A stretch of 39,779 nucleotides of DNA, from positions 1 through 39,779 of IMG/VR virus record IMGVR_UViG_3300047560_002121. One strand, 5' to 3'. The notes beneath the pieces are model-generated. The model had not been told where the DNA came from, did not search any database, and saw only the letters and a program-made list of their open reading frames with translations. Shown piece after piece: positions 1 through 39,779 of this stretch (position 1 is the first letter of the stretch; every line of letters starts with the position of its first letter). Both the position numbers and the translations under genes were made by a program. The DNA comes from a virus.

Positions 1-1188
1 AATCATTTCGATTGCGGAGTCATCGTGATGAACACCTTGGTCGAATTGCATGTCCGAGAAGATAACCAATGTTTGTGGCATTTCTGCTTGTGGCACACTG
101 TTATCTACCGCTGTCTTAAGGATCAAATCAAACGCCTTGTTCAAGTCGGTGTTAGCGACTTCACCAGTGTTCATTTGGTCAATCTTTTGATTGATGTTAC
201 CCTTAAGGTTAACCAACTTAGGTGTACGGCTGAAAGTCAAGAATGTGTCCTTGAACTTACCCTTGTTCTTGTCAGCAAAGTACAAACCTAGAGAGATTGC
301 AACATCCAAACAAGACAAGCCTGTGTTCTTACCTGCGGCGCAAGTCATAGAACCTGACGAGTCAACCATTGGCAACACGTTAGCGTCACCGATGAAGTTT
401 GGCAATGCATCCCATTGCGCTTGCAGTGCGTCCAACTCAGTCTTAGACATTGTTGTACGGCTGTACGAATTGATACGACCCTTAAGGACGTCATATGGGT
501 ACACTGCACCTGCATTAATCTTCACACCTGCTTCGCCCTTAACGAGCTTAGCCACATAGTCTGCATAAGAAGTACCATTACGAGTAAAAGCCTTCTTGTA
601 ACGAGCATGTGCCAATGAAGGAACATGTGAGTAGTTGATTGAATCCCAGTCCTTAGCACACATTTGTGTTTCCACAACGTTAGTAAGCGCAACTAGGCTC
701 TTACGATATTGCTTAGGAGTCATTCCGAAGAATTCACGGATTTCACGGGCAACTTCACCCTTACGTGGTGTCCACTTAGCTGCCAAACCATTACGAGCAC
801 GGAGTGCATCGCCAAGCATTGTGTATGCTTGTGTCTTTAGAGGCTTGGACTTAAACACTAGCAAATCGTCATAACGACCGATTTCTGGGACCTTCACCAA
901 TAGACGGCTAGCGTCTTCTGGAGAAGTGTTTTCCAAGTGTGTCAACACTTGACGGAACAGTTCACGTTCACCTGAACCACCACGAACGTCACGTGCCCAT
1001 TGGACGATACGCAACGCTAGATCGGAGTTTTCAACGTATGCCGCTGTAAACGCAGGGATAATGTTCTTACCACGACTTGCGCCGATGTTATAAAACAAAT
1101 CCACACAGGCGTTTGCTGTGGACTTACGAGCCTTCATACCGTTAGCGGTACGAGCTTCTTGGTTCTTAATTGCTTCTACAAATTGCAT
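1..1188 (-). CDS. DUF2828 / Ro60(TROVE)-like vWA protein, C-terminus cut by window edge
   Basis: Open frame of 396 codons with no stop before base 1. The start at 1188 has a good AAAGGAGA site. Motifs seen: a GGSGERELFR helix near residues 70-79, a YSHVPSLAHARY-type motif near 186-197, and a vWA MIDAS DSSGS near 276-280 followed by M. This order (helical RNA-binding-type module, then vWA) is that of DUF2828 proteins and resembles Ro60/TROVE proteins, which bind Y RNAs and misfolded small RNAs. Role here is inferred: a phage RNA chaperone or RNA-repair factor. Its own mRNA leader (1189-1289) contains a copy of the repeated RNA element that frames the permuted tRNAs, so autoregulation or ligand binding is plausible. 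A sigma70 promoter lies upstream at 1296-1324. Confidence 0.8.
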   Translation of the reverse strand, partial: MQFVEAIKNQEARTANGMKARKSTANACVDLFYNIGASRGKNIIPAFTAAYVENSDLALRIVQWARDVRGGSGERELFRQVLTHLENTSPEDASRLLVKVPEIGRYDDLLVFKSKPLKTQAYTMLGDALRARNGLAAKWTPRKGEVAREIREFFGMTPKQYRKSLVALTNVVETQMCAKDWDSINYSHVPSLAHARYKKAFTRNGTSYADYVAKLVKGEAGVKINAGAVYPYDVLKGRINSYSRTTMSKTELDALQAQWDALPNFIGDANVLPMVDSSGSMTCAAGKNTGLSCLDVAISLGLYFADKNKGKFKDTFLTFSRTPKLVNLKGNINQKIDQMNTGEVANTDLNKAFDLILKTAVDNSVPQAEMPQTLVIFSDMQFDQGVHHDDSAIEMI

Positions 1189-1216
1189 ACATTCTCCTTT
1201 CATTTGATTATGCAAC

Positions 1217-1270
1217 AGGATGCGCTTTTTTACTGATATGAATAGTAATAAAGTTTGCTGAAAGCATCCT
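1217..1270 (-). ncRNA. Repeated AGGAT/ATCCT RNA element, short form (copy A)
   Basis: A 7-bp terminal stem AGGATGC/GCATCCT encloses CAGCAAAC on the 5' side and AAAAAAGC on the 3' side. The insert can form an anticodon-arm-like hairpin with loop TTCATAT (CAU in the anticodon position). No tRNA body is present. It lies within the predicted 5' leader of the Ro60-like gene, ending about 29 nt before the start codon. It could be a protein-binding leader or a small stable RNA released from the leader. Confidence 0.7.
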
Positions 1271-1295
1271 AAAATCTTCACTGTTTGAAGATGTT

Positions 1296-1324
1296 ATTAT
1301 AACACCTTCTTCAATTATTGTCAA
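1296..1324 (-). promoter_or_regulatory. Sigma70 promoter for the Ro60-like gene
   Basis: On the minus strand TTGACA (1319-1324), a 17-nt spacer and TATAAT (1296-1301): a consensus promoter. Predicted start near 1289, giving a leader of about 100 nt that contains RNA element copy A. Confidence 0.85.
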
Positions 1325-1329
1325 GTACT

Positions 1330-1793
1330 TTTTGGGTACTTAGCTGGATGATCGGAACAGTAATTTATTTTCTGGTCGCCCCCATCCCCAGTATATCGGT
1401 TCAGTTCCACGACCCTAACCTAACTTGTGTCTGTGTTAGATACCATATATGTCTTTCCATAAGTCGTCAGTTCTTTCGGAGCATTACTGCAAAGTGCAAG
1501 CACTTTCCTTTCCAGGGGTCCTTCTACTGCATTAGCGGTTTCGTTAATATGTGTATATTGCTGAACTCATCCAAAGTTAACAGGTTAGCTGTTACGTTGT
1601 TTTTAGCCTGGACGTGAACCCAGAGACTGCGTTTTTAAACAGGGCCATCACACCTGTTGTGCTAGTCTATTTCAATAGCGACCTTCAACGATTCGCAGCT
1701 TTTACCCTGCTTCACTCCAATCTACTACCATAGGGTCTAGCGAGTCATAAAAATGATTTTATGTTGCTGCCTCTAACCTTTTCTCAATCACAA
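1330..1793 (-). ncRNA. Candidate structured non-coding RNA, about 460 nt
   Basis: A gene-free stretch of about 600 nt with its own promoter at 1800-1827. Local helices seen on the minus strand: CATAAAA/TTTTATG, CTGGG/CCAG closing a T-arm-like loop TTCACGT, AACAG/CTGTT, AAAGTG/CACTTT and GGTCG/CGACC. I cannot match it to tmRNA (no 3' tRNA-like CCA end) or RNase P RNA (found elsewhere). Large phage RNAs next to tRNA arrays, such as GOLLD and ROOL, are a possible class, but I recognise no specific motif. Confidence 0.5.
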
Positions 1794-1799
1794 AAACAT

Positions 1800-1827
1800 A
1801 GTATATCACAGAATCCTGATTCTGCAA
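1800..1827 (-). promoter_or_regulatory. Promoter with palindromic operator-like spacer
   Basis: On the minus strand TTGCAG (1822-1827) and TATACT (1800-1805) with a 16-nt spacer. The 16-bp perfect palindrome CAGAATCCTGATTCTG (1809-1824) covers the spacer and part of the -35, as an operator would. It points into the gene-free region 1330-1793. Confidence 0.6.
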
Positions 1828-1853
1828 CATGTTTTGGGCAAACACTTAAAAGA

Positions 1854-1876
1854 AAACCGTGAACTAGTCACGGTTT
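1854..1876 (-). terminator. Rho-independent terminator after the 209-aa gene
   Basis: Hairpin AAACCGTGA/TCACGGTTT followed on the minus strand by TTCTTTT. It closes the structural gene block that runs from 5687 to 1891. Confidence 0.8.
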
Positions 1877-1890
1877 CGGGGTTAGTACTT

Positions 1891-2520
1891 TTATACTAAG
1901 TTTCGATTCAAGACACCTTCTGTCAATAAATCTGCAAAACTACTTGATGTGTTAGGGAAAGATACTTGCTGTCCAGGAACTAGTATGTTGTATGCTTTGT
2001 CATACAAATCTTGTTCCTCTCTCCACTTCTTTTGCACACGAGCAGTTGCTTGCTGTTGTACTGTTGTTATGTATAAGTCCCACACTGTCCTCGTTCGATT
2101 TGCTAATAGCACACCTAACGTATCTAATATCGTAGCCATATGTCCTAACTGAACTCTTGTAGCAGTAGAACTTGTGATGGGATCTTTACTGGTAGCCACA
2201 TCGTCAATTATAGTCAAACAGCCTAGAGTTAACTCAGTCATTGAATGCGTGAACTCTACTAGTTGATCCTGATTGAAGAAAGGTTGAATCGTTGATGACA
2301 ACATTTGAACATCCATTCGCATTTGTTCAACAATATGTGGCACATCTTCTGTGTTATCACATTTACTGATGACATAATTTCGCATATCCGCAGTGTACAA
2401 TGATAGCTTGTCTCTGACGTTCAGTTTCAACCCCACAGCATCAGGGCCATATGGATTAATCAATCCTTCAGGTTTCATTCTGTGTTCTTCAACTACAGTA
2501 GTTGTGGTTTTCTTGTACAT
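1891..2520 (-). CDS. Hypothetical protein, 209 aa
   Basis: Not recognised. Mostly helical in appearance, with an N-terminal Thr run (KKTTTTVVEEH) and a Leu/Ile/Thr-rich middle; no membrane segment or catalytic motif seen. Last gene of the left structural block before the terminator at 1854-1876. Its start abuts the stop of the 138-aa gene at 2520, so the two are probably translated together. A virion or neck/tail role is only inferred from context. Confidence 0.8.
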   Translation of the reverse strand: MYKKTTTTVVEEHRMKPEGLINPYGPDAVGLKLNVRDKLSLYTADMRNYVISKCDNTEDVPHIVEQMRMDVQMLSSTIQPFFNQDQLVEFTHSMTELTLGCLTIIDDVATSKDPITSSTATRVQLGHMATILDTLGVLLANRTRTVWDLYITTVQQQATARVQKKWREEQDLYDKAYNILVPGQQVSFPNTSSSFADLLTEGVLNRNLV

Positions 2521-2936
2521 TACACGCTCACGACTGGTGTTGGTTCAGGAGTCGGCTCGGGTGTTGGTTCAGGAGTCGGTGTAGGCCATTGACCACTCTG
2601 CCACAATGCACATGCTGCATCAAACCCATCAGTAAATCCTTTAGCGTATGCATCCATAGTAGACCACTCATAATAGTAACCAGATAGCATTGGCTTTGGT
2701 GCTGGTCCAGGGTATGGGGTCGGATTAGGCTTCGGGGTTGGTGATGGATTAGGTGGGATAGGCATTAGCTTATGCTTATGCTTTGGATGCGGCTTAGCAC
2801 CGTAATAATATTCATCCTCTTCATCCTCATAATCATCCCACTCCCAGTAGTATGGATAGTGCGGATATGGGCACCCATGGTGATGCCAACCAGTGGCTCT
2901 TAAATTTGGTTTCGGTCTCATCATTCTATGTGACAT
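2520..2936 (-). CDS. Proline-rich low-complexity protein, 138 aa
   Basis: An N-terminal half rich in His/Tyr/Asp/Glu (WEWDDYEDEEDEYYYG near residues 31-46) is followed by a Pro stretch of PNPSPTPKPNPTPYP type, a short folded-looking segment, and a C-terminal PTPEPTPEPTPEPT repeat. Such extended Pro-rich linkers occur in phage fibre and surface proteins. Start chosen at 2936 because AAAGGAAAT precedes it. Confidence 0.75.
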   Translation of the reverse strand: MSHRMMRPKPNLRATGWHHHGCPYPHYPYYWEWDDYEDEEDEYYYGAKPHPKHKHKLMPIPPNPSPTPKPNPTPYPGPAPKPMLSGYYYEWSTMDAYAKGFTDGFDAACALWQSGQWPTPTPEPTPEPTPEPTPVVSV

Positions 2937-2947
2937 TTTTATTTCCT

Positions 2948-3319
2948 TTATTGTTTTTTGCCGAAGACACTTAGTAGTTTAAGTAGTCTATCGAATAGGC
3001 TTTCTTTTTTCTCAGTTGCTGGCTTTACAGCTTCCTTGTTAGTCTGTGTATTGTTGATTGTTATGTTATTCACTGACATAGTATCTTCCTCTATTATGTA
3101 CGATAATGTCTTTGCTCGATTAACTATATCTGTATCTGTAGGATATGATGGAAGTTCTGGATATGCCAATCTAACTTGCTGGGTTTGCCAAAGATATAGG
3201 GATTCTACTACCCACTTTTCGTGAATATCGTTTTTCTTAGTAACGTATTCAGAGTAGACTAGGTCCTTTGCTATTTTTAATAACTCCATCTTAGATGGAT
3301 TATCTTTCTTTTCCACCAT
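2948..3319 (-). CDS. Hypothetical protein, 123 aa
   Basis: Not recognised. Lys/Glu-rich N-terminus, one Trp/Tyr-rich segment near residues 35-55 (EKWVVESLYLWQT) and a basic C-terminal helix (LFDRLLKLLSVFGKKQ). No signal peptide. It lies between fibre-like genes, so a structural or assembly role is possible. Confidence 0.7.
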   Translation of the reverse strand: MVEKKDNPSKMELLKIAKDLVYSEYVTKKNDIHEKWVVESLYLWQTQQVRLAYPELPSYPTDTDIVNRAKTLSYIIEEDTMSVNNITINNTQTNKEAVKPATEKKESLFDRLLKLLSVFGKKQ

Positions 3320-3331
3320 ATCGAACTCAGA

Positions 3332-3730
3332 TTATAGAATGTTCCACTCAGTACCGTTCCATGTTATTGTGAGAGCACCGTAGTTTGCATTGATAGTTGC
3401 TGTTAACGCACCGTCAATCGTTCCCAAAACAGGAGTAATTGTGATAGGGTTAGTAGCAGCGTCACCTGTTCCATCTTTCAAATAGAATAATTGACCAACG
3501 TTAGGTACAGCTGGTAATGTTACTGCAATTGCACCTGGTAATGCTAGTTCGTATACTACGATAGCATCACTAGTTGTAACTGTATCAGGTGATACTGTTG
3601 CAATACGTAATGGTTCTAGTGCTAAACCGTTAGCAGAGATTGTAACTGTTTCTGCACCTGTACCTGTTGTAGGTGTAACAACAATACCAGTACCTGCAAT
3701 TATCGAGCGGGGGTTGTTTGTATATGACAT
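3332..3730 (-). CDS. Phage fibre-type beta-rich protein, 132 aa
   Basis: The N-terminus NNPRSIIAGTGIVVTPTTG is shared with the next gene upstream (3739-4317). The C-terminal part has a VTLPAVPNVGQLFYLKDGTG module ending in NYGALTITWNGTEWNIL. A second version of that module closes the 4314-4781 protein (VVLPANPQTGKIYIVKD ... EWSLV). Such modules are typical of head- or tail-fibre decoration proteins. Likely a trimeric or adhesin-like virion protein; the receptor is unknown. Confidence 0.75.
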   Translation of the reverse strand: MSYTNNPRSIIAGTGIVVTPTTGTGAETVTISANGLALEPLRIATVSPDTVTTSDAIVVYELALPGAIAVTLPAVPNVGQLFYLKDGTGDAATNPITITPVLGTIDGALTATINANYGALTITWNGTEWNIL

Positions 3731-3738
3731 ATGTTTCC

Positions 3739-4317
3739 TTATTCTTGAATGAATTGCACCGTCACTGATGCGCTCGGAGTTGATGGTCTAGTTGGATTAC
3801 TTTGCGGACCAGTTGCTGCCAATCTAAAGTTAATACTGTCTGATGACCAGTATACTTCAATATAATCACCTGCAGATACTCTAGGGAAATATCGTCTTGA
3901 AATTACATTGCTTCTGCCGCCACCTTCAACAGTAACAATACCATTGCTTGCGATGACTTGTAAATTGTTTTGCACTAACCACATACTGATGTTACCTGGA
4001 CCACCTTGTGTGATATTCACTTGAGCATTGATAGTCAAGTTATAAACCCCTGCATGCGGGAATTGTATGCGAGAGCTAGGTAGCAAGTTAATACCATCAT
4101 TGCCTCTATTCTGATTAAGAGTAAGTAGATTAGCTGTATTGATAACTGGGTTAGTTTGTGTTTGGTCGCTATAGAAATCTCCATAGTAACCAGGGTATCC
4201 TTGCCCACCTGGTGCTGAAATCGTAATCGATTCAGATCCAGTACCTCTGGCTGTGTCAGTTGTAATAACTATACCGGAGCCAGCTTTTATAGACCGAGGG
4301 TTGTTTGAATACGTCAT
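3739..4317 (-). CDS. Fibre-like protein with C1q/collagen-like features, 192 aa
   Basis: The start is taken at the ATG at 4317, which overlaps the upstream stop as ATGA; an upstream GTG at 4329 is less likely. The N-terminus NNPRSIKAGSGIVITT repeats that of the 132-aa gene. A Gly-rich GGQGYPGYYGDFYS segment leads into a beta-rich C-terminal domain (GVYNLTINAQV, GDYIEVYW, ASVTVQFIQE) with the look of a C1q/TNF-like jelly roll. Probably a trimeric tail or head fibre. Confidence 0.75.
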   Translation of the reverse strand: MTYSNNPRSIKAGSGIVITTDTARGTGSESITISAPGGQGYPGYYGDFYSDQTQTNPVINTANLLTLNQNRGNDGINLLPSSRIQFPHAGVYNLTINAQVNITQGGPGNISMWLVQNNLQVIASNGIVTVEGGGRSNVISRRYFPRVSAGDYIEVYWSSDSINFRLAATGPQSNPTRPSTPSASVTVQFIQE

Positions 4318-4781
4318 ACTAGACTCCACTCAGCTCCGTCGAACAATAAAGTGATACTACCAAAGTTAGTGTTAATGATTGCACTAGCTGATCCATCAAT
4401 CGTGTGACCGACTGCTGTTACTGTGATGTTCTCTGCTGCCGCGGTTCCTAATACATCTTTGACAATATAAATCTTACCCGTTTGTGGGTTAGCAGGTAAC
4501 ACTACAGAGAAAGGCACTGCACTTACATTGTTCACTCCGATAAAGAAATCAGATGATAGAGCGAGGTAAGGACTAGTAGTTACAATAACAACTGGTACCA
4601 ACAATGAACTATTTGTGTTTACACTTATAACTGACGAACTGACAACGGAGTCAAACCCGTCATCCACGATAGGTGAAACGATAGGGCTAAAACTTTGTCT
4701 TTGTTGAATCGGAAATTGTGCAAATGATGGCATCACTGGCATAATCGGTAAGAGAGGTTGAATTGATTGTATTTGTTCCAT
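4314..4781 (-). CDS. Fibre-type protein, 155 aa
   Basis: Start chosen at 4781, preceded by CGGAG at a good distance, rather than the ATG at 4799, which lies inside a hairpin. A Pro/Met/Gln-rich N-terminus is followed by the same beta-rich module as the 132-aa gene (VVLPANPQTGKIYIVKD, then GHTIDGSASAIINTNFGS, ending EWSLV). Probably the product of module duplication; a virion fibre or adhesin is inferred. Confidence 0.75.
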   Translation of the reverse strand: MEQIQSIQPLLPIMPVMPSFAQFPIQQRQSFSPIVSPIVDDGFDSVVSSSVISVNTNSSLLVPVVIVTTSPYLALSSDFFIGVNNVSAVPFSVVLPANPQTGKIYIVKDVLGTAAAENITVTAVGHTIDGSASAIINTNFGSITLLFDGAEWSLV

Positions 4782-4796
4782 AATAAACTCCGAAAT

Positions 4797-4817
4797 CATC
4801 CGGGGGTTACCCGGATG
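4797..4817 (-). other. Intercistronic hairpin
   Basis: Perfect 8-bp stem CATCCGGG/CCCGGATG with a 5-nt loop between the 285-aa gene and the next start. No U-run follows, so it is more likely an RNA-stability or processing element than a terminator. Confidence 0.55.
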
Positions 4818-4829
4818 AAGCTATACTAA

Positions 4830-5687
4830 TTAACGAATGTTAGTGTTAGTGTTTGTTGGGCTAGCAGTTAGTGTACCGCTTCCAACGTTGATAGCTGAGT
4901 TTGTAGAACGAATGACTTGCAATTCAGTTACTAAAGAACCCAACAAGCTTCCAAGAGTTTGGAATTGTTGTTGTTGCTGTGCTTGAGCTTGAGCTTGGTT
5001 GATATTGTTAGTTGTGTTAACTTCAATACCACGAGTAGCTTCTGCCAAGCGACGGTCACCGCGCAATTCAATGATTTCGTTCTGAGCAGTAGCCAACTCA
5101 CGTTGTAAGTTAGTTTCATACTGAGAAGTAATCAATGCACGAGTTACTGTTCCATCTGCTGTGATAGATTGCTGGACAGCGTTTTGTGATTGCATAATCA
5201 TTGTTTGAGTTTGCAAGATGTTCTTGTCAACTGCATTCAATTGTTGCATCAATGTAACTGCGTTTTGTGTTTGTGTCTTGTCAACTGCATTCAATTGTTG
5301 TGCTAGAACCATTGCTTGTGCGTTAACTACATCTTTAACACCTTCAGTGCGTGTTACTAATGATGAAGCTACGTTGTTCAAGTTAGCAGTGATAGCCGCT
5401 GTTTGTGCTGCGTTTGATGCTTCCATAGCTGCCATGTTAACTGCTACTTCCTTGTCAACTGCGCCGATAGCTGCCATGATGTCCATGTTTGCTTGATTTT
5501 GTTCTGGTGGGTTACGAGCAATAACACTGTCTGCTGCTGCGCCATCGCGGCCGCGACCACCGAATAAGCCATTGCCATTACCTAACAATGCGCCTAACAA
5601 GATACCACCGATGAAACCACCGCCTGTACCGATACCGCCTTGACCTGCTAGAAGGTCACCGCCTCCTGTTGTTGTACTTACGTCCAT
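4830..5687 (-). CDS. Gly-rich/coiled-coil structural protein, 285 aa
   Basis: Residues 8-52 are extremely Gly-rich (GGGDLLAGQGG, GGGFIGGILLGALLGNGNG), resembling a flexible or membrane-active segment. From residue 60 on the sequence is Ala/Gln/Asn-rich with heptad-like spacing, including a near repeat QQLNAVDKTQTQNAV/QQLNAVDKNILQTQT and a QAQAQAQQQQQ run. Likely a fibrous or tape-measure-like virion component. First gene of the structural block. Confidence 0.75.
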   Translation of the reverse strand: MDVSTTTGGGDLLAGQGGIGTGGGFIGGILLGALLGNGNGLFGGRGRDGAAADSVIARNPPEQNQANMDIMAAIGAVDKEVAVNMAAMEASNAAQTAAITANLNNVASSLVTRTEGVKDVVNAQAMVLAQQLNAVDKTQTQNAVTLMQQLNAVDKNILQTQTMIMQSQNAVQQSITADGTVTRALITSQYETNLQRELATAQNEIIELRGDRRLAEATRGIEVNTTNNINQAQAQAQQQQQFQTLGSLLGSLVTELQVIRSTNSAINVGSGTLTASPTNTNTNIR

Positions 5688-5814
5688 TTTGTTTTCCTTA
5701 ATTAAGAAAGAATCGTTTCTCTAATGACCTTTCATTAGCTTTATATCTTTCAAAGATACTTACTGGCGATTCTTGCTTAAAAGGATGCACACTAGTACAT
5801 CATCTACTTTATGC
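5688..5814 (-). promoter_or_regulatory. Structured leader of the structural block
   Basis: AAGAATCG (5708-5715) pairs with CGATTCTT (5767-5774) around a CTAATGA/TCATTAG hairpin, all upstream of the 5687 start. No clear -35/-10 pair was found; the role as a 5' leader is inferred. Confidence 0.35.
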
Positions 5815-6426
5815 TTATTTTTTGCGAGGCTTCATTTCGAGTGCGTGTGGCATCTTTTTAGAAAAATGTTCCATGTGATTGTATACTATACCAGTGGCGT
5901 ACAGGTCTGCCCACTTTTGCATACATTGTCTATTATCATCGAATGCGTCAATATCAGCAGTCCAATCTTCTTTCATGCGATTAGTTACTTCATCCATTGT
6001 GTGCTTCAAGTGGTCATTCCACAATGGCTTAGTAACTACTCTAGACCAGTAATATGAATTTTCATTCTCTAACCACGTGAGCATCTTCTCTCCATTATCA
6101 TACCATGCTTTAGTAGCGGCTGCTGTATCTTCACCTGCTTTGAGTACGTTAATCAATGCTACTGCTAATACGATATGTTCTTTCAAAATCAAACTATACG
6201 CATCTACATCGTTTCTATCGTAGTAAGGATATAGAAGTTCTGCAATCTCTTCCTGATTCTTCATTAGTCGTGCGGACACTGCATCAATATCTTTTGTGCC
6301 ATTCAACAAACTAATGATTGCGTTGCGTGTATAGCAAAGATGCTCACTCCACAATGTCTTTGAGTTGGAATACAACTCCGCAATCTTTTCTTCATCCTCG
6401 TAGTAATACGTTATAATTTGGTACAT
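5815..6426 (-). CDS. Tandem-repeat helical protein of the LW..H family, 203 aa
   Basis: Two related halves, each opening with an LW..HL..T motif (LWSEHLCYTRNAI near 25-37, LWNDHLKHTMDEV near 133-145) and followed by RLMKNQEEIAELLYPYY- and LILKEHIVLAVALI-type helices. Firmicutes and related bacteria carry similar proteins, often mis-annotated as glycosyltransferase or acetylglutamate kinase; their function is unknown. Probably an alpha-helical bundle. Not placed in a pathway. Confidence 0.7.
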   Translation of the reverse strand: MYQIITYYYEDEEKIAELYSNSKTLWSEHLCYTRNAIISLLNGTKDIDAVSARLMKNQEEIAELLYPYYDRNDVDAYSLILKEHIVLAVALINVLKAGEDTAAATKAWYDNGEKMLTWLENENSYYWSRVVTKPLWNDHLKHTMDEVTNRMKEDWTADIDAFDDNRQCMQKWADLYATGIVYNHMEHFSKKMPHALEMKPRKK

Positions 6427-6517
6427 GATTTCTCCTATGTGGTACTATACATTTACTTACGATTGACTAGTACTGTTTGTCTAATCAATAAGCACATGAT
6501 GTACTCCAGTAGAGCCG

Positions 6518-6546
6518 AAAAAATAGCCTACCGAAGCAGGCTATAT
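6518..6546 (-). terminator. Terminator of the LuxR-type regulator gene
   Basis: On the minus strand ATAGCCT-(8-nt loop)-AGGCTAT followed by TTTTTT, directly after the stop at 6561. Confidence 0.85.
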
Positions 6547-6560
6547 TAAAGCAGGGCATA

Positions 6561-7244
6561 TTAGGAGAATAGCGCAAGCTGTGTTCTATTTTTGACACCG
6601 AACTTTTTAATGATTTGCCCTACGTGCAACTTAACTGTGCTCTCTGAAATGTCTAGCATCTTCGCTATTGCTTTGTTACTAGAGCCTCGTTCTTTAATGA
6701 ACTTCAAAACTTGTTCTTGGCGAGGTGTTAACTCTATTTCAGTTTTTTGTTGCTTAGGTTTTTTCTTGTTGAGTAATAACTGAATCTTTTCAGGCACGTG
6801 ATTCTTACCTAATTGAAATGCATTCATTGCAACTAACTTATCTTCCAATGAGAACTCAGGACCTCTGGGGAACACACCAACTACCAAATCATTCAATGAT
6901 AGAAAATCTTTGATGAGTTTGGTATCAGTTTGCATAGTAACACCACCTGTTATCACTGTAGTGCGTCTTGCTGACTTACCTGATTCATCTCTACATACAG
7001 TAGATTTTATAATTGTTGCTAGTGCGTTGACTAGATCCCAGACTTGATTGCCGTGTTGCTCATAAAGTTTTTCGATATCCAAGCTGACTACGTTAGTGCG
7101 AAAATTTGAATCACTTAATAGTGGATACACATCAAGAATAGAATTTACAAAAACACATTCTGTATCTTTTTCTCTAATGAAGTTTGAAGGAGCATATGCG
7201 TCTCCTTGCGGTGATACGAATGTTACGTGTTGTTTGTTGTTCAT
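6561..7244 (-). CDS. LuxR/GerE-type transcription regulator, 227 aa
   Basis: The C-terminal 60 residues are a classic LuxR helix-turn-helix: [40 protein letters not shown], ending KNRTQLALF. The N-terminal ~150 residues look like a divergent alpha/beta receiver, but no confident phospho-acceptor Asp context can be assigned. Start supported by AGGAAAC. A monocistronic unit with its own promoter (7357-7384) and terminator; a plausible switch for early/late or ncRNA promoters. Confidence 0.9.
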
Positions 7245-7356
7245 GCAGTTTCCTATTTGTTCAATTACTTAATGACATATAGACATACGAATTGCCTACT
7301 AGGGTATAGCCTATACTTCAGTCGGTACCCAATACTCAAATCATATTGTCGAGTGA

Positions 7357-7384
7357 ATTATATAGGAATTCGTAGTAATGACAA
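7357..7384 (-). promoter_or_regulatory. Sigma70 promoter of the LuxR-type gene
   Basis: TTGTCA (7379-7384), a 16-nt spacer and TATAAT (7357-7362) on the minus strand. Leader of about 105 nt. Confidence 0.7.
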
Positions 7385-7413
7385 GTGTTAACGGTAGAAC
7401 AGATGTGGCAAAA

Positions 7414-7434
7414 GGTTAGAGCATTGCTCTAACC
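7414..7434. terminator. Bidirectional terminator ending the tRNA array
   Basis: GGTTAGAGC/GCTCTAACC hairpin with T-runs on both strands. On the minus strand it follows the stop at 7439 and marks the downstream end of the 16-kb tRNA/ncRNA operon region. Confidence 0.85.
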
Positions 7435-7438
7435 CTTT

Positions 7439-7579
7439 TTATCTTGTAAAGAACCTAACTATTTTTAGATAGTAGTATTTGAAGCCACGTACTGACGGGA
7501 TCCAGTCCCAGTCAAATGAGCCCGGTAACTCTTTGTTGAAGTTGCCGAATGCCTTTTCAATAGTGTCTTTGCTTGACAT
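7439..7579 (-). CDS. Small protein, 46 aa
   Basis: Start at 7579 chosen for the strong GAGGAGG site; the longer frame upstream lacks one. Sequence is MSSKDTIEKAFGNFNKELPG followed by an aromatic, basic C-terminus (FKYYYLKIVRFFTR). Unknown function. Last gene of the array before the terminator. Confidence 0.65.
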   Translation of the reverse strand: MSSKDTIEKAFGNFNKELPGSFDWDWIPSVRGFKYYYLKIVRFFTR

Positions 7580-7589
7580 AATAACCTCC

Positions 7590-7817
7590 TCATGGGAACT
7601 TAAACCAGAATTCTGTAGCAACTCGTTCAGCATCATCTGACCAAACTGTTACTGTTGTCTCTACATCGTCATCAGGATCCCAACCATCAACATCTTTACA
7701 TTCATCGACTGTAATTAGATATTGTTTTGATGGGATTCTATCCATGAACCAATTAGAACGTGCCATACGTTCATAACCTGTTCTTAGTTTTGTTATGTAC
7801 TTGATTTGTACTGACAT
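7590..7817 (-). CDS. Hypothetical protein, 75 aa
   Basis: Acidic middle segment (VDECKDVDGWDPDDDVETTV) and an aromatic C-terminus. Its ATG lies 7 nt after the CCA end of the upstream tRNA-Ser (7825), with no Shine-Dalgarno site, so processing of that tRNA would leave a nearly leaderless mRNA. Function unknown. Confidence 0.65.
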   Translation of the reverse strand: MSVQIKYITKLRTGYERMARSNWFMDRIPSKQYLITVDECKDVDGWDPDDDVETTVTVWSDDAERVATEFWFKFP

Positions 7818-7824
7818 GATGCTT

Positions 7825-7912
7825 TGGCGGAAGAGGTGAGATTCGAACTCACGGACCTTTTACAATCGCCGGTTTTCAAGACCGGTGCAATAGACCACTC
7901 TGCCACTCTTCC
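7825..7912 (-). tRNA. tRNA-Ser(UGA)
   Basis: Class II cloverleaf with acceptor GGAAGAG/CTCTTCC, anticodon loop CTTGAAA, a long variable arm, T-loop TTCGAAT and an encoded CCA. Confidence 0.95.
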
Positions 7913-7918
7913 AATTGA

Positions 7919-14123: not shown

Positions 14124-14192
14124 CTTGGGTCTCTCCTCAACTGTCACGCCTGTCACTGACGTTTGCGGCAAGGAGCGACCTTGCAAGCTATA

Positions 14193-14268
14193 CCATATGT
14201 AAACACACTGTGAGGGGTTCTCTGGTCACCTCTTCACGCTTTTGTATACGCAATGTGTTTGCATATGG
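14193..14268 (-). ncRNA. Structured RNA element, CCATAT family copy 2
   Basis: Terminal arm CCATATGTAAACACA with TGTGTTTGCATATGG (one G-U), enclosing a GTGA..GAGG/CCTC..TCAC helix. Its minus-strand 5' end includes the CCA of tRNA-Lys(UUU), so processing of that tRNA would cut into the stem. Confidence 0.55.
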
Positions 14269-14340
14269 TAGGGGCACAGGGAATCGAACCCTGATAGACC
14301 GGTTAAAAGCCGGATATTCTAGCCGTTGAATTATACCCCC
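14266..14340 (-). tRNA. tRNA-Lys(UUU)
   Basis: Acceptor GGGGGTA pairs with the TGCCCCT side, anticodon CCGG-CTTTTAA-CCGG, encoded CCA. Confidence 0.95.
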
Positions 14341-14343
14341 ATA

Positions 14344-14418
14344 TGGTCCCTCCAGACAGATTCGAACTGTCACCTCATCGGTTAAGAGCCGAGTATGCTA
14401 CCATAACACCTCGAAGGG
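14344..14418 (-). tRNA. tRNA-Lys(CUU)
   Basis: Acceptor CCCTTCG with TGGAGGG, anticodon loop CTCTTAA, encoded CCA. Confidence 0.93.
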
Positions 14419-14508
14419 ATGGATCGTAAAGATTTGTCTTTTACGTGCCATCCTGACCATACGGGGGTCAGAATGACACTATCGTTTACCTGAACGTTTC
14501 ATGTCATT
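14419..14508 (-). ncRNA. Three consecutive hairpins
   Basis: CGTAAA..TTTACG inside ATGG/CCAT, then CTGACC/GGTCAG, then AATGACA/TGTCATT with inner CGTT/AACG. No U-tract. Lies between tRNA-Ser(GCU) and tRNA-Lys(CUU); a structured spacer or RNA of unknown role. Confidence 0.45.
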
Positions 14509-14526
14509 TTCCTTTTGTTAAAAATT

Positions 14527-14614
14527 TGGCGGATAGTATAGGATTCGAACCTATGCGCCACTTTCGCAACGACGGTTTAGCAAACCGCTCCCTTAACCAC
14601 TCGGGCAACTATCC
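14527..14614 (-). tRNA. tRNA-Ser(GCU)
   Basis: Class II, acceptor GGATAGT/ACTATCC, anticodon loop TTGCTAA, encoded CCA. Confidence 0.95.
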
Positions 14615-14617
14615 AAA

Positions 14618-15781
14618 TTAGTCTAAACTAAATCCGAACACTTCCTCAAACGATTGATTCCTGATTCTATCGTATTGACGATTGAATTCAACAAACTGTT
14701 GAGGGTTGTTAGGTTCAGTACTTAAAATTCTAGCCTTTATGTTCTTCAATTCGTCTGTCAACAATTTGAAGTTATCAGGATACAGAATGCCAATTGACTT
14801 GTCAATCTGTTCCAAAGCTATCTGTCTGTGTGCTTTGCTCATGTTGTCAACATGAAGCACTGAGGGTGTTATAACTGAGTAACACCTTGTATCCAACTCG
14901 TTGTTAATCTCATATAGTCTAATCAAAAAGTTAGACAATGAAACCATGTCGAATAATGTATACTGACTTATCGCAGTATTGTACAACATCTTAAAAGGAT
15001 GCTTTAACTCTACAAACTGCAATACGTTTCCCTCAACTACATCCCATTTTGTACCATATCGAATGTACTCAGCAGTTTTGCCTACACCATCGATACTCAT
15101 AATGAAACGAACTTCCTTGAACTGTTCAAGGCGTTTGATGAACAACGGATTGTTGACACTGCAATTAGTGAACAACTCTACCTTAACATCTTTGCTACGT
15201 CCTGAATCAATCAGATAATCTAAAAAGTCATAGTACTGTTTAATCAAGAATGGCTCGCCACCTGTTAAACACAACAAATCAATAGTGTCTGCTATGGTTT
15301 TTAGTTCTTCAATGTTTTCATCAGTCGTATACAAAACTGATTCTGTCTCGTTGAACTTCCAGGTATCTAACTCTGGATGTTCTAAAATCTCTTTTGCAAT
15401 CTCTGAACTAGAATATGGTTCGCACATTCTACACTTGAAATTACACAAGTTGCTAAACCTCAATTCTAAACGCATAATCTCAGGATCATCGTCTAGTTTG
15501 TATTGCTGTACATCTGGGTTTAGTTTATTCATTACTAAGTTTGTGTGCATTCTAGTGCTACGCAAACCGATGTGTTCTCTGTGCTTACATGTATGACATG
15601 CATCGGGGAACTCACCTTGTGAAAACTTTTCCTTCAATTCTCTCCTGAACGGAGAGTTAAGAAACTCTACAGGACTCATGTCCATATTGTTTCTTACAGT
15701 GTGACACGGCGTGTGATTGTTCAAACGATTGAACATTGATTCCCACGGTGAAGGGCAATAAATATCGTTGTTGTCTAACAT
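14618..15781 (-). CDS. Radical SAM protein, 387 aa
   Basis: Canonical CX3CX2C (Cys113, 117, 120 in CNFKCRMC) and a GGEP motif near 174-177, so it should bind a 4Fe-4S cluster and S-adenosylmethionine and generate a 5'-deoxyadenosyl radical. Cys9, Cys26 and a CHTC pair (62, 65) near the N-terminus may hold an auxiliary cluster, a pattern shared with the 34399 and 24027 proteins. Substrate unknown. GATAAATA lies 5 nt before its ATG, implying a leaderless late mRNA, although the gene sits inside the tRNA array. Confidence 0.92.
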   Translation of the reverse strand: MLDNNDIYCPSPWESMFNRLNNHTPCHTVRNNMDMSPVEFLNSPFRRELKEKFSQGEFPDACHTCKHREHIGLRSTRMHTNLVMNKLNPDVQQYKLDDDPEIMRLELRFSNLCNFKCRMCEPYSSSEIAKEILEHPELDTWKFNETESVLYTTDENIEELKTIADTIDLLCLTGGEPFLIKQYYDFLDYLIDSGRSKDVKVELFTNCSVNNPLFIKRLEQFKEVRFIMSIDGVGKTAEYIRYGTKWDVVEGNVLQFVELKHPFKMLYNTAISQYTLFDMVSLSNFLIRLYEINNELDTRCYSVITPSVLHVDNMSKAHRQIALEQIDKSIGILYPDNFKLLTDELKNIKARILSTEPNNPQQFVEFNRQYDRIRNQSFEEVFGFSLD

Positions 15782-15786
15782 AGCAA

Positions 15787-15794
15787 TATTTATC
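15787..15794 (-). promoter_or_regulatory. Late promoter box GATAAATA, leaderless
   Basis: GATAAATA ends 5 nt before the ATG at 15781 on the minus strand. Confidence 0.65.
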
Positions 15795-15806
15795 GATTGA
15801 ATCTGT

Positions 15807-15837
15807 GTTAGTTTCTATAGCACCCATTGAAACTAAC
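15807..15837 (-). other. 9-bp hairpin upstream of the radical SAM gene
   Basis: GTTAGTTTC/GAAACTAAC, perfect, with a 13-nt loop, between tRNA-Asp and the late promoter. Could protect the tRNA trailer or attenuate read-through; no U-run. Confidence 0.45.
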
Positions 15838-15881
15838 AAACATTGAGTAGCCATGCATCAAAACAAGACTACTATTTGCTC

Positions 15882-15957
15882 TGGCGCCTCGTAGGGGTTT
15901 CGATCCCCTTACCTCAACAGTGACAGTGTTGCGCTCTCCCGATTGAGCTAACGAAGC
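15882..15957 (-). tRNA. tRNA-Asp(GUC)
   Basis: Acceptor GCTTCGT/ACGAGGC, anticodon stem CAACA/TGTTG with loop CTGTCAC, discriminator G, encoded CCA. Confidence 0.95.
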
Positions 15958-15966
15958 ATAAAAGGT

Positions 15967-16074
15967 GAACATGCCGGGGAGCCCTTGGGGTAGGACATGT
16001 TCGGAACAGTGAGTATTGTACCATAGCTTTCGCTATCTCCATCAAGTTCTCACTGTCTGCTATGTTGCCATAGC
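15967..16074 (-). ncRNA. Hairpin-rich intertRNA RNA
   Basis: GAACATG/CATGTTC (15967-16002), ACAGTGA/TCACTGT enclosing AGC/GCT (16006-16056), and GCTAT/ATAGC (16059-16074). GTGAGTAT here is complementary to ATACTCAC in the tRNA-like sequence at 16081-16153, so alternative pairing is possible. Confidence 0.45.
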
Positions 16075-16080
16075 ATTTAC

Positions 16081-16153
16081 TGGTGCAGGGCGAGGGATTC
16101 GAACCCTGAACAACTAGATACTCACAGTGACCTACGCGGCGATTAAGCCCTCA
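16081..16153 (-). tRNA. Aberrant tRNA-like gene
   Basis: The 3' half is good: T-loop TTCGAAT, 3' acceptor GCCCTGC, discriminator A, encoded CCA. The expected 5' acceptor GCAGGGC is absent; TGAGGGC at 16147-16153 pairs at only five of seven positions and no normal D- or anticodon arm can be drawn. Possibly degenerate or assembled from another segment. Confidence 0.4.
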
Positions 16154-16245
16154 GTTTGTTATTGTATAAAGTCAATCATTTTCGCATTCACCTTAGGGCA
16201 ATTACCCCCTTTGGTCACACCATGTGAGACCCCGCATAAAAATTT

Positions 16246-16317
16246 GATTCAGAAATTAACGGCAATCTGTATCTGAATCCAATGAAGTTTACAAGCCGTC
16301 TTAACCATCCTTCATTG
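16246..16317 (-). ncRNA. Two adjacent 7-bp stem elements
   Basis: GATTCAG/CTGAATC (16246-16279) and CAATGAA/TTCATTG (16280-16317), each enclosing about 20 nt, directly downstream of tRNA-Glu in transcription order. No coding frame. Confidence 0.4.
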
Positions 16318-16324
16318 TTGAAAT

Positions 16325-16399
16325 TGGAAGAGCATAGGAGAGTCGAACTCCTCTTCTCAGGATGAAAACCTGATGTCCTAACCGATAGACGAATGCTCC
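16325..16399 (-). tRNA. tRNA-Glu(UUC)
   Basis: Acceptor GGAGCAT with ATGCTCT (terminal G-U), anticodon CAGG-TTTTCAT-CCTG, encoded CCA. Confidence 0.92.
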
Positions 16400-16407
16400 A
16401 TGAATCA

Positions 16408-16723
16408 ATCATGTATAAACAAACTAAGGGGATTCTCTTGACTGCAACGCAACTAGGGCTTATAAGATTGCCTAGTATCTTGTCTACACGGGCTCGTCTT
16501 CCCATGTCTCGCAAAGAATCATTACTGCCGAACAACACCGTCGCTTCTCTGGTAACTTACTATAACTCGGGGAATCATTGAACGTTTCACGGAACAATGT
16601 TTTGTACCCTTCGCTACACGTTTGCCTGTTTCATGTCACTATATAAGCCCAGTCCGACGACCAGCATAACTTATATAACAACCTAACGGATTCGGTAACC
16701 CTGATAATTTGTTTACACATGAT
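16408..16723 (-). ncRNA. Candidate large structured RNA, about 316 nt
   Basis: A 16-position terminal stem pairs ATCATGTATAAACAAA with TTTGTTTACACATGAT (one G-U) across about 285 nt. Internal helices include CTAGG/CCTAG, AACGTT..AACAATG pairings and ATATAAG/CTTATAT. It directly follows a sigma70 promoter and boxB/boxA-like leader. An ORF crosses it but looks non-coding. I recognise no known class; group I intron core motifs were not found. Confidence 0.5.
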
Positions 16724-16758
16724 AGCCCTGAACTTAACAGGGTTCATGTGATGTTTCA

Positions 16759-16789
16759 TTTTTAAAGAACATTAGTTGATTTCTCAACT
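16759..16789 (-). promoter_or_regulatory. boxB/boxA-like antitermination leader 1
   Basis: Minus-strand order after the promoter at 16799-16827: hairpin AGTTGA-GAAA-TCAACT, then GTTCTTTAAAAA. This matches the arrangement of host rrn leaders, where boxA (core TTCTTTAA) recruits Nus factors to protect untranslated RNA from Rho. Confidence 0.6.
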
Positions 16790-16798
16790 GAAAGACAT

Positions 16799-16827
16799 AT
16801 TGTATCATGCCTTTGATTTATTGTCAA
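16799..16827 (-). promoter_or_regulatory. Sigma70 promoter
   Basis: TTGACA (16822-16827), 17 nt, TACAAT (16799-16804). The spacer begins ATAAATC, as at 23908 and near-identically at 16980. The -35 overlaps the stop codon of a leader peptide. Confidence 0.85.
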
Positions 16828-16880
16828 GCGTTTTCAACTATTTCCTTCACTAGAACGTATCCTAGTGTTTTCTTATTCAT
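16824..16880 (-). CDS. Putative 18-aa leader peptide
   Basis: MNKKTLGYVLVKEIVENA, with GGGAG upstream of the ATG at 16880. It follows boxA 2 and its TGA lies within the -35 of the next promoter. Could couple translation to promoter use or be a small stable peptide. Confidence 0.4.
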   Translation of the reverse strand: MNKKTLGYVLVKEIVENA

Positions 16881-16927
16881 TGAACTCCCTTAACTAGCGA
16901 GGGCAACTTTCGTCCAAACGCTTAAAC

Positions 16928-16967
16928 TTTTAAAGAACTCAGTGATTAGCAAGATTGCTTTATCACT
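16928..16967 (-). promoter_or_regulatory. boxB/boxA-like antitermination leader 2
   Basis: Hairpin AGTGAT..ATCACT with inner AGCAA/TTGCT, then GTTCTTTAAAA, immediately after the promoter at 16980-17008. Same order as leader 1. Confidence 0.55.
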
Positions 16968-16979
16968 TTCAATACATGT

Positions 16980-17008
16980 AGTATAACACCGGATCGATTT
17001 ATTGTCAA
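16980..17008 (-). promoter_or_regulatory. Sigma70 promoter
   Basis: TTGACA (17003-17008), 17 nt, TATACT (16980-16985), consensus spacing. Confidence 0.85.
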
Positions 17009-17045
17009 TAGTTTTTGAAAATAAATTTTCTAGTACTTTTGTTTC

Positions 17046-17120
17046 TGGTCCGGGGTACAGGAATCGAACCTGTATTGACTGCTTAGAAGGCAGCTGTATT
17101 ATCCATTATACTAACCCCAG
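17046..17120 (-). tRNA. tRNA-Arg(UCU)
   Basis: Acceptor CTGGGGT/ACCCCGG, anticodon loop CTTCTAA, encoded CCA. Confidence 0.94.
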
Positions 17121-17127
17121 AAATTCT

Positions 17128-17319
17128 TTAGGCTAGTGATTGTCTCAATACTGCTAGTTCCGCGTCAGTGAGGAATGCTTCAAACTTTGTTTGTTGATAG
17201 TCTGGCTCTCGTGAGCCATCGTATGTAGTGAAAATACGAACGTGATTGTTATTCGTACCTACATGAATCTTTTTAGTCTCACAAAAAACTTTGTGACCAC
17301 CATTGTCTGCAACTAACAT
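17128..17319 (-). CDS. Hypothetical protein, 63 aa
   Basis: Start at 17319 chosen because AAAGGAAAC precedes it; the longer frame runs into tRNA-Asn. Begins MLVADNGGHKVFCETKKIHV and ends DAELAVLRQSLA. Beta strands then a helix; unknown family. Confidence 0.7.
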   Translation of the reverse strand: MLVADNGGHKVFCETKKIHVGTNNNHVRIFTTYDGSREPDYQQTKFEAFLTDAELAVLRQSLA

Positions 17320-17353
17320 ATTGTTTCCTTTGAAAAAGTTGTAATGTACTCTG

Positions 17354-17425
17354 CTCCCCAACCTGGGGTCGAACCAGGGACCAACAGATTAACAGTCTGC
17401 TGCTCTACCTCTGAGCTATCGGGGA
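17354..17425 (-). tRNA. tRNA-Asn(GUU)
   Basis: Acceptor TCCCCGA/TTGGGGA, anticodon loop CTGTTAA, discriminator G. CCA is not encoded, so a CCA-adding enzyme is needed. Second Asn gene at 22459. Confidence 0.93.
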
Positions 17426-17448
17426 ATAGAGTACACTACAACGATGAT

Positions 17449-17523
17449 TGGTGCCCCAGGTTAGAATCGAACTAACTACCTACCGCTTACAAGGCGGGTG
17501 CTCTACCAGTGAGCTACAAGGGC
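17449..17523 (-). tRNA. tRNA-Thr(UGU)
   Basis: Acceptor GCCCTTG with CTGGGGC (one mismatch), anticodon loop CTTGTAA, encoded CCA. Confidence 0.93.
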
Positions 17524-17559
17524 AATTTCAATAATTGATTGCTCAACTATTTAGATAAG

Positions 17560-17588
17560 ATTATAGCACCGAGATAATTTATTGTCAA
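17560..17588 (-). promoter_or_regulatory. Sigma70 promoter
   Basis: TTGACA (17583-17588), 17 nt, TATAAT (17560-17565), reading into tRNA-Thr, tRNA-Asn and onward. Confidence 0.88.
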
Positions 17589-17607
17589 CTATCTCGGTGA
17601 CCTCTTT

Positions 17608-18168
17608 CTAAGAAAGCAAGATTCGTGAATGCTTAGGAACACCTGCAAGCAAGTAATCCATTTGGTCAGCACGAATGTTACGGTTCTGTAGAATCATGTT
17701 TTCGAAGTGGTTAGGTTCGTAAGGAACATACAACAATTCTAGGCGTGCTTCTTTCAAAGTCTTTGCGCCCTTCTTTGCGTTACATTCTTTACATGCAGTA
17801 ACCACGTTCATCCAAACGTTTTCGCCACCTTTACTCACTGGGTGAATATGGTCGCGGCTTAGATGGTTGTAGTTAGCAAAGTGACCACCGCAGTAAGCGC
17901 ATACATGCCGGTCCCGACCGAACAATGTTCGGTTAGTCAATGCAACTTGTGCATGACGGAATGGGTTGAAGGCACGACCCTTAATAGCAATGATACTTGG
18001 TGTTTCTAGGTAACTTTGTGTACCGTCTTTTTGAAATCCACCACGATACTTACCAATTACATCACCCATACTCCATGCGACGGAGTCGGTTGCTTGATAA
18101 CTGATTGCGTCATCTAGTGAAATCCACTGCCGGGGAGTCCCCGAAATATCTAATGCTAGAACTGCCAT
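17608..18168 (-). CDS. HNH endonuclease, 186 aa
   Basis: HNH core near residues 85-135: CAYCG, then DHIHPVSKGGENVWMNVV, then CKECNAKKG. The two CXXC pairs bind a structural zinc and the DH/N residues form the ββα-metal nuclease centre. An N-terminal 85-residue domain (MAVLALDISGTPRQWISL) matches that of free-standing bacterial and phage HNH proteins. May act in genome packaging, host DNA degradation or homing. Own promoter at 18212-18240. Confidence 0.93.
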   Translation of the reverse strand: MAVLALDISGTPRQWISLDDAISYQATDSVAWSMGDVIGKYRGGFQKDGTQSYLETPSIIAIKGRAFNPFRHAQVALTNRTLFGRDRHVCAYCGGHFANYNHLSRDHIHPVSKGGENVWMNVVTACKECNAKKGAKTLKEARLELLYVPYEPNHFENMILQNRNIRADQMDYLLAGVPKHSRILLS

Positions 18169-18211
18169 GCTTACTCCTTTGTTGATGTCCTACATCTTAT
18201 TTAGATCCTTT

Positions 18212-18240
18212 ATTATATGACAGAAATCATTATCTGTCAA
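18212..18240 (-). promoter_or_regulatory. Sigma70 promoter of the HNH gene
   Basis: TTGACA (18235-18240), 17 nt, TATAAT (18212-18217); spacer contains the palindromic arms GACAGA/TCTGTC. Confidence 0.88.
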
Positions 18241-18243
18241 GTC

Positions 18244-18318
18244 TGGTCTCACCGGACAGACTTGAACTGTCATCTATTCTTTAGGAGAGAATCGTTCTAT
18301 CCCTTGAACTACAGCGAG
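18244..18318 (-). tRNA. tRNA-Arg(CCU), overlapping the 3' end of a CDS
   Basis: Acceptor CTCGCTG with CGGTGAG, anticodon stem ATTCT/AGAAT with loop CTCCTAA, encoded CCA. The 5' 45 nt overlap the same-strand CDS ending at 18274, whose stop codon lies in the anticodon stem. Confidence 0.9.
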
Positions 18319-19041
18319 GTTTGAATTTGCTTGATAGAATCTATCAATAGCAACCTGTTTCAAACTATTGTAAATGAATACTAATTCATTATAGTTTGTT
18401 ACCAACTTCTCATAGTCATAGTTTGTTTCAACGTTATAACTAGAAGTGTTGTTAAAATTTTGTTCTATGTAGTTTGGGATATCATCATGGTCGATGTGTT
18501 CCCACTCCATCGCATTCTGTGTTAGATACTCTTTCAAGTGCATAGAGATTAGGTCAGCATATATCAACATAAATGCACGATTGTATGCATCCTCTGTAAA
18601 TTTTCTAGGCTCAATTTCTTTTTCTAACTCATCCACTGATTGGTACGTATACTTGTTCAATGCATGTGCGATGAACAAACTACTAACAGCATCGGCGACA
18701 TTCGCACGTGCTGTAAAATAAATTTTGTCGTATTGCTTGAAGTTATACAAGTCAAAGTTCAACAACTCACCATTCTTCGGTATCAACGACAATTGAGTAG
18801 GATGTAATCTCACTACTCCTTCGTTAATCTTTTCAAGTTGTTGAAGTTTTATCTCAGTTACCTTTTTATAGATAGAAGGTTCCTTCTCGTACACACCAGT
18901 GAATGACCATCTTCCGTTTGTCAATTCATTGTGCAACTTATCTAAGTCAGCCCCTATGATAGGTATGTCGTGATACAAGCAAAGTACATCACGTAAGTGA
19001 CTAGACCGTGACCTTGGGTGACCGATGATGCAAATTTTCAT
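18274..19041 (-). CDS. P-loop sulfotransferase-like protein, 255 aa
   Basis: Start taken at 19041 (MKICIIGHPRSRSSHLRDV), 5 nt after a GATAAATA box; a longer frame has no support. The GHPRSRSSHL motif near residues 7-16 resembles the PAPS 5'-phosphosulfate loop, and DKIYFTARANVADAVSSLF near 124-142 resembles the 3'-phosphate-binding segment. Would transfer sulfate to a glycan or small molecule; not proven. Its last 15 codons overlap tRNA-Arg(CCU). Confidence 0.7.
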   Translation of the reverse strand: MKICIIGHPRSRSSHLRDVLCLYHDIPIIGADLDKLHNELTNGRWSFTGVYEKEPSIYKKVTEIKLQQLEKINEGVVRLHPTQLSLIPKNGELLNFDLYNFKQYDKIYFTARANVADAVSSLFIAHALNKYTYQSVDELEKEIEPRKFTEDAYNRAFMLIYADLISMHLKEYLTQNAMEWEHIDHDDIPNYIEQNFNNTSSYNVETNYDYEKLVTNYNELVFIYNSLKQVAIDRFYQANSNLAVVQGIERFSPKE

Positions 19042-19046
19042 CAAAA

Positions 19047-19054
19047 TATTTATC
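19047..19054 (-). promoter_or_regulatory. Late promoter box GATAAATA, leaderless
   Basis: Ends 5 nt before the ATG at 19041 and abuts the 3' end of the RNase P RNA. Confidence 0.65.
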
Positions 19055-19355
19055 AACACCCCATAGCCGGGATTCTGTTTTATCCTAACATTAATCTTTG
19101 CCACAACCCGAATCAATAGCGCAAGTGTTGCCTGACTCTGTTTGTGTTGCTTGTTATATCACGGTAGTTTAACGATAATGTATAGTGAAATAACCTCTGC
19201 CGTGATTACGCCGATATCTAACGCATCTGCGGACCTCATGTGAATACTTGTCTAGAATTTTCTTCTTTCCAGGCTACTTCACTATACACTATCTCCTACA
19301 CGCACTTGCTACAAGTCCCGAACTTCCTCTGTTGCCAGCGTTAGGTCGGATGTTG
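19054..19355 (-). ncRNA. rnpB: RNase P RNA (class A), phage-encoded
   Basis: Conserved 5' block CAGAGGAAGTTCGGGAC (family GAGGAAAGUCCGGGC), middle block GTTAAACTACC..AACAAGCAACACAAA (family GGUAAACUCC..GAGCAAGGCCAAAU) and 3' block AGATTAATG..ACAGAATCCCGGCTAT (family AGAUGAAUG..ACAGAACCCGGCUUAU). P1 pairs CAACATCC with GGGTGTTG. Two long helices, ATCACGG/CCGTGAT and a 16-position stem at 19174-19189 with 19278-19293, cross as a pseudoknot, as RNase P helices do. About 300 nt, shorter than the E. coli RNA. It cleaves 5' leaders of tRNA precursors. Confidence 0.9.
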
Positions 19356-19360
19356 AAATT

Positions 19361-19438
19361 TGGTACCCCACCTCCGAGTCGAACGGAGAGAACTCTTCCT
19401 TTTGAGAGAAGCGACTTTGCCAATTTGTCCAGTGGGGC
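19361..19438 (-). tRNA. tRNA-Leu(CAA), short variable loop
   Basis: Acceptor GCCCCAC with GTGGGGT, anticodon stem CTTCT/GGAAG with loop CTCAAAA, encoded CCA. The variable region is too short for a normal Leu class II arm. Confidence 0.82.
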
Positions 19439-19444
19439 ATTGTA

Positions 19445-19520
19445 TGGTGGCGTAAGCTGGACTCGAACCAGCAACACACGAATTTTCAGTCCGCTGCTCT
19501 ACCATTGGAGCTACTACGCC
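19445..19520 (-). tRNA. tRNA-Phe(GAA)
   Basis: Acceptor GGCGTAG/TTACGCC, anticodon loop CTGAAAA, encoded CCA. Confidence 0.95.
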
Positions 19521-19526
19521 ATATCT

Positions 19527-19602
19527 TGGGGTGTCACACGGGGAACGATCCCGTACTACCAGTTTCACAGACTAGGGTGCGAACCTCTACACTAGTGACA
19601 CC
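19527..19602 (-). tRNA. tRNA-His(GUG)
   Basis: Acceptor GTGTCAC/GTGACAC with an extra G at -1 opposite discriminator C, the His identity pair. Anticodon loop CTGTGAA, encoded CCA. Confidence 0.93.
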
Positions 19603-19664
19603 ATATAAACTTTCGTACATGAAACTTATGTACATTCATTCGTAAATATTCAAAAGGAACATCT

Positions 19665-19943
19665 ATGAATAACTCTGACCAACAACTACTACGCCGTTAC
19701 ATCAATGTAATCAATGAAGCGGTAAGTGCTATTGAAGAAAAGTGGGGTACTCCTACAGTAGTATCACCACAAGAAAAAGGTAAGTATCACGGCAAGAGTA
19801 AAGCCGAGTTACTTAGTGCATACAACAAACTAAAGAAAACAGGTCCACATCACAAAGGATCACCTGAGTATGGTCGTATGCGTGAACTTGCATTCGCTAT
19901 CCGCGCTAAGGGCGGATGGGGTAAAGTACAGGACACTATATGA
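19665..19943 (+). CDS. Small protein with capsid-targeting-like N-terminus, 92 aa
   Basis: AAAGGAAC precedes the ATG; a GTAAATA box lies at 19642-19648. The N-terminus LLRRYINVINEAVSAIEEKW resembles the T4 capsid-targeting sequences of internal head proteins, cut by the prohead protease after I/L-x-E; here INE before A near residues 16-18. The remainder is basic (KGKYHGKSKAELLSAYNKLK). May be packaged in the head; inference. Confidence 0.65.
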   Translation: MNNSDQQLLRRYINVINEAVSAIEEKWGTPTVVSPQEKGKYHGKSKAELLSAYNKLKKTGPHHKGSPEYGRMRELAFAIRAKGGWGKVQDTI

Positions 19944-20158
19944 CTTCCACTGTTATGAGAAATTTTCTCAATGTTCTCAATGAAACACAAATTTCATACA
20001 GTAACAAGATACTTAAAAAATCTGCCAACTACATTGATTACTCAATGAGTGGCGAACGTTGCAAAAACTGTGAACACTTTATTAATCCCAGTAGATGCGA
20101 AATCGTTGAAGGTGCAATCAACGCTAATGGTTGGTGCAAGTACTTCAAAGAAGATTGA
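19940..20158 (+). CDS. Cys-rich small protein with capsid-targeting-like N-terminus, 72 aa
   Basis: Overlaps the previous stop (ATGA). N-terminus VMRNFLNVLNETQ repeats the targeting-like motif with LNE as possible cleavage site. C-terminal part has four Cys in GERCKNCEHFINPSRCEIVE and GWCKYF, the spacing seen in HiPIP-like small iron-sulfur proteins. Metal binding is inferred. Ends 1 nt before tRNA-Pro on the other strand. Confidence 0.7.
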   Translation: MTSTVMRNFLNVLNETQISYSNKILKKSANYIDYSMSGERCKNCEHFINPSRCEIVEGAINANGWCKYFKED

Positions 20159-20159
20159 T

Positions 20160-20235
20160 TGGTCTCCCTACGAGGATTTGAACCTCGACCTCCTGACCCC
20201 AAATCAGGAACGCTACCAGATTACGCTATAGAGAG
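20160..20235 (-). tRNA. tRNA-Pro(UGG), second copy
   Basis: Acceptor CTCTCTA with TAGGGAG, anticodon stem CCTGA/TCAGG with loop TTTGGGG, encoded CCA. Sequence differs from the 10496 gene. Confidence 0.92.
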
Positions 20236-20245
20236 ATAAAAATAC

Positions 20246-20307
20246 AGGATAGCTTTTGTCGCTAGACAACCAAAAAGTTTAGCTAAGAGATTTGCTGTAA
20301 CTATCCT
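20246..20307 (-). ncRNA. Repeated RNA element, short form (copy E)
   Basis: AGGATAG/CTATCCT stem with CAGCAAAT on the 5' side and ACAAAAG on the 3' side. Insert has a TTGTC-TAGC-GACAA hairpin; no anticodon-like 7-nt loop seen. Confidence 0.65.
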
Positions 20308-20312
20308 AAAAC

Positions 20313-20431
20313 TGGTGGAGCCCCGAGGATTCGAACCTCGATCTCGTCCTTGACATGGAATGAAGTGTAGTGCTGTTCGTATCCTATAACAGGATCGCTT
20401 TCTACGTGTGCTACCATTACACCAAAGCCCC
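20313..20431 (-). tRNA. tRNA interrupted by the repeated RNA element (copy J)
   Basis: Normal order with acceptor GGGGCTT/GGGCTCC, D-arm GTGTAATGGTAGCAC, T-loop TTCGAAT and CCA, but about 45 nt are inserted after the D-arm. The insert holds AGAAAG-CGATCCT-GTTAT-AGGATACG-AACAGC, the same two strands that flank permuted tRNAs, here joined as a hairpin. Removing it between CGT and CC restores a perfect anticodon stem CGTCC/GGACG with loop ATGTCAA (GUC). Behaves like an intron-containing tRNA. Confidence 0.75.
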
Positions 20432-20440
20432 ATTAATTGT

Positions 20441-20533
20441 TGGCGGAAAGCAGAGGAGTCGAACCCCATCCCTTTGTCAGAGAACCGGGTTTTCAAGGCC
20501 CGTCGCAGGACCATCCCCGCTGCATTACTTTCC
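20441..20533 (-). tRNA. tRNA-Ser(UGA), second copy with extended acceptor
   Basis: Class II with anticodon loop CTTGAAA. The acceptor can pair over 8 bp (GGAAAGTA/TGCTTTCC), a tRNA-Sec feature, but the anticodon is UGA, not UCA. Encoded CCA. Confidence 0.85.
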
Positions 20534-20539
20534 ATTGTT

Positions 20540-20614
20540 TGGAGGGTCGTACAAGATTCGAACTTGTGACTGCTGGTTTCGAAGACCAGAACTCTTCCAC
20601 TGAGTTAACGACCC
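20540..20614 (-). tRNA. tRNA-Arg(UCG)
   Basis: Acceptor GGGTCGT/ACGACCC, anticodon stem CTGGT/ACCAG with loop CTTCGAA, encoded CCA. Confidence 0.94.
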
Positions 20615-20670
20615 ATATATAGGTTTTTGAGAGACCAGCTATCTTTCTCAAGGACTCACTGGCTTGTCTC

Positions 20671-20752
20671 GATTGAGAGAGTTTAACGACCTTGTGTAGC
20701 TACTGGCGTGTCAGTCACAAGAATAGGGACCTAGCGCACAAGGGACTCAATC
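20671..20752 (-). ncRNA. Nested stem element between tRNAs
   Basis: GATTGAG/CTCAATC (20671-20752) encloses CCTTGTG/CACAAGG (20690-20743), which encloses TGTG..CACA. Adjacent GAGACCAG..CTGG..GTCTC pairing lies at 20630-20670. No ORF or promoter. Confidence 0.45.
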
Positions 20753-20774
20753 TCATCGTCTATCTCAAAATCTG

Positions 20775-20872
20775 TTTGTCATTCCGGGTTCGTACCGTAC
20801 CTGAACCTTGTTCCATCACCCGAAGGATTTTATAATGGCGATCCCGTGCATTCTCATTACACTAATGACAAA
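20775..20872 (-). ncRNA. tRNA-like cloverleaf lacking a normal T-arm
   Basis: TTTGTCATT/AATGACAAA forms a 9-bp acceptor-like stem. Inside, in order: a D-arm-like GTGTAATGAGAATGCAC, a GGAT/ATCC arm with a large loop, and a GGTTC/GAACC arm without the TTCRA loop. Could be a decayed tRNA or mimic. Confidence 0.4.
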
Positions 20873-20881
20873 ACTTTTAGG

Positions 20882-20947
20882 CCCTTGCGAGAGGAATCGA
20901 ACCTCTACTACTGCGCGCCGTGTGTGCTCCCTTTACACCACGCAAGG
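20882..20947 (-). tRNA. Short tRNA with defective anticodon arm
   Basis: Good acceptor CCTTGCG/CGCAAGG, D-arm GTGTAAAGGGAGCAC and T-arm AGAGG-TTCGATT-CCTCT, discriminator G. Only 17 nt lie between D-arm and T-arm where about 22 are needed, so no 5-bp/7-nt anticodon arm fits. Anticodon not assignable; 3' CCT instead of CCA. Confidence 0.55.
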
Positions 20948-20954
20948 ACAAAAC

Positions 20955-21028
20955 TGGTGCTCCATCGAGGATTCGAACCCCAATTGCCGGACTACAAAAC
21001 CGGTGTCTTTCCATTAAACGAATAGAGC
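20955..21028 (-). tRNA. tRNA-Thr(UGU)-like, second copy
   Basis: Acceptor GCTCTAT/ATGGAGC, anticodon stem CCGG/CCGG with loop TTTGTAG and a T-T mismatch at 31-39, encoded CCA. Identity is provisional. Confidence 0.75.
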
Positions 21029-21038
21029 ATAAAATAAC

Positions 21039-21148
21039 AGGATACATTCTTTACGAATGCCTTTACCATTTGGCTAATCACGCATGGAGCGTAATACTGG
21101 AGTCGAACCAGTAATCTATCGTTTGATAGGGTTTGCTGTATGTATCCT
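21039..21148 (-). tRNA. Circularly permuted tRNA with encoded CCA in the repeated element (copy F)
   Basis: Minus-strand order: AGGATACA, CAGCAAAC, anticodon region CTATCAAACGATAG, T-arm ACTGG-TTCGACT-CCAGT, 3' acceptor ATTACGC, UCCA, a 1-nt linker, 5' acceptor GCGTGAT, D-arm (GCC..GGC with GG loop), GTAAAGAA, TGTATCCT. The acceptor strands pair at all 7 positions (one G-U). The encoded discriminator plus CCA directly before the 5' end shows that both mature termini are made by processing the short loop. Anticodon not assignable with confidence. Confidence 0.85.
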
Positions 21149-21153
21149 AAAAC

Positions 21154-21228
21154 TGGCGATCCCGCGGGGAATCGAACCCCGATATCCGACTAGACAGGCC
21201 GGTATAATAACCACTATATGACGAGACC
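21154..21228 (-). tRNA. tRNA-Asp(GUC), second copy
   Basis: Acceptor GGTCTCG with CGGGATC, anticodon stem CCGGC/GTCGG with loop CTGTCTA, encoded CCA. Confidence 0.92.
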
Positions 21229-21236
21229 ATTTAACT

Positions 21237-21313
21237 TGGTGCTTCAACCTGGACTCGAACCAGGGACCTACGCCTTATCAAGACGGTGCTACTACCAACT
21301 GAGCTATTGAAGC
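21237..21313 (-). tRNA. tRNA-Ile(GAU)
   Basis: Acceptor GCTTCAA/TTGAAGC, anticodon loop TTGATAA, encoded CCA. Confidence 0.93.
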
Positions 21314-21318
21314 ATATA

Positions 21319-21392
21319 TGGTACCCAGTGCAAGAATCGAACTTGCGTCTATCGATTATCGGTCGATTGCTCTTCCGTTGAGCTAACCGGGT
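21319..21392 (-). tRNA. tRNA with GAU anticodon and C33
   Basis: Acceptor ACCCGGT with ACTGGGT, anticodon stem ATCGA/TCGAT, loop CCGATAA. Position 33 is C where U is nearly universal. Encoded CCA. Confidence 0.85.
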
Positions 21393-21399
21393 AAATGTT

Positions 21400-21474
21400 T
21401 GGTGGATGTAGCTAGATTCGAACTAGCGATAGGTACCGTATGAAGATACTGCATTACCACTTTGCTATACATCC
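21400..21474 (-). tRNA. tRNA-Met or tRNA-Ile2 (CAU)
   Basis: Acceptor GGATGTA with TACATCC, anticodon stem GTATC/GGTAC with loop TTCATAC, encoded CCA. Third normal CAU gene; a lysidine-type Ile2 is possible. Confidence 0.88.
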
Positions 21475-21480
21475 ATTGAT

Positions 21481-21554
21481 TGGTGCGGGGTAAGGGAGTC
21501 GAACCCTTGACTAAACGTTGGCAACGTTTGATTTTACCGTTAAACTAACCACGC
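21481..21554 (-). tRNA. tRNA-Gly(GCC), second copy
   Basis: Acceptor GCGTGGT with ACCCCGC (one mismatch), anticodon stem AAACG/CGTTT with loop TTGCCAA, encoded CCA. Confidence 0.92.
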
Positions 21555-21560
21555 ATTGAT

Positions 21561-21638
21561 TGGAATGTCGGGTGAGATTTGAACTCACGGATTTACGGAT
21601 TTGCAATCCGTTGCATTGGACCACTCTGCCACCGACAC
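21561..21638 (-). tRNA. tRNA-Cys(GCA), second copy
   Basis: Acceptor GTGTCGG with CCGACAT, anticodon stem ACGGA/TCCGT with loop TTGCAAA, discriminator U, encoded CCA. Confidence 0.92.
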
Positions 21639-21649
21639 ACATTTCTTCT

Positions 21650-21723
21650 TGGTGCTCCTTACTGGTTACGATCCAGTGTTTCTACATTACCAATGTAGTG
21701 TAATACCATTATACTAAAAGAGC
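21650..21723 (-). tRNA. tRNA-Thr(GGU)
   Basis: Acceptor GCTCTTT with AAGGAGC, anticodon stem CTACA/TGTAG with loop TTGGTAA. T-loop is ATCGTAA instead of TTCGANN. Encoded 3' end is CC followed by A. Confidence 0.9.
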
Positions 21724-21728
21724 AAAAC

Positions 21729-21783
21729 AGGATTCGCTTTTTTTTCATCCAAAGAAAAATTTTATGTTTGCTGAAAGAATCCT
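21729..21783 (-). ncRNA. Repeated RNA element, short form (copy G)
   Basis: AGGATTC/GAATCCT stem, CAGCAAAC and AAAAAAGC strands. The insert contains TTTTC-TTTGGAT-GAAAA, an anticodon-arm-like hairpin with UGG (Pro) in the anticodon position. Confidence 0.68.
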
Positions 21784-21788
21784 AAAAC

Positions 21789-21865
21789 TGGCGCCACCGA
21801 AGAGATTCGAACTCCTGACTCCTTCGTTCGTAGCGAAGTACTCTAATCCACTGAGTTACGGCGGC
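21789..21865 (-). tRNA. tRNA-Arg(ACG)
   Basis: Acceptor GCCGCCG with CGGTGGC, anticodon loop CTACGAA, encoded CCA. A34 would need deamination to inosine. Confidence 0.94.
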
Positions 21866-21874
21866 ATAACTTTC

Positions 21875-21950
21875 TGGCACCCCCTGATGGACTCGAACCA
21901 CCGAATGTCGGAATCAAAATCCGATGCCTTACCAACTTGGCGAAGAGGGT
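21875..21950 (-). tRNA. tRNA-Gln(UUG)
   Basis: Acceptor ACCCTCT with AGGGGGT, anticodon CGGA-TTTTGAT-TCCG, discriminator G, encoded CCA. Confidence 0.93.
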
Positions 21951-21960
21951 ATAAAATAAC

Positions 21961-22021
21961 AGGATCGTTTTTTACGGTTTAGATTAAAAGTCTAATGTAT
22001 TATGGTTGCTGAACCGATCCT
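21961..22021 (-). ncRNA. Repeated RNA element, short form (copy H)
   Basis: AGGATCG/CGATCCT stem, CAGCAACC and TAAAAAA strands. The insert holds a perfect 5-bp/7-nt hairpin TTAGA-CTTTTAA-TCTAA, identical in loop to tRNA-Lys(UUU). Confidence 0.68.
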
Positions 22022-22026
22022 AAACT

Positions 22027-22104
22027 TGGTGCAGTCAGTGGACTCGAACCACTGCGGGAAACTAGTATGCGGAGCTATTGCCCCTACCCCATGCCATTAC
22101 TGCA
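22027..22104 (-). tRNA. Divergent tRNA, anticodon uncertain
   Basis: Acceptor TGCAGTA with GACTGCA (one mismatch), D-region GGCATGGGGTAGGGGC, T-arm AGTGG-TTCGAGT-CCACT and CCA. The middle (TAG..CTA around CTCCGCATA) does not form a standard anticodon arm; CCG is one reading. Discriminator base seems missing. Confidence 0.55.
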
Positions 22105-22109
22105 TATCT

Positions 22110-22226
22110 TGGTGGGCTAGTTGAGAGTTGAACTCACTAATCTGTTGTGTAAGAACAGCATGAAAACCGTTTCATGTCAAGCCTATAAATTTCTGAGTCG
22201 CATTTGATTACACGGTTACTACGCCC
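22110..22226 (-). tRNA. tRNA-Val(UAC) with an insertion before the anticodon arm
   Basis: 3' part is standard: anticodon stem CTGTT/AACAG with loop CTTACAC, T-loop TTCAACT, CCA. The acceptor pairs as GGGC-(bulged G)-TAG with CTAGCCC. About 55 extra nt between acceptor/D region and anticodon arm contain the hairpin CATGAAA/TTTCATG and AACCGT/ACGGTT pairing. No consensus AGGAT element in the insert. D-arm not convincing. Confidence 0.55.
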
Positions 22227-22286
22227 GTCCGTGACGTTACGGTTGCAAACTTACCTGCAGGACGCATTTGCAACTATCTTACATTC
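22227..22286 (-). ncRNA. Hairpin between tRNAs
   Basis: GTTGCAAA/TTTGCAAC, 8 bp perfect, with a loop of about 17 nt, between tRNA-Val-like and tRNA-Ala. Confidence 0.35.
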
Positions 22287-22361
22287 TGGTGGAAGCCGAG
22301 GGAGTTGAACCCTTCTAGACAGCAATCTTGCAAGGATCACCCGTAGCCCGCTACTGCCCCC
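22287..22361 (-). tRNA. tRNA-Ala(UGC)-like, second copy
   Basis: Acceptor GGGGGCA with GGCTTCC (wobbles), anticodon loop CTTGCAA on a weak stem TGATC/GATTG, CCA. Related in both ends to the 22842 gene. Confidence 0.7.
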
Positions 22362-22372
22362 ATTAAATTATT

Positions 22373-22447
22373 TGGTGGACCGTGAGAGAATCGAACTCTC
22401 ACCTAGGACGTGCAAAGCCCCCGTGCTCCCATTATCACTAACAGCCC
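22373..22447 (-). tRNA. tRNA-Ala(UGC)-like, third copy
   Basis: Acceptor GGGCTGT/ACGGTCC, anticodon stem GGGGC/GTCCT with loop TTTGCAC, encoded CCA. Confidence 0.82.
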
Positions 22448-22458
22448 ATTAAATTGTT

Positions 22459-22537
22459 TGGCTCCGTGACCTGGGATCGAACCAGGCTCATTTCTGATTA
22501 ACAGTCAGACGCCTACACCTTGCTTGCTCTCACGGAA
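22459..22537 (-). tRNA. tRNA-Asn(GUU), second copy
   Basis: Acceptor TCCGTGA/TCACGGA, anticodon CTGA-CTGTTAA-TCAG, discriminator G, encoded CCA. Confidence 0.92.
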
Positions 22538-22746
22538 TAAATTCGTTCCAGAATACACGGCGTTAAGAATAGGTACCCTAGCTTAACTTCTGTCCGGTGG
22601 CAGCTTTTTCCGCTAACAATGATTTTCATACCCCTACTGGACCGACTACTCTTCCGTTCCGTCACATTCTAAGTGTGAAGACAAGTCCTTTGCGGCTCTT
22701 GCTCGGTTTCCGTCTACTCATACTACTAATCATCATCTTAGTATCT
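22538..22746 (-). ncRNA. Structured gap of about 210 nt
   Basis: GTTAAG..CTTAAC around AGG/CCT, TCACA..TGTGA and ACTACT..AGTA pairings; no tRNA T-loop, ORF or promoter recognised. Possibly another folded RNA. Confidence 0.35.
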
Positions 22747-22835
22747 TGGTGAAGTGTGATAGAATCGAACTACTTGGCTACCACCCTGCTTAACAAAGCC
22801 TACCGGGTTACAGCCGGCAACAGGGAACACACTCC
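22747..22835 (-). tRNA. tRNA-Tyr(GUA)-like without a D-arm
   Basis: Acceptor GGAGTGT with ACACTTC, discriminator A and CCA. Anticodon stem GCCGG/CCGGT with loop CTGTAAC (GUA). Only about 10 nt (GTTCCCTGTT) separate acceptor and anticodon stems, so no D-arm can form; CCCTG can instead pair with CAGGG in the long variable region, a tertiary-like substitute. Confidence 0.6.
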
Positions 22836-22841
22836 ATAACT

Positions 22842-22916
22842 TGGTGGAGGCCGAGGGAGTCGAACCCTTCAAACATAACCCTCACAGGTTAGTGCGGATC
22901 CGCCGCTACTGCCCCC
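22842..22916 (-). tRNA. Divergent tRNA related to the 22287 gene
   Basis: Acceptor GGGGGCA with GGCCTCC, T-loop TTCGACT, CCA. The anticodon hairpin AACC/GGTT has a loop of about 6 nt (TGTGAG), so the anticodon is not assignable; GUG is one reading. Confidence 0.55.
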
Positions 22917-22923
22917 AAACATT

Positions 22924-22998
22924 TGGTACTCAGTACGGGAATCGAACCCGTCTTTACAACTTGAAAGGCTGTCGTCCTTACCGATAGACGAACTGAGT
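22924..22998 (-). tRNA. tRNA-Glu(UUC), second copy
   Basis: Acceptor ACTCAGT with ACTGAGT, anticodon loop CTTTCAA, encoded CCA. Confidence 0.92.
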
Positions 22999-23006
22999 AT
23001 AATACT

Positions 23007-23083
23007 TGGCAGGGGTTATCAGATTCGAACTGATGATGACGATTTCAAAGACCGTTGCCTTAGGCCAACTAGGCGAAACCCCA
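23007..23083 (-). tRNA. tRNA-Gln(UUG), second copy
   Basis: Acceptor TGGGGTT with AACCCCT (first pair U-U), anticodon stem ACGGT/ATCGT with loop CTTTGAA, discriminator G, encoded CCA. First tRNA of the array in transcription order. Confidence 0.9.
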
Positions 23084-23090
23084 ACAAAAT

Positions 23091-23200
23091 TGCTATTCAT
23101 TAGTATCTAAGCAATACAACTTCGGATGTGTATTGTGTTGTTCATCTTAGTCTACTAATGAATAGCATCTTGCGATGCTATGTCAGGATCATGTCCTGAC
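23091..23200 (-). ncRNA. Structured RNA with 15-bp perfect terminal stem
   Basis: TGCTATTCATTAGTA pairs perfectly with TACTAATGAATAGCA (23091-23167), enclosing CTAAG/CTTAG and CAATACA/TGTATTG. Two further hairpins follow: GCATC/GATGC and GTCAGGA/TCCTGAC (23182-23200). Sits upstream of the first tRNA in transcription order. Confidence 0.6.
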
Positions 23201-23307
23201 CAGTAATTTATACTCTGCTGTTATCGCCAGCATTTCATCCTACTGTCCGCCCATTCGATACACTTAACGCTGTATTCCGGCTCTCGTTGCCTATTCACGT
23301 TTATACT
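23201..23307. other. Short gap, nothing assigned
   Basis: About 100 nt between the hairpin RNA and the 55-aa gene; no ORF, promoter or strong hairpin seen. Confidence 0.4.
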
Positions 23308-23475
23308 TCAAGATTCTAAAGTACGTTTAACTTTCATCTTGTTGCGTAGCTGAAACCTTTCGTTTCTTTCTACTTTCTCTCGGATCAACTTTTGAAATTG
23401 ATCCTCTGATAAACAAAACTCTGTAGTAAAACGTATCTCTTGCATCTTCAATTTAATATCTGTTTTACTTTTCAA
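23308..23475 (-). CDS. Small basic helical protein, 55 aa
   Basis: Start assigned to the TTG at 23475 because AAGGAAG precedes it; an internal ATG at 23445 would give 45 aa and has no ribosome site. Sequence QEIRFTTEFCLSEDQFQKLI then REKVERNERFQLRNKMK, ending VKRTLES. A basic coiled helix, possibly RNA-binding. Lies downstream of the terminator/attenuator at 23493-23528. Confidence 0.55.
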   Translation of the reverse strand: MKSKTDIKLKMQEIRFTTEFCLSEDQFQKLIREKVERNERFQLRNKMKVKRTLES

Positions 23476-23492
23476 ATTACTTCCTTACAAAC

Positions 23493-23528
23493 AAAAACCC
23501 CTGAGACTTTTTAGTTTCCCAGGGGTTT
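23493..23528 (-). terminator. Terminator or attenuator between two small genes
   Basis: On the minus strand AAACCCCTG..CAGGGGTTTTT followed by GTTTG. The 5' arm (23521-23532) can pair instead with 23574-23585 in the upstream gene, giving a mutually exclusive antiterminator hairpin. Confidence 0.75.
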
Positions 23529-23552
23529 CATAAAACTTTTAGAGTTGTTACT

Positions 23553-23729
23553 TTAAGCGTAACCATCTCCTTCTATGAAACCCCTGCAATCTAATCCTTG
23601 TTCTGTGCCACGGATACTAATGCTAGGTGTATTATAACCCTCAAATGCCCATGACATAGCGGCTGACACTGGTGCTATCGTAGCACATTGTCTCGCTTGT
23701 TTCGGCAGTTGATGATTAAATTTTGTCAT
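23553..23729 (-). CDS. Small protein, 58 aa
   Basis: Begins MTKFNHQLPKQARQCATIAP, then VSAAMSWAFEGYNTPSISIR, ending with an EGDGYA tail. Behind promoter 23806-23834, about 70 nt of leader. Its 3' part encodes one arm of the attenuator hairpin. Function unknown. Confidence 0.65.
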   Translation of the reverse strand: MTKFNHQLPKQARQCATIAPVSAAMSWAFEGYNTPSISIRGTEQGLDCRGFIEGDGYA

Positions 23730-23805
23730 AGTGTTTTATTTAGTCCTGGTTTAAAATTTCTTCAATTTAACAGTGTTTTTTTCACTTTTTTGTTTCGATG
23801 CGTGT

Positions 23806-23834
23806 ATTGTATAACAGGTTTGATTAATTGTCAA
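23806..23834 (-). promoter_or_regulatory. Sigma70 promoter, array head
   Basis: TTGACA (23829-23834), 17 nt, TACAAT (23806-23811). Confidence 0.87.
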
Positions 23835-23882
23835 CAACTTTTTCAATCTTGTTACCCAAAACACACAACTTTTGTTGTTCCT

Positions 23883-23936
23883 ACTGATTTCTCAGTTCAT
23901 GTTGTGAAGTATAGCAGGGTTTTGATTTATTGTCAA
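23883..23936 (-). promoter_or_regulatory. Upstream sigma70 promoter with boxB-like hairpin
   Basis: TTGACA (23931-23936), 17 nt, TATACT (23908-23913); then hairpin ACTGA-GAAA-TCAGT (23883-23896) with the same GAAA loop as at 16774-16789. No good boxA follows. Tandem with the 23806 promoter. Confidence 0.8.
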
Positions 23937-24014
23937 CACCTTTCTTTACCCGTTTTCTTTAGAACTTTCGTTTTCAGTAGCGGGTGCTATATTTAACAGA
24001 CGCTAGTATAGCAC

Positions 24015-24022
24015 TATAAATA
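24015..24022 (+). promoter_or_regulatory. Late promoter box TATAAATA, leaderless, head of the radical SAM cluster
   Basis: Exact T4 late consensus ending 4 nt before the ATG at 24027. Divergent from the array promoters at 23806 and 23908. Confidence 0.75.
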
Positions 24023-24026
24023 ATTC

Positions 24027-25124
24027 ATGTCAACCACTTTTTGCAAATACTTGACCAATCAGTACAGATTCGTATATGGGGTTCTTCAACCCTGCTGTTG
24101 GTACACTAAGACACAAGACCTTAACGCTAGCCCCGAAGAGATTGAAGCATACAAACAAGAGATGTATGCGATTGATGACTGGGTTCCTGAATGTAACTTC
24201 TGCAAGCATAGGGAGGATCAGGGTATGTACAGTCCTAGGCAGCAAGTTAACGCTACGTTTGAAGACGCAGAGCCCGGTGACGGAATCAGCTTAGAGTTTC
24301 AGATTGATAGAGAATGCAACGGTGGGTGCTTGATTTGCGGATCCTGGAACTCAACTACTTGGAGCCAATACGAAAAGAACACTACTAAGAAAGTCATTGA
24401 GATTAGAAATAACAATGACGATGTTGAGTTATGGCTACAGCAAGTATACAAGACAGTGACGTTGTACAAGGTTAAGCGCATCACGTTCCTCGGTGGAGAA
24501 CCCTTGAGAAGCGACACACATCTACGTTTGCTCAAAGAAATCGAAAAGGTTCGTGACCTTTCTGACATTCACTTGTGCTACATAACCAACGGAAGTGCTA
24601 GACCTAGCGAGGCTATGATTGACTTCTGGAAGCAATTCAAGCATGTGAACTTTAACTTAAGTATAGATGGCATCGGTGAGCACTTTAACTATCTACGTTG
24701 GCCACTGCAGTGGCATCAAGTTGAAGACAACCTTCGCTATCTAGTAGACTTAAAGGTTCCTACATTCAGTTTCACTGGTAGCTATACGCTCACCCCGTTT
24801 AGTGCATACTACCATGACAAATACGATGGTTGGGCTAGAGACTTCTTTCAAGGTACCGGTATAGATTATAGACTGATGTTCAACAAGCCGTATGATGCGA
24901 ACGGTGTGATGAGTTTGGCTGCTATTCCACCTATCATTCGTGCTCTAATGTTTAAGAAATATAAAGACTATCCTGCATACAACGGGCATACAGTGATGAA
25001 GTGCATCCCACCTCATGATCCCGAAGCATATAAAAAGTTCATGGAGTATATCGAATACCATGACCAACATAGAAAACTAAACTGGCGAGAAGTCTTCCCA
25101 GAGATACAACAATACTTTAAGTGA
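24027..25124 (+). CDS. Radical SAM protein, 365 aa
   Basis: CX3CX2C at Cys97, 101, 104 (CNGGCLIC) and FLGGEPL near 154-160. N-terminal CCW (23-25) and CNFC (56-59) may ligate an auxiliary iron-sulfur cluster. The C-terminal half has the NFNLSIDGIGEHFNYLRWP strand typical of phage twitch-type radical SAM proteins. Paralogous to the next gene, with 1 nt between them. Substrate unknown. Confidence 0.92.
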   Translation: MSTTFCKYLTNQYRFVYGVLQPCCWYTKTQDLNASPEEIEAYKQEMYAIDDWVPECNFCKHREDQGMYSPRQQVNATFEDAEPGDGISLEFQIDRECNGGCLICGSWNSTTWSQYEKNTTKKVIEIRNNNDDVELWLQQVYKTVTLYKVKRITFLGGEPLRSDTHLRLLKEIEKVRDLSDIHLCYITNGSARPSEAMIDFWKQFKHVNFNLSIDGIGEHFNYLRWPLQWHQVEDNLRYLVDLKVPTFSFTGSYTLTPFSAYYHDKYDGWARDFFQGTGIDYRLMFNKPYDANGVMSLAAIPPIIRALMFKKYKDYPAYNGHTVMKCIPPHDPEAYKKFMEYIEYHDQHRKLNWREVFPEIQQYFK

Positions 25125-25125
25125 T

Positions 25126-26295
25126 ATGGCTAATCAATTTTGCAGACAACTAAGCAACGGTTTCAAAATCAACGTGCAAGAAGATAAACTCTTATGGAGT
25201 CCATGCTGTTTCTATAGTAAGAAAACAGACATGAGTAATGTAGAAGAATATCAAAAGGCACGTGAGTATGCAAGTAGTGCCACTGGCTGGTTGCCTGAGT
25301 GCGAGAGTTGTAGAAAGATGGAAGAATCAGGTGTAGAGTTACTGCATCCTCGATTGAATGCTAACCACATGATTACTGCTGATAGTGTCGATGGCGACTG
25401 TGTTAACTTAGAGGTGAGCTTTGATACAAAGTGTAATGCAGCTTGTTTGAGTTGCGGTAGTTACTGTAGTACGACATGGGCTAAGTTTGACAAGAAGCAT
25501 GGACTCAATCAGCACATCAGTCCTAAGATTGTTAAGCTAGAAAATGTATTTCAACGTAAGCTGGCAGAGGTTCAGTACAAGGTTAAACTTGACGCAGAGG
25601 ACAGTGACCTAAGTGATATCTTGTTTAAGCAACTAATCAAAACTGTTCCACTAGATAAGTTACAAACTATCTTCATCATGGGCGGTGAACCCTTCTATAC
25701 AAAATCACATGTTAAGTTGTTGCGTCACTTGAAAGAGGTGCATCCTGACTTAAGCAAAGTCAGCATTCGTTATCAGAGTAACACTAGCATCTACCCCAGT
25801 GATGAAGTACTAGAGTTATGGAAAGATTACAACTACATTGTATACGGTGCTAGTATTGATGGTATCGGTGAACGCTTTAACTACTTGCGTTGGCCCTTGA
25901 AGTGGCATAGAAGTGAAGTAGTGTTGAAGCGATTAATAAATGAAACTAACGTGAAGTTGCACGTGAACTGCACCATTAGCCCGTTGAATGTCTTGTACGT
26001 TGATGAGTTAGAGAACTGGCTGATTGACAATATTGATAAATCTAGATTCTCTAGCCAACGTCAACTAGTAAGACCTAACGCTTGCTTGGGTGATATGGAT
26101 TTACGTTTTACTAACCAAAGACTCAGAGATAAAGTCTATACCAAATACGGTGAAGACCACAACATCAGTAAGTTGTTTAGCAACATGGAAATATATGACA
26201 ACCCCGGTAATATGTTCCGTTACATAGAGCATATGGATAAACTGCGCCGTTTAGATTGGCGCAAGACTTTCCCTGATGTAGTTGATTGTTATTAA
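25126..26295 (+). CDS. Radical SAM protein, 389 aa, paralogue of its neighbour
   Basis: CX3CX2C at Cys103, 107, 110 (CNAACLSC) and MGGEPF; N-terminal CC (27-28) and CESC (59-62) as in the 24027 protein, and the matching GASIDGIGERFNYLRWPLKW segment. A tandem duplication that has diverged. Overlaps the convergent 26292 gene by 4 nt. Confidence 0.92.
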   Translation: MANQFCRQLSNGFKINVQEDKLLWSPCCFYSKKTDMSNVEEYQKAREYASSATGWLPECESCRKMEESGVELLHPRLNANHMITADSVDGDCVNLEVSFDTKCNAACLSCGSYCSTTWAKFDKKHGLNQHISPKIVKLENVFQRKLAEVQYKVKLDAEDSDLSDILFKQLIKTVPLDKLQTIFIMGGEPFYTKSHVKLLRHLKEVHPDLSKVSIRYQSNTSIYPSDEVLELWKDYNYIVYGASIDGIGERFNYLRWPLKWHRSEVVLKRLINETNVKLHVNCTISPLNVLYVDELENWLIDNIDKSRFSSQRQLVRPNACLGDMDLRFTNQRLRDKVYTKYGEDHNISKLFSNMEIYDNPGNMFRYIEHMDKLRRLDWRKTFPDVVDCY

Positions 26296-26891
26296 AACTC
26301 GTAGCCGTAGCCAGCGATATCTTCTGCAAAAATAGTAGCAATCAATTGCTTTGTTTCGTCAGTGTAGTAGCTACGATAGTCACCAACATCTTGCCATGCT
26401 TTAAGCATATAGTTAGTTGATTCATTTGCGAATTCAGGAATCTGTTTCAAGTCAGACAAGAATGAATCGAACTCAATTAAGTAATCAACTCTAACAGAAC
26501 CATTCTCATACAAACCATAAGAATTTTTACGATTCAATTCAGGCTTCGCCGCTGCATCAGAGAAGAAGAAAGCCAAGAATGAATCGAAGTCACCCTTATA
26601 AGGAGTGTAGTCAATGTTGTCCAATGGGTGAACTGAATCGTATGCAGATACTTTGTCCAAGTAGAATAGAACCATTCTCTTGTATGGGTTAATCTTGATT
26701 GCGAATGTTTTGAATTCTTCACTATTGTTCAAATCGAACACTGCGTCAATGTCGCCGATGTTGTGTACTTTACCTTCGCCCAACAATGTCTCACCGTCAA
26801 TGAAATACTCTAGCTTAGAGTGACACCCTTGCATAAACTCTCTCAAATAACTGTTAGGTATTGCTGATTGCAACATTGTGTAATGATTCAT
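26292..26891 (-). CDS. Degenerate sulfotransferase-family protein, 199 aa
   Basis: The second half fits sulfotransferase family 2: VRVDYLIEFDSFLSDLKQIP near residues 133-152 and the typical end ETKQLIATIFAEDIAGYGYEF. The N-terminal phosphosulfate loop expected in active enzymes is not visible. It may be non-catalytic or bind another donor. Coupled to the upstream gene by ATGA. Confidence 0.6.
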   Translation of the reverse strand: MNHYTMLQSAIPNSYLREFMQGCHSKLEYFIDGETLLGEGKVHNIGDIDAVFDLNNSEEFKTFAIKINPYKRMVLFYLDKVSAYDSVHPLDNIDYTPYKGDFDSFLAFFFSDAAAKPELNRKNSYGLYENGSVRVDYLIEFDSFLSDLKQIPEFANESTNYMLKAWQDVGDYRSYYTDETKQLIATIFAEDIAGYGYEF

Positions 26892-28291
26892 AATGATAGT
26901 CCTTTAATCTGTTCCCAAAATCGATTTTGATAGAACTCAGCTAATTTGGTCTTTGCAAAGCTGAGATTCTGCTCCATTCTATATTTATCTGATTCCCAAC
27001 GTTTATGTAGCGCATCTTTATCCATAGTCAATACACCGATGTTCCTGTCTATTGCCTCATTGATTCTATCCGCAGGATCTATGATATCGTCATACGAATG
27101 GTCTATGATATCGTCAAACATGTCCAATCCCATATCCCGTAGAAACTTCACAGTTCCGGGACTTGATATCATAATCGGATAGTTCATCCCATAGATAAAG
27201 TGTAGAGTTTTCTCTGTAATGTTGAAACTTAGTTCATTGTAACTAGTCTCTGATACAAACTCAATGTAGCTGTTCCTGTACTTGTGTTGTAGAGAACTCT
27301 TGAAGTTAAATAGGTTATCGTTGGGCTTGTTGTTATAGATATCATACAAGTCCTCGTTAATCACATGACTGACTGAATGATAACGTTCGATACCCGACTG
27401 TGCCTTCTGATAGTTAGCATCCTTCTCGTAGTCATAGATGATTATGTCTTTAAGCGGTTCATTGTCTGGGATGCTCAGAAAGCTAATCTGTCCCAAGTTA
27501 TCTAAGTTTCTAGCATACAGACTGGCAACTAGATAAGTTCTATGATAGCGAGGACCTCTGTTCAATGAGATAAAGTTTTTACTAGTGTCTGGGTTCTTAT
27601 ACAAGTCCGGTGTGAAGTCTTGATACAAACTAAGTTGATTCGTAACATCTCCACCCATGTTCACGATTGTGCAGTTAGGACGTTGTATCTCTTTGTCTAG
27701 GTTCTCTAAGCTAGTAACTAGAATGAACTTCTTATCAGGATAGAAGTCGCACATGTCACTGAAGTATGTACTAAACTCTGGCATAGGATCTGTCCATGAC
27801 CGTTTCATGTTCATTCTAAAATGATCCTTGATGAACAACACAACTGTATCTAAGTTAGAGTTAGCAATTGTCTCATCAATCGTCTTTTCCATCTCCATAC
27901 GATTCAATGTACTTTCAGAGAACATCGTCAATTGTTTATAGAACTCCTCACGTAGTTCTTCCATTTCTTCAGTGTTGCTAATAAGTTCTGCTTTACCACT
28001 CGCAGTGAGATATTCAAAGAATAGTTCTTCCCTATCGTTGAAGAATTGTTTGTCGCCGGCTACTCTCAGTGCGTTAGAAGATTGGACAAAGAACACATCT
28101 ATGTCTCTGACCTTAGAGTTAAACAACTTACTGCGATTGATATAGAACCCAGTATCTAGACTTAACGGACTTGTCCACATATACATAAACAATGCATCGT
28201 TCAACCCAAACATCTTCTTCCTAGAGTATAGGGAAAAGAACAACTTCATCGAGAAGTCGTCAAAGGGAGGTCGAGATATAATCTTTAGCAT
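26888..28291 (-). CDS. Putative glycosyltransferase (exostosin/fucosyltransferase-like C-domain), 467 aa
   Basis: C-terminal 200 residues have FISLNRGPRYHRTYLVASLY, then FNITEKTLHFIYGMNYPIMI followed by a GTVKFLRDMGLDMFDDIIDHS segment. This arrangement is typical of GT-B donor domains of exostosin or GT10-like phage proteins. N-terminal half is not recognised. Donor and acceptor unknown. TATAAATA sits 5 nt before its ATG. Confidence 0.68.
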   Translation of the reverse strand: MLKIISRPPFDDFSMKLFFSLYSRKKMFGLNDALFMYMWTSPLSLDTGFYINRSKLFNSKVRDIDVFFVQSSNALRVAGDKQFFNDREELFFEYLTASGKAELISNTEEMEELREEFYKQLTMFSESTLNRMEMEKTIDETIANSNLDTVVLFIKDHFRMNMKRSWTDPMPEFSTYFSDMCDFYPDKKFILVTSLENLDKEIQRPNCTIVNMGGDVTNQLSLYQDFTPDLYKNPDTSKNFISLNRGPRYHRTYLVASLYARNLDNLGQISFLSIPDNEPLKDIIIYDYEKDANYQKAQSGIERYHSVSHVINEDLYDIYNNKPNDNLFNFKSSLQHKYRNSYIEFVSETSYNELSFNITEKTLHFIYGMNYPIMISSPGTVKFLRDMGLDMFDDIIDHSYDDIIDPADRINEAIDRNIGVLTMDKDALHKRWESDKYRMEQNLSFAKTKLAEFYQNRFWEQIKGLSL

Positions 28292-28296
28292 AGCGA

Positions 28297-28313
28297 TATT
28301 TATAAACTAAATA
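28297..28313. promoter_or_regulatory. Divergent pair of late promoter boxes, both leaderless
   Basis: Minus strand TATAAATA (28297-28304), 5 nt before the 28291 start; plus strand TAAATA (28308-28313), 4 nt before the 28318 start. Confidence 0.65.
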
Positions 28314-28317
28314 CCTC

Positions 28318-29838
28318 ATGCTTTTTAAACCCAGTGACTATTCAGTAGTCTTTCTAAGTTATGACGAACCAAACTGTGAGGAGAACTATCAACATCTACT
28401 ATCTCTATGCCCAAATGCACTGAGAGTACACGGAGTCAAGGGGTCAGATACAGCACACAAAGCCTGCGCTGACATAGCAACAACAGATAGATTCATCATC
28501 ATAGACGGTGACAATTGGGTAAGGGATAACTTCTTTGAGTTAGTCATTGAGCTAGAATTCAATGACCAAAACGTTATCAGTTTCTGTGGCTACAACACAG
28601 TAAATGGAACACAGTATGGTAACGGTGGCATTAAGTCATGGCATAAAGATACTATACGCAACATGCGTACACATGAGAACTCTATTGACGATAAGTTCAC
28701 TATTGACTTTGATTACAAGAACTACATAGAATTGAATGATATCGGATCAGACTTACACATTACATCTAGCCCACTACAAGCATGGCGTGCTGGGTTCAGA
28801 GAGACATTTAAATTAAGCCTTGACGATACAATCGATTGGCGCAACAAAGACAGACTATACAGATGGATGCACATCGGTAGTGATGTAGAGAATGGGTTGT
28901 ATTGCATTCACGGTGCAAGACTTGCCTATTTTCTAATGAAGCATGAGAGTTGGAACAATCATTCAGGTATTAGAGACTTTGACTTTCTCAACGACATGTT
29001 CGACAAGTTAGTTGACCACGATAAGTTACTCAGTGAGTGCAACAGATTGGGTGATATCATTGGTATTGAACATGTGTTTAACGAATACAGAAGCAGTGAT
29101 TACAAACGAGATATTGCTAGTCCAGTTAGAAGCCCCGTCAATCACAACCCATTATACGACATTGTGTTCATTCACAACAACGAACCACATGCAGAAGAAA
29201 ACTACAACAGAGTTAAAGCACGATTCCCTAGAACTAAACTAGTGTCAGAGGAGAAGGGCATACATCAAGCACATCAACGTGCGGCTAAGATGTGTACAAC
29301 TGATTACTTCTGGGTAGTAGATGCAGATGCTATCATAATGGATTCGTTTGACTTCACGCACAATGATGTAGAGTTTTACGAAGAACCTACTGTCCGTGTC
29401 TATCGTGCTAGCAACTTAGTGAACGGGTTAGTGTATGGTCACGGTGGTGTTAAACTATTGCCCAGACTAGCTACATTGCGAATGGACACTTCGCCTGTCG
29501 ATATGACCACTAGTATTAGCAAACTATACAAAGCTATGCCGATCATCAGCAACTTCCATAAGTTCGATGTAGATAGCTTTAGTTCATGGCGCACAGCATT
29601 CCGAGAGTGCGTGAAATTATCTAGTCAAGTCATTGATAGGCAGAATAACAAAGAGACATTAGACAGACTATACACATGGTGTAGCATAGCAGAAAACACA
29701 GAGTTTAAGAGTGAGATTATCAAAGGCGCATTGCAGGGTAAACGCTATGGAGAGACATACAAAGACGATAAGTTGAGACTAAGACTTATCAATGACTATG
29801 AATGGTTAAGACAAGAATATGACAAACAATTTCAATGA
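28318..29838 (+). CDS. Tandem-domain GT-A glycosyltransferase-like protein, 506 aa
   Basis: Two homologous halves. Half 1: VVFLSYDEPNCEENY near 10-24 and RFIIIDGDNWV near 58-68. Half 2: IVFIHNNEPHAEENY near 282-296 and YFWVVDADAIIMD near 332-344. The DGD and DAD are the metal/nucleotide-sugar DxD motifs. SSPLQAWRAGFRE and FSSWRTAFRECVK repeat later in each half. Probably transfers two sugars or has one inactive half. Heads a run of overlapping genes. Confidence 0.8.
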   Translation: MLFKPSDYSVVFLSYDEPNCEENYQHLLSLCPNALRVHGVKGSDTAHKACADIATTDRFIIIDGDNWVRDNFFELVIELEFNDQNVISFCGYNTVNGTQYGNGGIKSWHKDTIRNMRTHENSIDDKFTIDFDYKNYIELNDIGSDLHITSSPLQAWRAGFRETFKLSLDDTIDWRNKDRLYRWMHIGSDVENGLYCIHGARLAYFLMKHESWNNHSGIRDFDFLNDMFDKLVDHDKLLSECNRLGDIIGIEHVFNEYRSSDYKRDIASPVRSPVNHNPLYDIVFIHNNEPHAEENYNRVKARFPRTKLVSEEKGIHQAHQRAAKMCTTDYFWVVDADAIIMDSFDFTHNDVEFYEEPTVRVYRASNLVNGLVYGHGGVKLLPRLATLRMDTSPVDMTTSISKLYKAMPIISNFHKFDVDSFSSWRTAFRECVKLSSQVIDRQNNKETLDRLYTWCSIAENTEFKSEIIKGALQGKRYGETYKDDKLRLRLINDYEWLRQEYDKQFQ

Positions 29839-30790
29839 CATTCCATTCGATGACATAACTAAGTTCGGGCAAGCAACAATGCTAGACGAGAACTTGTTTA
29901 GTGTCAGTTGGATACTAGGACGATTCTGTAACTATAAGTGCTCTTACTGCTGGCCTTACGCTAACTCACAGACACCCGATCATCAAGAGTTTGAAGTCTA
30001 TCGTAAAACAATGGACGAGATTAGATTTCAAGCAGGCAACAACGGGTACAATAGATTTCACTGGAGTTTCAGTGGAGGAGAACCCACTGCATATAAACAT
30101 TCAATTGAACTAATGAGTAAGGTTCACTATGATAGTATCCACATGACTACTAACTTGAGTCCGGGCATTCAGTGGTGGAACAGATGGTTAGAAGCAACTA
30201 ACTTAAGCAGACGCAGAAGTATCACTGCTAGCTTTCACCATGAGTTTGCAAACGAGTTAGAATTCGGTGACAAGATATTACACTTAATGGATAACGGTGT
30301 GCTTGTCACTGTCAATCAAGTTATGGTTCCAGAACAGTTTGAAGAACTATACAAACGCTGTGATAGATTCCATCAAAGAGGAATCAACGTGACACTGAAG
30401 CCTCAATCAAACGAACAAGCTAATAAGATAGTAGACGGTTACAATGAGAACATGATGAACGTCATGCGTACAGGATTTCCACAACAAGTCAATGAACAAG
30501 AGATGTATCAGGTTAAACTGATTGACAGTACGCAGAAAGTCTGGTGGCTAGACCAAGCAGAACGATTCAACAGTTTCGGATTCAATCAGTTCAAGGGCTG
30601 GATGTGCAACAGTGGCTATCAGGGCATTGTCATTAGAGGCAATGAAGTAAAGCGTAGTTATAGTTGCGTTGACCCTATACTCGGAACATTGACTGATGGG
30701 TTTACTATCTTTGATAAGCCCACAATATGCACAACAGACAGATGCGTATCAAGCGCAGACAGTAAGCTACCTAAGGTCAGAAATGTTTGA
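29819..30790 (+). CDS. Radical SAM protein, 323 aa
   Basis: CX3CX2C at Cys37, 41, 44 (CNYKCSYC) and FSGGEPT near 84-90; the C-terminus contains further Cys (WMCNSGYQGI, CTTDRCVSS). Starts 20 nt inside the glycosyltransferase gene, so is translationally coupled. Similar in layout to the 32402 and 36350 proteins, which share WP/PS after the cluster motif. Confidence 0.93.
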   Translation: MTNNFNDIPFDDITKFGQATMLDENLFSVSWILGRFCNYKCSYCWPYANSQTPDHQEFEVYRKTMDEIRFQAGNNGYNRFHWSFSGGEPTAYKHSIELMSKVHYDSIHMTTNLSPGIQWWNRWLEATNLSRRRSITASFHHEFANELEFGDKILHLMDNGVLVTVNQVMVPEQFEELYKRCDRFHQRGINVTLKPQSNEQANKIVDGYNENMMNVMRTGFPQQVNEQEMYQVKLIDSTQKVWWLDQAERFNSFGFNQFKGWMCNSGYQGIVIRGNEVKRSYSCVDPILGTLTDGFTIFDKPTICTTDRCVSSADSKLPKVRNV

Positions 30791-31445
30791 TATATACCAC
30801 GATTCGATTAACGGTAGAATAAAGAACGGAGAGTTCTTACACGCACCTCCTCCAGAAAAAGAATACAAGTGCAACAGTCATCACTATAGATGCCCGGAGT
30901 TCAGTACAATCGATTGGGCAAACAGTGCTGTTATCTTTGGTTGCTCTAATGTATTCGGCGTCGGGGTTAGTGAAGAAGATACCCTATCTAATCAGTTATC
31001 TAGGATGATTGATATGCCTGTCATCAATATGGGCATAGGGTCTACCTCAATGGAGTTCTCTTTCTATAATAGCATGATTCTAAACAACAGTCATCCTACT
31101 CCCAAAGCAGTTATCAATCTATGGACCGGGTCAGATAGAACAACATACTATCATACCAATATGATATATCATAAAGGGTCATGGTGTAACAGAGACCCAT
31201 ATATGGATGCATACAATGAGAACGAGAATCATTCCAGAGTACATGCGCTGTTCTTTCAAATGATTAGTAAGAATATATGGGTGCCCAAAACAAAGTACTT
31301 TGAGGCTAGTTTCTTCAATCACACAGCAAACATTCTAGGAGTACATTCGCCGTTCTGGGTAGATACGGGCTGGGACAACTTGCATCCTGGACCTAAAACG
31401 TTGTATAATCTAGCAGTGAAGATTAAGGAAGAGTTATGGACATAA
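30783..31445 (+). CDS. SGNH/GDSL-like hydrolase, 220 aa
   Basis: ATG at 30783 overlaps the upstream stop. Block I IFGCSNVFGVGVSEEDTLSN holds the putative Ser nucleophile, block II PVINMGIGSTSMEFS the oxyanion Gly, and the C-terminal DNLHPGP the Asp/His dyad. Such enzymes add or remove acetyl esters on carbohydrates. Suggests an acylated glycan product. Confidence 0.75.
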   Translation: MFDIYHDSINGRIKNGEFLHAPPPEKEYKCNSHHYRCPEFSTIDWANSAVIFGCSNVFGVGVSEEDTLSNQLSRMIDMPVINMGIGSTSMEFSFYNSMILNNSHPTPKAVINLWTGSDRTTYYHTNMIYHKGSWCNRDPYMDAYNENENHSRVHALFFQMISKNIWVPKTKYFEASFFNHTANILGVHSPFWVDTGWDNLHPGPKTLYNLAVKIKEELWT

Positions 31446-32038
31446 ACACAGAGCATTTGCATCATTGGATGAATGCTATACGTCAATCAAATAACCCCAT
31501 GCGTACACTAGACGCATTCTGGGGCGGACAGATTAAAAGCAAAGAATGGCTAATCGCTAACTTAGATGAACTAGTTCACGTGGGTAGCAATGTAGAGATT
31601 CACGGTGGCTGGGTAGGTACATTAGCAAGTATGTTGTTTCAATCTAACATCCCAGTAAAGAACATTCGCAGCGTAGACATTGACCCGCACGTTCAGCACA
31701 TTGCAGAAGAAATGAATCGCATTGAATTCAATCAAGGTCGATTCACTGCGCTAACCCAAGATATGACTAAAGTAAAAGACTATCAGGCTGAGATTGTCAT
31801 CAATACAAGCTGTGAGCATATCACACAAGAGCAATATGACGAATGGCTAGCTAATACCCCGGACGGAGCCATTCTAGTGTTACAGGGTAACAACTACGAT
31901 ATTCCTGAACACATTCGCATCAGCAAAGACATACACGAATTTGAACAACAATGCCATGTTAAACGCAAGTTCGTCGGAACATTACAACTACCGTTGTATG
32001 AGAGATATATGATTATAGGAGAGAAAATTGGAAACTAA
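31436..32038 (+). CDS. Class I SAM methyltransferase-like protein, 200 aa
   Basis: VEIHGGWVGTLASML near 54-68 occupies the SAM-binding motif I position, IRSVDIDPHVQHIAEE near 79-94 motif II with the acidic ribose ligand, and EIVINTSCEHI near 118-128 motif IV. Small, cytoplasmic. Substrate unknown. Overlaps genes on both sides. Confidence 0.75.
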   Translation: MDINTEHLHHWMNAIRQSNNPMRTLDAFWGGQIKSKEWLIANLDELVHVGSNVEIHGGWVGTLASMLFQSNIPVKNIRSVDIDPHVQHIAEEMNRIEFNQGRFTALTQDMTKVKDYQAEIVINTSCEHITQEQYDEWLANTPDGAILVLQGNNYDIPEHIRISKDIHEFEQQCHVKRKFVGTLQLPLYERYMIIGEKIGN

Positions 32039-32432
32039 ACTAAGAACATTCATTAAGACATTTACATACAGAGTATTATCTGTATTAACCGTGTTAGCAT
32101 TAAGCCTTGTACTAGACTACGGTGCAGGATTCGGACTCAAGTTTGTCATCATCACAATGACACTAGGGTTTGTAATCTTCTTTATCCATGAACGTATCTG
32201 GGCACATATTAAATGGCTTAAGGATGAATTCAGTGACACAAAGAAACGTAGTCTAATTAAGACCGTTTCATGGCGGGTTATGAGTTTTATCGTATTGTTT
32301 ATTATCGGTAAAGTTCTAGGTCTATCTAGCGAAGATGCGTTAATTTGGACTATTGCGAATAACGGTGCCTTTATTGTAGTTCACTATCTACACGAACGAC
32401 TATGGAACAAAATCACATGGGGCAGAGCATAA
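32028..32432 (+). CDS. Tandem DUF2061 membrane protein, 134 aa
   Basis: Starts with TTG at 32028 behind AGGAGAG. Two DUF2061 repeats: RTFIKTFTYRVLSVLTVLAL then FFIHERIWAHIKW, and RSLIKTVSWRVMSFIVLFII then HYLHERLWNKITWG. Four predicted transmembrane segments. In marine bacteria DUF2061 neighbours sulfate or nucleotide metabolism genes; role here unknown. Confidence 0.85.
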   Translation: METKLRTFIKTFTYRVLSVLTVLALSLVLDYGAGFGLKFVIITMTLGFVIFFIHERIWAHIKWLKDEFSDTKKRSLIKTVSWRVMSFIVLFIIGKVLGLSSEDALIWTIANNGAFIVVHYLHERLWNKITWGRA

Positions 32433-33457
32433 AGCCAATACAAATAGTTAACAGCGACTATGACGGATATCTAAGCATTCAATATGCATTCACTAACGTA
32501 TGCAACTATGAGTGTAATTACTGCTGGCCTGACAGTCATTCAGGCACTAGTCGCTGGCCTAACTTTGACATAATCTGTAAGAACTTTGACCATCTAATTA
32601 GTGTATACAAAACTAGTTTCAATAAGAAAACAGTTAGGTTTCACATATTAGGTGGCGAGCCTACCTTATGGCCCAAGCTAGGAGAGTTCGCAAAGTATAT
32701 CTACGATAAGCACGGCTGTCGTATGACTATGAGTACGAATGGGTCACGCACATTGCGCTGGTGGAATGAGTACGCAGAATACTTTGATGATATCCAAGTT
32801 AGCGTACACCATGAATTCTGTAATGTAGAACACATTAAACAAGTCATGGACACAATCTATAACAAGGGTACTGTTATGGTTGCTGCCGCTGTATTAATGG
32901 ATCCCAAAGCATGGGATAAGTGTGTAGGATTAGTAGATGAACTATGTAAGCACGAAACACCCTGGGTAGTTAAGACTAAGATGCTTGTGGAAGTAGAGGG
33001 TGATGAACGCTCTATGATTGACAAAGACTATCTGCCCGAGCACGTTGAGTATATGCGTGACAAAATGAAACGCTTTCCCCCACAAGAATACATTGACAAG
33101 ATGAAAGAGTTGGGTAACATAGAGTTGAAAAAGACTAGTGCCCAAATCATTATGAGTGACGGATCCGTTCAACCCTACAATACGTTTGACTTCTATGAGA
33201 ACAAAATCAATACGTTCTATGGGTGGGAATGTAATATCGGGGTAGATAGATTAAGTGTGCAAGCTGATGGAAGGCTTCAAGGATCGTGTGGGGAACTAAA
33301 CATATACGGAGACAATACGTTCTATATACATGACGAGGACTTTGTAGAACGATTCACCGCTGACGTTATCAAACCCGTTAAATGCAGTAGAGTATTCTGT
33401 GGGTGTTCAGCAGAGATTAGACTTCCAAAGAGAAAATTAAATGTACAACCTAAGTGA
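32402..33457 (+). CDS. Radical SAM protein, 351 aa
   Basis: CX3CX2C at Cys34, 38, 41 (CNYECNYC) followed by WP, and ILGGEPTLW. C-terminus has CSRVFCGCSAEI. The ATG at 32402 lies 31 nt inside the DUF2061 gene; the ATG at 32417 is an alternative. One of three similar CNYxCxYC paralogues in the cluster. Confidence 0.92.
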   Translation: MEQNHMGQSIKPIQIVNSDYDGYLSIQYAFTNVCNYECNYCWPDSHSGTSRWPNFDIICKNFDHLISVYKTSFNKKTVRFHILGGEPTLWPKLGEFAKYIYDKHGCRMTMSTNGSRTLRWWNEYAEYFDDIQVSVHHEFCNVEHIKQVMDTIYNKGTVMVAAAVLMDPKAWDKCVGLVDELCKHETPWVVKTKMLVEVEGDERSMIDKDYLPEHVEYMRDKMKRFPPQEYIDKMKELGNIELKKTSAQIIMSDGSVQPYNTFDFYENKINTFYGWECNIGVDRLSVQADGRLQGSCGELNIYGDNTFYIHDEDFVERFTADVIKPVKCSRVFCGCSAEIRLPKRKLNVQPK

Positions 33458-34412
33458 TATTAAATCTATCCATTTAGAGGTCACAAGCAAGTGTCAGGCG
33501 CATTGCCCTATGTGTGTTAGAAACATACAGGGCAAAGTAGAAAACCCATGGTTAGATATTAACGAGATAACATTTGACCAGTTTAAATCATGGTTCTCTA
33601 TTGATTTCGTCAAGCAACTGAATAAGCTGTATATGTGCGGGAACACGGGCGACCCGATCATGTCTAAAGACACACTAGAGATATTCAATTATCTACGTGA
33701 AAATAACAGCACAATGGAACTGAGTATGAACACGAACGGTTCCGCACGTACACGCAGATTCTGGGAACAATTAGCTGAATTAAATGTCAGAGTAATATTC
33801 GGAATTGACGGACTAGAAGACACGCACAGTCTATATAGAATAGGCACTGACTACAATAAGATACTAGAGAACGCTAGTACCTTTATTCGTCACGGTGGAC
33901 ACGCTGAATGGCATATGCTGATTTTTGAACACAATAAACATCAAGTGGGTGCTTGTCAGCACAATGCAGATATGATGGGCTTCAAACAGTTCATAGCCAA
34001 GAATACATCACGATTCAGAGACAATCAATTGAATGTGTTAGATGCGAACGGTAAGACTACGCATATATTGTATCCTAGCGACAAGAGTATCAGCATCACT
34101 AAAAAGCTAGAAGATAATAGCCCATGCACAATCAATTGCAAAGTAATTAAAGACAAGGGCTTATACATAGCAGCTAATGGATTAGTCAGTCCATGCTGTT
34201 GGTTAGACTTTAATGGGATTAATATCGCTAACCCATCAATAGTAGACTTTAAAGATAAAGGGTTGGCTCACCCTGATTTAAATATCAATACATTACAAGA
34301 GATATTTGATAGCAGTTTCTTTAATGATATAGAGAATACATGGGTTAATGATCCATTAAGACAATGCCGCAGACAGTGCGGGAAAGTAGACAAATTCAAT
34401 GAACAATTCTAA
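33441..34412 (+). CDS. Radical SAM/SPASM-like protein, 323 aa
   Basis: CX3CX2C at Cys18, 22, 25 (CQAHCPMC), close to the N-terminus. The usual GGEP is replaced by CGNTGDPI. C-terminal Cys in CTINCKVI, VSPCCWLD and CRRQCGKV suggest auxiliary clusters as in SPASM enzymes, which often act on peptides. Substrate unknown. Confidence 0.9.
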   Translation: MYNLSDIKSIHLEVTSKCQAHCPMCVRNIQGKVENPWLDINEITFDQFKSWFSIDFVKQLNKLYMCGNTGDPIMSKDTLEIFNYLRENNSTMELSMNTNGSARTRRFWEQLAELNVRVIFGIDGLEDTHSLYRIGTDYNKILENASTFIRHGGHAEWHMLIFEHNKHQVGACQHNADMMGFKQFIAKNTSRFRDNQLNVLDANGKTTHILYPSDKSISITKKLEDNSPCTINCKVIKDKGLYIAANGLVSPCCWLDFNGINIANPSIVDFKDKGLAHPDLNINTLQEIFDSSFFNDIENTWVNDPLRQCRRQCGKVDKFNEQF

Positions 34413-35700
34413 TACATGGTGCCCGTTACCCTTTATGCATATTGCTACACGCCCTAACGGTGATGTACGCTTATGCGCTACAGCTAATGCATCGGGCTCA
34501 GGGGAAGATGAGAATAAAGAAGCAGGCCTAGTTAAGCACAACGGTGTGCAATTAAATCTCCGTCATCATACAATTGAAGAAGTATGGAACTCTAGTTATA
34601 TGAAGGATGTTCGTTATAAGATGATGAATAACGAAAAGCCTGCAACGTGTATGAAGTGCTATAACGAAGAAGCACACGGTATTCCCAGCAAACGTGAGTG
34701 GGAAACAAACGAATGGGCTACAAAGATTGACTACGCTGATATGATGAGTAAAGTTAATCCAGACGGCTCTAGCCCTGTATTCTTACCCTACTTTGATTTA
34801 CGCTTAGGCAATATGTGTCAATTAAAGTGCGTCATGTGCAGTCCTCATGATAGTTCAGCATGGATTAAAGATTGGAAGATTCAATACCCTAAATACAAAG
34901 TCTTTGACTTAGTAAACGATCAGGGCTGGGATAGAACAATGGATTATACATGGTATCAAAAGGGTTCATTCTTAGAGTCCATGCGTAATCAAGCGCACAA
35001 CATCAAAGAGTTATACTTTGCAGGGGGTGAGCCTACGCTTATCCCTGAACACTATAAGATTCTAGAGTTCATGGTCGAGACGGGTAATAGTAAGAACTGT
35101 TGTCTACGATATAATAGCAATGGAGTTGATTTACCAGAGAAATTATTCGAATTATGGAATCATTTTAAAGAAGTTCGCTTTAATATCTCTATTGATGCAG
35201 TGGGTGAGAAGAACGATTACATCCGCTATCCTAGCAAGTGGAATAACATGCTAGAAACATTGCGTAGATTAGACGAGACTCCGGATAACGTCACAATTAA
35301 TATCGCTTGCGCTGTGCAGTTATTAAACATCTTATATCTCCCAGAACTAGCACGATGGAAGATAGGACAAAAGTATAAGAAGATTCACACTACTGCACAT
35401 TCGGGTGGGGTAACGGGGATGCATCTTGTATGCTATCCTAGCTATCTAAACATGAGAGTATTGCCCAAAGAGTTAAAAGACTTAGCGGTTAAGAATGCTA
35501 GAGAGTTCTTAGACAGTTATAGCAACCCGCAATTCGATAACGATATGTACGGACGCAAACGCTGGCTGGGTATGATTAACTATATTCAATCAGAAGACTG
35601 GAGCCACAAACTTCCTGCTGCTATTGAATATCTAGAGATAAATGATAGTACAAGGGGAAGTAATTTCAGAGAAACATTCCCCGATTTGAGAATACTATGA
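34399..35700 (+). CDS. Radical SAM protein with N-terminal Cys domain, 433 aa
   Basis: CX3CX2C at Cys140, 144, 147 (CQLKCVMC) and FAGGEPTLIP. The N-terminal 130 residues contain WCPLPF (7-12), LCATAN (25-30) and CMKC (84-87), an SPASM/twitch-like auxiliary-cluster domain. Resembles the 14618 protein, suggesting they act in one pathway although 19 kb apart. Confidence 0.92.
   Translation: MNNSNTWCPLPFMHIATRPNGDVRLCATANASGSGEDENKEAGLVKHNGVQLNLRHHTIEEVWNSSYMKDVRYKMMNNEKPATCMKCYNEEAHGIPSKREWETNEWATKIDYADMMSKVNPDGSSPVFLPYFDLRLGNMCQLKCVMCSPHDSSAWIKDWKIQYPKYKVFDLVNDQGWDRTMDYTWYQKGSFLESMRNQAHNIKELYFAGGEPTLIPEHYKILEFMVETGNSKNCCLRYNSNGVDLPEKLFELWNHFKEVRFNISIDAVGEKNDYIRYPSKWNNMLETLRRLDETPDNVTINIACAVQLLNILYLPELARWKIGQKYKKIHTTAHSGGVTGMHLVCYPSYLNMRVLPKELKDLAVKNAREFLDSYSNPQFDNDMYGRKRWLGMINYIQSEDWSHKLPAAIEYLEINDSTRGSNFRETFPDLRIL

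Positions 35701-39779: not shown

What the first reader, a model, noticed from the sequence alone, without database searches (positions are those of the whole stretch)
21039..21148. Permuted tRNA with CCA encoded one base before its own 5' end (copy F)
The 3' acceptor is followed by UCCA, a single base, then the 5' acceptor. Encoding discriminator and CCA in the loop shows selection for a functional 3' end, so the permuted gene is unlikely to be debris. The phage also encodes RNase P RNA, which could cut the 5' side of this loop.
Basis: partly seen in the sequence, partly recalled or inferred. Interest (0 to 1): 0.85.

Follow-up and report, generated by a model that had tools for sequence, protein, structure and literature searches.

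The report
Phage Y-like RNA displaying tRNA mimic
The odd 'permuted tRNA' is one member of a widespread family of small phage RNAs that hold tRNA look-alikes on a shared stem, and that occur in phages carrying a gene for a Ro60-like RNA-binding protein, so it is probably a viral Y RNA and not a rearranged gene for a working tRNA.

Summary
In detail: 21039-21148(-) holds T arm, 3' acceptor, U-CCA-U, 5' acceptor and D arm in that order (2 of 20,000 shuffles pass the same rule). The reading as a tRNA gene with a selected 3' end is not the best one. F is one of about seven window copies of a scaffold: 7-bp end-pairing stem, N3, CAGCAA, A-rich strand...CUGU. General scan: 545 copies in 2.0 Mb versus 11 in reversed sequence. 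Payloads differ: bare anticodon stem-loops (116 of 199 short copies, shuffles about 9), permuted tRNAs with closed acceptors, and normal-order tRNAs carrying the closed module. Records with the scaffold encode DUF2828 (36 of 39), whose predicted fold matches Ro60 (Z 18.4). The element lies within 100 nt upstream of the DUF2828 start in 45 of 66 loci (chance about 5%), also in this window. Reverse test: 10 of 12 DUF2828 phages versus 0 of 10 tRNA-rich phages without it. Best explanation: phage Y-RNA-like partner of a Ro60-like protein; the tRNA part is a mimic, plausibly bait for tRNA-targeting nucleases. The end architecture also resembles Dictyostelium Class I RNA (sub-threshold). Binding and function are untested.

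The parts
21039..21148 (-). Element F: Y-RNA-like scaffold carrying a permuted tRNA mimic
21142..21148 (-). 5' strand of end-pairing stem P1 (AGGAUAC; pairing extends to 9 bp)
   Evidence: sequence; P1 pairing in the family
21133..21138 (-). conserved CAGCAA motif after a 3-nt spacer
21116..21129 (-). hairpin CUAUC-AAAC-GAUAG in place of an anticodon arm; stem differs with pairing kept in homologues (ACAUC/GAUGU, CUAAC/GUUAG)
21096..21112 (-). T arm
   Evidence: sequence
21089..21095 (-). 3' acceptor strand AUUACGC
   Evidence: sequence
21084..21088 (-). linker UCCAU joining acceptor strands (CCA at 21085-21087)
   Evidence: sequence; linkers of 105 copies
21077..21083 (-). 5' acceptor strand GCGUGAU
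   Evidence: sequence
21059..21076 (-). positions 8-9 and D arm
   Evidence: sequence
21036..21045 (-). 3' strand of P1 (GUAUCCU) and conserved GUU; family end ...CUGU
1217..1270 (-). Scaffold element 28 nt upstream of the DUF2828 start codon
1..1188 (-). DUF2828 / PHROG 850 protein, Ro60-like by fold of a close full-length homologue; cut off by the contig end
10674..10790 (-). Scaffold with permuted tRNA, other P1 (AGGUUCU)
10890..11003 (-). Scaffold with permuted tRNA (no CCA in linker); full-length sub-threshold YrlA match
20246..20307 (-). Scaffold with a recurrent GCUA...UAGC insert (apparent pseudoknot, not tRNA)
20314..20431 (-). Normal-order tRNA (anticodon GUC by eye, CCA encoded) with the closed module AUCCU-GUUAU-AGGAU-N5-CAGCA inside the anticodon stem
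21729..21783 (-). Scaffold with a stem-loop of anticodon-arm type (loop UUUGGAU, read by eye as UGG); Class I RNA match 32.6 bits
21961..22021 (-). Scaffold with a bare tRNA-Lys(UUU)-type anticodon stem-loop UUAGA-CUUUUAA-UCUAA

Best explanation
F is a phage noncoding RNA of Y-RNA type. Its two ends pair into a 7-9 bp stem that, with the single-stranded CAGCAA motif and an A-rich strand, forms a common handle. I infer that the handle is bound by the phage's own Ro60-like ring protein (DUF2828 / PHROG 850), encoded next to another copy of the same RNA in this window. The rest of the RNA is a payload. In F it is a tRNA body turned inside out: acceptor closed by a short loop, anticodon arm replaced by the handle, T and D arms kept, so it looks like a tRNA elbow and acceptor but cannot decode and has no free 3' end. 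Other copies carry bare anticodon stem-loops, other permuted tRNAs, or are grafted into normal-order tRNAs. Most likely use (inferred): each RNP presents a tRNA look-alike to a tRNA-binding factor, most plausibly tRNA-cleaving host defences, as bait or as a tether for the protein; the copy just upstream of the protein gene may also autoregulate it. Shown by computation: architecture, payload classes, co-occurrence, adjacency, Ro60-like fold. Inferred: binding, expression, bait function.
For: Family: 545 copies versus 11 in reversed control. Payload: 5-bp/7-nt/U33 anticodon arms in 116 of 199 short copies versus shuffle mean 9.2, max 17; loop length 7 is the only peak. Permuted tRNAs 105. Partner: DUF2828 in 36 of 39 records, 0 of 14 control genomes; TROVE itself 0 of 34. 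Adjacency: element within 100 nt upstream of the start in 45 of 66 loci versus 4.8% random; 249 of 264 elements on the gene's strand. Reverse test on isolates chosen by protein only: model R1 in 10 of 12 versus 0 of 10 DUF2828-negative phages; Fisher p 1e-4. Fold: all ten Foldseek hits at E<=0.001 are Ro60/TROVE entries, including a Thermus phage Ro60; VIA Z 18.4 over 405 residues to Ro60-RNA complex 1yvp, 2nvo Rsr Z 12.7. Bacterial Y RNAs are known tRNA mimics; a competitive-inhibitor role against an anticodon nuclease was suggested for YrlA (PMC7790460, passages read). No shared splicing enzyme: RtcB 1 of 34, Rnl1 3 of 34. In 29 of 40 permuted copies with an anticodon arm next to T, the contiguous linker bases already pair with 42-43, so the arm needs no splicing.
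Against: No binding or expression data. The handle is not the YrlA Ro-binding stem, and F scores only 17.9 bits to YrlA (E 0.11; gathering 69). Three of 39 records lack DUF2828 (G009, G015, G019; records may be fragments). R1 misses 2 of 12 DUF2828 phages (CCS1, Lak-A2), though a looser motif scan sees candidates there. In-register CCA is above chance (10 of 105), and 19 of 40 copies keep pairing between bases 27-28 and 42-43 (shuffled mean 6.4), which a splicing model also predicts. Normal-order tRNAs with the closed module are awkward for a pure bait model. Bait function has no direct support.
Confidence: 0.75

Rival explanations
1. Permuted intron-exon tRNA: the handle is a tiny intron; joining the two sides makes a circular tRNA precursor, and RNase P plus 3' processing in the CCA loop then yields a working tRNA.
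For: Removing the module restores 5-bp anticodon stems in many copies; 27-28 pair with 42-43 in 19 of 40 versus shuffled mean 6.4. The closed module sits in normal-order tRNAs with CCA (one search lists 17 with GNNA loops). NCCA in register 10 of 105.
Against: Bare anticodon arms and non-tRNA payloads make little sense as exons. F's anticodon loop is shortened. Most linkers lack CCA. RtcB 1 of 34, Rnl1 3 of 34. No RNase P RNA found in the window. The record already has 44 ordinary tRNAs.
Confidence: 0.12
2. Free RNA decoy or structural spacer in the tRNA operon that works without the Ro60-like protein.
For: Many copies lie just after tRNA genes: 235 of 342 have CCA within the 15 nt upstream.
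Against: Copies also lie upstream of DUF2828 and in an array without annotated tRNAs in Aeromonas LAh_6, and occurrence tracks DUF2828.
Confidence: 0.1
3. Decayed tRNA pseudogene, rearranged by chance.
For: F's anticodon loop is damaged.
Against: Same design in many phages, pairing kept through changes, two other permuted copies in the window.
Confidence: 0.02

Closest known systems
Bacterial Y RNA YrlA (RF02553)
   Same: T arm before D arm, acceptor closed, ends paired in a stem, encoded with a Ro60-type protein; window 10887-11003 matches full length at 36.6 bits, L070 49.9 bits. Phage YrlA was reported before (PMC7765460 passage, citing Sim and Wolin 2018).
   Different: All below the 69-bit gathering score; short stem with CAGCAA, no second stem; partner is DUF2828, not TROVE; payload often only an anticodon arm.
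Dictyostelium Class I RNA (RF01414)
   Same: Short end stem, conserved motif (Rfam consensus CCUUACAGCAA) beside its 5' strand, ends ...CUGU, about 60 nt, rest variable (PMC7919456 passages). Phage copies match full length, best 34.5 bits, E 1.4e-5.
   Different: Below the 41.5-bit gathering score; phage versus amoeba; Class I payloads not compared; the paper reports restriction to dictyostelids.
Ro60 / Rsr (TROVE) proteins
   Same: Nearly whole-length fold match of the DUF2828 partner, helical repeats plus vWA.
   Different: About 12-16% identity; not recognised by the TROVE model.
Permuted tRNA genes of algae and archaea (recalled)
   Same: 3' half precedes 5' half.
   Different: Those mature to working tRNAs by splicing; F lacks an intact anticodon loop and most of its kin lack CCA.

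Membership tests
YrlA Y RNA (RF02553) | permuted tRNA-like module, acceptor closed by a loop | tested here: met
YrlA Y RNA (RF02553) | Rfam gathering score 69 | tested here: not met
   F 17.9; best of 34 records 49.9
YrlA Y RNA (RF02553) | encoded with a Ro60-type protein | tested here: met
   DUF2828 with Ro60-like fold in 36 of 39 records; TROVE itself 0 of 34
YrlA Y RNA (RF02553) | bound by the Ro60-type protein | not testable with these tools
   needs RIP or EMSA
Dictyostelium Class I RNA (RF01414) | short end stem next to the conserved motif, CUGU end | tested here: met
   the AAG start only partly
Dictyostelium Class I RNA (RF01414) | gathering score 41.5 | tested here: not met
   best 34.5 bits
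Dictyostelium Class I RNA (RF01414) | match specific to DUF2828 phages | tested here: inconclusive
   8 of 12 DUF2828 phages and 0 of 10 others at E<=0.1, but 4 of 14 cellular controls also ring
Functional permuted tRNA gene | intact anticodon loop after joining | tested here: not met
   F loop shortened against L016/L025
Functional permuted tRNA gene | CCA or processable 3' end | tested here: inconclusive
   CCA present in F, in 10 of 105 overall
Functional permuted tRNA gene | joined, aminoacylated product | not testable with these tools
   needs RNA from infected cells
Ro60 (partner protein) | helical repeats plus vWA domain in the Ro60 arrangement | tested here: met
Ro60 (partner protein) | TROVE Pfam model | tested here: not met
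   weak vWA_Ro60 hits only

The most novel reading that the evidence does not exclude
Phages with a DUF2828 Ro60-like protein run a modular RNP system: one handle RNA carries interchangeable tRNA parts (mostly anticodon arms ending in A36 or U36, 128 of 143) that bait or redirect host anticodon nucleases, and the unexplained Class I RNAs of social amoebae are the cellular branch of the same handle family with a DUF2828-type partner.
Probability: 0.3. Interest if true: 0.95.

Novelty: new variant of a known kind. Interest (0 to 1): 0.82.

Why it matters
It would give a function and an RNA partner to DUF2828/PHROG 850, found here in 681 of 50,697 phage records, where the rows seen are named only RNA-binding, Ro-like, vWFA, DUF2828, structural or hypothetical. 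It makes the question of what phage Y RNAs are for testable: the payloads name their likely targets by anticodon. The same handle gives a possible first outside relative, and a candidate partner protein class, for Dictyostelium Class I RNAs, reported as restricted to dictyostelids and of unclear function (PMC7919456, passages). It also warns that permuted or intron-like phage tRNA calls, such as the annotated suppressor tRNA of Vibrio phage PhiImVa-1, can be tRNA mimics.

Tried and rejected
Self-splicing or ribozyme module: no Rfam intron or ribozyme match in the window (7000-24000 at E up to 1); kept as a rival. Ro60 of TROVE type as partner: 0 of 34. RtcB or T4-type ligase as the shared partner: 1 and 3 of 34. 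Bacterial chromosomes as source: first genome pattern 0 matches, second 5 stretches, of which L218 and L221 are tRNA arrays on short MAG contigs that look phage-derived; the other three have no tRNA genes and read by eye as coding sequence. YrlA counts across records are not used as support because 9 of 14 control genomes ring too. P1 covariation is biased, since the rows were chosen for pairing; the reversed-sequence scan is the fairer control. Of 64 picked elements 44 were given to the alignment of the model; dropped were near-duplicates by type and long or apparently coding ones. The closed-module rule (73 hits) admits ordinary tRNAs by mistake; only the 17 with GNNA loops are quoted. PDB sequence search with the DUF2828 profile found no relative (one hit at E 0.2); NCBIfam none. 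Literature searches listed no description of this family; the main Y RNA review and two Y RNA papers that I named are not held, so prior mention there cannot be excluded.

Full report
What is there. The finding was read on the minus strand. At 21148-21039 the order is: strand AGGAUACAU, CAGCAA, hairpin CUAUC-AAAC-GAUAG, T arm, 3' acceptor AUUACGC, UCCAU, 5' acceptor GCGUGAU, D arm, UUCGU, AAAG, strand AUGUAUCCU. The two outer strands pair. The observation of a permuted tRNA with in-register CCA is therefore correct, and only 2 of 20,000 shuffles of its inner part pass the same rule.

It is one of a family. The pattern AGGAT-N5-CAGCA occurs seven times in the window against 0.43 expected. From those loci and the window 380 elements with a paired end stem were taken. 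When the stem sequence is left free, 545 elements are found in 2.0 Mb against 11 in reversed sequence; stems AGGAU, AGGUU, AGAAU, AGAGU and others occur. The stem is mostly 7 bp (217 of 342) with all Watson-Crick types at positions 6 and 7.

Payloads. Of 199 short copies (under 80 nt), 116 hold a 5-bp stem with a 7-nt loop and U33, against a shuffle mean of 9.2 and maximum 17 of 60 shuffles; 7 nt is the only loop length that stands out (133, other lengths 23-48). With a 4-bp minimum the count is 143, led by anticodons UUU 30, UGU 19, UCU 12, GGA 12, UGA 10. Longer copies include permuted tRNAs: 60 of 181 by a strict rule, 105 by a rule with free stem sequence over 247 sequences. A third form is a normal-order tRNA with the module closed into a hairpin inside the anticodon stem, as at 20314-20431 here and in other loci; 17 cases close with a GNNA loop. 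The open and the closed forms are two circular permutations of one tRNA-plus-handle chimera. Some inserts are not tRNA-like.

F in its subgroup. Relatives L016, L025, L043, L059, L069, L075, L091 and L200 share the design. L016 and L025 keep CAU in the loop (AUAAAC in the hairpin); F, L059, L075 and L091 are shortened to AAAC. Linkers between acceptor strands are UUCAU in five of these eight relatives, and ACAU, GCAU or GCUAU in the other three; UCCAU is in F, and in L057 of another subgroup. Over all 105 copies NCCA in register occurs 10 times, more than the 1.6 expected, so the end is not random, but it is not the rule. The simplest reading is ancestry from CCA-encoding tRNA genes, with closed loops tolerated; a minority, such as copies with longer linkers after ACCA (L105, L127), could be different.

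Partner. The RNA loci led to isolates: Vibrio phages PhiImVa-1, EniLVp02 and BUCT194, Aeromonas phage LAh_6 and Stenotrophomonas phage DLP_6. In LAh_6 and BUCT194 a DUF2828 gene lies next to the array. DUF2828 was then found in 36 of 39 records (31 of 34 metagenomic, 5 of 5 isolates) and in 0 of 14 control genomes. In the window it is the gene at 1-1188(-), cut by the contig end, 28 nt behind element 1217-1270. Of 66 loci with a full DUF2828 frame, all fetched through the RNA, 45 have an element within 100 nt upstream, mostly 10-30 nt; random positions give 4.8% (the relaxed scan used there finds 264 elements and 36 in reversed sequence). For the reverse test 12 phages were taken from the protein search alone and 10 from two earlier DNA searches with tRNA-array loci; a covariance model of 44 elements (R1) finds 10 of 12 of the former and 0 of 10 of the latter, which also lack DUF2828. 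The 12 were not in the model; four of the other five isolates are not independent because they supplied model sequences (W01, W02, W03, W05).

The protein. AlphaFold2 on 35 aligned DUF2828 proteins (first row L016, 89% identical to the window's fragment) gives pLDDT 80, pTM 0.79: helical repeats, then a vWA-like domain. All ten Foldseek matches at E<=0.001 are Ro60/TROVE entries, among them a Thermus phage Ro60 (9l5y) and Rsr (2nvo). VIA-align gives Z 18.4, rmsd 4.2 over 405 residues to 1yvp; the ten Ro60/TROVE rows run from Z 18.4 to 12.7, and single-domain vWA rows begin at 11.4. Pfam adds DUF7788 and only weak vWA_Ro60 hits; PHROGs name it RNA-binding protein. Several mycobacteriophage records call it Ro-like RNA binding protein.

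How it most likely works. Ro60 proteins bind Y RNAs, and bacterial Y RNAs of the YrlA kind mimic tRNA. In the passages read, PMC7790460 states that D. radiodurans Rsr is tethered by Y RNA to PNPase, and proposes that YrlA's tRNA-like domain could be a competitive inhibitor of an anticodon nuclease. The phage family fits this logic with another handle and a wider set of payloads. That DUF2828 binds the handle is inferred from co-occurrence, adjacency and fold. Bait for tRNA-targeting defences is the preferred function because payloads are tRNA parts with specific anticodons and because unspliced RNAs already present complete anticodon arms in 29 of 40 testable permuted copies; a tether role is equally compatible with known Ro60 biology. 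The copy in the 5' leader of the protein gene suggests autoregulation (inference).

Relation to Class I RNA. Rfam's Dictyostelium Class I model matches the phage elements over its full length, up to 34.5 bits and E 1.4e-5 per record, below its gathering score of 41.5. The published description (PMC7919456, passages read) gives a short end stem, an 11-nt motif next to its 5' strand, an AAG start and a CUGU end, 42-65 nt, variable remainder, and restriction to dictyostelids. Phage elements agree in stem, motif position, UUACAGCAA core, CUGU end and, for the short copies, size. In controls the model hits 8 of 12 DUF2828 phages and 0 of 10 others at E<=0.1, but also 4 of 14 cellular genomes, so the E-values are optimistic and homology is a lead, not proven.

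What is against it. The verdict: real, not debris, most likely a Y-RNA-like tRNA mimic of a phage Ro60-like RNP.

Noticed in passing
20314-20431 (-); also L005, L013, L018, L045, L049, L067, L069, L081, L085, L105, L125: Normal-order tRNAs whose anticodon stem is interrupted at about 28/29 by the closed handle module; some have 8-nt anticodon loops by eye (L013, L049).
   Followed up: partly
ON042477 20388-20502 (L223 1731-1845): Annotated suppressor tRNA (TTA) of Vibrio phage PhiImVa-1 is a tRNA carrying the closed handle module, so the suppressor call is doubtful.
   Followed up: partly
L004:2038-2151, L028, L055, L061 and others: A recurrent non-tRNA payload (GGTCAGAGATAACTTCACAGACTATC ... 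GTGAGTTTGGATTTCTCAC ... AAAAAGTACAAAACG).
   Followed up: no
L008:37-138, L013, L034, L048, L120: Another recurrent payload with GGCCGGCCCGC..GGGGGCGTGTCGTGGGTTCGAGTCCCGGC, T-arm-like but not a simple permuted tRNA.
   Followed up: no
20246-20307 (-) and many loci: Payload GCUAAACUUUUGGUUGUCUAGCGACAAAA with an apparent pseudoknot (GCUA with loop UAGC), recurring between phages.
   Followed up: no
24027-37252 (+): Cluster of six frames with radical SAM matches (one below its Pfam cut-off) plus a glycosyltransferase-like protein.
   Followed up: no
7825-23083 (-): 44 ordinary tRNAs by ARAGORN, with several anticodons encoded more than once.
   Followed up: no
20620-20880: Structured-looking stretch with tRNA-like acceptor halves by eye, not called by ARAGORN or Rfam.
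   Followed up: no
KU682439 113176-113318 (L226 4522-4664): Permuted tRNA in phage DLP_6 with full ACCA and a longer linker before the 5' half by eye: a good place to test real maturation of a permuted tRNA.
   Followed up: no
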